Shown here in pieces: positions 1 through 64,000 of a stretch of DNA of 64,000 nt (its first letter is position 1; every line of letters begins with the position of its first letter). The DNA is taken from positions 81,675 to 145,674 of the forward strand of contig NZ_CP081121.1 in assembly GCF_025141935.1 (NCBI RefSeq), in the 5' to 3' direction. Origin of the DNA: Sulfitobacter sp. S190. GTDB lineage: Bacteria; Pseudomonadota; Alphaproteobacteria; Rhodobacterales; Rhodobacteraceae. The position numbers and the translations under genes are program-made. The notes beneath the pieces are model-generated. The model was not told where the DNA came from, made no database searches, and saw only the letters and a list, made by a program, of their open reading frames with translations.

Positions 1-39
1 GCAGGAATTCAACACATTCCGTGGAGCCGCAAGCCGCTG

Positions 40-1407
40 TTAGCAGCGCCCAGCGATATACCCCAGAACGACCGCAGCAAGCAGCCCATTTCCCGAAAGA
101 TATCCGCTGTCGCCGGCACCGGACACACCGCAGGCCGCGCCGCCGGCTGCGTAGAGGTTGGCGAAGGTGTCGCCGTCCGTGTGCCGGACCTTGGCCGTTT
201 CGGGGTCGATGACCAACCCGCCCTGAGTATGGAACAGGGCGCCGGTCACCTTCACGGCCACAAGGTCCGTACGCGATGGTGCGGTATCCCATGATCTACC
301 AAGGGCATCTGTACCACTTGCCGGAATTTGATCGAAAGTGCGGGTGAGCGCGTCGGCCTCCAGCCCGAGCATTTTTGCAAGGGACGGAATGTCGGGGGCA
401 TGGACCAGCGCATTTTGCTTTTCGGCTTCTTTGAAGTCCGCGAATTGCCGCGCGACATCGGCGATACGCGTGTCGAAGATCGTCCATGCGACGCCTTCGG
501 GTTGGCGCAGCACGTGGCGGGCGGCTTCGGAGTAGCCTTGGCTTTCGTTCCAGAACCGTTCGCCGTTGGTATTCACCTGAAATCCGCCCTGTGTGATGAC
601 GGCCCAAGTGATGAGAATACCGTGAGGATAGGCGACGTTCCCGTGCCCCTGATATGCGCCGAGATGCTTCAACTGCGCGCCCGCAGTCTGGCCCCAGGCG
701 ATCGCGTCACCGGTATTGCCATCGTGGCCGAACCAAAGCGCATCCGCGATATCGGGCATGTGGTCCCTGACCATCGTCCGGTTGCCGCCAAACCCGTTGC
801 AAGCCAACACCACACGCTGCGTCCGCACGGTTTCGGCTGCGCCATCGGGTCGCGCCAGTGTTACACCATCCACGGTTTTGCCGTCCAGATGCAGGGTTAC
901 CGCCCGCCGGTTGCACACCAGCGGCACGCCAAGCGTATCAACACGCGCGCGCAATGCGTCGACCAACTCCGCGCCGGAGCGGGTGGGCAGACCGTGCATG
1001 CGTTTGTGTTGGTGCCCGGGGTAGTCAAAGTTATCGACGAGTGTGAAGGGCAGGCCGTGCGTATCGGCAAGCCATTCGATGACCCCGGCAGCACCATCAG
1101 CCAATACCCCAACCAATGCGGGGTCATTTTCGTGACTGGCCTTGTCCTGAATGTCCTGCGCGAAAATCTGTGCGGTATCTTCGATCCCGATGGCCCGCTG
1201 AAAACGGGTTCCTGCTGCCGGGATAAGACCGGCACTGAGCGCGGTAGAGCCGGTGGGAACGGCATCCGCTTCGACAATCAGAACGTCCTGTCCGGCCCCG
1301 TGGGCGCTCAGCCCGGCGACGAGGCCACAGGCGCCCGCGCCGATAATGAGTGTTTCGACCTCCAGATCATAACTGTCCAAAGGGGGGTGAATGTCAGGGC
1401 TTGCCAT
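40..1407 (-). CDS. FAD-dependent oxidoreductase, fumarate reductase flavoprotein/ketosteroid dehydrogenase type
   Basis: A 455-residue flavoprotein. The N-terminal dinucleotide-binding motif (VETLIIGAGACGLVAG, about residues 17-32) and the C-terminal FAD-binding segment (NLYAAGGAACGVSG...GYLSGNGLLAA) are those of the FAD_binding_2 family, which adds or removes hydrogens across C=C bonds next to carboxylates or ketones. There is no signal peptide or heme motif, so a cytoplasmic enzyme is expected. The ATG at 1407 is preferred to the TTG one codon earlier. It overlaps the end of the upstream lyase gene by 14 nt, so it is the last gene of the six-gene minus-strand operon. The substrate is unknown; a desaturase or ene-reductase for the carboxylate handled by this operon is inferred. 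Confidence 0.82.
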   Translation of the reverse strand: MASPDIHPPLDSYDLEVETLIIGAGACGLVAGLSAHGAGQDVLIVEADAVPTGSTALSAGLIPAAGTRFQRAIGIEDTAQIFAQDIQDKASHENDPALVGVLADGAAGVIEWLADTHGLPFTLVDNFDYPGHQHKRMHGLPTRSGAELVDALRARVDTLGVPLVCNRRAVTLHLDGKTVDGVTLARPDGAAETVRTQRVVLACNGFGGNRTMVRDHMPDIADALWFGHDGNTGDAIAWGQTAGAQLKHLGAYQGHGNVAYPHGILITWAVITQGGFQVNTNGERFWNESQGYSEAARHVLRQPEGVAWTIFDTRIADVARQFADFKEAEKQNALVHAPDIPSLAKMLGLEADALTRTFDQIPASGTDALGRSWDTAPSRTDLVAVKVTGALFHTQGGLVIDPETAKVRHTDGDTFANLYAAGGAACGVSGAGDSGYLSGNGLLAAVVLGYIAGRC

Positions 1408-2254
1408 CAAAACGTTGCCCCAGTTTGAGCATCTGCGGGGTGCCGATGGTCTCGTTCAGCGCATCAAAATCGAACATCCTTTCCTTGAACGGCGTATTTG
1501 TGCCGTGGTTTCGCAGGCTGCTGTAATAGTCTTTTGCGGTATGGGCGAGCGCCCGCACAATACCACCGGGAAAGACAGCGATATCGAAACCCATCGCCTG
1601 CAAGTCATCTGCCGACGACATGGGCGTGGCGCCCCCTTCGACCATATTGGCGAGCAGAGGTATCTGCGCGCCGAAGGTCTGTGGAATGCGCATCAATTCA
1701 TCGCGGTCACGCGGTGCTTCGATGAACAGAACGTCCGCGCCGGCGTCGATGTACCGGGCGGCGCGGTCCACGGCGGCATCGAACCCTTCAACGGCAACGG
1801 CGTCGGTGCGCGCAATGATCAGGGTGTCATGGGCGCGTGCATCGACCATCGCGGCGATTTTGCCGCACATCTCATTGGCCGGGATGAGCGATTTGTCCGA
1901 CAGATGACCACATTTCTTGGGGTATGTTTGATCTTCGACCTGAAGGGCGGCAGCACCGGCACGCTCGTAAACCCGCATTGTGCGCTGCGCGTTCAAGGCG
2001 TTCCCGAAGCCGGTGTCCGCGTCCATGATGACGGGCAGCGGAGAGCGATCCGCAATAAGCGCCATGGTCTCTGCCATTTCGGACGCCGTTGTCAGCCCAA
2101 TGTCCGGACGACCCAACCGGGTGTAGGCGACCGCGGCGCCGGAGAGATAGAGCGCCTCGAAACCCGCATCGGTGGCCAGCGCGGCGGTCAGCCCGTCATA
2201 GACGCCCGGCGCCAAAAGGATATCGGTCTGGGTAAGGCGTGTGCGCAAGTTCAT
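1394..2254 (-). CDS. Isocitrate lyase/PEP mutase family carboxylate lyase
   Basis: 286 residues with the beta-barrel features of the PEP mutase/isocitrate lyase superfamily: Mg-binding PVIMDADTGFGN (about residues 74-85) and the active-site loop KKCGH (113-117, Cys115). That loop motif marks true C-C lyases (2-methylisocitrate lyase, 2,3-dimethylmalate lyase, oxaloacetate hydrolase relatives) rather than phosphonate mutases. Family members cleave 2-hydroxy dicarboxylates to pyruvate or glyoxylate plus an acid. It starts with an ATGA overlap on the isochorismatase-like gene and is translationally coupled to the flavoprotein. With the LeuCD-type hydratase across the divergent promoter it resembles the last two steps of nicotinate fermentation (dimethylmaleate hydratase plus dimethylmalate lyase). 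The exact substrate is not shown by the sequence. Confidence 0.85.
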   Translation of the reverse strand: MNLRTRLTQTDILLAPGVYDGLTAALATDAGFEALYLSGAAVAYTRLGRPDIGLTTASEMAETMALIADRSPLPVIMDADTGFGNALNAQRTMRVYERAGAAALQVEDQTYPKKCGHLSDKSLIPANEMCGKIAAMVDARAHDTLIIARTDAVAVEGFDAAVDRAARYIDAGADVLFIEAPRDRDELMRIPQTFGAQIPLLANMVEGGATPMSSADDLQAMGFDIAVFPGGIVRALAHTAKDYYSSLRNHGTNTPFKERMFDFDALNETIGTPQMLKLGQRFDGKP

Positions 2255-2853
2255 GTGGCGTTTTCCAGCATCTGGGCCGCCTGCGTGCAGGTGGCAATTT
2301 TTGTGACGGTCCCCAGCGATGTAAGTGTCGCGTCATGCACCGCGCTGTCGAACGCGGCACAGCCGTCCGACAGCAAGACAGTGTGGATATTGCGCAGATG
2401 CGCGTCACGTACGGTGCTGGCAACGCCGCCGTTGGTGACGATGCCGCCGATGATGAGCGTATCGATCCCGACCGCACGCATGACGTAATCCAGCCGCGTC
2501 TGATAGAATGCGGAGTACGCGACCTTCTCGATTGTAAAATCTGCAGGCGCCAGTGTTTCAGTCAACGCATGTCCAAAGCTGCTAGGTGCGAAGTCACCTT
2601 TCTTCAGGAACGGTCGCAGCTTCTTGAGGTGATCCGCGATCAACGGCTCACCGTCACGACCGGCTATAAGGGTGAACTGGGCTGAGATATAGAAACCGCC
2701 TGCGTTGATCAGAGCGTCCTTCAACGGCAAAATCCGGTCTGGCAGGGCCGTGATTGCCGCAGAACCCTGATCCGCGCGGCCGTACGCGCCGTCAGGATGC
2801 AAAAAATCGTTCTGCAAGTCGATTGTCAGCAAAGCCGTTCGCTGCGGTATCAT
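2251..2853 (-). CDS. Isochorismatase-fold hydrolase lacking the usual catalytic cysteine
   Basis: A 200-residue protein of the isochorismatase-like/cysteine hydrolase family. The conserved Asp (IDLQNDF, Asp12) and Lys (Lys110, before VAYSAF) are present. The strand that carries the nucleophile in amidase members (TNxCVxST) reads TNGGVAST, so Gly143 stands where the Cys is expected; the DNA reads GGC GGC there. Cys-containing relatives such as maleamate amidohydrolase and N-carbamoylsarcosine amidase hydrolyse amides, whereas EntB-type isochorismatases use Gly at this place. Start ATG overlaps the HyuA stop (ATGA). A hydrolytic role in the ring-opening operon is inferred; amidase activity is doubtful without Cys. 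Confidence 0.82.
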   Translation of the reverse strand: MIPQRTALLTIDLQNDFLHPDGAYGRADQGSAAITALPDRILPLKDALINAGGFYISAQFTLIAGRDGEPLIADHLKKLRPFLKKGDFAPSSFGHALTETLAPADFTIEKVAYSAFYQTRLDYVMRAVGIDTLIIGGIVTNGGVASTVRDAHLRNIHTVLLSDGCAAFDSAVHDATLTSLGTVTKIATCTQAAQMLENAT

Positions 2854-4910
2854 GTCTGCGCCCTTTCGATGATCGTATTGCCGTATTCATCCACGCGCCC
2901 GGTAAGGCCGGGTTCGATCAGAACTGTCGTATCGGGTTGTTCGAGTATCGCGGGGCCGGGAATTTTTGCGCCGACGGGCAGCTCAAGCCTTTTGTAGAGA
3001 CGGGTATCGTGCCACTCTCCGGCGAAATAGACCGGTCGCATGCCATTGAACGCCGCCTCGACAGAGCCGCCTTCGGGCGTCAGCGTTTCGAGATCGAAAC
3101 GTGGTCTTTTGCCGGTCACCGCGCTGCGTAGATTCATCACGCGCCGTGTGCCGTTCTCCAGCAGTCTTCCGTAAGTCGCGAGATAAGCCGCATCAAATGC
3201 GGCCTTTATGTCATCGACCGTGGGGGCCGCGACCTTGCCGTCCGTCACCGTTACCTCGAGCGGAACGCTGACCGTATGGGTCTGACCCAGATAGGCCATG
3301 TCCAGCGTGAAGCCGATGTCGCGACTTTCAAAACGGGTCTGCGCCGCGTCAAGCATCGCCATGCCGTCGTCGACGTGCGACTGCATATGCGTCCCGAGCA
3401 TTGATGTATCCATACCATCGACCATTGCGTTCACGGTTTGCACAAAATCCTGCCGCATATCCGCAATGACGCAGCCCATCGCCGACGTCACGCCGGGATA
3501 GCGCGGCACAATCGCGCGGGCGAGACCCACATCATCGAGCATGGCGCCCGCATGCAGCGCGCCGCCTCCGCCGAAGGGCATGAACGCAAACCGCTTAGGG
3601 TCGAACCCCCGCTCGATGGAGACAAGTCGCAAGGCCCCGGCCATGCGGCTGTTCGCGACGCGCAAGATTGCTTCGGCCGCGTGCAGTGGGTCCAGATTGA
3701 GCGGCGCGCCCACATGCTCCGCGATCGCTTGACGGGCCGCTTCGACGTCCAGCTTTTCAAGTTTCCCGCCGATGGGATTGTCCGGGTCGATCCGGCCCAG
3801 AACGACATTCGCATCCGTCACTGTTGGACGGGTATTGCCCATACCGTACGCCACCGGCCCCGGCGTGGAACCCGCACTTTCGGGACCGATATTGAGCAGC
3901 CCGCCTTTGTCCACCCATGCAATCGAACCTCCGCCGGCACCGATCGTCGTGATCTCGATCATCGGGGTCCGCACGACCATACCAAAATCGATCGATGTTT
4001 GCGGGCTGAGCATGCTGTCGCCGCCGGCAATGAGCGAGACGTCGAATGACGTGCCGCCCATGTCCCCGGTGATGACATCGGGGAACCCGGCCGCCTGCGC
4101 AATATATCCTGCCGCGATGACACCTGCGGCGGGGCCGGACAATGCGGTCCGGATCGGCAACCGTGCTGCGGTGGCCACATCCATGACACCACCATTGGAC
4201 TGTACGATCATGAACTCGCCCGCAAAGCCGCCTGATTTCAGCGCTTGCTCAAGCCTGCTGAGATAGCCGGACACTTCCGGTTGCAGGTAGGCATTCAATG
4301 CCGTGGTGCTGAAGCGTTCGAACTCACGGATTTCGGGCAGGATTTCGGAGGAACACGACACATGCGCGTTCGGCCACATGCCGCGCACCGTTTCGACCGC
4401 GCGTCTTTCGTTCTCGGGGTTGGCGTAAGCGTTGGCGAAGAGGACGGCTACGGCTTCGCAGCCCTCATCGCGCAACTGTTGCGCTTGTGCACGGACGGCG
4501 TCGAGGTCGACAGGTTGCCGGATCGTGCCGTCCGCCAGCGTGCGCTCTGGCACCTCCAACCTCAGGGATCGCGCAACAACCGGATCAAAATTACCGCGAA
4601 GGCCCCACGTGCGGGGGCGATCGCGACGGCGCATTTCGAGCACATCGCGCAGTCCCATCGTCGTGATGACCCCGATCCGCGCCCCCTTGCGTTCCAGCAG
4701 CGCATTCGTGCCAGCAGTCGTGCCGTGCACCACCACCGACACATTCGACAGGTCGTCCACGCTCGCGCCGATGCCTTCGAGAAATCCGGCGGATTGGTCC
4801 GGGCGGCTGGTTGGGACCTTGGCCACACGTGCGGTACCGGTTTCTTCGTCCAGAACAAAAATGTCGGTGAACGTGCCGCCGACGTCCACCCCGATCATGT
4901 TGCCTTTCAT
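2850..4910 (-). CDS. hyuA: Hydantoinase/oxoprolinase A subunit (ATP-binding)
   Basis: 686 residues of the HyuA/5-oxoprolinase alpha family. The N-terminus has the ASKHA nucleotide-binding motif IGVDVGGTFTDIFVLD, followed by the hydantoinase A core (GDMGGTSFDVSLIAGG; GAGGGSIAWVD). Together with HyuB such enzymes open cyclic amides (N-methylhydantoin, 5-oxoproline) using ATP; related acetone or acetophenone carboxylases use the same fold. I chose ATG 4910 over the longer start at 4928 because AGGAGG lies about 7 nt upstream and it forms an ATGA overlap with the hyuB stop. It sits in the middle of a tightly coupled operon, so the substrate is probably a ring-containing intermediate of that pathway. 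Confidence 0.9.
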   Translation of the reverse strand: MKGNMIGVDVGGTFTDIFVLDEETGTARVAKVPTSRPDQSAGFLEGIGASVDDLSNVSVVVHGTTAGTNALLERKGARIGVITTMGLRDVLEMRRRDRPRTWGLRGNFDPVVARSLRLEVPERTLADGTIRQPVDLDAVRAQAQQLRDEGCEAVAVLFANAYANPENERRAVETVRGMWPNAHVSCSSEILPEIREFERFSTTALNAYLQPEVSGYLSRLEQALKSGGFAGEFMIVQSNGGVMDVATAARLPIRTALSGPAAGVIAAGYIAQAAGFPDVITGDMGGTSFDVSLIAGGDSMLSPQTSIDFGMVVRTPMIEITTIGAGGGSIAWVDKGGLLNIGPESAGSTPGPVAYGMGNTRPTVTDANVVLGRIDPDNPIGGKLEKLDVEAARQAIAEHVGAPLNLDPLHAAEAILRVANSRMAGALRLVSIERGFDPKRFAFMPFGGGGALHAGAMLDDVGLARAIVPRYPGVTSAMGCVIADMRQDFVQTVNAMVDGMDTSMLGTHMQSHVDDGMAMLDAAQTRFESRDIGFTLDMAYLGQTHTVSVPLEVTVTDGKVAAPTVDDIKAAFDAAYLATYGRLLENGTRRVMNLRSAVTGKRPRFDLETLTPEGGSVEAAFNGMRPVYFAGEWHDTRLYKRLELPVGAKIPGPAILEQPDTTVLIEPGLTGRVDEYGNTIIERAQT

Positions 4911-6604
4911 TCCGAAACCTCCTGCCACGCTTTGCCATAGGTTTCATCCGCGGTGTCGGCACTCACAAAACCATCGGACACGTCGCGCGCGATCGCGTCG
5001 GCGGCACGGTCCTGTGGCGGTCCATATCCGCCTCCGCCGGGTGTATCGAGCCGCACCGATTGCCCCTGTTCGAGCCTGATGCCGACCATTTTCGACGCCA
5101 TTGGCGGTACATGCCAGCCGTCTGTCTGCTCATAGGAAAAGACGTTCAGCGCAGCCTCATGGCCGCCTGCGACCCCCTGCGGGGCATAGCGACCGCGCTC
5201 GCCGAACAAAAAGGCCTTTGCGCCATTACCTTCCAGCACTTCGATCTCGTAGCGCGCGCCCATGCCTCCGCGGTGTTTGCCTGCGCCCGCACTATCGGGG
5301 CGCAGGGCCCATTCGCGGAACATGATGGGGTATGCGGCTTCGAGTATTTCCAGCGGAGGGATTGTCGCTGTCGATATGGGCGCGTTGCCATGGTTCAGCC
5401 CGTCCCCTTCGGACGAGCCGCCGTGACCTCCGCCATAAAAGCTGAACATGACCCACGGGCTCCCGTTGGCACGTGTGCCCGAAATCGACAGCGCGTTGAT
5501 CGTGCCGTAGGCGTTTGCGACGACCCGTTCGGGTGCTGCATGGGCTGCTGCGGAAAATATCACGTCGATCATGCGCAATATTGTCTCTGTATAGCCGCCA
5601 ACGGGGGCGGGAAACGGCGCTGACAGCAGTGATCCTTCGGGAATTTTTACCGATACAGGCCGCATCACACCGGCGTTGGCAGGCAGCGCGGGAAAGATGT
5701 GTTTGATCGCCACATAGGCCGTGGCAACCGCGGTGGGCAACGCGATGTTGACCGGACCCGCGCACCGCGGCGCAGTTCCCTCGAAGTCGAGTGTCATCGT
5801 GTCACCGGAAATCTCGAGCGCCACTTTGATCGGCAGGGCACTGTCGGTGATGCCGTCGTTGTCGAGATAGTCCAATGCTTCCCATCGCCCGTCCGGCAGC
5901 GCCCGAAGCTCTGCCTGCATCAGCATTTCCGCGCGGTCCTGCAAAGCGTCGAGAGCATGGCGTACGGTGTCGGGGCCATATTCCCCGAGCAGCTCATCCA
6001 TCCGCCTAACGCCAAGATCAAGCGCGCCAAGTTGCCCGTTCAAGTCTCCTTGGGCCGATTGTGGCAAGCGCGTGTTGCGCATCAGAATGTCGATGATGTC
6101 GGTCTGCATCTTCCCCGCCTTGGCCAAGCGGACGGGCGGCAGGACAAACGCCTCCTGAAACGCATCCGTTGCGGCAGGGTTGTAGTTGCCCGGAACCGCA
6201 CCGCCGACATCGTGCCAGTGCCCGACGGAGGCAAGATAGCAAAACAACTTTCCCTTGTGAAAATAGGGCCTGACAAGGCGCATGTCGCTCAGATGGGTGC
6301 CACCGAGATGCGCATCGTTGAAGATATAGATGTCACCGTCTTCCAGATCCCCGTTCTGTGCTGCCTTGTCGATCACGGCCTTCACGGCAAACGACATGAC
6401 GCCGACAAAGATAGGAAGACCCGATTTCCCCTGCACAAGCGTATCGCCGCTGTTTGCGTGGTAAAGACCGTGAGAAGCATCATGTGCCTCCGCTATGATC
6501 GGATTGAATGCGGCGCGGAAAAGCGTTGCATCCATTTCGTCGGCAATCTGCTCCATCCTTCCCGCAAGCACGGCCAGGGTAATGGGGTCGATGTCGGTGG
6601 TCAT
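4907..6604 (-). CDS. hyuB: Hydantoinase/oxoprolinase B subunit
   Basis: 565 residues, typical full length for the HyuB family. Typical segments are visible: DPITLAVLAGRMEQIADEM at the N-terminus, the AHDASHGLYH stretch, FNDAHLGGTHLSDM in the first quarter, and the C-terminal glycine-rich RLDTPGGGGYGPPQDR. It pairs with HyuA to form an ATP-dependent ring-opening amidohydrolase. The start overlaps the stop of the tautomerase/SnoaL gene by 4 nt and the stop overlaps hyuA by 4 nt, indicating translational coupling. The substrate cannot be read from sequence. No hydantoin racemase or carbamoylase sits next to it, so a classical hydantoin route is not favoured. Confidence 0.9.
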   Translation of the reverse strand: MTTDIDPITLAVLAGRMEQIADEMDATLFRAAFNPIIAEAHDASHGLYHANSGDTLVQGKSGLPIFVGVMSFAVKAVIDKAAQNGDLEDGDIYIFNDAHLGGTHLSDMRLVRPYFHKGKLFCYLASVGHWHDVGGAVPGNYNPAATDAFQEAFVLPPVRLAKAGKMQTDIIDILMRNTRLPQSAQGDLNGQLGALDLGVRRMDELLGEYGPDTVRHALDALQDRAEMLMQAELRALPDGRWEALDYLDNDGITDSALPIKVALEISGDTMTLDFEGTAPRCAGPVNIALPTAVATAYVAIKHIFPALPANAGVMRPVSVKIPEGSLLSAPFPAPVGGYTETILRMIDVIFSAAAHAAPERVVANAYGTINALSISGTRANGSPWVMFSFYGGGHGGSSEGDGLNHGNAPISTATIPPLEILEAAYPIMFREWALRPDSAGAGKHRGGMGARYEIEVLEGNGAKAFLFGERGRYAPQGVAGGHEAALNVFSYEQTDGWHVPPMASKMVGIRLEQGQSVRLDTPGGGGYGPPQDRAADAIARDVSDGFVSADTADETYGKAWQEVSE

Positions 6605-7167
6605 GATGTCCCTCGGGTTTCGGCGATGTCGTTCCAGACGTCCTGGCGGGTCAAAAGCCCCTGCATGACTTCAAAGCGGTCGATAAAACGGATGCCATCA
6701 AAGGCCGTGCCATCGGGCCATTCGCCGGATAATGTGCCGCGGCAATAGACGATCGCGTGTTCGTCTTGCGAGGGCAGGCATTCGAACGCGGTGTAGGATT
6801 TCGTGACAAATCGGTAGCGCGGCGCCGCCCAGGCAACCAGCGCATCCAATGACGTCATGGGGTCCGTGCCGGGAAATGTCATCGTGAAACCCGCGCCCAA
6901 CATGTTGCGGGCGCTTTCAAGATCGCGCGCCTCCATCGCATCGAGGAATGCGCGTACTGTTTGTGCGGGGTCCGGAAGGGCGGGCGCCGGCGTGCGGTGC
7001 GTCCCGCCCCGCATGTAGGCACTGGCGGACACTTCGTGGAGCAATACCGTCACCGATTCGGCGGGGGCAGGCACGACGATCCTCACGGCATCCGTCAGCG
7101 CAGCGCACAGCCGCGATTTGGCCGCATCGTCGTACCCCTCGATCAGATGGCATTCGATCACTGGCAT
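6601..7167 (-). CDS. Tautomerase-like domain fused to a SnoaL/NTF2-like domain
   Basis: 188 residues in two parts. Residues 1-62 (MPVIECHLIEGYDDAAKSRL...) look like a 4-oxalocrotonate tautomerase subunit with the N-terminal catalytic Pro2 exposed after Met removal. From about residue 68, PDPAQTVRAFLDAMEARDLESARNML, is the opening helix of a SnoaL/NTF2-like alpha+beta fold, and the C-terminal half fits that small cone-shaped fold. Both are small enzyme folds acting on enol or keto acids. First gene of the operon; GGGAG lies 7-9 nt before ATG. A role in isomerising an enol/keto intermediate is inferred. The fusion is less usual than either domain alone. Confidence 0.72.
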   Translation of the reverse strand: MPVIECHLIEGYDDAAKSRLCAALTDAVRIVVPAPAESVTVLLHEVSASAYMRGGTHRTPAPALPDPAQTVRAFLDAMEARDLESARNMLGAGFTMTFPGTDPMTSLDALVAWAAPRYRFVTKSYTAFECLPSQDEHAIVYCRGTLSGEWPDGTAFDGIRFIDRFEVMQGLLTRQDVWNDIAETRGTS

Positions 7168-7308
7168 GTCGTCGCTCCCATGATGACATGTATTTCTATA
7201 GTACAGGTTTATGCGATTTTATAGATCAGAAATGCCGATATCTGTGAGATAGATTTCTTGCATTTGCATATTCAATCGCTAGGCTTTGGAGCAAGAGCGA
7301 GGATTCGA
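7168..7308. promoter_or_regulatory. Divergent promoter region with possible GntR operator
   Basis: AT-rich spacer between the minus-strand degradation operon and the plus-strand GntR gene. It contains TGTA-N9-TACA at 7189-7205, an imperfect dyad resembling operators of the HutC branch of GntR regulators. It lies about 20 nt upstream of the tautomerase ATG, where repression would block the operon. The assignment rests on position and symmetry only. Confidence 0.35.
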
Positions 7309-8124
7309 ATGGTGCAAGGCCCCGATAATAAGGGACGTAGCAGCCTTCCAGAGGGAGGCAAGGCGCGTCGCGTTTATCTGCATCTGCATGAAGATATCAC
7401 CCGCGGCAGCTATGCCGAAGGCGCTGTGCTGCCGGGTGAGCAGAAACTCTCGGTACAGTTTGATGTGTCGCGCGTGACCATCAGGCGCGCTTTGGATGCA
7501 CTTGAGGACGAAGGCCTGATACGGCGTAGCGCGGGATCTGGCACCACGGTTTGCGCGGCGCCTGACGCACCCTCGGTGGCGGCGGATTTCACAACGCTGA
7601 TGCCGCAGGTCGTTCAGATGGGGTACGACACGACCGTGCGGCTGCTTTCGTTCGGGTATGGCCCGCCCCCGGCCGCTGTTGCGCGCGAAATGCAGCAAAC
7701 GTCAGATGCAGTTATGCAGCGTGCGGTGCGCCTGCGGTTGGTCGAAGAGCAGGCGTTCTCGCATCTCACGACCTATGTGCCCGAAGATATCGCGCGCAAC
7801 TACAGCGAGGCAGAGCTCGCCACAGAACCTTTGTTCATCCTGCTGGAACGGTCGGGCGTTGTGGTGCAAACCGCTCACCAAAGCGTCAGTGCCACGCTGG
7901 CATCCCCGGATGTCGCGGCGCATCTGGGCCTGAGTGTCGGCGCTCCCTTGCTGTCGCTGGACCGCGTGGTTCGGGATGCGCAGGGCAGGGGGGTCGAATA
8001 TTTGTCCGCTCTCTACCGTCCCGATATGTTCAGGCTTGAGATGACGCTCGGTCGTGTCGGTGCAGGAGAGGCGCGACATTGGGAGCCGATCATTCAGCCC
8101 GACCCGGCGCAGGCCGCCGAATGA
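7309..8124 (+). CDS. GntR family (HutC subfamily) transcriptional regulator
   Basis: 271 residues. The N-terminal winged helix is clear (VYLHLHEDITRGSYAEGAVLPGEQKL...VSRVTIRRALDALEDEGLIRR), followed by a UTRA effector-binding domain typical of the HutC branch (MGYDTTVRLLSFGYGPPP...PLLSLDRVVRDAQGRGVEYLSALYRPDMFRLEM). ATG 7309 with GAGG 6 nt upstream is preferred to TTG 7258. It is divergent to the hyuBA operon and overlaps the LeuC-like gene by ATGA, so it is probably the local repressor, relieved by a pathway carboxylate, controlling both directions. Confidence 0.9.
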   Translation: MVQGPDNKGRSSLPEGGKARRVYLHLHEDITRGSYAEGAVLPGEQKLSVQFDVSRVTIRRALDALEDEGLIRRSAGSGTTVCAAPDAPSVAADFTTLMPQVVQMGYDTTVRLLSFGYGPPPAAVAREMQQTSDAVMQRAVRLRLVEEQAFSHLTTYVPEDIARNYSEAELATEPLFILLERSGVVVQTAHQSVSATLASPDVAAHLGLSVGAPLLSLDRVVRDAQGRGVEYLSALYRPDMFRLEMTLGRVGAGEARHWEPIIQPDPAQAAE

Positions 8125-9509
8125 AGACGCTTCTCGACAAACTGTGGGATGCCCACGAAATCACCCGCCGCGATGATGGCACGTCGCTGCTGTGGGTCGA
8201 CCGGCACCTTGTGCACGAAGGATCGCACCACGCTTTCGCAAAGATCTCAGCTCGTGGTGCATCCGTCGCCCATCCCGATCTGACATTTGCGGTCGTGGAC
8301 CACTATGCGCCGACACGTGCGGGCACCGTGGCCGCAGATGTCCGGCGCATGATTGACACACTGGGCGACAATGCCCGAAGGGCAGGAATACGTCTTTATG
8401 GCTTGCGTGATCCCGGACAGGGGATCGTGCACGTGATCGGACCGGAGCAAGGGATCACGCTGCCGGGTCTTTTGATAAATTGCGGTGACAGTCATACCTC
8501 CACACATGGCGCATTTGGCGCGTTGGCGTTCGGCGTTGGCGCGACCGAGGTTGCCCATATTCTTGCGACACAGACAATTTGGCAAAAGCGGCCGAAATCC
8601 ATGCAGCTGTGGTTCGACGGCACTTTGACAGAAGGCGTTACAGCCAAGGATCTTGCGCTGCACTGGATTGCGAAGCTGGGAAGTGACGGTGCCCGCGGAC
8701 ATGCAATCGAATACGCGGGTCCGGCAATTCGCAATCTCAGCATGGAAGGGCGGCTGACCCTGTGCAACCTGTCGATCGAAGGGGGCGGGCGCTTCGGGAT
8801 GATCGCGCCTGACGAGGCGACTTTCACCTATCTCAAGGGACGGCCTTTCGCGCCGGCCGGCGACGCGTGGGACAAAGCCGTTGAGGACTGGCGGCAGCTT
8901 TGTTCCGACGACACTGCCGAATTTGACAGCCAGATACGTTTCGACGCGTCCGACGTGGCCCCGACAGTGACGTGGGGTACGTCACCGGAAGAGGCGGCCC
9001 CCATCACTGACCAAGTTCCCAGACCGGATGATCTTGGCCCGAACAAAGCGGAACACGCCCGTGCTTCGCTTGCCTACATGGGTCTCGAACCGGGTGCGCG
9101 ATTGGTCGATGTGCCGGTGGACGAAGTGTTCATCGGGTCCTGCACGAACGGTCGGATTGAGGACTTGCGCATGGCCGCCAAGGTGCTGGCAGGTCGGAAG
9201 GCGCGTGTTCCGGGACTGGTATCGCCGGGCTCGGCACAGGTGAAAAAGCAAGCGGAGCAAGAGGGGCTTGCGACTATCTTTTCCCAGGCAGGTCTGGAAT
9301 GGGCCGATGCGGGATGCTCGATGTGTGTCGGAATGAACGGGGATATCGTGGGCGCTGGAAAACGTTGCGCATCATCGACAAATCGCAACTTCAAAGGTCG
9401 GCAGGGTCGTGGCGCCCGTACCCATCTCATGAGCGCGGCGATGGTCGCTGCCGCTGCTGTCAAAGGGCATCTCGCCGATGTGCGCCCCTTGCTGGAGGGG
9501 CGGGAATGA
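8121..9509 (+). CDS. LeuC-like aconitase-family hydratase, large subunit
   Basis: 462 residues of the isopropylmalate isomerase/homoaconitase large-subunit family. The signature GDSHTSTHGAFGALAFGVG and the three [4Fe-4S] ligands are present (GSCTNGR, and CSMC in WADAGCSMCVGMNGD). The ATG at 8121 overlaps the GntR stop, and it overlaps the small-subunit gene by 4 nt. There is no leuB or leuA nearby, the regulator is GntR, and a TRAP transporter follows, so this is likely a catabolic hydratase (citraconate, maleate or dimethylmaleate type) rather than the leucine biosynthetic enzyme. It should produce the 2-hydroxy acid that the divergent KKCGH lyase can cleave. Confidence 0.88.
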   Translation: MKTLLDKLWDAHEITRRDDGTSLLWVDRHLVHEGSHHAFAKISARGASVAHPDLTFAVVDHYAPTRAGTVAADVRRMIDTLGDNARRAGIRLYGLRDPGQGIVHVIGPEQGITLPGLLINCGDSHTSTHGAFGALAFGVGATEVAHILATQTIWQKRPKSMQLWFDGTLTEGVTAKDLALHWIAKLGSDGARGHAIEYAGPAIRNLSMEGRLTLCNLSIEGGGRFGMIAPDEATFTYLKGRPFAPAGDAWDKAVEDWRQLCSDDTAEFDSQIRFDASDVAPTVTWGTSPEEAAPITDQVPRPDDLGPNKAEHARASLAYMGLEPGARLVDVPVDEVFIGSCTNGRIEDLRMAAKVLAGRKARVPGLVSPGSAQVKKQAEQEGLATIFSQAGLEWADAGCSMCVGMNGDIVGAGKRCASSTNRNFKGRQGRGARTHLMSAAMVAAAAVKGHLADVRPLLEGRE

Positions 9510-10123
9510 GCGGTTGGCGTACGCTTTCGGGAACAGCCGTGGCATTGCCACAGGCCAACATCGATACCGATCAGTTGATCCCTGCGCGTTTCATGTCGCA
9601 ACCGCGTGCCAACGGCTACGGGAGCTTTTTGTTGCATGATGCGCGGCAAGACGATCCGGACCACCCCTTGAACAGACACCTCGATGCGAAGGTTCTCGTG
9701 ACACGCCGGAATTTCGGCACCGGATCAAGCAGGGAGGCCGCGGTCTATGCGCTGTCGGATTTCGGGATCCGCGCTGTGCTGGCGCCGAGCTTTGGCGACA
9801 TATTTGCTGCCAATGCAGTCAACAACGGTGTTCTGCCTGCGAAAGTGGACGCGCAGATCATCGAAAACACCATCAACCGAATGGGGGAAGGCGCGCACGT
9901 GGTCACCCTTTCTCTTGACGCTTGTATGGCCACAATCGGAAATGCCGACATCCCCTTCACGCTCGATCCGATGTGGCAACGCAAGCTGATGAACGGCTGG
10001 GACGACATTGATCTGACACAGCAGCACGCCCCCGAAATCGCAGAATTTCGCGCAGCCCGCTGGGCCGCGCACCCTTGGGCAATGCCCAGACAGAAGACCC
10101 CGCACAGCGCGCGGCAAGATTGA
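9506..10123 (+). CDS. LeuD-like aconitase-family hydratase, small (swivel) subunit
   Basis: 205 residues, the length of LeuD proteins. Key features are ANIDTDQLIPARFM near the N-terminus and NFGTGSSREAAVYALSDFGIRAVLAPSFGDIFAANAVNNG, the swivel-domain substrate loop. It starts with an ATGA overlap on the large subunit. The enzyme would be the heterodimeric partner that closes over the Fe-S cluster. The catabolic assignment follows from operon context, not from a residue-level specificity signature. Confidence 0.88.
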   Translation: MSGWRTLSGTAVALPQANIDTDQLIPARFMSQPRANGYGSFLLHDARQDDPDHPLNRHLDAKVLVTRRNFGTGSSREAAVYALSDFGIRAVLAPSFGDIFAANAVNNGVLPAKVDAQIIENTINRMGEGAHVVTLSLDACMATIGNADIPFTLDPMWQRKLMNGWDDIDLTQQHAPEIAEFRAARWAAHPWAMPRQKTPHSARQD

Positions 10124-10143
10124 AAACCAAAGGGAGAGATCGA

Positions 10144-11142
10144 ATGAAACATGCAATAATCGGCGGAATTTTTGCCAGTACCGCACTGGCGGGGCAAGTG
10201 ATGGCCCAAGATACCGTGACTGCGGTGCACGCTTTTCCGGAATCGCTGATCTATACGAAGTCGTTTCTCGAATTCGTCAAAAGAGTGAATGCCGCAGGCG
10301 AGGGTATCGTGAAAATCGAGGTGCGCGGCGGACCCGAAGCCATCGGTATGTTCCAGCAACCGGACGCCGTTCGGAACGGTGTGGTCGACATGGTCTATAC
10401 GCCCGGCAGCTTTTATGCCGGATCCCTGCCTGAAAAAGACGCGCTCGTGACATCCAACATCGTTGCGGCAGAAGCCCGCGCGAACGGCGGCATCGAGCTC
10501 ATCGACCAAATCCATCAGGAAAAGATGGGTGTGAAATACCTTGGCTGGTTCGACAGCGGCGTTTGCTACAATCTCTGGACCCGCGACGAACCGACGCTCG
10601 ACGATGGCGGCAATCTGGATGTATCCGGTCTGAAGCTGCGCGGTAATGCCGTCTATAACGCGTTTTTCACGGATTATCTGGGCGCTCAGGTGATCGATCT
10701 GCCAACAACCGAGGTCTATTCCGCCCTCGAGCGCGGGGTTGTCGATGCCACGGGGTGGACCCAGATCGGTCTGATCGACCTCAAGTGGAATGAGTTTCTC
10801 AATTACCGGATCGAGCCGTGCTTTTTCTCAACGGACCTCGGGGTCATCATGAACCTCGACAAATGGAACAGCCTGTCCGATGCCGCGCGCAATGTCATTC
10901 AGGACGTGGCGATTGCGCATGAGGAAGAGTCTGCAAGCAAGCTTGGTGCCAAGCGGGACGAGGATTTTGCCGCGCTCGAAGAGGCCGGGATGCAGGTCGT
11001 CACATTGGAAGGCGAAGCGGCGGAAGCCTATCTGGGTGCAGCCGTTGAAAAGACATGGGACCGGATGAAAGGTCTGATGGAAGAAAGTCCTCAGGGGGCT
11101 GACAACTACGACGAGCTGATCGAACTGTTCTACGAAAAATAA
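10144..11142 (+). CDS. dctP: TRAP transporter solute-binding protein (DctP family)
   Basis: 332 residues beginning with a Sec signal peptide (MKHAIIGGIFASTALAGQVMAQ, cleavage after AQ). The mature part has the DctP pattern, including LKLRGNAVYNAF and GVVDATGWTQIGLIDLKWNEF, the region holding the Arg that binds substrate carboxylates. The ATG at 10144, preceded by GGGAGAG, is chosen over an in-frame start 69 nt earlier that would bury the signal peptide. It follows the LeuD-like gene by 20 nt and is separated from dctQ by a strong hairpin. Likely ligand: the organic acid degraded by this cluster. Confidence 0.9.
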   Translation: MKHAIIGGIFASTALAGQVMAQDTVTAVHAFPESLIYTKSFLEFVKRVNAAGEGIVKIEVRGGPEAIGMFQQPDAVRNGVVDMVYTPGSFYAGSLPEKDALVTSNIVAAEARANGGIELIDQIHQEKMGVKYLGWFDSGVCYNLWTRDEPTLDDGGNLDVSGLKLRGNAVYNAFFTDYLGAQVIDLPTTEVYSALERGVVDATGWTQIGLIDLKWNEFLNYRIEPCFFSTDLGVIMNLDKWNSLSDAARNVIQDVAIAHEEESASKLGAKRDEDFAALEEAGMQVVTLEGEAAEAYLGAAVEKTWDRMKGLMEESPQGADNYDELIELFYEK

Positions 11143-11152
11143 GACGATCAAT

Positions 11153-11179
11153 GCCGCGCCGGATAAAGTCTGGCGCGGC
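11153..11179 (+). repeat. GC-rich hairpin between dctP and dctQ
   Basis: Perfect 8-bp inverted repeat GCCGCGCC (11153-11160) and GGCGCGGC (11172-11179) with an 11-nt loop, 10 nt after the dctP stop. There is no T-tract after it, so it is more likely an mRNA-stabilising or processing element than a terminator. It would leave dctP mRNA in excess over the membrane subunits. Confidence 0.7.
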
Positions 11180-11197
11180 GCACTCAAGGGGCGTGTC

Positions 11198-11704
11198 ATG
11201 CAGGTGCTCGGGCAACTCTATCGCGGGTTTTTATACGCAATGGCAGGTATCGCAGGCGCGATGCTGGTCTGGCTTATGGTGTCTGTTGTCACATCCGTGA
11301 CGATGCGCAACCTTGGTCTGCAGCCTTTCGCGTGGCTTTTCACGTCATCGGAATATGCAATCCTTTACATGACGATGCTTGGCGCGCCTTGGTTGGTCCG
11401 TGAACGGGGTCATGTCCACATCGAACTGGTAACCGCCGCCCTGCCAGCGCACGCCAGACGCATTGTCAGCCGGAGCGTCGCGGCCATTTGCGTTGCCATC
11501 TGTGCGTTGCTTGCGTGGAAAGGTGCGGAACTGATGCTAACCAATATCGCCCGCAACGATCTGGATGTGCGGGCCTATTACTTTCCCAAATGGGTTTTAA
11601 CGGCGGCATTCCCCGTCTGTTTTGGTCTCATGGCGGTGGAGTTTTCACGGTATGTGTTCGGCAAAACGCTGATGCATTCGGGCGAAGCGGGAATACACGA
11701 ATAA
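11198..11704 (+). CDS. dctQ: TRAP transporter small membrane subunit (DctQ)
   Basis: 168 residues with four hydrophobic segments (about 8-30, 44-62, 88-107, 129-148) and the DctQ-type stretch APWLVRERGHVHIEL after the second. It is the small integral membrane component that works with DctM in Na+-driven uptake. It lies 55 nt after dctP, across a hairpin, and its stop overlaps the dctM start by one base. Confidence 0.9.
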   Translation: MQVLGQLYRGFLYAMAGIAGAMLVWLMVSVVTSVTMRNLGLQPFAWLFTSSEYAILYMTMLGAPWLVRERGHVHIELVTAALPAHARRIVSRSVAAICVAICALLAWKGAELMLTNIARNDLDVRAYYFPKWVLTAAFPVCFGLMAVEFSRYVFGKTLMHSGEAGIHE

Positions 11705-13011
11705 TGGAATGGTTCGAGGCGCTTGGCCTGCTGATCGGGTCCATTCTGGTGCTCATGGCGATCGGGATGCCCGTCGCGCTTGCCTTTCTGGCGGCAAATA
11801 TCATCGGTGCGTGGTTCTTTATGGGCGGGGCACGCGGCGTGACGCTGATGCTCAACAACGGCTTTGGCAGTCTGACCAATTTTGCGCTCGTGCCGATCCC
11901 GCTTTTCCTCCTGATGGGTGAAATCTTTTTCCATACCGGCCTCGGCAAACGCATGTTCAATGCAATTGACAAGCTGCTTGGCCGCCTGCCGGGCCGCTTG
12001 TCCTACGTAACGGTTCTTGGCGGCACGGCGTTTTCCACCTTGTCGGGGTCCTCGATGGGATCGACGGCCCTTCTGGGCAGTCTCATGGTGCCGGAAATGA
12101 CGCAGCGCGGGTATAAAAAGCATATGTCGATCGGGCCGATTTTGGGGACGGGCGGGTTGGCCATCATCATTCCCCCATCGGCGCTCGCCGTGCTTCTGGC
12201 GACGCTTGCGCGTATCGATGTCGGTGCGTTGTTGATCGCGGGCATTGTGCCGGGCTTGATCCTTGCGTCTTTCTACATCGCGACAATCTATGTGCAGACG
12301 CGTATCGATCCCGACGCAGCACCCGCTTACGACGTCGAAACATTGAGCGTCAGTGCGAAATTCGGCCTGCTGTTCCGTGACATTCTGCCAATGCTGTCGG
12401 TGATGGTGCTGATCGTGATCGGTATGGTCGCGGGGCTCATAACACCGTCCGAAGCGGCGGCTTTCGGTGCCTTGGGCGTCTTGATCCTCGCGCTGGTTTT
12501 CCGGTGCCTGAGCTGGCAAGCGCTGCGAAAGTCCGTTGTCGGCGCTTTGCGGGTGACGCTCATGGCGTATCTGATTGTGTTCGGCTCTGCGACCTTCAGC
12601 CAGCTGCTCGCTTTCTCTGGCGCGTCCTCCGGGCTCATTCGCTGGGCGACGGCTTTCGATCTTGCCCCGATCGCGATGCTTCTGGTGATGTTTGGCGTTC
12701 TTTTGCTGCTCGGGATGTTCATGGAACAGATCTCCATGATGTTGCTGACGGTCCCGATCTTCTTTCCATTGGCGACGACGCTGGGTTTTGATCCCATCTG
12801 GTTTGGTCTCATCATTTTGCTGGCGCTCGAAATCAGCTTTACGACCCCTCCTTTCGGGCTACTTCTTTTTGTGATGAAGGGCGTTGCCCCCCGCGAGACG
12901 ACGATGCGAGATATCTATGGGTCGGCCATTCCGTATATGGCGTGCTCCATGCTGCTGGTGGCGCTGCTCATTGCGTTTCCGCAGATCGCGCTGTGGCTTC
13001 CCGGGTTGTAA
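11704..13011 (+). CDS. dctM: TRAP transporter large permease (DctM)
   Basis: 435 residues of very hydrophobic sequence with the DctM hallmarks: GMPVALAFLAANI near the N-terminus, the LSGSSMGSTALLGSLMVPEM motif, LGTGGLAIIIPPS, and the C-terminal TTPPFGLLLFVMKGVAP. It forms the transport channel of the TRAP system. ATG 11704 overlaps the dctQ stop; the longer upstream frame extension lies inside dctQ and is rejected. It ends the plus-strand operon GntR-leuCD-dctPQM. Confidence 0.92.
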   Translation: MEWFEALGLLIGSILVLMAIGMPVALAFLAANIIGAWFFMGGARGVTLMLNNGFGSLTNFALVPIPLFLLMGEIFFHTGLGKRMFNAIDKLLGRLPGRLSYVTVLGGTAFSTLSGSSMGSTALLGSLMVPEMTQRGYKKHMSIGPILGTGGLAIIIPPSALAVLLATLARIDVGALLIAGIVPGLILASFYIATIYVQTRIDPDAAPAYDVETLSVSAKFGLLFRDILPMLSVMVLIVIGMVAGLITPSEAAAFGALGVLILALVFRCLSWQALRKSVVGALRVTLMAYLIVFGSATFSQLLAFSGASSGLIRWATAFDLAPIAMLLVMFGVLLLLGMFMEQISMMLLTVPIFFPLATTLGFDPIWFGLIILLALEISFTTPPFGLLLFVMKGVAPRETTMRDIYGSAIPYMACSMLLVALLIAFPQIALWLPGL

Positions 13012-13106
13012 GCGCGCCGTTGGGAAAAATGCGACTGGTTTCCCGATAGCGGCGGTTGCGTCTTTCGGCTATGATTATGAATGCCAGCTTGGTTGGAGAG
13101 CTACAC

Positions 13107-13874
13107 ATGCGCCGCGCCGTTTTTCTATCGACAGTTTTCGTCTCTGCCGTCGCCGCGGCTCCCGTGCTTGCGCAGGACCGTGAAATAAGCTTCGCGTTGC
13201 GTGGCGGATTGGCCGTTGCACCTTCCTATCCCGGTGCGGATGATTACGAGGTCGGGCCGGATCTGGGATTTGCCTTTGGCGGGCTCAGCTGGGGCCGTGT
13301 CAATATCGGCCGTGGTATCGGCGCTGCACCGCAGGACGGTCTGTCGTTCCGCGGCGCGTTCAAAGTGATCGGCGATCGCGAAGCCGACGACAATTCGGAA
13401 TTGCTTGGCCTGGACGATGTGAGCACCGCCGTCGAATTGGGTATCGGCGCGACCTACCGGCAGGCGAACTGGCTGGCCTTCGGCGAAGTACGCAAAGGCG
13501 TGACAGGTCACAGTGGCTGGACCGGTACGCTTGGTGCGGATGCAATTTTCAAGCCGGACGACCGGTGGACCATCACCGCCGGACCCCGTGTCAGCTTTGG
13601 CGACAGTGATTTCGCAGATACATATTTCGGCATTACCGATGACGAAGCGACGGCTTCATCGTTCGGAGCGTTCGATGCTGACGGTGGCGCACTGGGCGCA
13701 GGTTTCGAAGTGCAGGCGAGCTACTTGCTGTCCGAGCAATGGTCTGTCGAAGGGGCGCTGGGGTACGAACGTCTGCTCGGTGATGCGGCCGACAGCCCCA
13801 TTACCGAGCTTGGCTCGGATGACCAGTGGCGCCTGCGCATCGGGTTGAGCCGGAAATTCTCCCTAAATTTCTAG
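13107..13874 (+). CDS. MipA/OmpV family outer membrane protein
   Basis: 255 residues. A signal peptide (MRRAVFLSTVFVSAVAAAPVLAQ) is followed by sequence with the beta-barrel pattern and the family opening (LRGGLAVAPSYPGADDYEVGPDLGFAFGG), and a C-terminal strand ending in aromatic Phe (LSRKFSLNF). MipA/OmpV proteins are outer-membrane barrels, some described as MltA-interacting scaffolds. The ATG at 13107 has GGAGAG upstream; the longer reading to 13056 would place extra residues before the signal peptide. It stands alone, converging on the fimbrial operon. Confidence 0.85.
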   Translation: MRRAVFLSTVFVSAVAAAPVLAQDREISFALRGGLAVAPSYPGADDYEVGPDLGFAFGGLSWGRVNIGRGIGAAPQDGLSFRGAFKVIGDREADDNSELLGLDDVSTAVELGIGATYRQANWLAFGEVRKGVTGHSGWTGTLGADAIFKPDDRWTITAGPRVSFGDSDFADTYFGITDDEATASSFGAFDADGGALGAGFEVQASYLLSEQWSVEGALGYERLLGDAADSPITELGSDDQWRLRIGLSRKFSLNF

Positions 13875-13886
13875 CCGGTCAGGCAA

Positions 13887-14822
13887 TCAGTACTCCACGG
13901 TGATCAGAACGGAATCTGTATAGACGCCGGCGCGCAAAGGTTGGCCCGCGAACAGCCGACCGTGGACTGTCATCGTTTGGTCATTGCCTGTACCGGTCGT
14001 TGCGACAGTCTGGCCGGGGGTCTGGCCCCAAGGCGTCGTAACCGAACCATTTAGATACAAACCATAGCGCAGCTGTTGGCTTGCGGGCCCGGTCATCCGT
14101 CGGTCCGTGGGTCCGCTGGCGCCAGCGCCCACTCCGTTGTCGAGCGACACGGTGTACCCCGTCCCTTGTGTGCAGCGGATGACGAAGCCGCCTGTGGCCG
14201 CGACTGTCGATGTCACGGCAGCGGCGGCCAGCGTCCCGAAATCGATGGCTCCAGCATCCACCTCGCAACTGGCGGCGACGTCTGCGGTGACGTCAAAGGC
14301 ATTGATTTGTCGCACCGTGCCAGGTTGGTTGCACGAATTTGTATTAAATTCGATATGGGCCTGCGCAGTGCCGGAAAACGTGGTGCTATAGGCGCCGGTA
14401 CCTGTGCCGACACCTGATGACGTAATATCGGCAAACACCGGCACATCGATCCTGCCAGTCCCTAGAACCGTAGGAACCCGCACAAATTCGCGATCCCACG
14501 TTCCGCCGGACGCGCCATTCCCGCCGGGGCGCAACTCGTAGGCGAGCGCTGCGGAATCCGCGCGGCGCATGAAACGGGGTGAAAAACCTGCACCGCTGCC
14601 GCCCGACCCGGACGCCAAAACGATGCAGACCCCGATGCTGCCAACACCGGTGCAATTGATGCTTAACGTGCCAGAAGTCTGGTTGCTTACCCCACTGCGC
14701 AGACTGACCGTGCCAAACACGATGTCACTCATGCTCGACGTACAATTAACAGACTGTGCCTGCGCCATGGGGGGCAGGGCTGTCGAAACGATCAGAAAGA
14801 GTATGAACAGCGTTATCCGCAT
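13887..14822 (-). CDS. Two-domain spore coat U (SCPU) protein, probable fimbrial tip adhesin
   Basis: 311 residues with a signal peptide (MRITLFILFLIVSTALPPMAQAQ) and two SCPU domains. The first begins SVNCTSSMSDIVFGTVSLRSG and the second around ADVAASCEVDAGAIDFGTLAAAAV; each ends in the family-style TVTV(H)GRL...G.Y.D.V.ITV.Y strand. In Csu-type archaic pili the last operon gene is a two-domain tip adhesin (CsuE), which fits this size and position. ATG 14822 overlaps the usher stop by 10 nt. The longer form to 14876 lacks a leading signal peptide. Confidence 0.82.
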   Translation of the reverse strand: MRITLFILFLIVSTALPPMAQAQSVNCTSSMSDIVFGTVSLRSGVSNQTSGTLSINCTGVGSIGVCIVLASGSGGSGAGFSPRFMRRADSAALAYELRPGGNGASGGTWDREFVRVPTVLGTGRIDVPVFADITSSGVGTGTGAYSTTFSGTAQAHIEFNTNSCNQPGTVRQINAFDVTADVAASCEVDAGAIDFGTLAAAAVTSTVAATGGFVIRCTQGTGYTVSLDNGVGAGASGPTDRRMTGPASQQLRYGLYLNGSVTTPWGQTPGQTVATTGTGNDQTMTVHGRLFAGQPLRAGVYTDSVLITVEY

Positions 14823-17116
14823 ATTGCCACCGCCGGGGTGTCGTCTGTTCGAAGCGGCGGGACGCGCGTTTTGCACCGGCCTGTTTCCATTGTCGCGCCT
14901 TCGGGAACGCCGTCGAGGAGCACCAGCCCGTCGTAACCGACCCCCAGATCATGAGATTTGCCGCCAATGATGAGCGCTGATCCGACCGGTACGGGTTTTC
15001 CTGTGCTATATTGCAGTTTCACCACGCGGGTTTGTGCAGCGTCCTTTGTATCAAGAGCTACGAAAATGCCGGACGTACGGGACGGGACGATGTCGGCTGC
15101 GGTGACTTGTGCAATCGTGCCTTGCGCCACATCATCGACATCGATCGATATACGATTGGAATTGTAAGGCTGCACACCTGTAACAACCGCGCGGCCGCTG
15201 CGGTTTGTGCGGGTCACAACGCGGTTTTGCAACCGGACAGGCACATCTGGCGCGCCTACATCCACGACCGCGAAACTGCTTTTGATCTGCGGCCCTGCGG
15301 TGATCCGGCGGTCCATCATCGCGAAGGCACCGCGAAGCCGCAGATCGAGGCTGGAGCGTCGCGATGCGTGACGCGCGGAAACGTCCAGCCGTGCGCGCCT
15401 GCCTTGCGCCCAAATGCGCCCTCCAACGCGGACTTCACCATCGTTGCGCGCCAGTTCCGCGTCATATCCCCACGACCCTGCTGTGCCATCACCTGCGCGG
15501 GACGCGAACACACTCGATCCAGTTGTGTTGGAATGCGCGATCTGCGTTGCGTGTTTGCCGAATTTCATTGTCACCACAGCGGCCAGTCGCGTGTCGCGCC
15601 GCGTCCAATCGTGACTGGCGTTTACGTTGAGAACAGCGTCCGATCGCCAGACCTTTGAGGAGAGCCCGAGGCTTGTCAGCTGGGTTTTTCGCGTATCGTT
15701 TTCGATAGAAATATGGCTCGCTCCGAACGTCATTTCTCCCGCATGACCCGGCACGCTCAGACTGACGACGTCACGCCTTCGATCAACGCCGGAAAGTGTG
15801 AACCCGTTCTGGGCATCGATCGCGGACGCCAGATCGAGATACTGACCGGAGGCGCGGAAATGGCTCGCTTCAAACCGAAGCCTTCCGTTGAGAGGGTGTG
15901 CGATAAGTGTTGTATTGTAAAATTTTCCGCGGGTGTCGTTGTGTCTGCTGTGTCCGAGGGAGAAGCTCACCTCGGCGAGATTTCCGACAACCGCATGCTG
16001 GCCAACTGCAACGTGTCGAAAATTGCGGGTGGCTGAAAGCTGCGCCTCCAATGTCAGCTTGGGTGTGATGCCCCGCCTTATGGTGCCGTTAAAGACCAAA
16101 TCATCGACATAACTGCTGTCACGGTTGCCAAAGGACAGGCGGGGATATCCGATTTCGACCGACCAGTCCGCGACCCCGGGGGCCAGCAGGTTTCGCGCTC
16201 CGAAGAATGAAAGTTCGGTACGGGTGACGGTCCCGTCTTCTCCGCGCAGTGACACAATTGCTGTTCCGGCACCATTAACGACCGGAATATCCTCGATCGT
16301 GAAATCGCCGCTTTGTACTTCGGTGTCGAATACTCGATTGCCTTCAATGAAGACGTCTACGCCGCTAGGCACTGCCACGCTGCCCTCGAAGGCAGGCAGG
16401 GGTCGCCGTACCAGATCGCGGCGGAGCGCAAAGTCGCGGTGGATGCGCAGCCCGCCGAGCCGGACGGGCCTGCCCCAAGACAAAGAGGAAGTGAGCGTGT
16501 CCCCCAAGATACCGATTACCGCGGCTTTGGGATAGTCGATCTCCAACGCTGTACTAAATCGCGTCCAGCTTGCGTTTGATTGACGACCCACCGGTAGACT
16601 TAACAAGCCCGTGTTGCGCAGACGTGCGTTGTTCCAAAAAGTCCACGCCTCGATCCCGATACTGGCACCTTCGAGATCGAACGAGCCGCCTGAGGTTTTG
16701 CCACTTCGCAGGTTGAGATCGTAATTCAGCGCCATGCCAAAGCTGGGGTCAGGCGATAACATCTCGCGCCGTCGTGTCGTGATGCGCTGTGGGGCTATCC
16801 GCGTGCGGTCTGCCGTCAAATACAATCGCTGTTTTGTCATCTCATACCGCCACGCAAGGCCGGGAATTGAATCAAGATTTACCTTCTTGCGTTTGATATC
16901 GCGGGTATCGATACCAACGGCCGCAAGTTCTTCTCGGTGGGTCGTAAAGCCGTTCCCTGTCTGCTGAACTTCGATGACCAATTGGGTGTCGCGGTCATTT
17001 ACGAAAACTTGGAGGAAAAGGGACGTTTCTGCGTGCGCATATCCGACAACTGCAGTGACCAGGGCAAAAATAGCGACGATTGCGCGGTAAACGAATTTGT
17101 GGAACGTACTCGGCAC
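14813..17116 (-). CDS. Fimbrial outer membrane usher (archaic chaperone-usher type)
   Basis: 767 residues. A signal peptide (residues 1-29, ending VGYAHA) is followed by an usher N-domain (SLFLQVFVNDRDT), a long barrel with the plug-like VPSGVDVFIEGNRVFDTEVQSGDFTIEDIPVV and C-terminal domains ending LDGVPEGATMETGRCKTRVPP. Ushers secrete and anchor pilus subunits at the outer membrane. The start is GTG, 9 nt after the chaperone stop. It stands between chaperone and tip gene, the Csu-like gene order. Confidence 0.88.
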   Translation of the reverse strand: MPSTFHKFVYRAIVAIFALVTAVVGYAHAETSLFLQVFVNDRDTQLVIEVQQTGNGFTTHREELAAVGIDTRDIKRKKVNLDSIPGLAWRYEMTKQRLYLTADRTRIAPQRITTRRREMLSPDPSFGMALNYDLNLRSGKTSGGSFDLEGASIGIEAWTFWNNARLRNTGLLSLPVGRQSNASWTRFSTALEIDYPKAAVIGILGDTLTSSLSWGRPVRLGGLRIHRDFALRRDLVRRPLPAFEGSVAVPSGVDVFIEGNRVFDTEVQSGDFTIEDIPVVNGAGTAIVSLRGEDGTVTRTELSFFGARNLLAPGVADWSVEIGYPRLSFGNRDSSYVDDLVFNGTIRRGITPKLTLEAQLSATRNFRHVAVGQHAVVGNLAEVSFSLGHSRHNDTRGKFYNTTLIAHPLNGRLRFEASHFRASGQYLDLASAIDAQNGFTLSGVDRRRDVVSLSVPGHAGEMTFGASHISIENDTRKTQLTSLGLSSKVWRSDAVLNVNASHDWTRRDTRLAAVVTMKFGKHATQIAHSNTTGSSVFASRAGDGTAGSWGYDAELARNDGEVRVGGRIWAQGRRARLDVSARHASRRSSLDLRLRGAFAMMDRRITAGPQIKSSFAVVDVGAPDVPVRLQNRVVTRTNRSGRAVVTGVQPYNSNRISIDVDDVAQGTIAQVTAADIVPSRTSGIFVALDTKDAAQTRVVKLQYSTGKPVPVGSALIIGGKSHDLGVGYDGLVLLDGVPEGATMETGRCKTRVPPLRTDDTPAVAICG

Positions 17117-17125
17117 GGGTGCCGT

Positions 17126-17560
17126 CTATCCCGTAAAGCACACCGGAACGGAGTGTCGAATGCGCAGGCTGATTTCGCTTGCACGGCGTTGGTTGTCCGG
17201 CAGTCTGTCAACCAGAACCCGGTAGCATTCCCGACCGCGGATCTTGCGCGTGCTGCGCCGAACGATCCGTGCCGTTAATTCCTGCCTGCCCTTTATCTGT
17301 GCCATCGGAGGGCTAATGACGACATCGCGGGTTTCGCGTAACCTCGACGGATGCTGGCCCTCTTTCCATTTGAAAATGCGTAGTTGCACGACCGAACCAC
17401 CGCGCCCCTCGCTTTTGATGGTCATCGTGGTCTGGGCATTCCCCGACGCTACTTCAACCTTCGTTGGCGTCACTGAGAGCGACGTCGCACTCGCCACACT
17501 CGCATAAAATGCCGCTGTCATCAAAGTCAGAACTTTCAGCATCGTCGCTTTCTGCAACAT
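17126..17560 (-). CDS. Single-domain fimbrial chaperone (PapD-like N-terminal domain only)
   Basis: 144 residues: a signal peptide (MLQKATMLKVLTLMTAAFYASVASA) and one PapD-like immunoglobulin domain (SLSVTPTKVEVASGNAQTTMTIKSEG... to the G1-like strand EISLRIRHSVPVCF). Fimbrial chaperones are usually 220-280 residues with two Ig domains; the second is absent. The stop is TAG and only 9 nt separate it from the usher GTG, so no coding room for a C-terminal domain remains. GGGAG lies 7 nt before ATG. It is either a naturally minimal chaperone or a truncated one. Confidence 0.8.
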   Translation of the reverse strand: MLQKATMLKVLTLMTAAFYASVASATSLSVTPTKVEVASGNAQTTMTIKSEGRGGSVVQLRIFKWKEGQHPSRLRETRDVVISPPMAQIKGRQELTARIVRRSTRKIRGRECYRVLVDRLPDNQRRASEISLRIRHSVPVCFTG

Positions 17561-17571
17561 CTCATTCTCCC

Positions 17572-18069
17572 TTAGTAGATGAGTGTGATCGTCAGTACGT
17601 CATTGTAGGAGCCGGCGACGTAACTGCCTGCCGGCACCTGCCCGTAAAGTGATACGGAAAGGGTATTGGCCGCGTTTATGGAGCCAGAGTAAACGGTTCC
17701 CCCGGACGCGACGTTGTTCGCGTGCGCGGCGTCTGTGTGAATATCGTAAGGCATAAAATTTCCCGCAGATTCCATCCGCCGCTGTCCTGCGCTTTCGTTT
17801 TGGCCCCCGTCGATCGTGACGGTTGTGCTGCTTTGGGTGGCTGTACAGAGAATTTCGATTTCACCCGCGGTCGCTTCGTTCGTAAGGGAGCCGATATTCA
17901 CGAGCGAAAAGTCTAACGCGGTTGTCGAGATGCTGCAGCTGTTGGCGACCGTCGCAGTGACGTTCAGGTTTCCTGTCGAGGTCGCGGCCCAAACGGGTCC
18001 TACAATACCGATGACCGCAAGCAGGGCACCGCAGCGTTGCAGCATTGAATTCAGCGGTTTGTTACCCAT
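17572..18069 (-). CDS. Spore coat U (SCPU) domain pilin subunit
   Basis: 165 residues with a signal peptide (ending GPVWA) and one SCPU domain: GNLNVTATVANSCSISTTALDFSLVNIGS, a cysteine pair, and the C-terminal VPAGSYVAGSYNDVLTITLIY strand. It is the probable major subunit of the fimbria. ATG 18069 with GGAG 8 nt upstream is chosen over 18099; MLQ at 18045 is an alternative. First gene of the four-gene operon. Confidence 0.85.
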   Translation of the reverse strand: MGNKPLNSMLQRCGALLAVIGIVGPVWAATSTGNLNVTATVANSCSISTTALDFSLVNIGSLTNEATAGEIEILCTATQSSTTVTIDGGQNESAGQRRMESAGNFMPYDIHTDAAHANNVASGGTVYSGSINAANTLSVSLYGQVPAGSYVAGSYNDVLTITLIY

Positions 18070-18318
18070 TTCTTGCTCCACACTTCTGTCCGGTCGCATC
18101 GAGAGTTACTGCCGATGTCTTAAGAACAAATGAAGTTTTACACAGAGAGTGGAGGGTGGCCTTGGACGGCGAAAAGGACGGAAATTCGTCGCCACCTATG
18201 GAAAAATTATCAAAAGTCTGACGTATTTTCTGACAATTTCCTCAGGCGAATTTCTATTCCCGTAACCAATTTCAGGCCAGATCAGCACAGAGAATCTTGA
18301 CCGTTCGGAGTGCAGATT
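18070..18318. promoter_or_regulatory. Divergent intergenic region between fimbrial operon and Hint protein gene
   Basis: About 250 bp of relatively AT-rich sequence that must hold promoters for both the fimbrial operon and the Hint-domain gene. I see no clear operator dyad or RNA element in it. Confidence 0.3.
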
Positions 18319-21300
18319 TTGGCGATACTTGATAACGAGCTTTTCTTCGGCACGGATGGGTTTGCCGAAAACGGCGCCACCACGATCACCGAAAACGGGA
18401 ACGCAACGATCGTTCAGGGGCGGTTCACGCCCGGGGCTTGGGATGCGTCCCAAAGCGGTCGAAACGTGTCCGATTTCGGCGCATTCGGTGTGACCGAACC
18501 GGTCTCCGCTGAGTTCACTTTCTCGAACGCTGTCGAAAACCTGTCTTTCGATATCCAGCATCTGAACGACGATGGCGCGAGCACATTCGACGACAGCTGG
18601 ACCATTCTCGCATACGATGACAACGGCGATCAAATTCCGGCCGCCGACATCATTGCCGGATTGACCGGGCTCGACGACGAGACAGTGTCGGTGAACCCGG
18701 ATGGTTCGGTGCAGATCGAGGCCAATGGGACCAATCCCAACGATGTCACGGTCAATCTTGTCGGGCCGGTCTCGTCCTTACAGCTGACCCTGTCGCCGGG
18801 TTCGGGCGGGTCGCAAAGTGGCGGTTCGGGCATCAGCGACTTCAGTTTCGATGTTCCGGTTGCCGATATTGACGGCGACGGTATCGCTGACGCGGACGAT
18901 CTCGATACCGACGGTGACGGGCTTACCGACGCGGAAGAAGGGCTCGCGACTGTTTCGCCTAGCACGATCACCATTGCCTTCAACGGCGACGAATTCGCGG
19001 CGTCTGAAGAGGACAATACACGGTGGGAGCTGCGGGACCCGGACGGAAATCTTGTTGCAAGCGACGACAATATCAGTTCCGGGACGACCGTGACGACCAT
19101 CTCCGTCGGCGATCTGGGCGATTATTCATTTACGGTATTTGACGATTTTGGCGACGGGATCTCCGGTGACAATCCGGCGCGTTTCACGGTTTCTGTCGAT
19201 GATACGGTGGTGATCGATTCTGGGCCCAACCCGAATTTCGGAACCACGTTCAGCGAGAGTTTTGCGGTTGAAGAACGTGAGGTGACGCGGGACACAGACG
19301 GAGACGGTGTTGCCGATCACCTTGATCTCGATAGTGATAATGACGGCATTACGGACAACGTCGAAGCCCAAAGCACGGACGGCTATGTCGCACCGAGTGG
19401 TTCGGATTCCAACGGTGACGGCATTGATGACAGTTATGCCAACGGACTGACACCGGTAGACACCGATGGCGACGGCACGGCCGATTATCTCGATAGCGAT
19501 TCAGACGATGACGGTGTTTCGGACGCGGATGAAGCCGGGCATGGACAAAGCCAGCAAGCCATTGACGCATCGGGTGATGCAGATTTTGACGGTATAGCGG
19601 ATGTTGTCGATGATGTAGACGGCCGCGATGTGAACGACACTGATGTCGACGGAGGCATCTTTACCCTTTCAGACAGCGACGGAGACAGAAGCGCTTCGGG
19701 CAACGGGGCAGCGCCCGGCACGGCTGACTTCGATTACCGGGATGCCACAGGGCGCGACTTCATTGTCGAGGGCTCTTCGGGTTCTGACCGGATTGACGAT
19801 AATTACGCTGGCGATCCGGATAATGATCGCATCGACAACAACGATGCGGCAGACGGGTCTGATGACGACCTCGTTCTCGCGGGTGCGGGTGATGATGAGG
19901 TCGAGGGGGGCGCGGGCTCCGACACGTTGCGGGGCGAAGAGGGCGACGACACGCTGACGGGTGGGTACGCGGACGGCACTGCGGGTATTGGCGGGACATC
20001 GCAGGTCGGAAACGCGTTCACGGTCATCAGTTTGGGCAACAGGTCCGATAGTGATGCTGACGAAACGGATGGTGGACAAACAGACAACGCTGAAGCGCTT
20101 TTGGGGACTTTTGGCGGCTTTGGTGCAGAACTCTATAACAATTTCGCAAGCGCTGTCGCCAATGACACCGATGGCAACGGGCAGGTGGATGACGATGACG
20201 ACGGCACCGTCAGCGAAACCATCACGATTGACGGCACCGACCTTCAGGTCGATTCCGCGACCGTCTATTCCGCAACCGCTACATTTATCGACGGCACGTC
20301 CGGCACTTTTTCGGCCGTCGTGTTTCAAACGACCACGGGCGATGTCTTTCTCGCGCCTGAGTTGTCCGACAATACGGATAATGCGCTCCTGACCAGCGCG
20401 CCGATCGAGTCGATTTCGCTCAACGGTGTCCTTGTCGATAACACGTTCCTGTCTTCGAACAGGCTTGATGCTAACTACCGCGTGCCTGCGAACGATACCT
20501 CTGCGGACAGTCTCGATGGTGGTGCAGGCAATGATGACCTGCGCGGCGCCGCCGGGGATGATACCCTCGAGGGGGGAAGCGGAAATGATACGCTTGGCGG
20601 GAGCATGGGGCGTGACAGCCTGATCGGTGGCGACGGCGATGACGTCATCAGAGTTTCGGAGGGCGATACGGCCGACGGGGGGGAAGGCGACGATCTCTTC
20701 ATTCTCGAGGATCTGCGCGAAAGTGGAAATGCTTCCATCACGATTGTCGGTGGCGAAGGGGGGGAGACGGAAGGCGATACTCTCCAGCTTACGCCGGATG
20801 TGTCGTTTTCCGATATCACGTTCACGGATACCGACGACGAAAATGGCGGCCTGTCGGGTAACTTCACCACCTCCGACGGCACGTTTGTTTCGTTTTCGGA
20901 AATCGAAAATATCATCTGCTTCACGCCCGGAACCCGCATCCTTACCGAGGCGGGCGAGCGCGCTATTGATACATTGAGACCCGGCGACAGGATCATAACG
21001 CGCGATCACGGCGCGCAACCGTTGCGCTGGATGGGCCGTCGCTCCGTACCGGGTATCGGTCATTTGGCCCCGATCGAATTGAGCGCAGACAGTCTCCCCG
21101 GTTTGTCGTGCACCACGCGCGTCTCGCCGCAGCACCGGTTTTTGCTGAGCGGTTATGAGGCAGAGTTACTGTTCGGCGAAGAGGAAGTTCTGGTTGCTGC
21201 AAAGCATCTGATCGATCATCAAAGCGTAAGAAGAATTGCCTGTCCCGAAGTCACCTATTTGCACATGATGTTCGACCACCATGAGGTCGTATTCGCAAAC

Positions 21301-21525
21301 GGTTGCGCAACCGAAAGTTTTCACGCAGCGGATACAGGTATGTCTGCCGTTTCGGCGAAAGCGCGCGAGGAAATCTTCGCGATCTTCCCGGAACTGCGAT
21401 GGAACTTCGGTGGCCACGGAGCAACAGCACGTATGTGCCTAACGGCACGAGAAGCGCGTCTTCTGTCGTCGCAGGGCGATGTCGCAAATCACAATTCCCG
21501 ATACCTGTCCGCGTGCGGGGATTGA
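18319..21525 (+). CDS. Large secreted Ca-binding repeat protein with C-terminal Hint domain
   Basis: About 1068 residues, very acidic. After an N-terminal beta-rich region come thrombospondin type-3-like Asp repeats ([56 protein letters not shown], roughly 190-400), then two RTX nonapeptide blocks ([18 protein letters not shown] and [20 protein letters not shown]). It ends in a Hint_2 domain starting [18 protein letters not shown] with the nucleophilic-type Cys near residue 867. There is no signal peptide; C-terminal or RTX-guided type I secretion is expected. GGAG at 18307-18310 fits TTG 18319 (8-nt spacer) better than GTG 18310. Hint domains self-cleave proteins; the role here is unknown. 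Confidence 0.85.
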
Positions 21526-21991
21526 GCCACACTGAGTGGATCGGCGAAATCTGCCGCTGCCGAACGAAGCAATGCATGATCACCACTGCGCTGTATTAAT
21601 TCAACAGAGATATGTTCCCGGCGCCCGTCCGGAGTTTTGGCATGGCTGAGTTTGGTATTTGCGACATTGACGGCGCGGGCTGGGACACAGTTTGCCGACA
21701 TTAATTCTATCAGAGAGTAAGGCATCGTCGCGACTACGCCAGCCAACCTACGCGGGATTATTTGTTGTATCTTAACCCTCGCATTCCGTCCTTCGACGGA
21801 TTTGCGCTTGCGAGGTGCAAGCCGGACCGCAAGGCGTTCTGAGTCTGCTAGCGGCTACAAAAGGCAAGCAAACGCCATTTCATAATATAAATTCGTCTCC
21901 AAAGGTCGCGTCACGCCGCAAACTCACAAAAGCTCATGACAGTCACACTCAAACGCGCGGTCGATCTCTCCGGGCCTTACGAAGGTTTGCC
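21526..21991. other. Intergenic region without a supported gene
   Basis: About 466 bp between the Hint-protein stop and the end of aconitase X. Open frames on both strands (21489-21746 minus, 21815-22036 plus) have no recognisable motif, no good ribosome site and overlap neighbours, so I do not call them. Base composition is more AT-rich around 21860-21920. It could hold a terminator or a decayed gene, but nothing is clear. Confidence 0.4.
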
Positions 21992-22405
21992 TCAAGCCCG
22001 TTCGACCGTGACACGGCCGAGCGTCGGGTCAACTGACACGACTTCTCCGGTAGTGATAAGCGTGGTTACATCGCCGTCTTCGAACCGGTCACACATCGCC
22101 ATGTCGGCAAGTGCGGCCCCCTGCGCGAGGATTGTATTCGCCGAGTTCAGCAAAATAGCTTTGGGCGCAATACCACGTGACGCCATCTCATGGAGCATCC
22201 AGGCGGTTGCGACACCACCTTTTGCCGTATTCAAAACAAGAATAACGTCCCGATAGCTCTGACCATGAAGTTTGTGCTGCGGGCGCGAAAATACGCCTTT
22301 GATGCGATCAAGGTCATAGCGGGCAGAGAAGTTATCGTCCGCGACCAGAGCCGTGCCACTGACCTTTGGGCCGATCCCGATATGACATTTCAGAACATGT
22401 TGCAT
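21992..22405 (-). CDS. Aconitase X swivel domain subunit (DUF126)
   Basis: 137 residues matching the DUF126/AcnX small subunit: SGTALVADDNFSARYDLDRIKGVFSRPQHKLHGQSYRDVILVL then KGGVATAWMLHEMASRGIAPKAILLNSANTILAQGAALADM. It forms the swivel half of aconitase X with the large subunit, whose TAA overlaps this ATG by one base. Known AcnX enzymes dehydrate cis-3-hydroxy-L-proline (bacteria) or phosphomevalonate (archaea). Many homologues have Ser in the GKGS-like loop; here the loop reads KGGVATA. Confidence 0.85.
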   Translation of the reverse strand: MQHVLKCHIGIGPKVSGTALVADDNFSARYDLDRIKGVFSRPQHKLHGQSYRDVILVLNTAKGGVATAWMLHEMASRGIAPKAILLNSANTILAQGAALADMAMCDRFEDGDVTTLITTGEVVSVDPTLGRVTVERA

Positions 22406-23637
22406 TAGACAATTACGCCTTTCTCGGCCGAAGCGATGCAGTCTTCCATTGATGCAAGCGCTGGAAGATATCCGTATCCCCCCAAGATATTTACAATTTT
22501 TGTGGAATTGCTCAGCAGTCTCTTCCAGCCGTTCGCTTCGCCGATTTCGCGGGCATATTGCTGATAGAAACACGTACCTTGAAGGACTTTCCCACCAAAT
22601 TTCTGTATTGCTTCGTTGTAGTGCAATCGCTGCGCATCGGCGTAGACACTCGGTGAGGTGCAGACCAACAGGGATGTGGCCTCGGATATTTTTCGCCCCT
22701 GACACAGTGACGCAACCTGCTGCATCTCGACAAGGCTCAGTTGGGGGGCTGCAAATACCACGACGTCCACCGCTTCGCCCTGTGCACCGAATGGTTGGCG
22801 CAGCGCGGCAAGGTCGTCAGATGTCACATCGCGCGGCGGCAGGTTCTGTGCGGACACATCTGCGAGGGTGCGGCACTCCGGGGTAATTCCTACGATATGG
22901 AAAAGCGGTGTAGAGCCGTAACTCGCCATAGCTGCGCCCATATGTTTGATCTCGTCTGACGTGGGGCGCGTCTCGATCCCTTCGATCACCGGCACTTCCC
23001 AATAGCTACCCGCCATCCGTCCGATGGTGGCGCCAAGCACACCCCAATCTGTCAACCCTTCGGGCTGATTGCGAACGACATATCGCTGCGTTGCCTGACG
23101 GTGCCGGTCAAGATGCAAACCGTAGCGCGGAGTACGGCCCGTGAGTCCTGCCGCCAAAGCAGAGGGGCCGCCCTCGAAGTTTGACCGCGCGCCGCAGACG
23201 GAGTTGGAATAGATGACGACACCGGTGTCGCCGTACGCGACGTGATCGCCCAGCACAGGTGGCATGATTGTCTGATAATTGATGCAGGTATCTGTCATCA
23301 TGATACCCATCTTCAGACAAGCCGCGACGAACCGACGTTCCAGATCCGCCATCGCTTCTGTCTGGCCCAATGGTTCGTAATACGTCAGATCGACACCCCT
23401 TGGATCCGTGATCATCGGAATGGCGATTCTGGCTCCTTCGGCCGCGATATTTTCGACAAATTCGACACCCGCCGCGCCCAAAGACTCCGGGTCGGCCATC
23501 ATATGGGACTGGCTGACCGCCACCATGTCTTCGGCATCGAACATGCGACCGACCTGCAACTGGTGTTCAATTGCCCATCGCCTTGCCGGCCCCATTTCGC
23601 CAGCAAGCATCGCTGTTTCCTGATCATCGAGTTTCAA
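22405..23637 (-). CDS. Aconitase X catalytic domain subunit
   Basis: 410 residues of the AcnX catalytic family (DUF521). Cluster-ligand candidates are in MTDTCINYQTIMPP, SNSVCGARSNFEGGPSAL and LLVCTSPSVYADAQ, as in characterised members. The fold is aconitase-like but circularly rearranged, and here it is encoded separately from the swivel domain. No proline racemase, hydroxyproline transporter or mevalonate gene lies nearby, so cis-3-hydroxyproline is not supported by context. The neighbours are carboxylate oxidoreductases and a fumarase, suggesting a hydroxy-acid dehydratase. Confidence 0.87.
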   Translation of the reverse strand: MKLDDQETAMLAGEMGPARRWAIEHQLQVGRMFDAEDMVAVSQSHMMADPESLGAAGVEFVENIAAEGARIAIPMITDPRGVDLTYYEPLGQTEAMADLERRFVAACLKMGIMMTDTCINYQTIMPPVLGDHVAYGDTGVVIYSNSVCGARSNFEGGPSALAAGLTGRTPRYGLHLDRHRQATQRYVVRNQPEGLTDWGVLGATIGRMAGSYWEVPVIEGIETRPTSDEIKHMGAAMASYGSTPLFHIVGITPECRTLADVSAQNLPPRDVTSDDLAALRQPFGAQGEAVDVVVFAAPQLSLVEMQQVASLCQGRKISEATSLLVCTSPSVYADAQRLHYNEAIQKFGGKVLQGTCFYQQYAREIGEANGWKRLLSNSTKIVNILGGYGYLPALASMEDCIASAEKGVIV

Positions 23638-23742
23638 GGTTGTGATCCCTTTCCGAGATTGAGCGTGACTGGCGTGTCAGGGCCTGACCAAATCTAAACA
23701 CCTACAGCACCGCAGGTCTAAGGATTTATCCAAATACCCGAA

Positions 23743-25179
23743 CTACCGGATAAGAGCGCCGGGGTTCATGATGTTGTTCGGATCAAGCGCAGCCTTAATC
23801 TGTTTAAGAACGCCCAAGCGCGCAGCGGTGGCGTAGTTTTCAAGGTCCGCCGTTTTCAAACGTCCGACCCCGTGTTCGGCGCTGATTGATCCGCCGTGCG
23901 CGTGGGTCACATCGTTCACGGCGGTGCGGACCTGATCAATGATTGCGGGATTGTCAGCGATAAACGTCTCTTTAGATACTCCATCCGGGGGGAATACGTT
24001 GTGATGGATATTACCGTCTCCAATGTGGCCGTAACTGTTTATCCGTAGGCCTGGGTTGATACCGGTTATTTTGGCCACGGTGTCGGCGATAAACGCGTCC
24101 ATTTTGCCCAAAGGGACGGATGTATCGCTGTTGCAAAAAGCGCCGGCCATACGGTTTGCCTCGGGCGTGTTTTCTCGCAAGTCCCAAAGGCTTTTGCGTT
24201 GTGCGGCCGATTGGGCGATGACTGCGTCGACAATCAGACCCGCTTCAAAGCACGCCTGCAGCGCTTCTTCGATGCGCGCGCTCAAACCCATCGCTCCGGT
24301 GGCTTCGAGCAGCAATGCCCACGGGGGAAGCTGATCGAACGGATTGCGCAGGTCGGGGAATTTTTCGGTAACGAGGGCGATGCCCATTCCGCTCATCAAT
24401 TCCAAACCGGATATACTATCGCCGAGGTAGGTTTTTAGCGTTCTGTAGACGCTCAGGCCGTCGCTTGGCGCACGGATCGCCAAGAACGCAGTCCCGGTTT
24501 CGGGATCTTGTGGCACCAGTCTCAAAGCCGCAGCGGTGATGATGCCCAAGGTCCCCTCGCTGCCGATCAGCAGGTGGCGCAGGTCATAGCCCGTGTTGTT
24601 TTTCCTCAGCGGGGCGAGCTCTTGCAGTACCGTCCCATCGGGCAAGACAGCCTCGATCCCCAGACACAGATCGCGCGCGTTCCCGTATCGGAGCACCTGA
24701 ATGCCACCGGCGTTTGTCGCAAGGTTCCCGCCGATACAGCAACTGCCTTTCGAGGCCATGCTGAGTGGAAAAGCCATGTCATGCTGTGCTGCGGCGTCAT
24801 GCACATTTTCGAGAATGCATCCAGCCTCGACAACCATGACGCCCTCGTCAATTTGCATGTCGCGTATGGTGTTCATCCGCTCGAGCGAGAGAATGACGAC
24901 GTTGGGGTTTTCGTCGGAAAGTTGCCCTGCAACGACGCCTGTGCCGCCGCTGTAAGGTACAATGCCGATCCGCGCGTCATTGCAGAGCCTGACAATCTCG
25001 GCGACCTGTTGCGTTGTATCCGGCAAGACAATCAAACACCCCAGCCCCCTAAAACGGCCGCGCGGATCCTCGAAATACTGTGGCGCTTCGCTTGCTACTT
25101 TCCAGCCGGACAGCCCCACGGTGTTCTTAATTTCACCGAGTACTTGGGGGTCCGGTGTGTCGAAATGCGCTTGGTTCAT
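23743..25179 (-). CDS. FAD-linked 2-hydroxyacid dehydrogenase (D-lactate/glycolate oxidase GlcD family)
   Basis: 478 residues with the vanillyl-alcohol-oxidase-type FAD domain (LIVLPDTTQQVAEIVRLCNDARIGIVPYSGGTG) and CIGGNLATNAGGIQVLRYGN, then the FAD-oxidase C domain containing SYGHIGDGNIHHNVFPP, SAEHGVG and a C-terminal LDPNNIMNPG. Such enzymes oxidise D-2-hydroxyacids and pass electrons to quinone or cytochrome c. ATG 25179 is chosen because GAGG lies upstream at a normal distance. It is transcribed away from the sdh-like operon and shares the 25180-25364 promoter region. Confidence 0.87.
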   Translation of the reverse strand: MNQAHFDTPDPQVLGEIKNTVGLSGWKVASEAPQYFEDPRGRFRGLGCLIVLPDTTQQVAEIVRLCNDARIGIVPYSGGTGVVAGQLSDENPNVVILSLERMNTIRDMQIDEGVMVVEAGCILENVHDAAAQHDMAFPLSMASKGSCCIGGNLATNAGGIQVLRYGNARDLCLGIEAVLPDGTVLQELAPLRKNNTGYDLRHLLIGSEGTLGIITAAALRLVPQDPETGTAFLAIRAPSDGLSVYRTLKTYLGDSISGLELMSGMGIALVTEKFPDLRNPFDQLPPWALLLEATGAMGLSARIEEALQACFEAGLIVDAVIAQSAAQRKSLWDLRENTPEANRMAGAFCNSDTSVPLGKMDAFIADTVAKITGINPGLRINSYGHIGDGNIHHNVFPPDGVSKETFIADNPAIIDQVRTAVNDVTHAHGGSISAEHGVGRLKTADLENYATAARLGVLKQIKAALDPNNIMNPGALIR

Positions 25180-25364
25180 GCGCGCCATCCTCTGCCTGAG
25201 CAAGGGTACTTAAGCTTCCTTGGTATGCGTCGCGGCCTCGTCAATGCTGTATCCATTAGAAATTATTTCTAACCATAACTGAAAGAAAATCTGGTATTTT
25301 TAAACCTGATCTATCGAGTATAAGGTGTCAACGGCTGTCGAAATGTAGAAAGAACCGCACAGAT

Positions 25365-26087
25365 ATGTCGCTGGATACGTTAAAGGTTACGATCGAACGG
25401 GGGCCGGATGCCGGTTCGGCCCAGCGTGAATTTGACGTTCCCGCCTATGACAATCAAACCGTGCTCGACGTGGTATCCTGGGTCCAGCAAAATGCCGATC
25501 CGACGCTGAGCTACCGGTTTGCCTGTCGCGTCGGCATGTGCGGCAGTTGTGCGATGATGGTGAATGGTGCTCCCCGGTGGACATGCCGGACACACATATC
25601 GAAGGTATCGGACGGGGGATCGATTGCCATCGGACCACTGCGCAACCTGCCTGTGATCAAGGATCTGGCCGTCGATATGGATCCGTTTTTTGATAAATGG
25701 GTCGCGGCCGAAGGCGTGCATCACGCAACACTGACACGCGACGATCCGATTGAGGCTTTGGGCGTAGATGTCCCCGAACAAAGCACAGCCGATTTCGGGC
25801 GCGAGTGTATCAATTGCTCTATCTGCTACGCCGCCTGTGACACGGTTGCGGGAAATACCGACTACCTTGGCCCGGCGGCGCTGCAACGCGCTTGGAACCT
25901 GCTGCATGACGCCAAAGACGATGGCCGCGCCGCGATCCTGGACGCCGTTTCCGGCTCCGGTGGATGCCACAACTGCCATTCGATGGGGTCTTGCACGACC
26001 TACTGCCCAAACGAGTTGGACCCGATGTCCGCGATTGCGGGTCTCAAGCGCGAAACCGCCAAATCGTTCTTCAAGAGGGGCCGCTGA
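25365..26087 (+). CDS. Succinate dehydrogenase/fumarate reductase iron-sulfur subunit (paralogue)
   Basis: 240 residues with all three Fe-S sites of SdhB/FrdB: [2Fe-2S] in CRVGMCGSC with C further on (WTC), [4Fe-4S] in CINCSICYAACD, and the third site in CHSMGSCTTYCPNELDP. It transfers electrons between the flavoprotein and the membrane anchor. It is first of the order B-C-D-A, unlike the usual C-D-A-B of the TCA enzyme, and is linked to fumarase and transporter genes, so this is a dedicated paralogue. Confidence 0.9.
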   Translation: MSLDTLKVTIERGPDAGSAQREFDVPAYDNQTVLDVVSWVQQNADPTLSYRFACRVGMCGSCAMMVNGAPRWTCRTHISKVSDGGSIAIGPLRNLPVIKDLAVDMDPFFDKWVAAEGVHHATLTRDDPIEALGVDVPEQSTADFGRECINCSICYAACDTVAGNTDYLGPAALQRAWNLLHDAKDDGRAAILDAVSGSGGCHNCHSMGSCTTYCPNELDPMSAIAGLKRETAKSFFKRGR

Positions 26088-26434
26088 TGTTGAACCTCCG
26101 CTTGTATATGTTGCAACGGATCACCGCGCTTTTGATGGCGCCGTTGGTTTTGGGGCATTTGGCCGTGATGATCTATGCCGTTCAGGGCGGGCTTTCGGCG
26201 GCAGAAATCCTGGGCCGTACGCAGGGCTCCGTCATGTGGTTCTTGTTCTACGGTACGTTCGTCGCAGCCGTCGCGATACACGGCGCAATCGGGTTGCGGA
26301 CGATCGCGTTCGAATGGGGCGGGCTGAAGGGCGTGGCACTCGACGCATTCATGTGGGTCATCGGGGTCGGTCTGTTCGGGCTTGGCGCCCGCGCTGTCTG
26401 GGCCGTGACATTCGCCAGTGGACTTTCGACATGA
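26087..26434 (+). CDS. Succinate dehydrogenase/fumarate reductase membrane anchor subunit (first)
   Basis: 115 residues with three membrane helices. His24 (PLVLGHLAVM) and His64 (AVAIHGAIGLR) are candidates for heme or quinone contacts. It starts on the last base of the SdhB-like stop and overlaps the next anchor by 4 nt. Size and helix number fit SdhC/SdhD-type anchors. Assignment is by position and topology more than by strong motif. Confidence 0.8.
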   Translation: MLNLRLYMLQRITALLMAPLVLGHLAVMIYAVQGGLSAAEILGRTQGSVMWFLFYGTFVAAVAIHGAIGLRTIAFEWGGLKGVALDAFMWVIGVGLFGLGARAVWAVTFASGLST

Positions 26435-26784
26435 GCCTCGCGCACACCATAACCTCGCGCGCGCATCCCCTGTGGCTCGCGTATATTTTGCACCGTGTAT
26501 CGGGGCTTTTGCTGGCCTTGTTCCTGCCGCTTCATTTCTGGGTTCTGGCACTGGCGATGACCGATCCCGCCCGGCTCGACGGGTTTCTGGCGATGACCGA
26601 AGCCGGTGTCGTGAAGGTGGCGGAATTCGGTTTGGTTTTCCTGCTTGCCATACACATGTTTGGCGGCGTGCGGTTGATGGCACTGGAATGGTTGCCGTGG
26701 TCGCCTTCGCAAAAGACGCTCGCGGCTGCGGCACTGGCCATCTCTTTCCTGATTGCCGTTCTCTTTTTCCTAAAGGCGATTTGA
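26431..26784 (+). CDS. Succinate dehydrogenase/fumarate reductase membrane anchor subunit (second, SdhC-like)
   Basis: 117 residues with three transmembrane helices and the motif YILHRVSGLLLALFLPLHFW, typical of the cytochrome b556 family in which HRxSG contributes to the quinone site and the later His to heme binding. ATGA overlap with the previous gene. A long upstream frame extension (to 25768) lies inside the SdhB-like gene and is rejected. Confidence 0.83.
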   Translation: MSLAHTITSRAHPLWLAYILHRVSGLLLALFLPLHFWVLALAMTDPARLDGFLAMTEAGVVKVAEFGLVFLLAIHMFGGVRLMALEWLPWSPSQKTLAAAALAISFLIAVLFFLKAI

Positions 26785-26785
26785 C

Positions 26786-28543
26786 ATGCGCATTTTCGAT
26801 ATTGAACGCCACGACACCGATATCCTCGTTCTGGGTACTGGCGGTGCCGGCATGTTTGCAGCCCTGCACGCCAAACAAAAAGCGCCGGAAGGGACGCGCA
26901 TAACTTTGGCCGTAAAGGGCCTGATCGGGAAATGCGGCTGCACACGCATGGTTCAGGGCGGTTATAACGTCGCTCTAGGTGGCGGTGATACGGTCGAGCG
27001 GCATTTCATGGATACGATCGAGGGCGGCAAATGGCTTCCGGATCAGGACATGGCGTGGCGTCTGTGTGAACAGGCCGTCGTCCGCATCCGCGAGCTTGAA
27101 AATGAAATCGGATGTTATTTCGACCGCAATGCCGACGGCTCGCTACACCAGAAAGCATTCGCTGGGCAAACGGCAGACCGCACGGTGCACAAAGGTGATC
27201 TGACCGGCATTGAGATCATCAATCGTCTCATGGAAAAAGTGCTCGCGTCCGGTGTCGAAAAACTTCAGGAGCACCGCGCCATCGGTTTAATCCCCACAAA
27301 AGACGGCAGCGCCCTGGCGGGGGTGTTGATGATCGACATGCGGACGGGGAAGTTTCGGCTTGTACGCGCCAAATGCGTCATGATGGGCACGGGCGGCGGG
27401 CCCACGATGTACAAATACCATACGCCATCGGGTGACAAGACGATGGATGGTCTGGCAATGGCACTCCGCGCCGGCCTCAAACTGCGCGACATGGAGATGG
27501 TGCAGTTTCACCCCACGGGTCTGCTTGCGGGCGAGCACACGCGCATGACCGGTACCGTCCTCGAGGAAGGCTTGCGCGGGGCAGGGGGACAACTGATCAG
27601 CCATGCGGGCAACCGGTTCATGTTCGACTACGATGGCAAGGGAGAGCGTGCCACGCGCGATGTCGTCAGCCGCGGAATCTATGCCGAGATGCGCAAGAAC
27701 AACAATCCCGAGCAGGAAGGTGTGTTTATCGCGATGTCACATCTGGGCCCAGACAGGGTCCGCGCGAAATTTCCGGGCATGGTAAAACGCTGTGCCGACA
27801 GCGGTTTCGATCTGGCCAATGATCCGGTCGAGGTTGTTCCAACGGCCCATTACTTCATGGGCGGCGTCGTCGTCGATATCGACACGCGCACTGCGATGGA
27901 GGGGCTTTACGTTGCCGGCGAGGACGCGGGCGGTGCGCATGGGTCCAACCGTCTGGGGGGCAACGGCGTTGCAAATTCCACAGTTTACGGCGGGATCGCC
28001 GGTGACACGATGGGCGCAGACGTCGCGCGGATGTCGTTGCGTGATCCGGACGAAGACGTGCTTGCCGAGGAGTTCGCCCGCGCCACACATCCGTTTGCAC
28101 GCAAGCCCGACCTGGTGATGCCCTTGCGCAAGGCCCTTCAGGATCTGATGTGGGATGAGGTCGGCGTAATCCGTACCCAAGCCGGCATGACGCGGGGATT
28201 GCAGGGCATCGCGGACGTATCGGGTGCATTGATGGATGTCGGTGTCGACAGCAGCAATCTTGCGTTCAATCTCACGTGGCACGATTGGCTCAATCTGCGT
28301 TCGCTCTGCGACGTTTCCGAAGTTATCACGAAGGCCGGAATTGCACGCGAAAACTCACGCGGAGCCCATTTCCGCGAGGATTTCCCGGACGAAGGTGTGA
28401 TGCAGGACAGCGAGTTCACCGTGGCCCAGATGCGGGATGGGCAGGTTCACGTGTCTCGGGAGCCCGTCAAATTCACGATCGTCAGCCCCGGAGAAACCAT
28501 TTTGCCCGAAGACGCACCCGAAACGCTGGTGGCCGCACAATGA
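26786..28543 (+). CDS. Succinate dehydrogenase/fumarate reductase flavoprotein without covalent-FAD histidine
   Basis: 585 residues. FAD-binding DILVLGTGGAGMFAALHA at 12-29; substrate motifs QFHPTGLLAGEH, EEGLRGAGG, RATRDVVSRGIYAEM and HYFMGG; C-terminal HGSNRLGGNG. In classical SdhA/FrdA the segment SHTxxAQGG carries the His that binds FAD covalently; here the same stretch reads CGCTRMVQGG, so Cys52 replaces the His. That suggests non-covalent FAD or altered redox potential. It starts one nt after the anchor gene and overlaps the fumarase alpha gene by ATGA. Confidence 0.9.
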   Translation: MRIFDIERHDTDILVLGTGGAGMFAALHAKQKAPEGTRITLAVKGLIGKCGCTRMVQGGYNVALGGGDTVERHFMDTIEGGKWLPDQDMAWRLCEQAVVRIRELENEIGCYFDRNADGSLHQKAFAGQTADRTVHKGDLTGIEIINRLMEKVLASGVEKLQEHRAIGLIPTKDGSALAGVLMIDMRTGKFRLVRAKCVMMGTGGGPTMYKYHTPSGDKTMDGLAMALRAGLKLRDMEMVQFHPTGLLAGEHTRMTGTVLEEGLRGAGGQLISHAGNRFMFDYDGKGERATRDVVSRGIYAEMRKNNNPEQEGVFIAMSHLGPDRVRAKFPGMVKRCADSGFDLANDPVEVVPTAHYFMGGVVVDIDTRTAMEGLYVAGEDAGGAHGSNRLGGNGVANSTVYGGIAGDTMGADVARMSLRDPDEDVLAEEFARATHPFARKPDLVMPLRKALQDLMWDEVGVIRTQAGMTRGLQGIADVSGALMDVGVDSSNLAFNLTWHDWLNLRSLCDVSEVITKAGIARENSRGAHFREDFPDEGVMQDSEFTVAQMRDGQVHVSREPVKFTIVSPGETILPEDAPETLVAAQ

Positions 28544-29496
28544 TCCCGATCGAGCTCATCCAATCCACTGCCGAAACCCTTATGGACAAGGCCGCAATCG
28601 AAATCCCACAGGACTATCTGGATGGTCTGCAACAGGCCGCCAAGACCGAGGACGGCGACCTTTCGTCGTTCGTGCTCAAGGCCATGTTGGAAAACTATGA
28701 AGCCGCAAAGGAAGATCGCCGCGCGATGTGTGGCGATACCGGTGTGCCGCGCTGGTTCGTCAAGATGGGCAACAGCGCATCGGTCGAGGGCGGGATGATC
28801 GCGCTCGAGGCCGCATTGCGCCGCGCCACTGCAAACGCCACGAATGGCGTGCCATTGCGGCCGAACCGCGTGCATCCTTTGTGGCGCACGGACCACGATA
28901 ACAACGTGGGAATCGGCGCGCCCGAGATCGAGTACGGGTTCGAGCCCGAAGGCGATTGGATTGATCTGATCACCGTGCACAAGGGCGGATTGTTTGGCTC
29001 CGATTACCGGATGCTTTTCCCGTCGGATGGTCTGCAGGGCATCAAACGTTTCTATCTCGATAGTCTGATGGCCTTCGGGAAACGGGGTCTTGCCTGCCAG
29101 CCGGCGATCATCGGGATCGGTCTGGGTGGATCGAAAGACGCCTGCATGACGCTTGGCAAACGCGCCTCGACCTTGCGTATCGTCGGCTCGCGCAACAGCG
29201 ACCCCAAGATCGCCGAGATGGAGGACGAGTTCAAAGAGCTGGGCAATTCCATCGGTATGGGTGCGATGGGGTTCGTCGGCAAGAATATGGTGATCGATTG
29301 CAACATCGAGGTGGGGTATTGCCATACGGGCGGGATGCCCATGTCTGTCCACGCCTTCTGCCTGTCATCGCGCCGTGCGGTGGCACGACTGTTTGCAGAC
29401 GGCCGCGTCGAATATCGCACCGATCCTGATTGGTTTACACCGTACCAGCGGCGCGAAACCGTCGAGTGGGAACCGGTCAAGGAGGCCGCGGAATGA
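28540..29496 (+). CDS. Class I fumarase/L-tartrate dehydratase alpha subunit
   Basis: 318 residues of the fumarase class I N-terminal (alpha) family. Fe-S ligand candidates occur in AMCGDTGVPRWF, the GGSKDACMTLGKRA stretch and GYCHTGGMP. Two-subunit enzymes of this family include TtdA (L-tartrate dehydratase) and split fumarases, some of which also hydrate mesaconate. Coupled by ATGA to both the flavoprotein and the beta subunit. The FQR plus fumarase pairing suggests a succinate-like to malate-like conversion. Confidence 0.88.
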   Translation: MIPIELIQSTAETLMDKAAIEIPQDYLDGLQQAAKTEDGDLSSFVLKAMLENYEAAKEDRRAMCGDTGVPRWFVKMGNSASVEGGMIALEAALRRATANATNGVPLRPNRVHPLWRTDHDNNVGIGAPEIEYGFEPEGDWIDLITVHKGGLFGSDYRMLFPSDGLQGIKRFYLDSLMAFGKRGLACQPAIIGIGLGGSKDACMTLGKRASTLRIVGSRNSDPKIAEMEDEFKELGNSIGMGAMGFVGKNMVIDCNIEVGYCHTGGMPMSVHAFCLSSRRAVARLFADGRVEYRTDPDWFTPYQRRETVEWEPVKEAAE

Positions 29497-30161
29497 GTAA
29501 ATTGCGCGAGGTAGAGCTGTCCACCACGCCCACCGACGAAGCCATCGCCGATCTGCGGCTTGGCGATATCGTCTATTTGACGGGGCTCATGTACACGGCC
29601 CGCGAGGGTGTCTACATGCGCAGCTTGGAGGACATGGCAAACATACCGATGGAACTGCCCGGACAATCCGCGGCGAACTTCCATTGCTCCCCCGCCGCGC
29701 GTGTAAATGCAGATGGCACCTTTGACATGGGGGCAGTGACGGCCACCGCATCATTCCGGTTTGCAAAGTGGTTGCCGGAATGGATGGCCAAGACGGGAGC
29801 CAAGCTGATTGTCGGCAAAGGCGGCATGACGTCGAAGGACTACAGGGAATATTTCGTACCCAATGGCGCGGTCTATCTGTCGACCGTTGGCTATGGCACG
29901 GGCGCGTTGCTGGGCCGCGGCGTTGAAAGCGTCGAGGCGGTGCACTGGCACGAAGAGCTGGGCCTCGCGCAGGCGATGTGGGTTTTAAAATGCAATCGCA
30001 TGGGGCCTTTTATTGTTGCGTCTGATATGAACGGCGACTGCCTGTTTGAACGGGAGAACGCAAAGATCGCAGAGAATATCGGCCGGGTGTACGAAGGTAC
30101 GAAACCGGCAGTGATGAAGCGGTACGGAGAGACCGACGATCGCTCAGATGAGGTGATCTGA
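29493..30161 (+). CDS. Class I fumarase/L-tartrate dehydratase beta subunit
   Basis: 222 residues of the fumarase C-terminal (beta) family, with LRLGDIVYLTGLMYTAREG, the GKGGMTSKDYREYF substrate segment and AVYLSTVGYGTGALLGRGV. It forms the swivel-type partner of the alpha subunit. ATG 29493 overlaps the alpha stop by 4 nt. It ends the sdh-like/fumarase operon and converges on the LysR gene. Confidence 0.88.
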   Translation: MSKLREVELSTTPTDEAIADLRLGDIVYLTGLMYTAREGVYMRSLEDMANIPMELPGQSAANFHCSPAARVNADGTFDMGAVTATASFRFAKWLPEWMAKTGAKLIVGKGGMTSKDYREYFVPNGAVYLSTVGYGTGALLGRGVESVEAVHWHEELGLAQAMWVLKCNRMGPFIVASDMNGDCLFERENAKIAENIGRVYEGTKPAVMKRYGETDDRSDEVI

Positions 30162-30204
30162 CGCAAAGCGGCGCTCGGGTGAGCCATCAAGCAATGGTGC
30201 GTCC

Positions 30205-31080
30205 CTATTGTTGGTGGATGACGTGCGCCAAAGCGCCGAATACCTCGTCAAGGGCTCGCGATTTGTTCTGGTTTTCCTGATGCATCAACCCGATTGTGCG
30301 ATACGGCGCATCCGGCCCCAGATCCAGATGCTTTACCGGCACACCGTGTCGTGGCTTTACCGCAAGCGCGGGCACAATCGAAACGCCCAGTTTGGCATCC
30401 ACCATGCTGGTGATGGCTTCGGGGCTATCGAGCTCCATCGTTTCATTCACCCGGATCCGTTTCGACAGGATCCAGTTGTCAATCAACGCCCCCACAACGG
30501 CATGGCGATTGAACCGGATGAACGGCCGTGTTTTCAACAGGACGACCGGATCATTCTCTACCTCGTCTCTCGCTGTGATCAATTGCATTGGTTCACGCGC
30601 CAACTCACGAAATGCGAGCCCCACTGGGATGATCTGCGGTTTGGTCACGACGGCTGCATCAAGGTTTCCGCGTTCCAGCTCGGTCAGAAGTGTCGCCGTC
30701 AGACCGGGACGGATATGCAGGCCGATTTCCGGATATTTGAATTTCAATGCGGCCATCGCCTGTGGGGTAAGTCCGGTCAGTGTCGTGCGCATCACCCCAA
30801 GCGTGAAGATGCCGCTCAACCCGCCGTCGCCCAGAACCGATGGCAACAAGTTGTCGTAGTCCGACAAAAGCACACGCGCCTTTGCGACGATCTGGTGTCC
30901 GATCGGGGTCAGCTCGGGAGTTCTGGTTTTTCGGTTGAAGAGGGCGACGCCCAGATCGGCCTCCAACGCCTGCATTTGCTGGCTCACAGCTGCATGGGTC
31001 ACGTTGACCACCTTCGCCGCATCGGTGAATGTTTTTTCATCTGCGATGGTGACGAGGGTCCGCAAAAGCCGAATTGTCAT
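30205..31080 (-). CDS. LysR family transcriptional regulator
   Basis: 291 residues. The N-terminal helix-turn-helix is clear (MTIRLLRTLVTIADEKTFTDAAKVVNVTHAAVSQQMQALEADLG), followed by a periplasmic-binding-like effector domain. It is divergent to tctC with a T-N11-A palindrome between them, so it probably controls the TctCBA transporter and perhaps the operons next to it in response to a carboxylate. ATG 31080 is chosen because the longer frame has a non-family N-terminus. Confidence 0.9.
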   Translation of the reverse strand: MTIRLLRTLVTIADEKTFTDAAKVVNVTHAAVSQQMQALEADLGVALFNRKTRTPELTPIGHQIVAKARVLLSDYDNLLPSVLGDGGLSGIFTLGVMRTTLTGLTPQAMAALKFKYPEIGLHIRPGLTATLLTELERGNLDAAVVTKPQIIPVGLAFRELAREPMQLITARDEVENDPVVLLKTRPFIRFNRHAVVGALIDNWILSKRIRVNETMELDSPEAITSMVDAKLGVSIVPALAVKPRHGVPVKHLDLGPDAPYRTIGLMHQENQNKSRALDEVFGALAHVIHQQ

Positions 31081-31125
31081 CTCTTTTGCCACCTTCAGAG
31101 TGCAAGCAACGCTAGCCGTAAGCGT

Positions 31126-31157
31126 AAGCAATTTTTGCTTTGATTAAGAAAATCTTA
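31126..31157. promoter_or_regulatory. Candidate LysR operator between lysR and tctC
   Basis: Two adjacent dyads lie in the divergent spacer: AAGCAA-TTT-TTGCTT (31126-31140) and TAAGAAAATCTTA (31145-31157), which fits the T-N11-A LysR box with 5-bp arms. They stand about 45-125 nt from the two start codons, where LysR proteins normally bind. Confidence 0.55.
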
Positions 31158-31213
31158 CGCCTACTGTAAAAACAAGCCATTCAAAAATGGCAAGAAGCAA
31201 CTGGGAGGAAGAC

Positions 31214-32188
31214 ATGAACAAGACGAAATTTATTTCTGCGCTTGCTGCGGTCACGGCGTTCGGTACCACAGCCGTCTGGGCCGAGTACCCCGAACGTGCG
31301 GTCAATATGGTGATCCCTTATGGTGCCGGCGGCGCTACGGATATTTCCGCGCGAACCATCGCAGAGCCGTTGGGCAACGCGGTTGGCAAGCCATTGATCA
31401 TGGCAAACATCACCGGTGCCGGTGGCGCGACAGGTTCGGTCGCCGTGCAGAATGCCAAGGGCGATGGCTATACGATGATGTTCGCGCGCGTCGGGTCCCA
31501 TTCCGTGAACCCCGCGATGAAGGCGACCCTGCCGTACACACTCGACGATTTCCGCTTCGTCAATGTTTATGAAATCAACCCGGCCGCCTGCGCGGTATCT
31601 GCGTCATCCGACATCAAGTCGATGGATGATCTGGTGGCCAAAACCGCGGACGGCAATGTCACGTACAGTTCATCTGGTGTCGGGTCTTTCCCGCATCTTG
31701 CCAGCGCAATGGTGATGAGCGAGTTCGGTGTGGATCCGATCAATGACGTCACCCACATTCCGCAAAAGGGCGGCGGCGCCGCAATCACGGCTGTGCTGAA
31801 TGGCACGGCCACGTTCGTGTGCACCAATTCCTCGTCTCTGGCGAGCTTTGTGGGCAACAAACAACTTACACCGCTTTTGGTGACCACCGCAGAACCTGTT
31901 GTCGGATTTGATGCACCTACGGCCAACGATCTGGGCAAGGACAGCCTGAACCAGTTGGTCGGTTGGACCGGCATCGCAGGCCCTGACGATCTGCCCGACG
32001 ATGTGGCTACAAAATGGGGCGAGTGGACAGCGACAGCCGTTAATGACGCCAAGTTCGTCGAAGCGATGGAAGCGCGTGGATCCGTGATCCGTCTGATGGG
32101 CCCCGCCGAGGCGAACGAGTTTATCCAAGGACAATACAATGTGTTCCGCGCCTTGGTGGACAAGCTGGGCATGCGCATCGAGGGGTGA
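31214..32188 (+). CDS. tctC: Tripartite tricarboxylate transporter substrate-binding protein (TctC/Bug)
   Basis: 324 residues with a signal peptide (MNKTKFISALAAVTAFGTTAVWA) and the Bug-family opening YPERAVNMVIPYGAGGATDISARTIAEPL. These proteins bind carboxylates in the periplasm and feed the TctAB permease. ATG 31214 follows GGGAGGAAG; the longer frame is rejected because it displaces the signal peptide. Divergent from the LysR gene. Confidence 0.92.
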   Translation: MNKTKFISALAAVTAFGTTAVWAEYPERAVNMVIPYGAGGATDISARTIAEPLGNAVGKPLIMANITGAGGATGSVAVQNAKGDGYTMMFARVGSHSVNPAMKATLPYTLDDFRFVNVYEINPAACAVSASSDIKSMDDLVAKTADGNVTYSSSGVGSFPHLASAMVMSEFGVDPINDVTHIPQKGGGAAITAVLNGTATFVCTNSSSLASFVGNKQLTPLLVTTAEPVVGFDAPTANDLGKDSLNQLVGWTGIAGPDDLPDDVATKWGEWTATAVNDAKFVEAMEARGSVIRLMGPAEANEFIQGQYNVFRALVDKLGMRIEG

Positions 32189-32217
32189 TCCTTGATCAGC
32201 GCAGCGCGTACAAGAGT

Positions 32218-32245
32218 GCGGCTGCCCCGAGGGGTGGCCGCTTTT
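32218..32245 (+). terminator. Hairpin with short T-run between tctC and tctB
   Basis: GCGGC-tg-CCCC-ga-GGGG-tg-GCCGC stem (32218-32241) followed by TTTT, 29 nt after the tctC stop. It fits a weak intrinsic terminator or 3' stabiliser that would let the binding protein be made in excess of the membrane subunits. Confidence 0.7.
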
Positions 32246-32261
32246 GTCTGATGGGGGTGGC

Positions 32262-32750
32262 ATGTCACCGAGAATGATTCAAATGCGGCTCGGGCTGGGG
32301 GCATGTCTCGTGTCGCTGGTCCTGGTTTTGCTGGGCATACCACGTTGGGTTTCCTCACCCAGCAACGTCTCCAACATCGTCCTGGCGCCTACGTTCTGGC
32401 CCTACATTCTTGCAATACTGACGGGTCTTGCGGGTCTGGGCCTGATCCTGGCATCACGTGCGGCGCCGATTGCCGTCGATGACGAAGAACACGCAGGCTC
32501 CGACGGGAACCATTGGACCCGTCTTGCGATACTTGCCGTTATCATGGTTGCAACCATGTACGCGCTGCCGCGCCTTGGCATGGTCTGGACCACGATGGTC
32601 ATTTTTGCGTTCACCGCATTTCTGTTCCGCACGCGCCATCCCGTTGCTGCACTGGTTTGCGCGGTCATCATCCCATTGGCGCTCTATGCGTTTTTTGCCC
32701 ATGTTGCCGGCGTCGCAATTCCCCAAGGCAACTTTGTGAGGCTGCCATGA
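32262..32750 (+). CDS. tctB: Tripartite tricarboxylate transporter small membrane protein (TctB)
   Basis: 162 residues with four predicted membrane segments and the TctB-type layout (helix at about 8-28, charged loop EEHAGSDGNHW, paired helices at the C-terminus). ATG 32262 preceded by GGGGTGG is chosen over TTG 32244. Overlaps tctA by ATGA. Confidence 0.85.
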   Translation: MSPRMIQMRLGLGACLVSLVLVLLGIPRWVSSPSNVSNIVLAPTFWPYILAILTGLAGLGLILASRAAPIAVDDEEHAGSDGNHWTRLAILAVIMVATMYALPRLGMVWTTMVIFAFTAFLFRTRHPVAALVCAVIIPLALYAFFAHVAGVAIPQGNFVRLP

Positions 32751-34231
32751 GCTTTACCGACAGCCTCATGGCAGGGTTCAGCCTTGTCGGGTCTTTCGAG
32801 GCCTTCTTTGCTCTATTCGCGGGCATCTGCATCGGCGTTGTGGGGGGTGCCATACCGGGGCTTTCAGCGACGATGGCCGTGGCCCTGACGTTGCCGTTTA
32901 CATTTTCGCTGACGCCGATCACGGGCATCCTTTTGCTTTTGGGTGTCTACAAGGGCGGTATTTTCGGTGGCTCAATCCCCGCAATCCTGATCAAGACGCC
33001 CGGCACGCCTGCCTCTTCGGCGACAATCCTTGATGGCCATCCAATGGCTGAAAAAGGCGAAGCGGGGCGTGCGCTTGGCATGGCGCTATGGGCGTCCTGC
33101 ACGGCAGATCTGGTATCGAACCTTGCCCTCATCCTGTTCGCAGGCTGGCTCGCTTCATTTGCGCTCAGCTTTGGTCCGCCGGAGTTCTTTGCCCTGATCC
33201 TGTTTTCGCTGACCATCATCGCGGGCGTTTCCGGCGACAGCCTGCTGCGCGGCGCACTGTCCGCTTTGCTGGGCTTGCTTCTGGCGACCGTAGGTCTCGA
33301 TCTTGTGTACGGGACCAACCGCTTTACCTTCGAAGATCCCAACATGATGGGGGGTCTGAATTTTATTGCCGTTCTCATCGGCCTTTTCGCCATCCCCGAA
33401 ATCATTGCGATGGCCTGGAACCCCACGGCGCATCTGGGCAAGGCCCGGTCGCTGGGCAAATCCAAGGTCAGCTTTGCGGACTATCGGCGCTGTTTCAAAT
33501 CCATCGTCCGGGGCAGCTTTATCGGCGTATTCCTCGGATCGATTCCCGGTATCGGCGCTGCCCCCTCCGCGTTCCTGAGTTACTCCGAAGCGCGGCGAAA
33601 ATCGCCGAACAAAGAGAATTTCGGTCAGGGCGAGATTGAAGGCGTTGCTGCGTCGGAAGCGGGTAACAACGGTGTGGCCGGTGCCACACTGATACCCTTG
33701 CTTGCCCTTGGTGTCCCCGGCGACGTAATTACGGCAATCATAATCGGTGCGTTCATGATCCATGGCATCCAGCCCGGCCCGATGATGTTTATCATCAACG
33801 TGGATATCATTTATGGCCTGTTTATCGGCCTCATCGTCAGCTCCGTGTTCCTCTTTTTCGTGGGCAGCCTCGCCATCAAGGGCTTCCGGTTCGTGGCCGA
33901 TGTGCCGAAACGCATTCTGATGCCCGCGGTTCTGGTGCTGTGTATTTACGGTGTGTTTGCGGTGAACAACAATATCTTCGACGTCGGCGTCATGTTTGTT
34001 ATGGGTTGGGTCGGCTATGTGATGTTGCGCTACCGGGTGCCCGCGGCCCCTTTCTTGATCGCTTTCATCCTCGGCCCCTTGCTCGAAGATAATTTCCGCC
34101 AAGCCATGCTCATGTCGGGCAGTGACCCCGCGATCCTGCTGCGAGGACCGATCACGTGGTTCTTCTGGGCATTGACCGTCATCACCGTCATCGCGATTGC
34201 GCGCAACCTGAGAAAAGTGGCCAGACCCTGA
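32747..34231 (+). CDS. tctA: Tripartite tricarboxylate transporter large permease (TctA)
   Basis: 494 residues, about 12 membrane segments, with the TctA signatures GAIPGLSATMAVALTLPFTF, YKGGIFGGSIPAILIKTPGTPASSAT, and the repeat-like SIPGIGAAPSAFLSY and EAGNNGVAGATLIPLLALGVPGD. It carries out secondary uptake of a di- or tricarboxylate delivered by TctC. Ends the transporter operon and converges on the DUF3604 gene. Confidence 0.93.
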   Translation: MSFTDSLMAGFSLVGSFEAFFALFAGICIGVVGGAIPGLSATMAVALTLPFTFSLTPITGILLLLGVYKGGIFGGSIPAILIKTPGTPASSATILDGHPMAEKGEAGRALGMALWASCTADLVSNLALILFAGWLASFALSFGPPEFFALILFSLTIIAGVSGDSLLRGALSALLGLLLATVGLDLVYGTNRFTFEDPNMMGGLNFIAVLIGLFAIPEIIAMAWNPTAHLGKARSLGKSKVSFADYRRCFKSIVRGSFIGVFLGSIPGIGAAPSAFLSYSEARRKSPNKENFGQGEIEGVAASEAGNNGVAGATLIPLLALGVPGDVITAIIIGAFMIHGIQPGPMMFIINVDIIYGLFIGLIVSSVFLFFVGSLAIKGFRFVADVPKRILMPAVLVLCIYGVFAVNNNIFDVGVMFVMGWVGYVMLRYRVPAAPFLIAFILGPLLEDNFRQAMLMSGSDPAILLRGPITWFFWALTVITVIAIARNLRKVARP

Positions 34232-34278
34232 TCTGAGCCATCTGGATTTGTGCCTTCTCAGGTTTTTCGAGCGTACCT

Positions 34279-36600
34279 CTAAACCGTGCGCAGGACGTAG
34301 ATCGGGCTGGACCATGCTTGGGTCCCGTCTTCCAAAGTCACGCGGGCATAAAAGGGATTGTCCTGCCCCGTTTGTGGGGACAGGATCCGTTCGATGCTGA
34401 CAGAGGTATGCGGATTTTCATCGGGTAAACGGAAAAGCCGTATGCCCCGCGGCAGAATATCCGACGCGTCCAGCACAGTATCCTCATACCCGATATCCGC
34501 CAGCGCAACGGTTTCATCAATCAGGGCGGTTTTAATGTCGATGGTGCCGGATCGGTCGTCATCGAGCGTCGCGATGAAACCGGCGAAATTTCCGGTCGTG
34601 ACGGACTGCCATGAAACAAACCCATCGCGCGTCACATCGAGCGTCTTGTCGCGGTTGAAGAAGTTCACCGCCCGGACCGACGTGACCGTTGCCGCATCAA
34701 AGTGCGCCGAACCATCCCACGGCACGGCCCGGAAACGGCCCCGATATTCGGCTCCTTCCCACAAGACACCAATGCGTTTGCCCAGATCAGCCTCGGGGTA
34801 GGGGCGATAGCATTCCAGATGTTCCAAACCGTTGAAGATATCGATGCAACGAACGGGTAACGCAGCCGCGACGCTTACTTTGAAGTGAATATCCCCCGAC
34901 GGGAGATGCACAATATCACCCATCATCGCGGTCTCGCAGGCCTCGGTTTGACAGTCGCCATGCAACAAAGGGTCATCGAGATAGCGCGTCGCAGGTCGAT
35001 CAAAGGCTGCCGTTACGTCCATTCGGATGCGCCCACTCGGCCCGCCCGTTGTCGCATAGTGGTGGCGGGCATTGATGCAGTCGATCAGGCCATCGCGTGT
35101 CAGCTCCGGCATCAGGAAACAGGTCAGGCCACCCACGGCGCCAAACCATCCGGCGCCCGGATAGCTCGCGCCGGGGCGGCCCTTGTGACCGTCGGAATTG
35201 CCAATGATGCCCACGCGGTACCCGCTTTTGAAGGCATCCTGCACGATCCACTCGAATGTGCCCCAAGCAGAATGCACTTCGACAGATTTTTCAAACCGGC
35301 CATCGTGGGCCATGGTAATATCGGCGTATCGCCCGCCGCAGTGGGCAAAGCAGATCACGTCCCATTCCTCGTTTTCGGCAAAAGCCTCAAAGAGTTCGCC
35401 TGCGGTATGGCAATCGGTGCCCATGTCGAACTGGTCTTCGATCAAGGCATGGGACGAGCGGCGCATCGTGCGACCCTCGACCGGGAAAAACACATTGCGA
35501 TCCCCGCCCAACGCCGTATTGCCGGACCATTCATAGCCGGGCAGGGTGACGAATTCTCCGTCCTTGTTGAAATGCGCCGTCACCTTGTTGAGGTCCTTCC
35601 AGAAGGTATCTGTCATCTGGAAATCGTTGCCCTGGTGCGCGCAGGCATCGAGAAAGGCCTTGTCACGGCCGAAAGTGAAATAATCGGCGGCGCTGTTGGT
35701 GCCGAGGGTTTCATCTGACTGACCGTGCAAGTCACCCCAGTAGCTCATGAGTGCGGGCGCTTTGGTGACGTGCGCCGGATTGCATGTGGCGACGAGCGAG
35801 CCATCTGGCGCAAACAACGAAATTTCTAAAGGTCCGGCACCATTCACGACGAGTCCATCAAGAACAGTGGCAAATTCACCTTTTTCGACATTGATGGTTT
35901 CCGGCAGGTTCTCAACGGCCTGATTTGCCCGCGGTGTCAGCGTCATGGCTGCCTTGTTCGTTGGGTTGCCCCATGTATCCTCGGCTTTGATCCTGAGCGT
36001 GAAGGGCTGGCCACTGGCGATTGTTGAAGGGACCACGGCCACCCATGTCTCCGGCACGCCGGGGACAAGCGAGATCGCCGGCTGTTCGGGCAATGTCTGG
36101 AAATTGTAGGTCGCGATCGGATCGACGAGTACGCGAAATTCATAACGGCTTTCACAGAAAGTCTGCAGACGCATACCGGGGCCGCCGTGATCGGTCACAC
36201 CGAAACGGATCGTGATTGTGTCGCCTTCTTTCATGAAACCTTTGACGACCTTGATCTGCAACGTGCGGTCCCACGGCCGGATATTGCCTTTGGGATCGAA
36301 ACGCGCCTGAAGGACCGCTTTGTTCGAAGCCTCAACTTCCGTATAGCCCGCCGCCGCCGGATCATCGAACTGCGGATTTGTCTGATCGGTGGCAAAGCGC
36401 CAGACGATGCGGATGCTTCCGCTGTCATCAATACCAAAACGCCCCGCAGTGTAGGTCAACGTAAAGCTGTGATAGGTGCCTGCGTCGAACGCCCCATACT
36501 TGTCCAGAACGGCGGTACCCAGATGAGAGGGATCGATCGGCGTGCGCAGCGTACCATTGTGCATTTCGGGCGGCGTCATCAGGGAATTGGGGTCTGTCAT
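34279..36600 (-). CDS. DUF3604 domain protein (PHP-like metal-dependent)
   Basis: 773 residues. The N-terminal 270 residues are beta-rich; from about 285 comes the DUF3604 core with YWGDLHGQSDETLG, FRDACA-like LDACAHQGNDFQMTD, LPGYEWSG and IGNSDGHKGRPG, resembling the metal-binding His/Asp sites of PHP phosphoesterases. The biochemical function of the family is not established. No signal peptide is seen. It is monocistronic beside the TTT transporter; a link to the substrate of that cluster is only positional. Confidence 0.78.
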   Translation of the reverse strand: MTDPNSLMTPPEMHNGTLRTPIDPSHLGTAVLDKYGAFDAGTYHSFTLTYTAGRFGIDDSGSIRIVWRFATDQTNPQFDDPAAAGYTEVEASNKAVLQARFDPKGNIRPWDRTLQIKVVKGFMKEGDTITIRFGVTDHGGPGMRLQTFCESRYEFRVLVDPIATYNFQTLPEQPAISLVPGVPETWVAVVPSTIASGQPFTLRIKAEDTWGNPTNKAAMTLTPRANQAVENLPETINVEKGEFATVLDGLVVNGAGPLEISLFAPDGSLVATCNPAHVTKAPALMSYWGDLHGQSDETLGTNSAADYFTFGRDKAFLDACAHQGNDFQMTDTFWKDLNKVTAHFNKDGEFVTLPGYEWSGNTALGGDRNVFFPVEGRTMRRSSHALIEDQFDMGTDCHTAGELFEAFAENEEWDVICFAHCGGRYADITMAHDGRFEKSVEVHSAWGTFEWIVQDAFKSGYRVGIIGNSDGHKGRPGASYPGAGWFGAVGGLTCFLMPELTRDGLIDCINARHHYATTGGPSGRIRMDVTAAFDRPATRYLDDPLLHGDCQTEACETAMMGDIVHLPSGDIHFKVSVAAALPVRCIDIFNGLEHLECYRPYPEADLGKRIGVLWEGAEYRGRFRAVPWDGSAHFDAATVTSVRAVNFFNRDKTLDVTRDGFVSWQSVTTGNFAGFIATLDDDRSGTIDIKTALIDETVALADIGYEDTVLDASDILPRGIRLFRLPDENPHTSVSIERILSPQTGQDNPFYARVTLEDGTQAWSSPIYVLRTV

Positions 36601-36974
36601 CGGGGTAAACCTGTTGGCGAAAAAATATTGTGCAAGGCATCAGAAAAAGGGTGTCGCGACATTTGGCCTCCATCATATCGGTATGAAAGCCGCCGCATAT
36701 GTAACCCCTTTAGCGTAACGTGCTTTCACGCTGTTACCAAAGGAAAAGGGAGCGTGAAGCACCGTCAAAACAACGGCCTGACATCGTTGCGCGACTGGGT
36801 CGTATCCGATAGCAAACGCACGGCAGCCAAGGCCGCGATGTCGCCCTTCGCAGAGACCCATATAACCATAGTTATGTAAATTTATGGCTCGTATACCATT
36901 CTCGTACGGCTTCGCCACTTGTATGCAACTGCAGTCCCACGCAACATGACGGCATGACCGGTTCAGAGGGCAAA
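36601..36974. promoter_or_regulatory. Divergent intergenic region between DUF3604 and tetR genes
   Basis: About 370 bp without a supported gene. It contains two short dyads: TCATA-TCGG-TATGA (36673-36686), about 75 nt upstream of the DUF3604 start, and ATAAC-CATA-GTTAT (36862-36875), about 100 nt upstream of the tetR start. They are candidate operators; their sequences differ, so they may serve different regulators. Confidence 0.35.
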
Positions 36975-37598
36975 ATGACCGACACAAAGAAAACTGGTGT
37001 GAGGGGCCCGGGGCGCACGACGCGGACGGATTGGCTGACTGCGGCGATGGATACGTTGGTGTCGGAAGGGGTCGATCAGGTGAAGGTCCTGACCCTCGCG
37101 CAAAAACTGGATTGTCCGAGATCCAGCTTCTACTGGTATTTCAAGAACCGGTCCGAGCTGCTCGATGCGTTGTTGGAAACATGGGCCGCCACAAATACCA
37201 AAGCGATTATCGCCGCGTCCCGGCAGCCGGCTCAAACCATCAACTTCGCGGTTGCCAAACTCTACTCTGCCTGGGTTGTCGGCAATGAGTTTGACATGCA
37301 GCTGGATTTTGCGGTGCGTGACTGGGCGCGGCGGTCGGGAACTGTGCGCAGGGCCTTGGATCTCAACGATGCCCAGCGGATCGAAGCATTGACCGAAATG
37401 TTCCTGCGACATGGCTTTGATGAGCAAGAAGCAGACGTGCGTGCGCGGATCATCTACTTCACGCAAATAGGCTACGATGCACTCGACCAGCGCGAGAGTT
37501 GGGATATCCGCCGCACCCGCGCTGCCATGTATCTCTATTGCATGACCGGCCAAACGCCGACCGAGGCGGAAACCGAAGCCACGATCGACATGCCCTGA
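36975..37598 (+). CDS. TetR/AcrR family transcriptional regulator
   Basis: 207 residues with an N-terminal HTH (DWLTAAMDTLVSEGVDQVKVLTLAQKL...SSFYWYFKNRSELLDALLETW) and a helical ligand-binding domain. ATG 36975 has GAGGG just upstream, favouring it over 36954. It lies 99 nt before the acyl-CoA dehydrogenase gene in the same direction, so it may control that gene and the linked fatty-acid-type region. Confidence 0.88.
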   Translation: MTDTKKTGVRGPGRTTRTDWLTAAMDTLVSEGVDQVKVLTLAQKLDCPRSSFYWYFKNRSELLDALLETWAATNTKAIIAASRQPAQTINFAVAKLYSAWVVGNEFDMQLDFAVRDWARRSGTVRRALDLNDAQRIEALTEMFLRHGFDEQEADVRARIIYFTQIGYDALDQRESWDIRRTRAAMYLYCMTGQTPTEAETEATIDMP

Positions 37599-37697
37599 CG
37601 CCCGCGACCTTACGTCATTCACGCGTTGATTGCATGCGCCGCACGTTCGCGTAAGCTGACGACATAATTCAAAACCCGGTAACGGAAGGCCTCGTTC

Positions 37698-38960
37698 ATG
37701 TCGACAACCCCTGCAGAACTCAACAATCTGGAAATGTCAGACAAGGCTAAGCCGCTTTTCGCAGCGGTCGTCAAACATATCCGGGAAACGGTCGATCCGG
37801 TGACCGAGGAATTCCATGCATTGGGCGAAGGTCGGGCGGACCGGTGGTCCTACGCGCCCGGACAGCTGGAAATCCTCGACGGCATCAAGCAAAAAGCCCG
37901 CGATGCCGGGCTGTGGAACTTCTTTTTGCCCAATGCAGAAACGGGCGAAGGCCTGTCGAACCTTGATTACGCCTATATCGCGGCCGAGCTTGGCAAAAGC
38001 CCGTTGGCACCCGAAAGCCTCAACTGCTCAGCGCCGGATACAGGCAACATGGAAGTGCTTGAACGGGTCGGCACTGCGGAGCAGAAAGAGACATGGCTCA
38101 AGCCGCTTCTCGCGGGTGAAATCCGCTCGGCGTTTGCCATGACAGAACCGGATGTCGCGTCCTCGGACGCCAAGAATATCTCGACCTCGGCCGTGCTTAA
38201 AGACGGTCAATGGGTCATCAACGGTGAAAAATTCTATATCTCCGGCGCGGGCGATCCTCGCTGCAAGATCATGATCGTGATGGTCAAGACGTCACCGGAT
38301 GCGGACAGTTTCAGGCAGCAAAGCCAGATACTTGTCCCGATGGATACACCCGGTGTCGAAATTCTCGGGCCCATGCATGTATTTGGCCACGACGACGCGC
38401 CGCACGGCCATATGCACATCCGTTTCACCGACGTTAAAGTACCCGAAGCGAACATGCTGCTTGGCGAAGGGCGTGGTTTCGAGATTTCCCAACTGCGGCT
38501 GGGACCCGGCCGCATACATCACTGCATGCGTTCTATTGGTGCAGCAGAAAAGGCGCTGGATCTGATGATTGAACGCGGCTTGAGCCGCGAGGCTTTCGGC
38601 AAACAGATCGTTAACCTCGGCAAGAACATGGAGACGATCTCGCGGGCCAAGATCGATATCGAAGCGATGCGCATGATTGTTCTCAAGGCGGCAAAAGCGA
38701 TGGACGTTCTTGGCAACAAGGAAGCGCGCATCTGGGTCAGTATGGCCAAAGCGATGGTCCCTGAAAAAGCCTGCGAGATCATCGATCAGGCGATGCAGGT
38801 CCACGGTGCGGCAGGCATCAGCCAATGGTCACCCCTGTCCAATATGTACACGCAACAGCGCACCTTGCGTTATGCGGACGGGCCCGACGAGGTCCACCAC
38901 CACGTCATCGCACGTGCCGAGGTGCAAGCGTTCAAGGACAGTAATTCGCGCGGCAGCTAG
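37698..38960 (+). CDS. Acyl-CoA dehydrogenase, ACAD10/11-like
   Basis: 420 residues with the ACAD core: AFAMTEPDVASSDAKNIS (FAD/substrate loop), INGEKFYISGAGDPRC, and the C-terminal RTLRYADGPDEVHHHVIAR. The sequence type (long N-terminus, ADGPDEVH ending) is that of ACAD10/ACAD11 and the bacterial LvaC-like group, whose members act on 4-hydroxyacyl-CoAs together with an APH-type kinase. Such a kinase gene lies at 46212-47246. The stop shares the palindrome CTAG with the convergent tesB stop. Confidence 0.87.
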   Translation: MSTTPAELNNLEMSDKAKPLFAAVVKHIRETVDPVTEEFHALGEGRADRWSYAPGQLEILDGIKQKARDAGLWNFFLPNAETGEGLSNLDYAYIAAELGKSPLAPESLNCSAPDTGNMEVLERVGTAEQKETWLKPLLAGEIRSAFAMTEPDVASSDAKNISTSAVLKDGQWVINGEKFYISGAGDPRCKIMIVMVKTSPDADSFRQQSQILVPMDTPGVEILGPMHVFGHDDAPHGHMHIRFTDVKVPEANMLLGEGRGFEISQLRLGPGRIHHCMRSIGAAEKALDLMIERGLSREAFGKQIVNLGKNMETISRAKIDIEAMRMIVLKAAKAMDVLGNKEARIWVSMAKAMVPEKACEIIDQAMQVHGAAGISQWSPLSNMYTQQRTLRYADGPDEVHHHVIARAEVQAFKDSNSRGS

Positions 38961-39826
38961 GTCTTTTTCGCAAGAAGGCGCATCAGCCCCTCTTGCGCGA
39001 CGCTTGCGACCAACTGGCCGTTTTGATTGAAAATCTTGCCACGATTGAACCCGCGTGCTCCACCGGTCCAGGGCGCATCGAGATCGTACAGATGCCAGTC
39101 GGCAAAGTTGATCGGCGCGTGAAACCACATCGCGTGGTCAAGACTTGCCGACATCACCCGCCCTTGGAACCAGGTCAGCCCGTGCGGACGCAACGATGAT
39201 CCGAGCAAATTCATATCGGACGCGTACGCAAGCAGACAGTGCTGCATTTGCGCGCCCTGCCCCGTCGCGCCATCCATTCGGAACCACAGGTGGTTGCTGT
39301 CGCTTGCCTTGTCGGGCGTGAAGAAATCGCGCGGGGCAATCTCCCGCAGCTCGATCGGACGCTCTCTGAGAAAATCGGCGCGGTATTGTTCGGGTATCTT
39401 GTCGACCTGTGCCGCGCGAAGCTCGGGACGGTCTGGCCAGTCTTCGGGTGCACCTACATCGGGCATGGGGTGTTGGTGTTCAAAGCCGTCCTCATCGATG
39501 TGAAAACTGGCCGACAAATTGAAGATCTGCTTGCCGTGCTGGATCGCCACAACCCGCCGGGTTGTAAAGCTGCCTCCGTCGCGTGCGCGGTCGACTTGGT
39601 ATATTACCGGTATCGCCGGATCACCGGGCCGGATGAAATACGCGTGCAAACTGTGGCAAAGCCGGTCGGGCACTGTGCGGTACGCGGCCATCAGCGCCTG
39701 TGCGATCACATGCCCGCCGAATATGCGCGTACTTGTTTCGCCGCCCGATCCGATCCCGCGGAACAGATCGACTTCAAGCTGTTCAATGTCCAGAAGTTTC
39801 AAAAGCTGTTCGGCGGCGGGTGTCAT
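38957..39826 (-). CDS. tesB: Acyl-CoA thioesterase II (TesB family)
   Basis: 289 residues with double-hotdog features: LDIEQLEVDLFRGIGSGGETSTRIFGGHVIAQALMAAYRTV at the N-terminus and the C-terminal MSASLDHAMWFHAPINFADWHLYD with the active-site Asp region. It releases free acids from acyl-CoA, perhaps relieving CoA sequestration. ATG 39826 with AAAGG 8-12 nt upstream is preferred to the 39901 start. Confidence 0.9.
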   Translation of the reverse strand: MTPAAEQLLKLLDIEQLEVDLFRGIGSGGETSTRIFGGHVIAQALMAAYRTVPDRLCHSLHAYFIRPGDPAIPVIYQVDRARDGGSFTTRRVVAIQHGKQIFNLSASFHIDEDGFEHQHPMPDVGAPEDWPDRPELRAAQVDKIPEQYRADFLRERPIELREIAPRDFFTPDKASDSNHLWFRMDGATGQGAQMQHCLLAYASDMNLLGSSLRPHGLTWFQGRVMSASLDHAMWFHAPINFADWHLYDLDAPWTGGARGFNRGKIFNQNGQLVASVAQEGLMRLLAKKT

Positions 39827-40041
39827 GGTCTGGCCTTTCGGGATCAGTGATCTGGACAACATCGAAGGGTTTTGCGGACACTGCAACCGCTTTGCCGACA
39901 AAGCGCGCCTGCCTCGAGCGCGTTGGGGAACTCCGGTTTAGGAAAGCGGGACGAGGCGGTTTATGGCACCAGACTGCACCTAGCCGGTACGGCCAAAGGT
40001 TCCGCATCATGAGCCATGCGCGGCGCCGTCAATAACCACTG
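39827..40041. other. Intergenic region between livF end and tesB
   Basis: About 215 bp upstream of tesB and downstream of livF. It presumably contains the tesB promoter and the liv operon terminator, but I see no strong hairpin with a T-run. Confidence 0.3.
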
Positions 40042-40743
40042 TCAAACCTCGAGCCATTCCCGACGCACGTCGTCGCGCGCCTTCAGTTCGGCTGGGGTTC
40101 CCTCAAAGACCATTCGACCGTGCCCCATGACATAAACACGGTCTGCGATGTCCATTGCGATCGACAGTTTCTGTTCAACCAACAGCGTCGAAATCCCGCG
40201 CTTGGCGATTTCGCGCAGCACTTCGGCCACCTTTTGCACCATTTGCGGGCTCAGACCCTCGGTCGGCTCATCGATCATGACCAGTTCGGGATCGCCCATC
40301 AGGGTGCGGCACATGGTCAGCATCTGCTGTTCTCCGCCGGAGAGCACCGAAGCCTCGACATCGGCCCGCCGCTGCAGGTTGTCGAACATCTCGAACATCG
40401 CCTGCATGGACCACCTGCCCTGCCCGTCCTTCTGCCCCGGTTTCAAGCCCAGCATCAGGTTCTGCCGCGTTGTCAGGCCGGGAAAGATATCGCGGTTTTC
40501 AGGGACGTATCCAATTCCCAGATTGGCAATCTCAAACGCCTTCTTCCCCGCTATCTCCTGCCCTTTGAACTGGACAGAGCCGTGCGGCGCCACTTCGCCC
40601 ATGATGGCCTTGCAAGTTGTCGACCGGCCCACCCCATTACGGCCCAAGAGCGCCACGATTTCTCCTTTCTGGACGTTCATGGTGACGCCTTGGAGGATGT
40701 GTGACTTGCCGTAGTAGGCGTGCATATCTGTAACGCTAATCAA
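40042..40743 (-). CDS. livF: Liv-type ABC transporter ATP-binding protein LivF
   Basis: 233 residues with a Walker A (LLGRNGVGRSTT, Arg replacing the usual Lys of GxGKST), ABC signature LSGGEQQML, Walker B LVMIDEPTEGLSP, and the LivF-typical opening MHAYYGKSHILQGV. The TTG start at 40743 overlaps the livG stop and has GGAGG 7 nt upstream, so it is kept over ATG 40725. Last gene of livKHMGF. The Walker A Lys-to-Arg reading should be noted as unusual. Confidence 0.9.
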   Translation of the reverse strand: MISVTDMHAYYGKSHILQGVTMNVQKGEIVALLGRNGVGRSTTCKAIMGEVAPHGSVQFKGQEIAGKKAFEIANLGIGYVPENRDIFPGLTTRQNLMLGLKPGQKDGQGRWSMQAMFEMFDNLQRRADVEASVLSGGEQQMLTMCRTLMGDPELVMIDEPTEGLSPQMVQKVAEVLREIAKRGISTLLVEQKLSIAMDIADRVYVMGHGRMVFEGTPAELKARDDVRREWLEV

Positions 40744-41501
40744 TGCTCCGCCTCCAAAGCCGCGCCGAGATAGGCTTCCTGCACCTTTGGGTCCGCGCGC
40801 ACATCTTCGGGAGCGCCGGTTGCGATGATCTCTCCATAGACCAATACGCTGATCCGGTCAGCCAAACCGAAGACCACGCTCATATCGTGCTCAACCATGA
40901 TCAGAGTCTTGCCCTCCGTAACCCGCAGGATCAAATCGGTGATGTAGTCGGTTTCGGTGTTCGACATTCCCGCGGTGGGTTCGTCCAGCATGATCACGTC
41001 CGCGCCACCCGCAATGGTGATGCCGATTTCAAGCGCTCTTTGCTCAGCATAGCTTAGCGTCCCTGCGGGCAAATCACGCCGGGCGGTCAGATTGATCTGT
41101 TCCAGAATTGCATCCGCGCCCTCAGTCAGATCGCGCTTGCGAGCGACAAGATGCCAGAAGCTGTACCGGTATCCTTGCGACCACAAGAGCGCACAGCGGA
41201 CATTCTCGAATACGCTCATACCCGGAAAGATATTGGTAATCTGGAAAGACCGGGACAGGCCCTTGCGGTTGATCTGGAATGGCTGCAATCCTGACAGATC
41301 CTCGCCGTGCAGCTTAACTGTACCGGCTGACGGCGCAAAACGCGCGGTGATCAGATTGAAAAGCGTCGACTTGCCCGCGCCGTTGGGCCCGATGATGGCG
41401 TGGCGTTCGGCCCGCCCGATGGTAAGGTCGATCCCGCGGATGATCTCAGCTTTGCCAAAGTTCTTCTTCAGACCGGATAGTTCAAGTGCGGGCACGTTCA
41501 T
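40740..41501 (-). CDS. livG: Liv-type ABC transporter ATP-binding protein LivG
   Basis: 253 residues: Walker A IGPNGAGKSTLFN, ABC-type LSYAEQRALEIG, Walker B DVIMLDEPTAGMS, and the LivG C-terminus ATGAPEDVRADPKVQEAYLG. ATG 41501 overlaps the livM stop (ATGA); the frame extension upstream lies inside livM. It energises uptake with LivF. Confidence 0.93.
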   Translation of the reverse strand: MNVPALELSGLKKNFGKAEIIRGIDLTIGRAERHAIIGPNGAGKSTLFNLITARFAPSAGTVKLHGEDLSGLQPFQINRKGLSRSFQITNIFPGMSVFENVRCALLWSQGYRYSFWHLVARKRDLTEGADAILEQINLTARRDLPAGTLSYAEQRALEIGITIAGGADVIMLDEPTAGMSNTETDYITDLILRVTEGKTLIMVEHDMSVVFGLADRISVLVYGEIIATGAPEDVRADPKVQEAYLGAALEAEH

Positions 41502-42796
41502 GACATTCCCTTTGCCGCTGTGGTCGCTTCGGCCCATGCGTCGCGCAAAGCGGGCGTCGTGGTCCGCGCTATGCCTAAGCCCACCAGCGTGACCAATCCG
41601 GCCACGATCCATGGCCAGAAAGAGTGGCTGTCGAACGTGGTCCAGAACAGTGTCATCTCGTCATCGCCGGTGGCCGCATGGCGCAGATGGAAGATCATTT
41701 CCACCAAGGCCGCCAAGCCAAGAATACCAATCGCCGCAGGTAGCAGGGTCTTGAGATATGGCATCACCAAAAGACGCGCCTTTCCCAACTTGAAAACCGG
41801 CACATGCATCATGAGCAAACCCGCCAACCCCCCGGGAAAGAACATCACCGTGGCGACAAACAGTATACCCGCGTAGAACGCCCAAAGCTCTGTCTGGAGG
41901 CTGAGAACTGTCTGGACGAGAGTAAAGACAACCGCGCCGATGATGGGTCCGAAGAAAAAGCCGACGCCCCCGAGAAATGTCACCAATAGGATCACACCGG
42001 ACGAGGCCGTGTTGAGGTTTTCTTCTGTGAGAATCTCGTAATTGATTGCGAACAGACCGCCCGAGATGCCTGCGAAAAAGCCCGACGCAACGAAGCTGTA
42101 GAACCGGACCCACCGCGCGGAGTACCCGAGGAATTCCGCACGCTCGGGGTTATCGCGCACCGCATTGGCCATACGTCCGATCGGTGTGCGGGACCACAAA
42201 TACATCAGCAGGGCCGACAGGATTAGCCACGCCGCCGTCAGATAGTAAACCTCGATCTGTTGCAGGAATTCGACGCCGAAAAAGGGCTGGGCATATGTGC
42301 GGTCCCCCGAAATCCCTTCTTCTCCGCCAAAGAAAGCGACAATGATGACCGAACACGCGGCAATCAGTTCTCCTACGCCGAGGCTGATCATGGCGAACAC
42401 GGTCCCGGCCGACCGGGTCGAGAAAGAGCCGACAATCAGAGCCAGACCCATTCCGAACAACCCGCCGAACAAAGGCAGCACGATGAGCGGAAAGCTGGCA
42501 AAGAAATCGGACATATTCATGATGTGCATGCAGGCAAAACCACCCACACCCGCGTAAACGGCATGGCCGAACGACAGCATGCCGCCCTGCCCCAACAGCA
42601 TATTATACGCGAGCGCGAATATGATGGTGATCGCCATCTGGTTCATGATCGTAAGGGCGGAGTTGGCTGTAAAGATCAGCGGCAAAACCATCAACAGAAC
42701 GGTGGCAATGATCCAAGGCGCCAGCGTAAGGGTCATGGAGCCTGCGCGCATGCGCTGCGCAGGTTTGCCGGGATCGGTGGTGAATTGATCACTCAT
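41498..42796 (-). CDS. livM: Liv-type ABC transporter permease LivM
   Basis: 432 residues, about nine or ten membrane segments, with the LivM signature NMLLGQGGMLSFGHAVYAG and SLGVGELIAACSVI...RMANAVRDNPERAEFLGYSARWVRF. Longer than many LivM proteins because of a C-terminal extension with two additional helices (about 340-420). ATG 42796 overlaps the livH stop. Confidence 0.9.
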   Translation of the reverse strand: MSDQFTTDPGKPAQRMRAGSMTLTLAPWIIATVLLMVLPLIFTANSALTIMNQMAITIIFALAYNMLLGQGGMLSFGHAVYAGVGGFACMHIMNMSDFFASFPLIVLPLFGGLFGMGLALIVGSFSTRSAGTVFAMISLGVGELIAACSVIIVAFFGGEEGISGDRTYAQPFFGVEFLQQIEVYYLTAAWLILSALLMYLWSRTPIGRMANAVRDNPERAEFLGYSARWVRFYSFVASGFFAGISGGLFAINYEILTEENLNTASSGVILLVTFLGGVGFFFGPIIGAVVFTLVQTVLSLQTELWAFYAGILFVATVMFFPGGLAGLLMMHVPVFKLGKARLLVMPYLKTLLPAAIGILGLAALVEMIFHLRHAATGDDEMTLFWTTFDSHSFWPWIVAGLVTLVGLGIARTTTPALRDAWAEATTAAKGMS

Positions 42797-43749
42797 GAGT
42801 TTCGTGTCCCGAACAGACCGGATGGGCGGAAGATCAGGATTAGCACCATCAAGATATAGGGTAGGATATCGGCGATCTGCGGACTGGTGACCGTCCAAAG
42901 ATCACGCAGTAAGCTGTCGTCCAGATTGGCGGGCGGGCTGATGCCGACTGCACCGAGAACGTCCGACATGGCAATGTTGTAGGATTTGGCGAATGTCGTG
43001 ATCCATCCGATCAACAGCGATGCCACCAACGCACCCCAGAGCGATCCCAGACCGCCAATCACGATTGTCACGAAAACGATTGATCCCAAGACAAATGCCA
43101 TGCCCGGAAACGTCCCCAGAACAGGGCCCGCGATAACACCGGCCACCCCGGCGAGCGCGGTTCCCACCCCGAAGACGCCCATGAAAATGAGCGGTACGTT
43201 ATGGCCCAATGCCTCGACCGTGCGCGGATAGCTCAGGGCAGCCTGGATGATCATCCCAACGCGGGTTTTTGTCAGCACGTAGAGCAGCCCGATAAAGATC
43301 GCGACCGAAATGAAGATCATGAAGATCTTGTAGGCCGGAATGGAATTGCCCGCGATTGCGAAGGCGGTGAAGTTGAGAATATCGGGAATGTCGTATGGCA
43401 TCTGGTTCTTGCCCCAGACGAATTGCACCAGCTCTTCGATCAGCAGTGCCAGTCCGAAGGTAAAGATCAGTTCGGGCACGTGTCCGTACTGATGCACGCG
43501 GCGCAGGCCGTACCGCTCAACCGCAGCACCCATCAATCCCACAATTACCGGCGCGATCAGGAGCCCCATCCAGAACCCCAGCGCGAGGCTGATCTGGAAG
43601 CCAAAATACGCGCCAAGCATGTAGAAGCTCGCATGCGCGAAATTCAGCACACCCATCATCGAAAAAATCAATGTCAGACCAGCGGACAGCATAAACAACA
43701 GCAGGCCCGTCACCAGCCCGTCGATCAGATTGACGAGAATAAGATCCAT
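42793..43749 (-). CDS. livH: Liv-type ABC transporter permease LivH
   Basis: 318 residues with eight or so membrane segments and the LivH pattern NLIDGLVTGLLLFMLSAGLTLIFSMMGVLNFAHASFYMLGAY plus GGLGSLWGALVASLLIG. Inner membrane channel partner of LivM. It is separated from livK by a strong hairpin. Confidence 0.93.
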   Translation of the reverse strand: MDLILVNLIDGLVTGLLLFMLSAGLTLIFSMMGVLNFAHASFYMLGAYFGFQISLALGFWMGLLIAPVIVGLMGAAVERYGLRRVHQYGHVPELIFTFGLALLIEELVQFVWGKNQMPYDIPDILNFTAFAIAGNSIPAYKIFMIFISVAIFIGLLYVLTKTRVGMIIQAALSYPRTVEALGHNVPLIFMGVFGVGTALAGVAGVIAGPVLGTFPGMAFVLGSIVFVTIVIGGLGSLWGALVASLLIGWITTFAKSYNIAMSDVLGAVGISPPANLDDSLLRDLWTVTSPQIADILPYILMVLILIFRPSGLFGTRNS

Positions 43750-43779
43750 ATCAGACCCTTCTTTGGCACGAAATTGGGC

Positions 43780-43806
43780 GGTCGGGCCCGGCGTCCGGCC
43801 CCGACC
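43780..43806 (-). repeat. GC-rich hairpin between livK and livH
   Basis: Twelve-base arms GGTCGGGCCCGG (43780-43791) and CCGGCCCCGACC (43795-43806) with a 3-nt loop and one mismatch. No T-run. It lies directly after the livK stop in the transcript, where it could stabilise a livK-only mRNA. Confidence 0.7.
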
Positions 43807-43816
43807 TTCAGCCGGT

Positions 43817-45061
43817 TCAGGGCCGTTTCATTTCGCAGGTGGTCGGGCTGTCCATCGCGGCCATTTCTACGGTGCTTTCGACAACGATGCCAAAGTCAGA
43901 GCTGTCATAGGCATAGGTGATGCCCTCGTCGGTGTGGGCATGGATATGCACGTTCTGGATCGCCTGATGGTCCTTCTCGCGCATGACGATCTTTCCGCCC
44001 CACATGCTGTCGTATTCCATGCCTTCAAGCGCGTAGGCGACCTGCACGACATCCTCGGCAGTGCCCGCCTCTTCGATCGCTTGCGCCAGCATACCGATCA
44101 CATTCGAGATACGCGATTGGTCGACGTTGCCGTCAGGGTACTTCGCAAGAAACCCGTCGTAGAACGCTTTCGCAGCATCCGTCGCGGGCGGATTGATCTC
44201 GCCCTGCGCAACGAGGCGGATCACGCCCTTGCCGCTTTCACCAAACGCACCGGTGATACCCGAACCCGCAGCGTAGTAGGTGTAGATCGGGCCGGTAAAG
44301 CCGTTTTCAATCACCGATTTGCCAAGACCCAACATATCGGAGCCCCAATTGCCGGTGATAACCGCATCGGCACCGGACGACACGATTTTGCGCGCGTAAG
44401 GCGTGAAATCCTTGACCTTGCCGATGGGATGCAGCTCGTTACCGACAATCTCGATGTCGGGACGTTTTGACCCCAGATCACGCACCGCAGCAGCGGCGAC
44501 CGCCTTGCCGAAGGAGTAGTCCTGCCCGATGACATAGACTTTCTTGATGTCTTCGTTCTTTGCCATCACATCGGTCAGCGCGTCCATCTTGATATCGGCG
44601 TTCGCGTCGAACCGGAAATGCCAGAAGTTGCATTTGTCATTGGTCAGCGCGGGATCGACGGCGGCATAGTTCAGGAACAATACACGGTCATCGGGATTGC
44701 GGCGATTGTGCTTGTTGATGGCCTCCGTCAGGGCATTGGCAACACCCGAAGAGTTACCCTGCGCGATGTAGCGGATGCCCTGATCAATCGCGACCTGAAG
44801 CTGGATGAGTGACTCTTTCGGGCTGATCTTGTTGTCAAAGGCAACGATCTCGAACATCTGGCCGTCCAGCACACCGCCGTTTTCATTGATCATGTGATCG
44901 GCTGCGAATTCAAACTGGTGCAACCCGTTTGTGCCGGTGCTGGCGAAGGGACCGGACAGCGGGTCGATAAAGGCGATTTTGATATTCTCGGCAAACGATG
45001 CACTTGCCGCGACCATGAGTGACAGCGCGGAAACGGCGCCGAGTTTGGTGAGTTTTTTCAT
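43817..45061 (-). CDS. livK: Liv-type ABC transporter substrate-binding protein
   Basis: 414 residues with a signal peptide (MKKLTKLGAVSALSLMVAASASFA) and the type I periplasmic fold: ENIKIAFIDPLSGPFASTGTNGLHQFEFAADHMINENGG. Members of this branch bind amino acids but also aromatic or aliphatic acids and amides. In the acyl-CoA context a carboxylic acid ligand is inferred. ATG 45061 has GGAGG 8 nt upstream. First gene of livKHMGF. Confidence 0.9.
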   Translation of the reverse strand: MKKLTKLGAVSALSLMVAASASFAENIKIAFIDPLSGPFASTGTNGLHQFEFAADHMINENGGVLDGQMFEIVAFDNKISPKESLIQLQVAIDQGIRYIAQGNSSGVANALTEAINKHNRRNPDDRVLFLNYAAVDPALTNDKCNFWHFRFDANADIKMDALTDVMAKNEDIKKVYVIGQDYSFGKAVAAAAVRDLGSKRPDIEIVGNELHPIGKVKDFTPYARKIVSSGADAVITGNWGSDMLGLGKSVIENGFTGPIYTYYAAGSGITGAFGESGKGVIRLVAQGEINPPATDAAKAFYDGFLAKYPDGNVDQSRISNVIGMLAQAIEEAGTAEDVVQVAYALEGMEYDSMWGGKIVMREKDHQAIQNVHIHAHTDEGITYAYDSSDFGIVVESTVEMAAMDSPTTCEMKRP

Positions 45062-45422
45062 TGTATTCCTCCCTGGTTCGGCCCGTCGCAAAGTTTGTCT
45101 TTCGTCTTGGACCGGACCTACAGCGTTGCACAGCCCTGATTTAAGTCAAGTGGTCAGGAAGCCTTGGCACCCCTATTACGGGAATGACGCAGCGGAAAGA
45201 CGAGCGTTATGCTAAGAGCGCTCTTAGGCGCGGGGCGAGGCCGGCCTTCTCAAGCATCTGGTTTATAACTATTTTCTCGGCATCAACTGCATTGCGAGGT
45301 TGGTTTTTCCGCCTCACCCACGTATAAATAATACACGGATAGCGGGTCATGCTGCGGCGCGACACGCGCTTAATTGCTCAGACAGACCCCGAACCAATTC
45401 CACTGTGCAAAACAGTTGTCGT
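45062..45422. promoter_or_regulatory. Intergenic region upstream of liv operon
   Basis: About 360 bp between the end of the broken iclR gene and livK. It holds the liv promoter region and the perfect palindrome at 45212-45227. No gene is supported. Confidence 0.4.
45212..45227. promoter_or_regulatory. 16-bp perfect palindrome, candidate operator for livK
   Basis: CTAAGAGCGCTCTTAG reads identically on both strands with no loop, about 150 nt upstream of the livK ATG. Loop-free perfect dyads of this size are typical of operators rather than terminators. The adjacent IclR-type regulator is the obvious candidate protein, though it is frameshifted here. Confidence 0.5.
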
Positions 45423-46215
45423 TCAACCCTGCAAGGCGAGCCGGTCGCCTGTCGCAATGAGCGGTGCGGCATATACCGTCTCAAGCTCTTTGGGTGTCAT
45501 CCGATGTGCAGGTCCGCCGACGTTCAACCCATAGATCCTCCCGCCCTCCAACGTTCGGACAGGCACGGCAATCCCGTTCACATCGGACCGCCACGTCCCA
45601 TAGCCAGAGCAGTATTTTCGATCCGCATATTCCGCCGCAGCGGCTGCATAGAGTTCGCGGCCTTCTGCTTCCATTTCTGGGCTCCTTTTTTCCGGCCAGT
45701 TCAAATACCCGTTCACGGCGATCCGGATCCATGCCAACGAGGATCGCCTTTCCGATCGCAGATTTGAACACCGGAAGCCGCGACCCCACCCGGATCACCA
45801 GCGAAACATCCTCATCCGAGGCTTCCGTCGCCAGATAGATGACATCGCTACGGTGCACTTCGCCCAAGGCAACAGTGGCATAGGGGTTCGGACCCACTGT
45901 GCGCAGCCGCCGCATTTCGGGCACTGCGCGGTCGTGGATATCGACCGACGCCAGCGCCGACAAACCAAGTTGCAGCACGCCCGCACTCAATCGATAGGTG
46001 GCTCGGTCTGCATCAGCCACCAGATAATCAAGCGCGCACAGCGTGTGTGTCAGGCGCGACACCGTTGGTTTGGGCAGCCCGGTCCGCTCGGCAAAATCGC
46101 TGTTTGTCAAAGCGATCTCGCCTTTTTTGAAACACCGCAAAACCTCAAGACCACGGGCAAGCGCGGTGACGAAATTGCGATCCTTCTCGTCCTGTGGGGC
46201 CGAACCATCCATCAT
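45423..46215 (-). pseudogene. IclR family regulator disrupted by a frameshift
   Basis: The first part (from 46215 downward) encodes an intact winged-helix domain (RGLEVLRCFKKGEIALTNSDFAERTGLPKPTVSRLTHTL) and the start of the effector domain (VGSRLPVFKSAIGKAILVGMDPDRRERVFELAGKK). The remaining effector domain (RSPEMEAEGRELY...GTWRSDVNGIAVPVRTLEGGRIYGLNVGGPAHRM) is in another frame. Removing one A from the A6 run (T6 at 45686-45691) restores one continuous protein of about 263 residues. The start overlaps the kinase gene stop. A sequencing slip, a true mutation or a homopolymer switch are all possible. Confidence 0.8.
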
Positions 46216-47246
46216 CCCGCAGTCCGCAAGGCATCAAGACCGTGTTGCGCGAACACGGGAACGTATTGTCCCAGCTGGCGCGCCCGTTCCGGATTCGAGG
46301 CGTTGCCATCTATGGCACGCTTGAGAACACCCTGAATAATCGCAGCCATCCGGAAAAAGCAAAACGCCAGATAATATCCGAAATGGTCGATGCCCCCCAA
46401 TCCGCGCCGCGCGCAGTAGGCGGCGATGAAGTCCTGATCACTCGGCAGACCGGACGCCGCGCGATCGATCCCCGCAAGCCCGCGGCCCTCGGGTCCCGCC
46501 GGCATCTGCCATTGCATGATCACTGCCGCAAGATCCGCGAAAGGATGCCCGATCGTCGACAGTTCCCAGTCCAGCACCGCGCGGCAATCGGTGCCCTCGG
46601 CATCAAAGATCATGTTGTCGATGCGGTAGTCGCCATGCACCAGAGTGCGCTGCCCATCGTCTGCGGGTCGCTCATCGACCAGCGCCTGCATCAGCGCGTC
46701 CATCGCCGGAATCGAGACCGTTTCGGACGCCCGATACTGCTTGGACCAACGACCGACCTGGCGTTCGAAATAGTTTCCCGGCGGCCCGTAATCGGCCAAA
46801 CCGCGTGCGTCTATGTCAACCTCATGAAGCGCCGCAAGCACGCGGTTCATTTCGTCCATGACGGACGCACGCTCTTCATTCGTCAATTCCTTGAGCGTCG
46901 GCTCGTTGAAATTGCGACCCGGCACATGGTCCATGATGTAGAATGCGGATCCGATCACCGCATCGTCCTCACAGAGCAAATGCATCTTCGCTACGGGCAC
47001 ATCGGACCCTGCCAAAGCCTGCTGCACACGATACTCGCGATCTACTGCATGCGCGGATTTCAACAAGACACCCGGTGGCTTGCGGCGCAGCACGTACTCA
47101 TGTCCCGGCGTCTTGAGCAGAAAGGTCGGATTGGATTGGCCGCCCTGAAATTTAGTCACATCCACCGGGCCGGAAAAACCATTAAGCTCGGAGGTCAGAT
47201 AATCGACCACGGCTTGCACATCGAGGTTTTGCGTATCCGTACTCAT
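46212..47246 (-). CDS. APH-family phosphotransferase, LvaA/ACAD10-kinase-like
   Basis: 344 residues with kinase motifs VTKFQGGQSNPTFLLKT (nucleotide loop), YVLRRKPPG, the catalytic loop LVHGDYRIDNMIFD and AVLDWELSTIGHPFADLA. This subgroup is the one fused to acyl-CoA dehydrogenase in ACAD10/ACAD11 and found as LvaA in levulinate catabolism, where it phosphorylates 4-hydroxyacyl-CoA. Coupled by ATGA to the NMO-like gene. An antibiotic-resistance role is not favoured because of the acyl-CoA operon. Confidence 0.88.
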   Translation of the reverse strand: MSTDTQNLDVQAVVDYLTSELNGFSGPVDVTKFQGGQSNPTFLLKTPGHEYVLRRKPPGVLLKSAHAVDREYRVQQALAGSDVPVAKMHLLCEDDAVIGSAFYIMDHVPGRNFNEPTLKELTNEERASVMDEMNRVLAALHEVDIDARGLADYGPPGNYFERQVGRWSKQYRASETVSIPAMDALMQALVDERPADDGQRTLVHGDYRIDNMIFDAEGTDCRAVLDWELSTIGHPFADLAAVIMQWQMPAGPEGRGLAGIDRAASGLPSDQDFIAAYCARRGLGGIDHFGYYLAFCFFRMAAIIQGVLKRAIDGNASNPERARQLGQYVPVFAQHGLDALRTAG

Positions 47247-48235
47247 GGAGCAAATTCCGATGCGATTTTACGACCGGCCGCGATGTATTCGGCTTCCATC
47301 CGGTCGACGATTGCACCTGCGGGACCAACGGACTTGATCGCGCCGATGCCCTGGCCCGAACCCCAAATCGTTTTCCACGCCTTTGGTTTTGAAGATCCTG
47401 AACCGAAGTTCATCGACGACGCGTCCGCCTGCGGCAAGTCATCGGGATCCATACCGGCGTTGCGAACCGAACCCTTGAGATAATTGCCCCAAACGCCCGT
47501 AAACAGGGATGAATACACAATATCCTCGGCGCCGGACTCCACGATCATGTCCTTGTACCCAGCATCGGCGTTTGCCTCTTCCGTGGCGATGAAAGGCGAC
47601 CCGGTATAGCCAAGATCGGCGCCGAGCGCACGTGCCGCCAGAAGCGCTTCGCCCGTGGCGATCGCACCGGATAACGCGATTGGTCCGTCGTACCACTCCC
47701 GGATTTCGCGCACCAATGCGAAAGGCGATTGCTGGCCTGCGTGCCCGCCCGCCCCTGCGGCGACAGCCACCAGCCCGTCCGCACCTTTTTCGACAGCTTT
47801 ACGGGCAAAGGTATCGTTAATGATGTCATGCAGGACAATACCACCACAGCTATGCGCCGCCTCGTTCACCTCGACCCGTGCCCCGAGCGAGGTGATCCAG
47901 ATCGGAACTTCATGCCGAACACAAATTTCGAGATCGCGGTCAAGCCGCGCGTTTGATCGGTGCACGATCTGGTTTACCGCAAAAGGTGCCGCGGGCGTAT
48001 CGGGGTTTGCCTGATTGTGGCGATCCAGTTCTTCGCGGATTTCTGTCAGCCACTGGTCCAGCAGGATAGGCGCCCCGTCCTCTTCGCGTGCATTGAGCGC
48101 GGGAAAGGACCCGACAATGCCCGCCTTGCATTGCGCGATGACCAGCTTTGGGACGGAAATGATAAACAATGGCGAGGCGATCATGGGAAGGCGCAGACCG
48201 CGCAAGGCGACTGGCAAATGGCTGTCATCACGCAT
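47243..48235 (-). CDS. Nitronate monooxygenase-like FMN protein
   Basis: 330 residues of the NMO/2-nitropropane dioxygenase family: LPMIASPLFIISVPKLVIAQCKAGIVGSFPALNA, the PFAVNQIVHRSN strand and phosphate-binding DGLVAVAAGAGGHAGQQSPFA followed by GPIALSGAIATGEALLAARALGADLGYTGSPF. The FMN TIM-barrel family also contains enoyl-ACP reductase FabK, so in this operon a reductase for an unsaturated CoA ester is as plausible as nitronate oxidation. ATG 48235 is chosen; the longer frame lies inside the SDR gene. Confidence 0.87.
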   Translation of the reverse strand: MRDDSHLPVALRGLRLPMIASPLFIISVPKLVIAQCKAGIVGSFPALNAREEDGAPILLDQWLTEIREELDRHNQANPDTPAAPFAVNQIVHRSNARLDRDLEICVRHEVPIWITSLGARVEVNEAAHSCGGIVLHDIINDTFARKAVEKGADGLVAVAAGAGGHAGQQSPFALVREIREWYDGPIALSGAIATGEALLAARALGADLGYTGSPFIATEEANADAGYKDMIVESGAEDIVYSSLFTGVWGNYLKGSVRNAGMDPDDLPQADASSMNFGSGSSKPKAWKTIWGSGQGIGAIKSVGPAGAIVDRMEAEYIAAGRKIASEFAP

Positions 48236-48246
48236 GTCGGTTTCTC

Positions 48247-49065
48247 CTAGAGGGCTTGTTCGAAAATGTTCGGGCCGGACATCACGTTGATGCCGCCCGA
48301 TACCGGCACGACCGCGCCAGTGATGTAGGCGCCGCCGCGCCCGCAGAGAAACAACATGCACCCCGCAATGTCTTCGTCGCGTCCCACACGGCCCAAGGGT
48401 ACATCCGCACCGACCTTTTCGCGCATGTCGCTGTCATGTGTCGCAAACGCCGTCATACGGCTGACGAACGGGCCGGGGGCCAATGCGTTGACGGTGACCG
48501 ATTTGCCCGCAAGCTCCTTTGCCAAAATTTTACTCAGATGCAGCACCGCCGCCTTGGATGCGGAATAGCTGTAGGCGCCATCGCCCATCTCGCGCTCCCC
48601 CATCACCGACCCGACGTTCACAACGCGGGCAGGATCATCGACACTGGCATCCCGCATCAACATCGGAAGCAGCTTTTGGGTAAGATCAAAAAGCCCCGCG
48701 ACGTTCACATTCATTACCTTTTCCCACGCTTCATGCGGAAAATGTCCCAGTGGCGCGCCCCATGTCACCCCCGCATTGTTCATGAGAATATCGAGCTTAT
48801 CGGTACGCTCTTGGACGGCGGCGACCAGTGCATCGACACCTTCCTTGCTGCCGACATCTCCCGCAAAGCCGATCGCCTTTCCGGGTGCGCCCAGATCATT
48901 TAAGGCCTGCGCGACGGCTTCGCAGGCATCGCCCTTGCGGCTGGCCAGCAGTACGGTCGCGCCCGCGCGAACAAGACCTTCGGCAGCCATGCGACCGATC
49001 CCCGTTGCACCGCCCGTGACCAGCGCCACTTTGCCGTTCAGACCAAACAATGTTTCGATGTCCAT
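48247..49065 (-). CDS. Short-chain dehydrogenase/reductase
   Basis: 272 residues with classical SDR motifs: cofactor loop VTGGATGIGRMAAEGL, NNAGVTWG, and the catalytic Ser with YSASKAAVLHLSK. Likely an NAD(P)-dependent 3-hydroxyacyl-CoA or alcohol dehydrogenase acting within the acyl-CoA operon. ATG 49065 sits 3 nt after the acyl-CoA dehydrogenase stop. Confidence 0.9.
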   Translation of the reverse strand: MDIETLFGLNGKVALVTGGATGIGRMAAEGLVRAGATVLLASRKGDACEAVAQALNDLGAPGKAIGFAGDVGSKEGVDALVAAVQERTDKLDILMNNAGVTWGAPLGHFPHEAWEKVMNVNVAGLFDLTQKLLPMLMRDASVDDPARVVNVGSVMGEREMGDGAYSYSASKAAVLHLSKILAKELAGKSVTVNALAPGPFVSRMTAFATHDSDMREKVGADVPLGRVGRDEDIAGCMLFLCGRGGAYITGAVVPVSGGINVMSGPNIFEQAL

Positions 49066-49067
49066 AT

Positions 49068-50183
49068 TCAGAACCCTCTGAGTGCCGCAATCTTTTCGGC
49101 GTGATAACTGTAATCGCCCAACCATTCGGCACTCACACGCGCCCGCTTCATGTAGAAGCCCATATCGTAGGCATCGGTCATCCCGATTCCGCCGTGCATC
49201 TGGACCCCTTCCTGAACTGCGAGCACTGCGGTCGCGGTCGCCCGCGCCTTGGCCAGTGATACGGCAAGATCGGCGTCATCCGGATGCGCATCGAGCATGC
49301 GTCCTGCGTTCAAAATCGCACTGGCGGTCACTTCTGTTTCGCTCCACACATGCGCGGCCCTGTGTTGCAAAGCCTGGAACCGTCCGATTTCGATCCCGAA
49401 TTGCTTGCGCTCCTTGAGATAGCCAACCGTCATATCCAGCACACCAACCGCGAGGCCCGTCGTCTCCGCCGCCAGCGCGGCCCGACCGGCCAACAAGGCG
49501 GGGCGCAAGACCGTCATCGCCTCATCGACATGGCCGATCACGTCCGCGCCATCGGCGACGACATCGTCAAAATCGATCGTTGCGGAATCGCGGGCATCAA
49601 TCATCCGGTGACGATGCGCCGTGATCCCTGCCCGGTCAGCCGGTACGTCAAAGAGGGTCAGGCCGCCATCGGTTCGCGCCAGCACCAACAGCCGATCCGC
49701 AAAGCCGCCATCGACGACAAACCGTTTTTGTCCTTGCAGCCGGAAACCGTTGCCCTCCGTTTGCGCCGCAAGTTGCGTGTCCTCCGGAGCGTGCTTTGGG
49801 CCTTCGTCAATGGCCAGCGCGTAGGTCGTTGACCCGTCCGCGATGCGCGCCAATGCGTCTGTGCTGCGTGCGTTTGCCAACTGTCGCAAAGCGGTGGCGG
49901 CTATGATCGCGGTCGATATGAAGGGTGACGCCACAAGCGTCTTTCCCATCTCTCCTGCCAGCAGATTTGCGGCTGCGTGGCCCATATCGGATCCGCCCGA
50001 TGTATCCGGCACCAGCACACCGGCCCAACCCATTTTTGCCATGTCCGACCAAAGCCCGCGGTCGAAATCGCCGTCCGTATCGCGCAATTTGCGCAACGCC
50101 GATACAGGTGCGGCATCATCAAGAAATCCGCGCGCCATATCGCGCAGCATGACTTCTTCATCGCTGTGTACCAATTTGACCAT
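49068..50183 (-). CDS. Acyl-CoA dehydrogenase subunit lacking the catalytic glutamate
   Basis: 371 residues with ACAD helical domains (EEVMLRDMARGFLDDAAPVSALRKL...) and C-terminal ERKQFGIEIGRFQALQHRAAHVW plus QEGVQMHGGIGMTDAYDMGFYMKRARVSAEWLGDYSYHAEKI. The position where single-type enzymes carry Glu followed by GT(S/A) is replaced by GDYSYH. In actinobacterial sterol-degrading FadE heterotetramers one subunit also lacks this base. It follows the Glu-containing ACAD gene by 3 nt, so the two probably form one enzyme. Confidence 0.87.
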   Translation of the reverse strand: MVKLVHSDEEVMLRDMARGFLDDAAPVSALRKLRDTDGDFDRGLWSDMAKMGWAGVLVPDTSGGSDMGHAAANLLAGEMGKTLVASPFISTAIIAATALRQLANARSTDALARIADGSTTYALAIDEGPKHAPEDTQLAAQTEGNGFRLQGQKRFVVDGGFADRLLVLARTDGGLTLFDVPADRAGITAHRHRMIDARDSATIDFDDVVADGADVIGHVDEAMTVLRPALLAGRAALAAETTGLAVGVLDMTVGYLKERKQFGIEIGRFQALQHRAAHVWSETEVTASAILNAGRMLDAHPDDADLAVSLAKARATATAVLAVQEGVQMHGGIGMTDAYDMGFYMKRARVSAEWLGDYSYHAEKIAALRGF

Positions 50184-50186
50184 GAC

Positions 50187-51359
50187 TTACCCCGGAAGCC
50201 CCAACACACGGCGGGAAACGATGGAAAGCATCACTTCGCTTGTGCCGCCTTCAATCGAATTGGCCTTGGTGCGCAACCAGTCCGCTGCGCGGTTCCCGCG
50301 CGGGTCTTCCCATGTCAGTGCCTCGGAGCCCGCGGCCTGCATCATCAATTCGTGCCGCCGCTTGTTCAGCTCTGTCCCTTGATACTTGAGCATCGCAGAC
50401 GCATCGCCTGCACCTTGTCCCGCTTCGGCCTGATCCTTGTAGCGCTCAAGCGTCAGACCAACCGCAAGTGCGTCGATCTCGCAGCGCAGCGCGTCGGCGC
50501 GCAGCACCGTATCGTCCAGCCCACCCATCGTGTCCGAGATAATCGCGCCGATGGAACGGCCGTCTCCTGCCAGCCCACCTGCGCCACCGGATATCATTTC
50601 GCGTTCGTGTGTCAGCAGGTATTTCGCCACGTCCCAACCACGATTTTCCGTGCCGACAATCTGATCCTTCGAAACAGCGACATCCGTAAAGAAGGTTTCG
50701 CAAAACGGCGACGCGCCCGAGATCATCCGGATAGGTCGCGTTTCGATCCCAGCGCTTTCCATATCGATCAGCAGGAACGAAATACCCTTATGCTTGGGGG
50801 CGTCACGGTCCGTGCGCACCAGCGCAAAAATCCAATCTGCCTTATCCGCGTACGAGGTCCAGATTTTCTGGCCGTTGACCACCCAATGGTCTCCCCCGTC
50901 CGCGCCGTGCGTCTGCACATTGGCAAGATCGGACCCCGCGCCGGGTTCGGAATATCCCTGGCACCAGCGGACTTCACCGCGTGCGATGGGTGGCAGATAT
51001 TTCAGTTTCTGCTCATGCGTTCCGAAGTGCAGCAATGCAGGCCCAAGCATCCAGATGCCGAAACTCTGCAGCGGGACACGGGCATTGGCCCGCGCCATTT
51101 CTTCGACAAAGACCTTTTCCTCGCTTCGCGTGAGACCCGCACCGCCATATTCCTTTGGCCATGTCGGGACGGTGTACCCTTTGGACGCGCACCGTTCCAG
51201 CCAGACGCGCTGTGCGTCGCTGTCGAATTCCCATTGCTTGCCACCCCAGCAGATCGCAGTCTCTCCGGCGGCGCCATCACGCATTTCTTCGGGGCAGTTC
51301 AGCTCGATCCAGCCCCGCAAATCCGCCCGGAAGGCTTCCAGCCTTTCGTCATCCGACAT
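50187..51359 (-). CDS. Acyl-CoA dehydrogenase subunit with catalytic glutamate
   Basis: 390 residues: WCQGYSEPGAGSDLANVQT, VVNGQKIWTSYADKADW, and the C-terminal ANSIEGGTSEVMLSIVSRRVLGLP containing the expected catalytic Glu. It is the first gene of the minus-strand operon and the partner of the adjacent Glu-less subunit. ATG 51359 with GGGAG about 8 nt upstream is preferred over the 51428 frame start. Confidence 0.9.
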   Translation of the reverse strand: MSDDERLEAFRADLRGWIELNCPEEMRDGAAGETAICWGGKQWEFDSDAQRVWLERCASKGYTVPTWPKEYGGAGLTRSEEKVFVEEMARANARVPLQSFGIWMLGPALLHFGTHEQKLKYLPPIARGEVRWCQGYSEPGAGSDLANVQTHGADGGDHWVVNGQKIWTSYADKADWIFALVRTDRDAPKHKGISFLLIDMESAGIETRPIRMISGASPFCETFFTDVAVSKDQIVGTENRGWDVAKYLLTHEREMISGGAGGLAGDGRSIGAIISDTMGGLDDTVLRADALRCEIDALAVGLTLERYKDQAEAGQGAGDASAMLKYQGTELNKRRHELMMQAAGSEALTWEDPRGNRAADWLRTKANSIEGGTSEVMLSIVSRRVLGLPG

Positions 51360-51475
51360 CGTCCGCTCCCTCGATGATCCGATATTCCGCATAGCAGAAT
51401 TGCATTTCATTATTGGATTGACAACCACCGCACGGCGCCGCCCTACTGGCTAAAATACCAACAGGAGATCAGACT
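51360..51475. promoter_or_regulatory. Divergent promoter region of acyl-CoA operon and oxidoreductase gene
   Basis: 116 bp, AT-richer than its surroundings around 51395-51425. It must carry promoters for both directions. No clear dyad was seen. Confidence 0.3.
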
Positions 51476-52471
51476 GTGAAAGCGATGTTGAGTGTGACAA
51501 CCGGCGGGCCGCAAACGCTCGAACTCACTGAAACAGAAACGCCCACGCCGCGAAAGAATGACGTGTTGATCAGGGTGCGCGCGGCAGGTCTCAACTTTCC
51601 TGACACGTTGATTATTCGCGATCTTTACCAGATCAAACCGCCCCGACCCTTCGCGCCGGGCGGAGAGGTCGCGGGCGATGTGATCGCTGTGGGCGAAAAT
51701 GTATCGCATATCGCGGCAGGTGATCGCGTCTTGGCGCTCACCGGTTGGGGCGGGTTTGCGACACACGTTCTGGCTGAAAAGGAAAAGGTACTCAAAATCC
51801 CCGACGCAATGCCCTTCGACGAAGCGGCCTGTTTCATTTTCACCTACGGGACCTCGCATCACGCGCTCAAGGATCGGGCGCTGCTCAAGGCGGGTGAAAC
51901 CGTTCTCATCCTCGGGGCCGCGGGCGGTGTGGGCGTTGCGGCAATCGAGCTTGCCAAAGCCGCTGGCGCAACCGTAATCGCAGCCGTCTCTTCAGACAAA
52001 AAGGCCGCGTTCTGCAAAGAATGCGGCGCGGATCACGCAATCGTCTATCCCCGCGACATGAACCGCGATGCACAAAAGGCATTTTCCGGACGCATCAAGG
52101 AAATCGCCGGAAAGGGCGGCGTTGACGTTGTCTATGACGCCGTCGGTGGCGATTATGCAGAACCGGCCATGCGGTCGCTTGCGTGGAAAGGCCGATATCT
52201 GGTTGTCGGCTTTCCTGCTGGAATCCCGAAAATTCCGCTGAACCTCACACTGTTGAAAGGCAGCCAGATTGTCGGGGTCTTCTGGGGTGCAGCCGTGGCA
52301 CGAGAGCCGGAAAACCACGCCGAAAATATGGCCGAGCTGTTTGATTTGTATCGCGAAGGCCATGTGAAACCCAAGATTTCGGCCCGCTTCAAACTGGATC
52401 AGGCAGCAGAAGCCCTCGAGCTGATGCAGGATCGTCAAGTGTTGGGTAAGGTCGTTCTGATCGTCGATTAG
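51476..52471 (+). CDS. Zinc-independent MDR family NADPH:quinone oxidoreductase
   Basis: 331 residues, GTG start with AGGAG 8 nt upstream. Features: DVLIRVRAAGLNFPDTLIIRDLY, PFAPGGEVAGDVIAVG and the NADPH loop GAAGGVGVAAIELAKAAGATVIAA. It lacks the zinc ligands of alcohol dehydrogenases and belongs to the quinone oxidoreductase/enoyl reductase branch. Divergent from the acyl-CoA operon; a reductase role toward enones or quinones is likely. The stop overlaps that of the convergent phosphatase. Confidence 0.88.
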   Translation: MKAMLSVTTGGPQTLELTETETPTPRKNDVLIRVRAAGLNFPDTLIIRDLYQIKPPRPFAPGGEVAGDVIAVGENVSHIAAGDRVLALTGWGGFATHVLAEKEKVLKIPDAMPFDEAACFIFTYGTSHHALKDRALLKAGETVLILGAAGGVGVAAIELAKAAGATVIAAVSSDKKAAFCKECGADHAIVYPRDMNRDAQKAFSGRIKEIAGKGGVDVVYDAVGGDYAEPAMRSLAWKGRYLVVGFPAGIPKIPLNLTLLKGSQIVGVFWGAAVAREPENHAENMAELFDLYREGHVKPKISARFKLDQAAEALELMQDRQVLGKVVLIVD

Positions 52472-53124
52472 GGCAGATGGGTACACGCGTTGAAACCACG
52501 CACGATCATGCGGCTCCCGTGTACCACGATACGGCTGATGGAGCCGTTGTTTGCGCCGTTGAACGCAAAGCCCGCCGCGCCTGTGGCAACAGACATCGCC
52601 GCCCCGACGACGCCCCCGTGTACCACAACTGCGACCAGTTCATCGGGATGCGCCGCTGCGATACGCTGAAGTCCCGCGCGCACACGGCCTTGCAATTGGG
52701 CGGTGGTTTCCGCACCGGGGATGGCACCCCATTCGTGGGTTTCGCGGGCCATGACGAATGCCGGATCGTTGGCGGCCGCCCGGAACCGGTATTCGCCCCC
52801 GTCCCAATCCCCCAAGAAAACCTCGCGCAGGTCGGGCTCTACACGCGGCGTCAGCCCAAGCGCCAACGCAAGCGGCGCTGCCGTTTGGTGCGTGCGCTGC
52901 ATCGTTGTGACGTAAATCGCGCTGATCGGCTGTGCGGCTAAATGCGCGGCAACGGCCTCGGCCTGCGCATGGCCTTCAGCACGCAACGGCGGATCACCCT
53001 GTCCTGCGATCATCGGAAAGTCTTGGCCGCGCTGCGCCGCCATGGTTTCACCGTGCCGGATCAACAAAAGATCTGCCGCACCGGCGGGTGGCTTGAACCG
53101 ATGTTGGCGTGCTTCCTTAGACAT
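52468..53124 (-). CDS. Histidine phosphatase family protein
   Basis: 218 residues with the RHG signature LLLIRHGETMAAQRGQ, the substrate Arg in TMQRTHQTAAPLA, REVFLGDWDGGEY and the second His in VVVHGGVVGAAMS. Such enzymes dephosphorylate small metabolites or proteins. AAGGAG lies 9 nt before ATG 53124. A link to the phosphorylated acyl-CoA intermediate made by the nearby kinase is conceivable but unproven. Confidence 0.88.
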   Translation of the reverse strand: MSKEARQHRFKPPAGAADLLLIRHGETMAAQRGQDFPMIAGQGDPPLRAEGHAQAEAVAAHLAAQPISAIYVTTMQRTHQTAAPLALALGLTPRVEPDLREVFLGDWDGGEYRFRAAANDPAFVMARETHEWGAIPGAETTAQLQGRVRAGLQRIAAAHPDELVAVVVHGGVVGAAMSVATGAAGFAFNGANNGSISRIVVHGSRMIVRGFNACTHLP

Positions 53125-53194
53125 GCTGATATGCTCCTTGATCACTACGCAGTTAGGCACACAGACTGTCCGAATACCACCGAAAGGAAACCCG

Positions 53195-53662
53195 ATGTCC
53201 GCAATGAGCGACGCCCTCGCAGCAGCACAAGACGCCATCGGCACCGAAATCGGGCTGTCCGACTGGATTACCGTGGATCAGACGATGATTGATGCGTTCG
53301 CGGCCACCACGCGCGATGATCAATGGATCCATATCGATGAAGAACGGGCATCCAAAACGGAATTCGGCGGCACGATCGCACATGGCTTCCTGACGCTGTC
53401 GCTTGCCAGCCGCTTTGCGTACGATGCTTTGGGCACCTTGCCGGGGCAGGTCATGGGCGTGAACTATGGCATGAACAAATTGCGGTTCGTGACCCCTGTG
53501 AAAGCCGGAGCGCGGATGCGCGGCCGGTTCGTGTTGCAAGGCGCGTCCGCGCGCGGGCCCAATCAAATGTTGCGCGAAACGCATCTCACGATCGAGATTG
53601 CAGAATGTGAGACGCCCGCGCTTGTTGCCGAATGGCTGGGCCTCGTCATCTTCGCGGATTAA
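53195..53662 (+). CDS. MaoC family dehydratase (hotdog fold)
   Basis: 155 residues with the R-hydratase signature TRDDQWIHIDEERASKTEFGGTIAHGFLTLSL, which carries the catalytic Asp/His pair. It hydrates trans-2-enoyl-CoA. ATG 53195 is chosen after AAAGGAAA. It shares a TTAA stop overlap with convergent ccdB. Its function fits the acyl-CoA catabolic region. Confidence 0.9.
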   Translation: MSAMSDALAAAQDAIGTEIGLSDWITVDQTMIDAFAATTRDDQWIHIDEERASKTEFGGTIAHGFLTLSLASRFAYDALGTLPGQVMGVNYGMNKLRFVTPVKAGARMRGRFVLQGASARGPNQMLRETHLTIEIAECETPALVAEWLGLVIFAD

Positions 53663-53955
53663 AATCCCTGCATCAGCATATCGATTGCGGCAGTCACCTC
53701 ATCGGCCTGTGGCGCAAGGGTATCGACAGGCGGTCCAAGTGCGGCCACTGGAACCGCTGCCATGAACTGGGTCACCATGACATGCGGCGTGGCAGCCAGT
53801 TCGAATACGGGGTTCAATCGACGCGCGGGCAAAGGTGCCAAGTGCTGTGGCAATACCGGCACGATCATACGGGTGTTCAATTCATCAAGCAGGTCACTTT
53901 GTACATCCAACAAAAATCCACCGTGGACGTGGGCATAAAGATCAAACCTTGCCAT
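53659..53955 (-). CDS. ccdB: CcdB family toxin
   Basis: 98 residues resembling CcdB: ARFDLYAHVHGGFLLDVQSDLLDELNTRMIVPVLP at the N-terminus and a C-terminal hydrophobic helix ending IDMLMQGF. CcdB poisons DNA gyrase. ATG 53955 overlaps the ccdA stop by one base (antitoxin first). It is a chromosomal type II toxin-antitoxin unit, not obviously tied to a mobile element here. Confidence 0.85.
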   Translation of the reverse strand: MARFDLYAHVHGGFLLDVQSDLLDELNTRMIVPVLPQHLAPLPARRLNPVFELAATPHVMVTQFMAAVPVAALGPPVDTLAPQADEVTAAIDMLMQGF

Positions 53956-54185
53956 CAGAATTGACGGAACCGGTCCAGTGGCAAGCCGTGCGTGTCGACA
54001 AAAGCGTTGGAACTGCGAAGTGCCTCCGCGTTCTCGGCCTTCCATGCTTCGGTACGGGCGGCAGCCACTGCTTGCCGGACGCCGGCTTCTGCCGCGCGGG
54101 ACAAATTGATCTTAAGCGCGCGCGCTTCGAGCAAGAGATCGGTATCAAGCGAGAGATTTGTGGGCTTGCGGCTAAGTGCATTCAT
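53955..54185 (-). CDS. ccdA: CcdA family antitoxin
   Basis: 76 residues with the ribbon-helix-helix N-terminus KPTNLSLDTDLLLEARALKINLSRAAEAGV and a C-terminal toxin-binding tail ending HGLPLDRFRQF. GGAGG precedes two ATGs; 54185 (7-nt spacing) is chosen over 54188. It likely represses its own promoter with CcdB. Confidence 0.87.
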   Translation of the reverse strand: MNALSRKPTNLSLDTDLLLEARALKINLSRAAEAGVRQAVAAARTEAWKAENAEALRSSNAFVDTHGLPLDRFRQF

Positions 54186-54308
54186 CATCCGTCCTCCTTG
54201 CGTACACACTACGCGAGCAGAATATACGCGTCAATCATGCGCACGTTTGTGCTCACTTGCCCTGCGAGGCAAACCGCGCCATCCTTTTACACAGGGGGAT
54301 CATACCAT

Positions 54309-56225
54309 ATGATGACGTCGGTTCGCTTGAGGCTGCTGGTGATTGCGCTGTTGCCGCTCATCGTGCTTATGCCGCTGTTGCTGCTATTGGGTCTCTCGCG
54401 CTGGACAACCGATTACGACAACGTGCTGACAGCCAATGTCGAAAGCGACCTGCGCATCGCCGAGCAGTATCTCGGAACGATAATGCTCAGCACACGTGAA
54501 GATTTGGGCGGAGTGGCACAGTCGGTACGTTTCGCAGATGCCATCGCGGGCGGGGGCCGCGCGCTGGATGGGTTTCTCGCGACCGAGCAGAAAGCGCTCG
54601 GCCTCGATTTTCTCTACTATCTGCCGCGCCCCGAAACAGCGCCTAAATGGCCCGTCATCCGCACCGCACTGAACGGTCTTGCTGACAGCCGAATCGATAT
54701 TTTCGACGCGGATGATCTGCGCCCTCTTAGTCTCGCCGATGCCGCGACTGTGGAGCTGATCGAGACCGAAGCCGCGGTGCCGACCGACCGCTCCGTGGAA
54801 GACCGCGGTATGATCGTGCATGCCGCCGCCCCTGTTGGGCCAAATGCTGCTCAGGGTGTTCTGGTGGGTGGCATCCTGCTCAATCATAATCTCCAGTTCA
54901 TCGACCGCGTTAACGCGCTGGTCTATCTCAACGCCGTAACCGGAGGCGAACGGCAAGGCACCGCCACCCTCTTTCTCGAGGACGTGCGCGTCTCGACGAA
55001 TGTGCGGCTCTTCGAGGACGTGCGCGCCTTGGGCACCCGCGTGTCCGCCGAAGTGCGCCGCGCCGTGCTGGGCGAAGGGCGCACATGGCTGGCCCGCGCC
55101 TTTGTTGTGAACGACTGGTACGTTTCGGGGTACCTGCCGATCAACGATAGCTTCGGCGTGCGTGTGGGCATGCTGTATGTCGGGTTCCTGGAGGCCCCGT
55201 TCGCGGCGGCGAAACGTGATGCATTCATCTGGATGTTGGGCGCATTCCTCGTTGTTCTGGCGATTTCGGCGCCAGTCTTCCTGTGGCTGGCCCGCGGAAT
55301 TTTTGCGCCGCTTGAACGGATGATACAAACCATGACGCGGGTGGAACGCGGCGATCTGGCGGCACGCAATGGCAACATCGGCGGTCAGGGAGAAATCGGG
55401 CAGGTCGCCGCACATCTCGATCGGTTGCTTGGCGAAATACAACTGCGGGATCGTGATCTGAACGCCCGCGTCGAAGCCCGCACCACACAGCTGCGCGAGG
55501 CAAATGCCAAACTCGAAGCAACGACGCAACAGCTGGTCATGTCCGAAAAGCTGGCGGCGATCGGCGAAATTACGGCGGGCGTGGCACACGAGATCAACAA
55601 TCCTGTCGCCGTGATACAGGGCAACGTCGATGTCATCCGCGACGCCCTTGGATCTGCGGCCGCACCGGTGGAAACGGAACTGTCGCTCATTGATCGGCAG
55701 ATCAGCAGGATCTCCGCGATTGTCGGCAAACTGTTAAAATTCGCGCGGCCCGCAGACTTCGGCGATGGGGCCGAAATCGAATTGCGTCCCGTGATCGAGG
55801 AATGCCTGCTGCTGGTCGATCACGTCCTGCGCAGCCAACAGATTGCAGTGCAGACCCATTTTGAGCCAGCCCCATCCGTGCGCATCGATCTGGGTGAATT
55901 CCAGCAGGTTATCGTAAACCTGATTGTGAACGCAGCGCAGGCCATGCAAACGTCCGGAAGCCTGATCATCCGCTTGCGCGCGCAGGACCGCGATGGCGTT
56001 GCCGGCGTTTGTCTCACGCTCGATGATACGGGGCCAGGTATCCCAAAGGACAAGATCGGCAGCGTATTTGACCCCTTTTTCACAACCAAACCGGGTGAAG
56101 GTACGGGGCTCGGGCTGTCGATTTCGCAAACCATCGTGCGGTCGGCGGGCGGATGGATCACAGCACACAATCGCGAAGACGGGGGCGCACGGTTCGAAGT
56201 TTGGTTGCCTGCTGCTGCGTCGTAA
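54309..56225 (+). CDS. Membrane sensor histidine kinase with periplasmic sensor
   Basis: 638 residues. Membrane helix at about 8-30, periplasmic domain (about 31-303, CACHE-like by size and pattern), second helix about 304-330, HAMP (about 331-385), a coiled coil, then HisKA with phospho-acceptor His427 (VAHEINNPVAVIQGN) and an HATPase domain (NLIVNAAQAMQ, DDTGPGIP, GEGTGLGLSIS). Overall like DctB-type kinases. Its probable partner regulator is the convergent gene only 6 nt away. Confidence 0.88.
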   Translation: MMTSVRLRLLVIALLPLIVLMPLLLLLGLSRWTTDYDNVLTANVESDLRIAEQYLGTIMLSTREDLGGVAQSVRFADAIAGGGRALDGFLATEQKALGLDFLYYLPRPETAPKWPVIRTALNGLADSRIDIFDADDLRPLSLADAATVELIETEAAVPTDRSVEDRGMIVHAAAPVGPNAAQGVLVGGILLNHNLQFIDRVNALVYLNAVTGGERQGTATLFLEDVRVSTNVRLFEDVRALGTRVSAEVRRAVLGEGRTWLARAFVVNDWYVSGYLPINDSFGVRVGMLYVGFLEAPFAAAKRDAFIWMLGAFLVVLAISAPVFLWLARGIFAPLERMIQTMTRVERGDLAARNGNIGGQGEIGQVAAHLDRLLGEIQLRDRDLNARVEARTTQLREANAKLEATTQQLVMSEKLAAIGEITAGVAHEINNPVAVIQGNVDVIRDALGSAAAPVETELSLIDRQISRISAIVGKLLKFARPADFGDGAEIELRPVIEECLLLVDHVLRSQQIAVQTHFEPAPSVRIDLGEFQQVIVNLIVNAAQAMQTSGSLIIRLRAQDRDGVAGVCLTLDDTGPGIPKDKIGSVFDPFFTTKPGEGTGLGLSISQTIVRSAGGWITAHNREDGGARFEVWLPAAAS

Positions 56226-56231
56226 ACGCGC

Positions 56232-57572
56232 TTACATGCCCCAATCGGCGCATTTACGGTCGATCGTCTTTCGGGAAACACCCAACCGCCGCGCCGCTTC
56301 GGCACGGTTGCCGCCACATTGGTCCAGCACATGCACAATATGGCGTTGCGTGACCAGATCGAGTGTCTCGATCGCCCGATCTCCGACAACGTCACCTGCG
56401 CCAGCGAATTCCGGGGGGAAGGCCCCCATGATGACGGACCTTTCAATGGTGTTGCGCAGCTCTCTCACGTTACCGGGCCAATCATGCCTGCGCAGTTTGA
56501 GTAAAGTCTCCTCGTCCAGCGGCAGAGGCGGGAGGCTGAGGTCTTGGGCAAACATCTGCATGAAATGCGCTGCCAACTCGACAAGATCATCCGCCCGGTC
56601 GGCCAGCGGGGGCATGGGTACCAAAACGACATTCATCCGGTGATACAGGTCCGCCCGGAATTCACCTTGGGCGACGCGCGCATCGAGCTTCTGGTTGGTC
56701 GCGAAGAAGAACCGGAGATCCAGCGGTATCTCACGTTCGCAGCCAAGCGGGCGTATGCGCCCATCCTCCAACACACGCAGCAACGCCGCCTGAACGTTGT
56801 CGGGCAGCTGCGCCACCTCGTCGAGAAACAGGGTGCCGCCCTCCGCCAGTTCCAGCAGCCCGGGCGTGCGGGCCGCCCCGTCCGACTGCACACCGAAAAG
56901 CTGGGCAACAAACTGGTCTGGCGCGAGCGTGGCACAGTTCACGGCAACAAAAGGGCGGTCGGCCCGGTCGGACAGCGCATGCAGCGCACGTGCCGCGACC
57001 TCCTTTCCGGTTCCGCTGGCGCCCGTGAACAGGGCGGGCGTTTGCAGCGGCGCAAGCTTGGCAAGTGTATCGCGGACCTTCGCCATCACCGGCGACGTGC
57101 CGATCATTTTATGTTGCGTGCCTTCGCCCGACAGCGCGTGGCGCAGCAGGCGATTGTCACGTTGCAGATTGCTGCGATCCAGTGTTCGGGCCACGGCGTT
57201 TAGAATCTGGTTCGCACGAAACGGCTTGAGTACAAAATCGCTCACCCCTGCCCGCAGTGCAGCGATTGCTGTTTCCAGATCCGCGTATGCCGTGATCAGG
57301 ATCGTATCGGCGTAAAGCCCCAGTCGACGCTGATCGGCGATCCAGTCCAACCCGGTCTTTTGCGGCATGATGTTGTCGAGAATGATCAGGTCAAAGTGGC
57401 CGGTATCCAGATGCGCCGATGCCTCTTCGGCTGACGCAGCCTGTGCCAGTCGCCTAACCCGCGGCTCGAGAATGCGCGAAAGGAAATGGCGCATGCCCGG
57501 TTCGTCGTCGATCACAAGGATCGCCGCGCGGGCAAGGATGGGCCCGTATGCCTCGCTGTCTTCGAGCGGCAA
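56232..57572 (-). CDS. NtrC/DctD-type response regulator lacking the GAFTGA loop
   Basis: 446 residues. Receiver with Asp22/Asp23, phospho-Asp66 (LIILDNIMP) and Lys117; AAA+ domain with Walker A GASGTGKE (184-191) and Walker B GGTLFLDE (235-242); C-terminal FIS-type HTH (NRAEAARRLGVSRKTI). The sigma54-contacting loop GAFTGA between them is missing: the sequence goes LFGVQSDGAARTPGLLELA. Rhodobacter capsulatus NtrC likewise lacks this loop and works with sigma70. The start is TTG with a GGTGGA site. It lies downstream of the formate dehydrogenase operon. Confidence 0.85.
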   Translation of the reverse strand: MPLEDSEAYGPILARAAILVIDDEPGMRHFLSRILEPRVRRLAQAASAEEASAHLDTGHFDLIILDNIMPQKTGLDWIADQRRLGLYADTILITAYADLETAIAALRAGVSDFVLKPFRANQILNAVARTLDRSNLQRDNRLLRHALSGEGTQHKMIGTSPVMAKVRDTLAKLAPLQTPALFTGASGTGKEVAARALHALSDRADRPFVAVNCATLAPDQFVAQLFGVQSDGAARTPGLLELAEGGTLFLDEVAQLPDNVQAALLRVLEDGRIRPLGCEREIPLDLRFFFATNQKLDARVAQGEFRADLYHRMNVVLVPMPPLADRADDLVELAAHFMQMFAQDLSLPPLPLDEETLLKLRRHDWPGNVRELRNTIERSVIMGAFPPEFAGAGDVVGDRAIETLDLVTQRHIVHVLDQCGGNRAEAARRLGVSRKTIDRKCADWGM

Positions 57573-57576
57573 GGTG

Positions 57577-57702
57577 TTAATCCACCCGAACGCTATCGCT
57601 CGAATAGGTGTCCTGCGCCGAGAACCCGATTTCGTTCAGCACAAAGTACGCCCCCACCCCGATAACTGTCATGACGGCAAAACCAGCGAACATGGCTTTC
57701 AT
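57577..57702 (-). CDS. Small 41-residue membrane protein at the end of the formate dehydrogenase operon
   Basis: Reads MKAMFAGFAVMTVIGVGAYF then a short hydrophilic tail ending SSDSVRVD: a single N-terminal membrane helix. AGGAG lies 9 nt upstream of the ATG, and it fits tightly between the WD40-cytochrome c gene (4 nt) and the response regulator. It is too short for most gene callers. Function unknown; a small accessory subunit or stabiliser of the membrane complex is possible. Confidence 0.65.
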   Translation of the reverse strand: MKAMFAGFAVMTVIGVGAYFVLNEIGFSAQDTYSSDSVRVD

Positions 57703-57706
57703 GGTG

Positions 57707-58981
57707 TTACTCTCCTGTCGTGGCCTGTTTGAGAAACGCGATCATGTCGGCCCGGTCACGTGGCGCCGCAATCACCTGCATCGGCATCTTCGATCCCGGG
57801 ATATAGTGGTCAGGCCCTTCGTCGAACAGGGCATCGATTGTGTTTTCGTTCCAGATGATGTCGGACACATCCAGCGTGTCCGAGTATTGATAGCCAGCGA
57901 CCGTTCCCGCGCGGCGCCCGAATACGCCGTGCAGTGTGGGGCCCGCGCGCCGCGACGGCCTTGCGTCAAGGCTATGGCAAATCGAACATTTTCGCATGAA
58001 CTGGCGTTCTCCGTTCGGCATGGTTGCCGCGTCGCGCAAAAAACTGCGGTTGCCACTGATCTGATCACCTACCTCGCCAAGCAGGTCGACAGGCCAACCA
58101 TAGACAACGTCGTCCAGACCTCCGGCATAGATCGTACCCCCTTCGGGCGAGAACGCGAGCGCCCAGACCGGCCCCTGTCGCGTGGCCCTGAAATCACGTG
58201 CGATCCGCATCTTGTCGGTGTCGATCACCATGATATACCCCTCGCCGTCCCCGACAGCGAGCAGTCCCTCATCGCCGGCAACCGCGAGGGAAAGTATCGG
58301 ACGGCGATCAAGTGTGAAATCCGCAATCTGCGCGCCAGTTTCAGCATTGATGATCCGTGTCCCGCCGTCGACCGCACCGTAAGCCAGCCACCCATCGCTC
58401 AGCACGATGCGGTTGATACCGAATCCGTGTTTGACCACCGGACGCGGGCGGCGATCGTCGGCACTGTATCGGAGCAAATCACCCGCGGCAGTTCCGACAA
58501 AAAGCGCGCCATTGCGGTCAAACGCGACAGCGTTCACGGCCGCACCCGCAGTGGGCAGCGGCACAGGATCGCGCCCATCCTCAAGCGGCCACAGCGTGAC
58601 ACTGCCATCCCAGGAACCTGCCGCCACATAGCGCCCATCCGGTGAGACATCGAGGCTGGCGATTTTGCCTGCATGGCGACCAAGTTCGCGGGGGCTTCCG
58701 TTTTCCCAAACCAGAACGGCGAAGTCATCGGCACCGGAGATAATCCCTCCTTCGGGTCCGAGCGTAACCGCTGTCACGGCAGCCGCGTGTCCGTCATGCC
58801 ATGTTGGGACGCCGTCACGCCAATGCCCCACAGCATTGTCGAAGCTGCCGCTGACGACGGTCCCGTCCGCACCGACGGCAAGCGCCATGATCGGTCCACC
58901 GTGTCCTTTCAGCGTGACGAACTCCTGCGCGTGCGCCGCAGAAGAAAGCACCATCAGCATCAAGGCGGCCAGCGCGCGCAT
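57707..58981 (-). CDS. Periplasmic WD40 beta-propeller fused to cytochrome c
   Basis: 424 residues with a signal peptide (MRALAALMLMVLSSAAHAQ). Residues about 20-310 contain seven WD40-like repeats (LKGHGGPIMALAVGADGTVVSGS, VTAVTLGPEGGIISGADD, IASLDVSPDGRYVAAGSWDG, VWALAFSPEGGTIYAGG). The C-terminus is a monoheme cytochrome c with CSICH (332-336) and candidate Met ligand in GSKMPMQ (Met399). It directly follows the gamma subunit gene, so it likely takes part in electron transfer or scaffolding for the formate dehydrogenase. Confidence 0.87.
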   Translation of the reverse strand: MRALAALMLMVLSSAAHAQEFVTLKGHGGPIMALAVGADGTVVSGSFDNAVGHWRDGVPTWHDGHAAAVTAVTLGPEGGIISGADDFAVLVWENGSPRELGRHAGKIASLDVSPDGRYVAAGSWDGSVTLWPLEDGRDPVPLPTAGAAVNAVAFDRNGALFVGTAAGDLLRYSADDRRPRPVVKHGFGINRIVLSDGWLAYGAVDGGTRIINAETGAQIADFTLDRRPILSLAVAGDEGLLAVGDGEGYIMVIDTDKMRIARDFRATRQGPVWALAFSPEGGTIYAGGLDDVVYGWPVDLLGEVGDQISGNRSFLRDAATMPNGERQFMRKCSICHSLDARPSRRAGPTLHGVFGRRAGTVAGYQYSDTLDVSDIIWNENTIDALFDEGPDHYIPGSKMPMQVIAAPRDRADMIAFLKQATTGE

Positions 58982-60181
58982 TCACTCTGCCGGTGTTGCG
59001 CCCTTGGGCGACACGGCATCTTTTTCGCGCATCTCTTCGAGCCAGATCGAGTGGTGCTGCTCGGCCCAGGCTTCGTCAACTTCGCCGGACCCCATCGCAT
59101 CATAGGCGCCTTCCATGCCGAGCGTGCCGATATAGATATGACCGAAAATGATCGCCATCATTACAAACGCGACAATCGCGTGCCACAGCTGGGCATATTG
59201 CATTTCTTCCTGCGGCGACATCTGCGTTGGCAGCGGATCAAGGCCTACAAGCCCTGTGGCGCCGATGTCGTTGAAGATACCGAAGGTTTTGGCAAAAAGC
59301 GGAAGCTCGTAGGGGAACAGGAGCGACAAACCCGAAAGCGACACAGAAAAGCCCAGCACGATAACGGACCAGAAAATGATCTTTTGACCGAAGTTGAATT
59401 TCTTGGCCGGGGGGTGTTTCGATCCGACGATACCGCCCGCCTGTTTGATCCAGGTGATATCGGTGCGATCGGGGATATTGTGCCAGACCCACATGAAAAA
59501 GACGACCACCAGCGCAAGCATAAACGCCCAAGATACATTGTTGTGGATAAACTTCGATACGGTGAGCAGCCACGCGTTGAGCTCGAGCCCGAACGTCGGC
59601 GCGATAAACTTGCGACCGATGAGCGTGAAGATTCCCGTCAGCCCGAGCAGGATGAATGATCCGGCCAAGGTCCAATGCGCCATGCGCTCAACGAACTTGA
59701 AGCGCTCTACCGTGCGGCCATTCTTGCCGCCTTCGATACGGATACGTCCGCGCAACAGGAAGAAGACCGCAAGCAGGATGAGCGTTACGGCAAGCAGGCC
59801 CATGCCGTATTTCAACAACGGTCCTTCACGGAACTGCAGCCACCACATGCCACCGTCCTGCATCAGCACCCGCCCGCGCGTGTCCATGGTCGAAACGGTG
59901 ACATCCGCTGTCCCGAAACGCAACGCACGCCACAGGTCAGGATCGGAAGCGCCACCCAAAGTGCCCAACTGGTTTGCGATGCCTGCCGCGCTGTCCGGAT
60001 CACCGGTGTTGGCGCGTCGCGCGGCATTATCGACGTCTTGTCCGTTTTGCCGGGCCATGATGTCTTCGAGCGTCGGCGCACCCCCGGTCGCGCTTCGATC
60101 GACAGGTTCGTTTTCTTGTGCGGCCAGCGGCATAGCCAGCGACATCATCAGAAAAATGGCGGTCAAAAGACGGTGCATCAT
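58982..60181 (-). CDS. Formate dehydrogenase gamma subunit (cytochrome b556)
   Basis: 399 residues. An N-terminal signal-like helix (MMHRLLTAIFLMMSLAMPLAAQ) and about 110-residue periplasmic extension precede a membrane domain with the FdoI-like ERFKFVERMAHWTLAGSFILLGLTG (heme His), NNVSWAFMLALVVVFFMWVWHNI and WHAIVAFVMMAIIFGHIYIGT. It anchors the dehydrogenase and reduces quinone. The periplasmic extension is a feature of this subtype. ATG 60181 after GGGGATC; 60178 is an alternative. Confidence 0.87.
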   Translation of the reverse strand: MMHRLLTAIFLMMSLAMPLAAQENEPVDRSATGGAPTLEDIMARQNGQDVDNAARRANTGDPDSAAGIANQLGTLGGASDPDLWRALRFGTADVTVSTMDTRGRVLMQDGGMWWLQFREGPLLKYGMGLLAVTLILLAVFFLLRGRIRIEGGKNGRTVERFKFVERMAHWTLAGSFILLGLTGIFTLIGRKFIAPTFGLELNAWLLTVSKFIHNNVSWAFMLALVVVFFMWVWHNIPDRTDITWIKQAGGIVGSKHPPAKKFNFGQKIIFWSVIVLGFSVSLSGLSLLFPYELPLFAKTFGIFNDIGATGLVGLDPLPTQMSPQEEMQYAQLWHAIVAFVMMAIIFGHIYIGTLGMEGAYDAMGSGEVDEAWAEQHHSIWLEEMREKDAVSPKGATPAE

Positions 60182-60256
60182 GTGATCCCCGATACCTGTT
60201 GTGCTGAATAAAGGAAGCATCGAGGGCCGCTTTCACCGCCCCCAATGTAAATTCTG

Positions 60257-60284
60257 ATCCGCGCCCGTTCTGACAGGCGCGGAT
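60257..60284 (-). repeat. Hairpin between formate dehydrogenase beta and gamma genes
   Basis: Perfect 9-bp arms ATCCGCGCC and GGCGCGGAT with a 10-nt loop, no T-run. It is downstream of the beta stop and upstream of the gamma start in the transcript; probably an mRNA processing or stability element. Confidence 0.65.
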
Positions 60285-60297
60285 GTCTCAGGCGGGT

Positions 60298-60891
60298 TCA
60301 GCCGCCTTTTTGGTCGTAGGCTGTGCCCCAACCCCAGGCGCCCGATCCGAAACCGCGCGCCACGACGCGCTCGCGGTAGATCGCCGACACCACATCACCG
60401 TCACCGGCCAGCAGCGCCTTGGTCGAACACATCTCGGCACAGATCGGCAATTTGCCTTCCGCGATCCGGTTGCGCCCGTACTTGGCGAATTCGGCGGTGG
60501 AGTTGTTTTCTTCGGGGCCACCGGCACAGAAGGTACATTTGTCCATCTTGCCACGGCTGCCGAAGTTGCCCGCCTGCGGATACTGCGGTGCCCCAAAGGG
60601 ACACGCGTAGAAACAGTAACCGCAACCGATGCACAGGTCCTTGGAGTGCAGGACAACGCCTTCTTCGTTCTGATAGAAACAGTCTACCGGACAGACGGCC
60701 ATGCATGGCGCGTCAGAGCAGTGCATGCAGGCGACCGAGATTGATCTTTCACCCGGTTCGCCGTCCTGAATGGTCACAACCCGTCGTCGGTTGATACCCC
60801 AGGGCACTTCGTGCTCGTTCTTACATGCGGTGACACACGCGTTGCATTCGATGCAGCGCTCGGCGTCACACAGGAACTTAGCTCTAGCCAT
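60298..60891 (-). CDS. Formate dehydrogenase beta subunit (four-cluster ferredoxin)
   Basis: 197 residues with four cysteine clusters: CIECNACVTACKNE, CMHCSDAPCMAVCP, CIGCGYCFYACPFGAP and the CTFC...CAEMC group. It carries electrons from the catalytic subunit to the membrane cytochrome. It begins 13 nt after the alpha stop. Confidence 0.93.
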   Translation of the reverse strand: MARAKFLCDAERCIECNACVTACKNEHEVPWGINRRRVVTIQDGEPGERSISVACMHCSDAPCMAVCPVDCFYQNEEGVVLHSKDLCIGCGYCFYACPFGAPQYPQAGNFGSRGKMDKCTFCAGGPEENNSTAEFAKYGRNRIAEGKLPICAEMCSTKALLAGDGDVVSAIYRERVVARGFGSGAWGWGTAYDQKGG

Positions 60892-60904
60892 TTTCCATTC
60901 CTCC

Positions 60905-63865
60905 TTATGCTGCCGAGATCTTGCAGAGAGTGGCCTTGGTCTCCTGCATCTGGGTCACTGAATCGTAGCCATAGGTCTGGGCGGTGTTCGTACTTTCACC
61001 CAGAACATAAGGGTCCGCCCCATCGGGGTATTTGGACCTTTGGTCTTCGCCCTGGAAATGACCGCCGAAGTGGAACGGCATGAAGGCCACGCCCTCTCCG
61101 ACACGGTTTGTCACCATGGCCATCACCTTTACCTTGCCGCCTTCCGGGCCTTCGACCCAGACATCGTTCCCGTCCCGAACACCGAGGTTGTTGGCATCGC
61201 GCGGGTTGATTTCCACGAACATGTCCTGCTGCAGCTCGGCCAGCCAGGGGTTCGACCGGGTCTCGTCCCCGCCGCCCTCGTATTCGACCAGACGGCCGGA
61301 TGTGAGGATGATCGGATAGTCCTGGCTGAAATCCTGCTTCTGGATCGAAGCATACATCGTGGGCAAGCGGTAGAACTTGCGGTCCTCGTAGGTCGGATAA
61401 TCCGCCACCAGATCGCGCCGGTTGGTATAGAGCGGCTCGCGGTGGACAGGAACCGGATCGGGGAAGGTCCAGACGACGGCACGGGCCTTGGCGTTGCCGA
61501 AGGGCGCACAGCCGTGCTTGATCGCGACCCGCTGGATGCCGCCAGACAGATCGGTCTTCCAGTTCACGTTGGACACCCGGTCGTCATAATCCGACGGGAA
61601 GGGTGACATGCTGGATTCGCCCAGCTCCTTGAACCCCTCGAGCGACGCACCCCGGGCAATCCCGCGGCGTTCCTCTTCGGTCAGATCACCGTCCCACCCC
61701 AGGTCCTTGAGCATCTGGAAAGTAAATTCGGGATACCCATCCTGAATTTCCGATCCTACCGAATAGACGCCCTCAGCCAGCAGGTTGTCGCCCTCGCGTT
61801 CCACACCGAAACGGGCGCGGAAGGTCAGACCGCCCTCTGCGACAGGCTTGCTCATGTCGTAGAGGTTGGGGGTGCCGGGGTGTTTCATCTCGGGCGTGCC
61901 CCAGCACGGCCATGGCATACCATAATAATCGCCGTCCGCCGGACCACCGATCGCCTGAAGCGTGGTGCGGTCAAACGTATGCTGGTTGGCCATGTGCAGC
62001 TTGATCCGCTCAGGGTTTTGGCCGGTATAGCCAACGGTCCACATCCCTGCATTGAACTCGCGGGTGACGCTTTCGATGTTGGGCGTGTTTTCGTCTTCCA
62101 TCTCGATGTTGCGGAAGAAACGGTCGGCCCAGCCGAATTTATTCGCGAACAAACCGATGATTTCGTGGTCCGGTTTGCTTTCGAACAAAGGCTCGATGAT
62201 CTGGTCGCGCCACTGCAAGGACCGGTTTGATGCGGTCACCGAACCGCGCGTCTCGAACTGGGTCGAGGCCGGCAGCAGGTAAACACCATCGGTGCGATCA
62301 TGCAGGACCGCCGAAACGGTCGGGAACGGGTCGACCACGACAAGCATGTCGAGCTTTTCCATCGCTGTTTTCATTTCGGTCATGCGGGTCTGCGAGTTGG
62401 GCGCGTGGCCCCACAGAACCATGGCACGCACACGGTCGGCCTGATCAGTGTTTTCAGGATCTTCCAGAACACCGTCGATCCAGCGCGACACCGGAATACC
62501 GGTGAGATTCTGAAGCGACTTTTCCTTGCCGTCCGCACCTGTGGTCTTGGCAAACTGCGCGTTCAGCCATTCGCCGTCTTCGCCCCAGACGCGGCCCCAG
62601 TGGCCCCATGCGCCTGCCGACAGACCGTAGTAGCCCGGCAGCGTGTGGCTCAGAACGCCAAGGTCGGTTGCACCCTGCACGTTGTCGTGGCCACGGAAGA
62701 TGTTGGTGCCACCGCCGCTGGTGCCCATGTTGCCAAGCGCCAGCTGCAGCACGCAATAGGCGCGCGTGTTATTGTTGCCGTTGGTGTGCTGGGTCCCGCC
62801 CATGCACCAGATCACGGTGCCGGGGCGGTTATTGGCCATCGTACGGGCCACCCGCTTGAGCTGTTCGCCCGGTGCACCAGTAACGCGCTCGACTTCTTCG
62901 GGCGTCCACTTGGCCACTTCTTCCTTGATCTGGTCCATGCCCCAGACACGGGTGCGGATGAATTCCTTGTCTTCCCATCCGTTGTCGAAGATGTGCCACA
63001 AGATACCCCAGACCAGCGCCACGTCCGAACCGGGACGGAAACGCACATATTCATCAGCGTGCGCGGCCGTACGGGTAAAGCGCGGATCGCAAACGATGAC
63101 GGGCGCGTTGTTCTGTTCCTTGGCCTTCAGCAGGTGCAACAGCGAAACGGGATGCGCTTCGGCCGGGTTGCCGCCGATGATAAAGATCGCCTTTGAATTG
63201 TGGATGTCGTTGTAGCTGTTGGTCATGGCGCCATAGCCCCATGTGTTCGCAACACCCGCAACAGTGGTGGAGTGACAGATCCGCGCCTGGTGGTCCACGT
63301 TGTTCGTGCCCCAATAGGCGGCAAACTTGCGGAACAGGTAGGCCTGTTCATTGTTGTGCTTGGCCGAGCCCAGCCAGTAGACGCTGTCCGGTCCGCTTTC
63401 TTCGCGGATGTTCATCATGCCGTCGCCGATCTCGTTGATCGCCTGTTCCCAGCTGATGCGGACCCATTCGCCGTTCTCTTTTTTCATCGGGTACTTCAGG
63501 CGGCGCTCGCCGTGGGCGTGCTCGCGTACCGATGCGCCCTTGGCGCAATGGGCGCCGAGGTTGAACGGGCTGTCCCAGCCGGGTTCCTGACCCGTCCAGA
63601 CCCCGTTTTGCACTTCGGCAATGACTGTACAGCCAACCGAACAGTGGGTGCATACCGATTTAACCGTATCTACTTTGCCAGTGGCAGTGGCGGCGGATGC
63701 TTGCTGCACCGTGCCTCCTGTGGCGGCAACGGCCGCAAGACCCCCAATGGCCAGACCTGATCCGCGCAGGAACGCGCGCCGGTCTACGGATGCGTTTGCC
63801 GCGTCCGACAGGATACTTGTCCGCTGGGAGCGTCGCGCAACCCCGTTGGTCTTTTTCCTCAACAT
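60905..63865 (-). CDS. Formate dehydrogenase alpha subunit, cysteine type, Tat-exported
   Basis: 986 residues. A Tat signal (RRAFLRGSG, 29-37, then hydrophobic stretch), [4Fe-4S] ligands Cys72, Cys75, Cys79 and Cys107 (VCTHCSVGC...HCAKG), and the molybdenum/tungsten ligand Cys197 (ARICHSTTV) encoded by TGT, not a selenocysteine TGA. The molybdopterin-binding domains follow (IIGGNPAEAHPVS, GGTQHTNGNNNTRAYCVLQ). Located in the periplasm, it oxidises formate to CO2. First gene of the operon; GGGAGGAAC lies before ATG. Confidence 0.93.
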   Translation of the reverse strand: MLRKKTNGVARRSQRTSILSDAANASVDRRAFLRGSGLAIGGLAAVAATGGTVQQASAATATGKVDTVKSVCTHCSVGCTVIAEVQNGVWTGQEPGWDSPFNLGAHCAKGASVREHAHGERRLKYPMKKENGEWVRISWEQAINEIGDGMMNIREESGPDSVYWLGSAKHNNEQAYLFRKFAAYWGTNNVDHQARICHSTTVAGVANTWGYGAMTNSYNDIHNSKAIFIIGGNPAEAHPVSLLHLLKAKEQNNAPVIVCDPRFTRTAAHADEYVRFRPGSDVALVWGILWHIFDNGWEDKEFIRTRVWGMDQIKEEVAKWTPEEVERVTGAPGEQLKRVARTMANNRPGTVIWCMGGTQHTNGNNNTRAYCVLQLALGNMGTSGGGTNIFRGHDNVQGATDLGVLSHTLPGYYGLSAGAWGHWGRVWGEDGEWLNAQFAKTTGADGKEKSLQNLTGIPVSRWIDGVLEDPENTDQADRVRAMVLWGHAPNSQTRMTEMKTAMEKLDMLVVVDPFPTVSAVLHDRTDGVYLLPASTQFETRGSVTASNRSLQWRDQIIEPLFESKPDHEIIGLFANKFGWADRFFRNIEMEDENTPNIESVTREFNAGMWTVGYTGQNPERIKLHMANQHTFDRTTLQAIGGPADGDYYGMPWPCWGTPEMKHPGTPNLYDMSKPVAEGGLTFRARFGVEREGDNLLAEGVYSVGSEIQDGYPEFTFQMLKDLGWDGDLTEEERRGIARGASLEGFKELGESSMSPFPSDYDDRVSNVNWKTDLSGGIQRVAIKHGCAPFGNAKARAVVWTFPDPVPVHREPLYTNRRDLVADYPTYEDRKFYRLPTMYASIQKQDFSQDYPIILTSGRLVEYEGGGDETRSNPWLAELQQDMFVEINPRDANNLGVRDGNDVWVEGPEGGKVKVMAMVTNRVGEGVAFMPFHFGGHFQGEDQRSKYPDGADPYVLGESTNTAQTYGYDSVTQMQETKATLCKISAA

Positions 63866-63946
63866 AATGTTGTTCCTCCCTCGCTTGCGGGGCCTTTTCG
63901 GACCGTCGCTTGCTTGGCTACGATGATGGCTTGCAGCAGTCGGGCG

Positions 63947-64000
63947 TCACGCAACCAGTCGCTGTTTGCCGGTTTTCGGCGACCGGCGGCTGCCGGACGT
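63947..64000 (-). other. Possible C-terminal end of an upstream gene cut by the window edge
   Basis: Reading into the window from the right edge, one minus-strand frame gives a basic 17-residue tail (SGSRRSPKTGKQRLVA) and a TGA at 63947-63949. It is too short to identify; formate dehydrogenase accessory genes often lie here. Very tentative. Confidence 0.2.

Follow-up and report, generated by a model that had tools for sequence, protein, structure and literature searches.

The lower half of the methylcitrate cycle consists of PrpD, an aconitase and PrpB, while tricarballylate is used by means of TcuA, an aconitase and isocitrate lyase. Nicotinate fermentation ends with the dimethylmaleate hydratase DmdAB and dimethylmalate lyase. 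The window analysed here, a stretch of 64,000 nucleotides from Sulfitobacter sp. S190, contains a cassette of twelve genes to be compared with these systems. Judged from the encoded sequences, the cassette may serve a catabolism resembling that of tricarballylate or methylcitrate, one CH2 longer, which would convert an acidic N-heterocycle to a 2-oxoacid and glutarate; we give this reading a little less than an even chance.

Layout and recurrence of the cassette

Six coupled genes occupied the minus strand. They encode an FAD-dependent dehydrogenase of the fumarate-reductase/TcuA superfamily (40..1407, ATG start at 1407; Pfam FAD_binding_2), a lyase of the PEP-mutase/isocitrate-lyase (ICL) family with KKCGH at residues 113-117 (1394..2254; Pfam PEP_mutase/ICL, NCBIfam prpB and PDB matches), an isochorismatase-like hydrolase (ISOC) without catalytic Cys (2251..2853; D12, K110 and Gly143; Pfam Isochorismatase), HyuA of the ATP-dependent hydantoinase/oxoprolinase family (2850..4910; three Hydantoinase A domains in Pfam), HyuB of the hydantoinase B/oxoprolinase family (4907..6604; Pfam Hydantoinase_B) and a fusion of a 4-OT-type tautomerase domain, in which Pro follows Met, with a SnoaL-like domain (6601..7167; Pfam Tautomerase and SnoaL_2). 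Ends, starts and overlaps read from the sequence gave four junctions as exact ATGA overlaps; at the fifth, the lyase and FAD genes overlap by 14 bp. The run diverges from plus-strand genes for a GntR/UTRA regulator (7309..8124; Pfam GntR and UTRA; the start is an assumption, and TTG at 7258 could serve instead), a LeuC-type large subunit of an aconitase-family hydratase (8121..9509), a LeuD-type small subunit (9506..10123) and the TRAP solute-binding protein DctP (10144..11142), small membrane subunit DctQ (11198..11704) and large membrane subunit DctM (11704..13011), the last three each recognised by the Pfam model of the same name. GntR/LeuC and LeuC/LeuD overlap as ATGA, DctQ/DctM as TAATG. 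Coupling and divergence had both been recorded in a preliminary description, whose title omitted the FAD protein. Pfam agreed with the family assignments of all twelve genes.

The gene set recurred in other genera and classes, which makes the cassette more than a chance assembly. Among 55 full-length loci counted around relatives of the lyase, 45 held HyuA, HyuB, the isochorismatase-like gene, LeuC, LeuD, GntR and the FAD gene together. The expected co-occurrence was thus found, and it includes the FAD gene that the earlier scheme had left out. Gene orders were many while content stayed constant, and the spread covered Alphaproteobacteria, Betaproteobacteria and MAGs of Granulosicoccus, a gammaproteobacterium. 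A wider set of 80 loci, used for counting glutarate, PrpD-like and reductase genes, displayed a PrpD-like gene in 20 cases. Relatives carried LIV or Tct systems in place of TRAP, with Tct binding proteins in variants; since the three transporter types alternate, no substrate can be read from them. In three loci (L075, L079, L088) the genes for lyase, hydrolase and LeuCD were retained but HyuAB did not adjoin them. Relatives of the lyase (L094, L098, L099) and of LeuC (L120, L123, L125) also stood apart from other cassette members, and L131 had hydrolase and FAD genes, HyuAB, LeuCD and lyase being absent within 20 kb. L119 was not counted beside L090 (taken as the same Tistrella plasmid), and L115 likewise not beside L059. 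Current records name parts of the cassette 3-isopropylmalate dehydratase, cysteine hydrolase and oxaloacetate decarboxylase.

This constancy of content bears on the view that genes for hydantoin or 5-oxoproline use came to stand with an amino-acid-type LeuCD by accident; HyuAB would then yield glutamate or N-carbamoyl amino acids, and the remaining genes would be unrelated passengers. N-methylhydantoinase was indeed the best PDB match of HyuA (459.7 bits, 5-oxoprolinase second) and HyuB (265 bits), and racemase-family genes occurred in a few variants. Content preserved over many orders, the occupation of the LeuCD position by a strongly diverged pair in other lineages and the missing Cys of an N-carbamoyl amidase nevertheless make this view improbable.

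Enzyme families

Ring opening, as originally proposed, is the natural reading of the HyuAB family. Top NCBIfam matches were caprolactamase alpha for HyuA (512.1 bits) and beta for HyuB (312.6 bits), each below a cut-off of 1000. The family also includes acetone and acetophenone carboxylases, so that the substrate might be nitrogen-free, with HyuAB acting as a carboxylase and the set building a tricarboxylate by carboxylation. Acetophenone carboxylase models, however, scored lower than those of caprolactamase (318 versus 512 bits for HyuA, 144 versus 313 for HyuB) and the run was devoid of a further carboxylase subunit; we consider such a role very improbable. The tautomerase/SnoaL fusion displayed Pro at position 2 in 36 of 37 rows, the remaining row having a gap; it might catalyse a double-bond isomerisation and is the least certain member of the pathway.

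The isochorismatase-like protein has the fold with its Asp and Lys, and Gly143 occupies the position of the nucleophilic Cys of amidases sharing this fold, so the Cys expected at the TNxC position is missing. The RutB Cys aligns with Gly143, and the Cys and Ser forms of RutB and TrtA fall at that position. All 75 aligned rows displayed TNGGVAST (fragment L024:9737-9958 excluded). Among 17 rows from later loci, not all independent, 15 matched the motif, one matched only GGV and L095 (26% identical) differed. The predicted structure reached a pLDDT of 95.5; the VIA and Foldseek lists placed amidases slightly above true isochorismatases, a ranking that does not decide the reaction. A plain half-amidase is doubtful in view of Gly143, and because the Cys is missing throughout the 75 rows, the simple half-amidase step of the initial scheme cannot be assumed.

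The window LeuCD is a second copy, as the canonical biosynthetic pair was found elsewhere in the genome: a LeuC with a higher score (782 versus 615 bits) lies on C1 with its own LeuD. Both window subunits exceeded their NCBIfam cut-offs (LeuC 615.5 against 560.25 bits for leuC; LeuD, also recognised by Pfam, 143.3 against 116.25 bits for leuD). LeuC motifs included the three retained Fe-S Cys (GSCTN, GCSMC), and LeuD displayed GSSREA where the biosynthetic copy has GSSREH. Leucine biosynthesis was rejected as the role of the window pair, because the genome has a separate canonical LeuCD and the genes around the window pair are catabolic; the pair is LeuCD-like by family, and we infer that its function differs. 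In the LeuD/DmdB model, window LeuD scored 71.1 bits, below the cut-off of 108.95. In three loci (L092, L093, L130) the hydratases, only 36-37% like window LeuC, passed the homoaconitase-family and LeuD/DmdB subfamily cut-offs; the general aconitase/isopropylmalate model gave them even higher scores.

The lyase displayed the hallmarks of the ICL/PEP-mutase superfamily, namely KKCGH at 113 and DADTGFG, a DxD-type metal site, at 78; variation of its motif was examined over 81 rows. It reached 290.9 bits with NCBIfam prpB, the 2-methylisocitrate lyase equivalog, whose cut-off is 354.4. In the PDB, 2-methylisocitrate lyases gave up to 196.1 bits, petal death protein 177.2 and dimethylmalate lyase 174.9 (3fa3), the last being a match at the family level. 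A Pro common to the lyase and PrpB is suggestive only as a clue to specificity. Hydration followed by KKCGH-type cleavage was supported as part of a catabolic scheme.

Fumarate reductase was set aside as the role of the FAD protein: the position of the catalytic Arg of that enzyme is Tyr (QGYSEAA), as in a TcuA called by PGAP. The protein scored 135.6 bits with the TcuA tricarballylate dehydrogenase model (cut-off 369). An archaeal neighbour pair of TcuA and a relative of the lyase was also encountered.

Product genes and a candidate pathway

Glutaryl-CoA dehydrogenase (GCDH) and/or a succinate-glutarate-type CoA-transferase lay inside the gene run in four lineages: Tistrella (ISOC-GCDH-CoA-transferase-LeuCD; the second genome of the genus is L122), a Paracoccaceae MAG (L035; ICL-GCDH-CoA-transferase), G618 (L124; ISOC-CoA-transferase-LeuCD, genes overlapping, without GCDH) and Burkholderia plantarii (GntR-LeuCD-FAD-ICL-porin-EtfBA-GCDH-CoA-transferase). 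Two variant acyl-CoA dehydrogenases had glutaryl-CoA dehydrogenase as best PDB match (598 and 735 bits); in the same comparison 4w9u, named only acyl-CoA dehydrogenase, gave 690 and 584 bits and other names at most 237. Succinate-glutarate CoA-transferase was the best family of the three CoA-transferases scanned (528-542 bits, below the cut-off of 750). Relatives of the L124 enzyme adjoin gabT/gabD genes (64% identical) or 3-oxoadipyl-CoA thiolase (59%), so C4-C6 diacids are possible. In the DNA of the 80 loci, the pair adjoins the cassette in L035 and GCDH lies at the edge of L054, whereas the other 78 held no glutarate gene over the thresholds used. Neither the L054 GCDH (other strand, far end of the locus) nor a CoA-transferase in L069 (weak match, opposite strand) was counted as a cassette member.

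Genes inside some cassettes thus suggest that one product of the lyase is glutarate rather than propionate; a 2-carboxyethyl substituent would therefore be more likely than a methyl one, and the pathway would more likely handle tricarboxylates. This weighs against substrates such as citraconimide or dimethylmaleimide, small cyclic imides or substituted maleates opened by HyuAB and the hydrolase, with LeuCD as citraconase or dimethylmaleate hydratase and a dimethylmalate-type lyase yielding pyruvate and propionate. Membership of dimethylmalate lyase and petal death protein in the lyase family and the LeuD/DmdB-type small subunits of L092, L093 and L130 speak for this version. The higher scores of 2-methylisocitrate lyases, the glutarate type of product genes where these are present and, among gene names in annotated cassette records, the lack of any propionate gene in the run save a MmgE/PrpD-like one render it unlikely. 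Citraconate and dimethylmaleate, which family membership alone supports, became less likely substrates than proposed.

Glutarate would equally arise in a nicotinate-like pyridine route, in which a molybdenum hydroxylase and 6-hydroxynicotinate reductase make 6-oxo-tetrahydronicotinate, HyuAB opens the lactam and the hydrolase removes the enamine nitrogen, a hydrolysis needing no Cys. Genes for both former enzymes (the reductase named after other records) lie outside the window on its left, at a distance of ~4 to 11 kb from the lyase. In a family sample of 149 genomes, the reductase was present in 22 of 30 with the hydrolase and 46 of 119 without (Fisher p = 9e-4, ignoring genome size and relatedness). 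Against this, it occurred in 15 of 29 cassette genomes reached directly, near the family rate of 68/149, and exceeded the threshold in none of the 80 loci over the DNA covered; in Sulfitobacter pontiacus the plasmids that bear it measure 175 to 178 kb, whereas the cassette lies on larger ones. These genes were kept as an upper pathway only within this alternative, which leaves LeuCD and the lyase without a job and has a low probability.

In the favoured tricarboxylate route, TRAP (LIV or Tct in relatives) would import an acidic N-heterocycle, either a lactam or a cyclic imide, that carries a propionate side chain, and HyuAB would open the ring with ATP. The Cys-less hydrolase might remove nitrogen without forming an acyl-enzyme, through acid-base catalysis by Asp and Lys, the nucleophile possibly being the substrate's own cis-carboxylate. 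Where needed, the TcuA-like FAD enzyme would desaturate a saturated tricarboxylate. LeuCD would hydrate a cis-homoaconitate-like acid to a homoisocitrate-like acid, which the PrpB-like lyase would cleave to glutarate and a 2-oxoacid, which would be pyruvate for a methyl-substituted acid and otherwise glyoxylate; glutarate could proceed through glutaryl-CoA to crotonyl-CoA. No cassette enzyme scored above any equivalog cut-off for the proposed reactions. From the original pathway, a catabolic cassette, ring opening and hydration with cleavage are supported, as is a LeuCD separate from the biosynthetic pair; the simple amidase step is in doubt, and a propionate-type product and citraconate or dimethylmaleate have become less likely.

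Oxidation of heme and chlorophyll leaves hematinic acid, an imide that also comes from bilins; its dihydro form derives from the reduced d-ring of chlorophyll. The hematinic-acid skeleton fits the revised pathway, and such breakdown products of chlorophyll or heme are plausible candidate substrates. We tentatively suggest, as a rather unlikely but specific case, that HyuAB opens both forms, that the Cys-less hydrolase deaminates them with the help of their cis-carboxylate, and that after desaturation by the TcuA-like enzyme where required, LeuCD forms 2-methylhomoisocitrate, which the lyase splits into pyruvate and glutarate. Neither a bacterial hematinic-acid pathway nor this gene set was described in the titles and abstract openings listed from open-licence PMC literature, which is no proof of absence. 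Chlorophyll is made and degraded yearly on a scale of 10^12 kg according to PMC7318184; the enzymes are treated in PMC7609661, PMC3581539, PMC4348438 and PMC4519933. If correct, the general pathway would provide a testable substrate class and product for a cassette patchily spread among Proteobacteria from the sea, from soil and from plants. It would also constitute a parallel of methylcitrate catabolism extended by one carbon, and would bring to light an amidase-like fold in which the exchange of Cys for Gly has become fixed. The hematinic-acid case, should it hold, would fill in part of what becomes of chlorophyll and give a genetic route for terminal chlorophyll and heme fragments.

Comparison with described systems

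Caprolactamase CapAB and the ATP-dependent hydantoinases share the two-subunit HyuAB architecture of the window genes and provided their top NCBIfam matches, although HyuA reached about half of the CapA cut-off and HyuB about a third of that of CapB. Maleamate, ureidoacrylate and biuret amidases (NicF, RutB, BiuH) use a Cys nucleophile, in contrast to the invariant Gly of the window protein and its aligned relatives. Like the end of nicotinate fermentation, the cassette combines a LeuCD-type hydratase with a lyase of the same superfamily, but its LeuD fell below the LeuD/DmdB cut-off and product genes of the variants point to glutarate. The FAD dehydrogenase of the cassette belongs to the superfamily of the one in tricarballylate use and has a TcuA-like Tyr; this protein remained far below the TcuA cut-off, and the cassette has a dedicated LeuCD. 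As in the methylcitrate cycle, an aconitase-superfamily hydratase accompanies a KKCGH/KRCGH-type lyase nearest PrpB, and the PrpD-like gene of one quarter of the 80 loci adds to the resemblance. The cassette differs in having LeuCD for AcnB/AcnD and HyuAB and a Cys-less hydrolase in the run, and Pfam identified none of its genes in the window as a citrate synthase; where the methylcitrate cycle yields succinate, the cassette would yield glutarate.

Gene set and recurrence of the cassette

The window takes up positions 81675-145674 of replicon C2 (145,674 bp) in a genome of 3.97 Mb. The arrangement put forward in the preliminary description, six minus-strand genes divergent from GntR-LeuCD-DctPQM, was borne out on reading the sequence: four of the minus-strand junctions are exact ATGA overlaps, one is a 14-bp overlap, and the plus-strand genes are also coupled through ATGA/TAATG overlaps. 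Pfam families were assigned to ten cassette proteins, as well as to DctQ and DctM. The cassette is adjoined by a surface fibre locus of chaperone-usher type (13887-17116 of the window, minus strand), composed of a Spore-coat-U-domain protein and an outer membrane usher. The window further contains a protein of 1071 aa that combines a Hint domain with RTX calcium-binding repeats (18310-21525, plus strand) and, less than 10 kb from the cassette, a gene for another aconitase-family enzyme, aconitase X (AcnX; 22405-23637, minus strand), accompanied by a FAD-linked oxidase (23743-25203).

A scan of genome contigs based on the lyase (ICL) yielded 413 pattern stretches and 199 relatives, the best 80 of which were retained; 55 of these 80 loci were at least 20 kb long, and the set, being picked by lyase similarity, is not a random sample. 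Among the 55 loci, the isochorismatase-like hydrolase (ISOC) exceeded its threshold in 53, HyuA, HyuB and the fumarate-reductase/TcuA-type dehydrogenase (FAD) in 52 each, LeuC and LeuD in 51 each and GntR in 49. All seven were present in 45 of the 55 loci. At these thresholds, HyuA or HyuB, and FAD too, were missing from L075, L079 (where a HyuAB pair is present at a remote site) and L088; LeuC from L054, L077, L078 and L081; ISOC from L078 and L081; and GntR from L031, L046, L071, L077, L078 and L081.

Gene content was constant while gene order varied from group to group. The commonest order, LeuDC divergent from HyuB-HyuA-ISOC-ICL-FAD and mostly with TRAP genes, was displayed by 37 loci including those of Sulfitobacter. 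Methylobacterium, Bosea, Neorhizobium, Roseomonas, Azospirillum and others displayed GntR-LivKHMGF-(PrpD-like)-ICL-HyuB-HyuA-ISOC-FAD with LeuCD nearby; a Paraburkholderia, a Variovorax and genomes of another class displayed LivHMGF-LeuCD-HyuB-HyuA-ISOC followed by ICL, with FAD present or absent. The hydrolase was patchy by genome, being found in eight of 398 across the phylum and 30 of 149 sampled from the window's family (own genome counted in both), and in four of 17 and four of 300 sampled from the orders of genomes G618 and G379, respectively. We conclude with high confidence that the cassette is real, conserved and catabolic.

Left of the window, a run of genes (L007:57-7147, about 71756-78846 of C2) holds two AA_synth-type genes (one verified), a UPF0280-type gene (hypothetical in NCBIfam), a gene annotated in other records as 6-hydroxynicotinate reductase, and xanthine-dehydrogenase-type Mo/Fe-S and FAD subunits. 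Among hydrolase-bearing genomes this run was over-represented in one sample (22 of 30, versus 46 of 119 lacking the hydrolase) and not in a second (15 of 29), and at the threshold used it was absent from the 80 loci.

Partial modules and glutarate-type variants

Several members were also encountered apart from the cassette. Lyase relatives stood alone, without the remaining cassette genes, at loci L094, L098 and L099; LeuC relatives (58-59 %) lay outside any cassette at L120, L123 and L125, and at L121 such a relative adjoined a lyase 44 % like that of the window. At L131 the hydrolase was accompanied by an FAD gene as well as a Tct binding protein, HyuAB, LeuCD and the lyase not being found within 20 kb. 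Lower modules without HyuAB and ISOC, at L093 and L100, suggest that the pathway divides into an upper ring-opening and a lower tricarboxylate part.

On Variovorax sp. RA8 plasmid 2, L095:7315-17289 encodes an LLM flavin monooxygenase, an SDR, a Cys-less isochorismatase-like protein, the lyase, LeuCD, RibBA, a flavin reductase, TctC and GntR, and is possibly a flavin-dependent ring-opening module replacing HyuAB. A FAD_binding_3 monooxygenase and an arylmalonate-decarboxylase/racemase-fold protein occurred near the lyase, hydrolase and LeuCD in L075, L079 and L082, HyuAB being absent or apart in the first two. Pairs of Asp/Glu-racemase-family genes were situated near lyase/FAD genes in L054, L068, L074, L091 and L101, accompanied in the last four by a tautomerase gene.

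As a clue to the product, glutarate-type genes were part of the gene run in four lineages. Tistrella mobilis pTM2 displayed GntR-HyuB-(HyuA)-ISOC-GCDH-CoA-transferase-LeuC-LeuD, where GCDH (glutaryl-CoA dehydrogenase) is named acyl-CoA dehydrogenase and the CoA-transferase CaiB/BaiF in the record, and HyuA was located by tblastn; a second genome of this genus (L122) had an identical order. A Paracoccaceae MAG (L035) displayed ICL-GCDH-CoA-transferase without FAD, and G618 (L124) overlapping HyuB-HyuA-ISOC-CoA-transferase-LeuC-LeuD genes without GCDH. Burkholderia plantarii p1 (L093) carried GntR-LeuC-LeuD-FAD-ICL-porin-EtfB-EtfA-GCDH-CoA-transferase on a single strand, with a Cys-bearing isochorismatase-family gene on the opposite strand and transposase genes farther out. 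The acyl-CoA dehydrogenase family proteins of L093 and L035 matched solved GCDHs at up to 735 and 598 bits, respectively, and PDB entry 4w9u, named only acyl-CoA dehydrogenase, at 584 and 690 bits; all other-named entries remained at or below 237 bits. The CoA-transferases of L035, L090 (pTM2) and L093 scored 528-542 bits in the succinate-glutarate model, below its cut-off of 750, and relatives of that of L124 adjoined gabT/gabD-type genes (64 %) or 3-oxoadipyl-CoA thiolase (59 %). In 78 of the 80 loci, no glutarate-type gene was found above threshold in the DNA scanned, which counts against glutarate as a product.

A possible tricarboxylate route

Lyases of this family cleave HOOC-C(OH)(R1)-CH(R2)-COOH by retro-aldol reaction to R1-CO-COOH and R2-CH2-COOH. 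Glutarate as a product would make R2 CH2CH2COOH, and the lyase substrate would then be homoisocitrate or an alkyl homologue. Further points in favour of tricarboxylates come from transport genes, the FAD protein, the hydratases of three loci and the lower modules described above. Tct binding proteins are encoded beside members of the cassette, or beside an isolated relative of the lyase, in L089, L094, L095, L096, L098 and L100. The FAD protein displays a Tyr at the position of the catalytic Arg of fumarate reductases; this Tyr aligns with that of an archaeal protein exceeding the TcuA cut-off, whose gene adjoins a relative of the window lyase. Ring opening to a tricarboxylate, then cleavage to glutarate, is our tentative reading, held with slightly more doubt than belief.

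LeuC and LeuD of the window exceeded their family cut-offs, and a canonical LeuC (782 bits) and LeuD are present elsewhere in the genome. The window LeuC retains all three cluster cysteines (motifs GSCTN and GCSMC), and the window LeuD displays GSSREA versus GSSREH in the biosynthetic copy. Hydratases of L092, L093 and L130, 36-37 % identical to the window LeuC, exceeded the homoaconitate-hydratase-family subfamily cut-off (406-422 bits; cut-off 385.7), as did their small subunits that of LeuD/DmdB (143-152 bits; cut-off 108.95); the general aconitase/isopropylmalate model outscored the subfamily models (520-531 bits).

Hematinic acid as a possible substrate, and known systems

Relatives of HyuAB include caprolactamase, N-methylhydantoinase and 5-oxoprolinase. 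Hematinic acid is an imide that carries both a methyl and a propionate arm, and its opening and deamination would give exactly 2-methyl-cis-homoaconitate. In the study PMC10343206, hemin oxidation gave it as the most common product; its occurrence in senescent barley leaves and its formation by the E. coli heme protein ChuS are also reported there. In PMC7318184, its amounts were similar to those of other chlorophyll fragments, simple maleimides being undetected, and lake sediments are cited in connection with it; all chlorophylls except Chl c are described there as having one d-ring double bond hydrogenated. This hydrogenation would provide the FAD enzyme with a role, acting on the dihydro form of hematinic acid. 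That hematinic acid is the cassette substrate seems rather unlikely to us.

In a literature search covering titles and abstract starts of open-licence papers, neither a hematinic-acid pathway of this kind nor the gene combination, the fixed Cys-to-Gly change of the hydrolase or the inferred glutarate product was found. All enzyme families of the cassette are already known.
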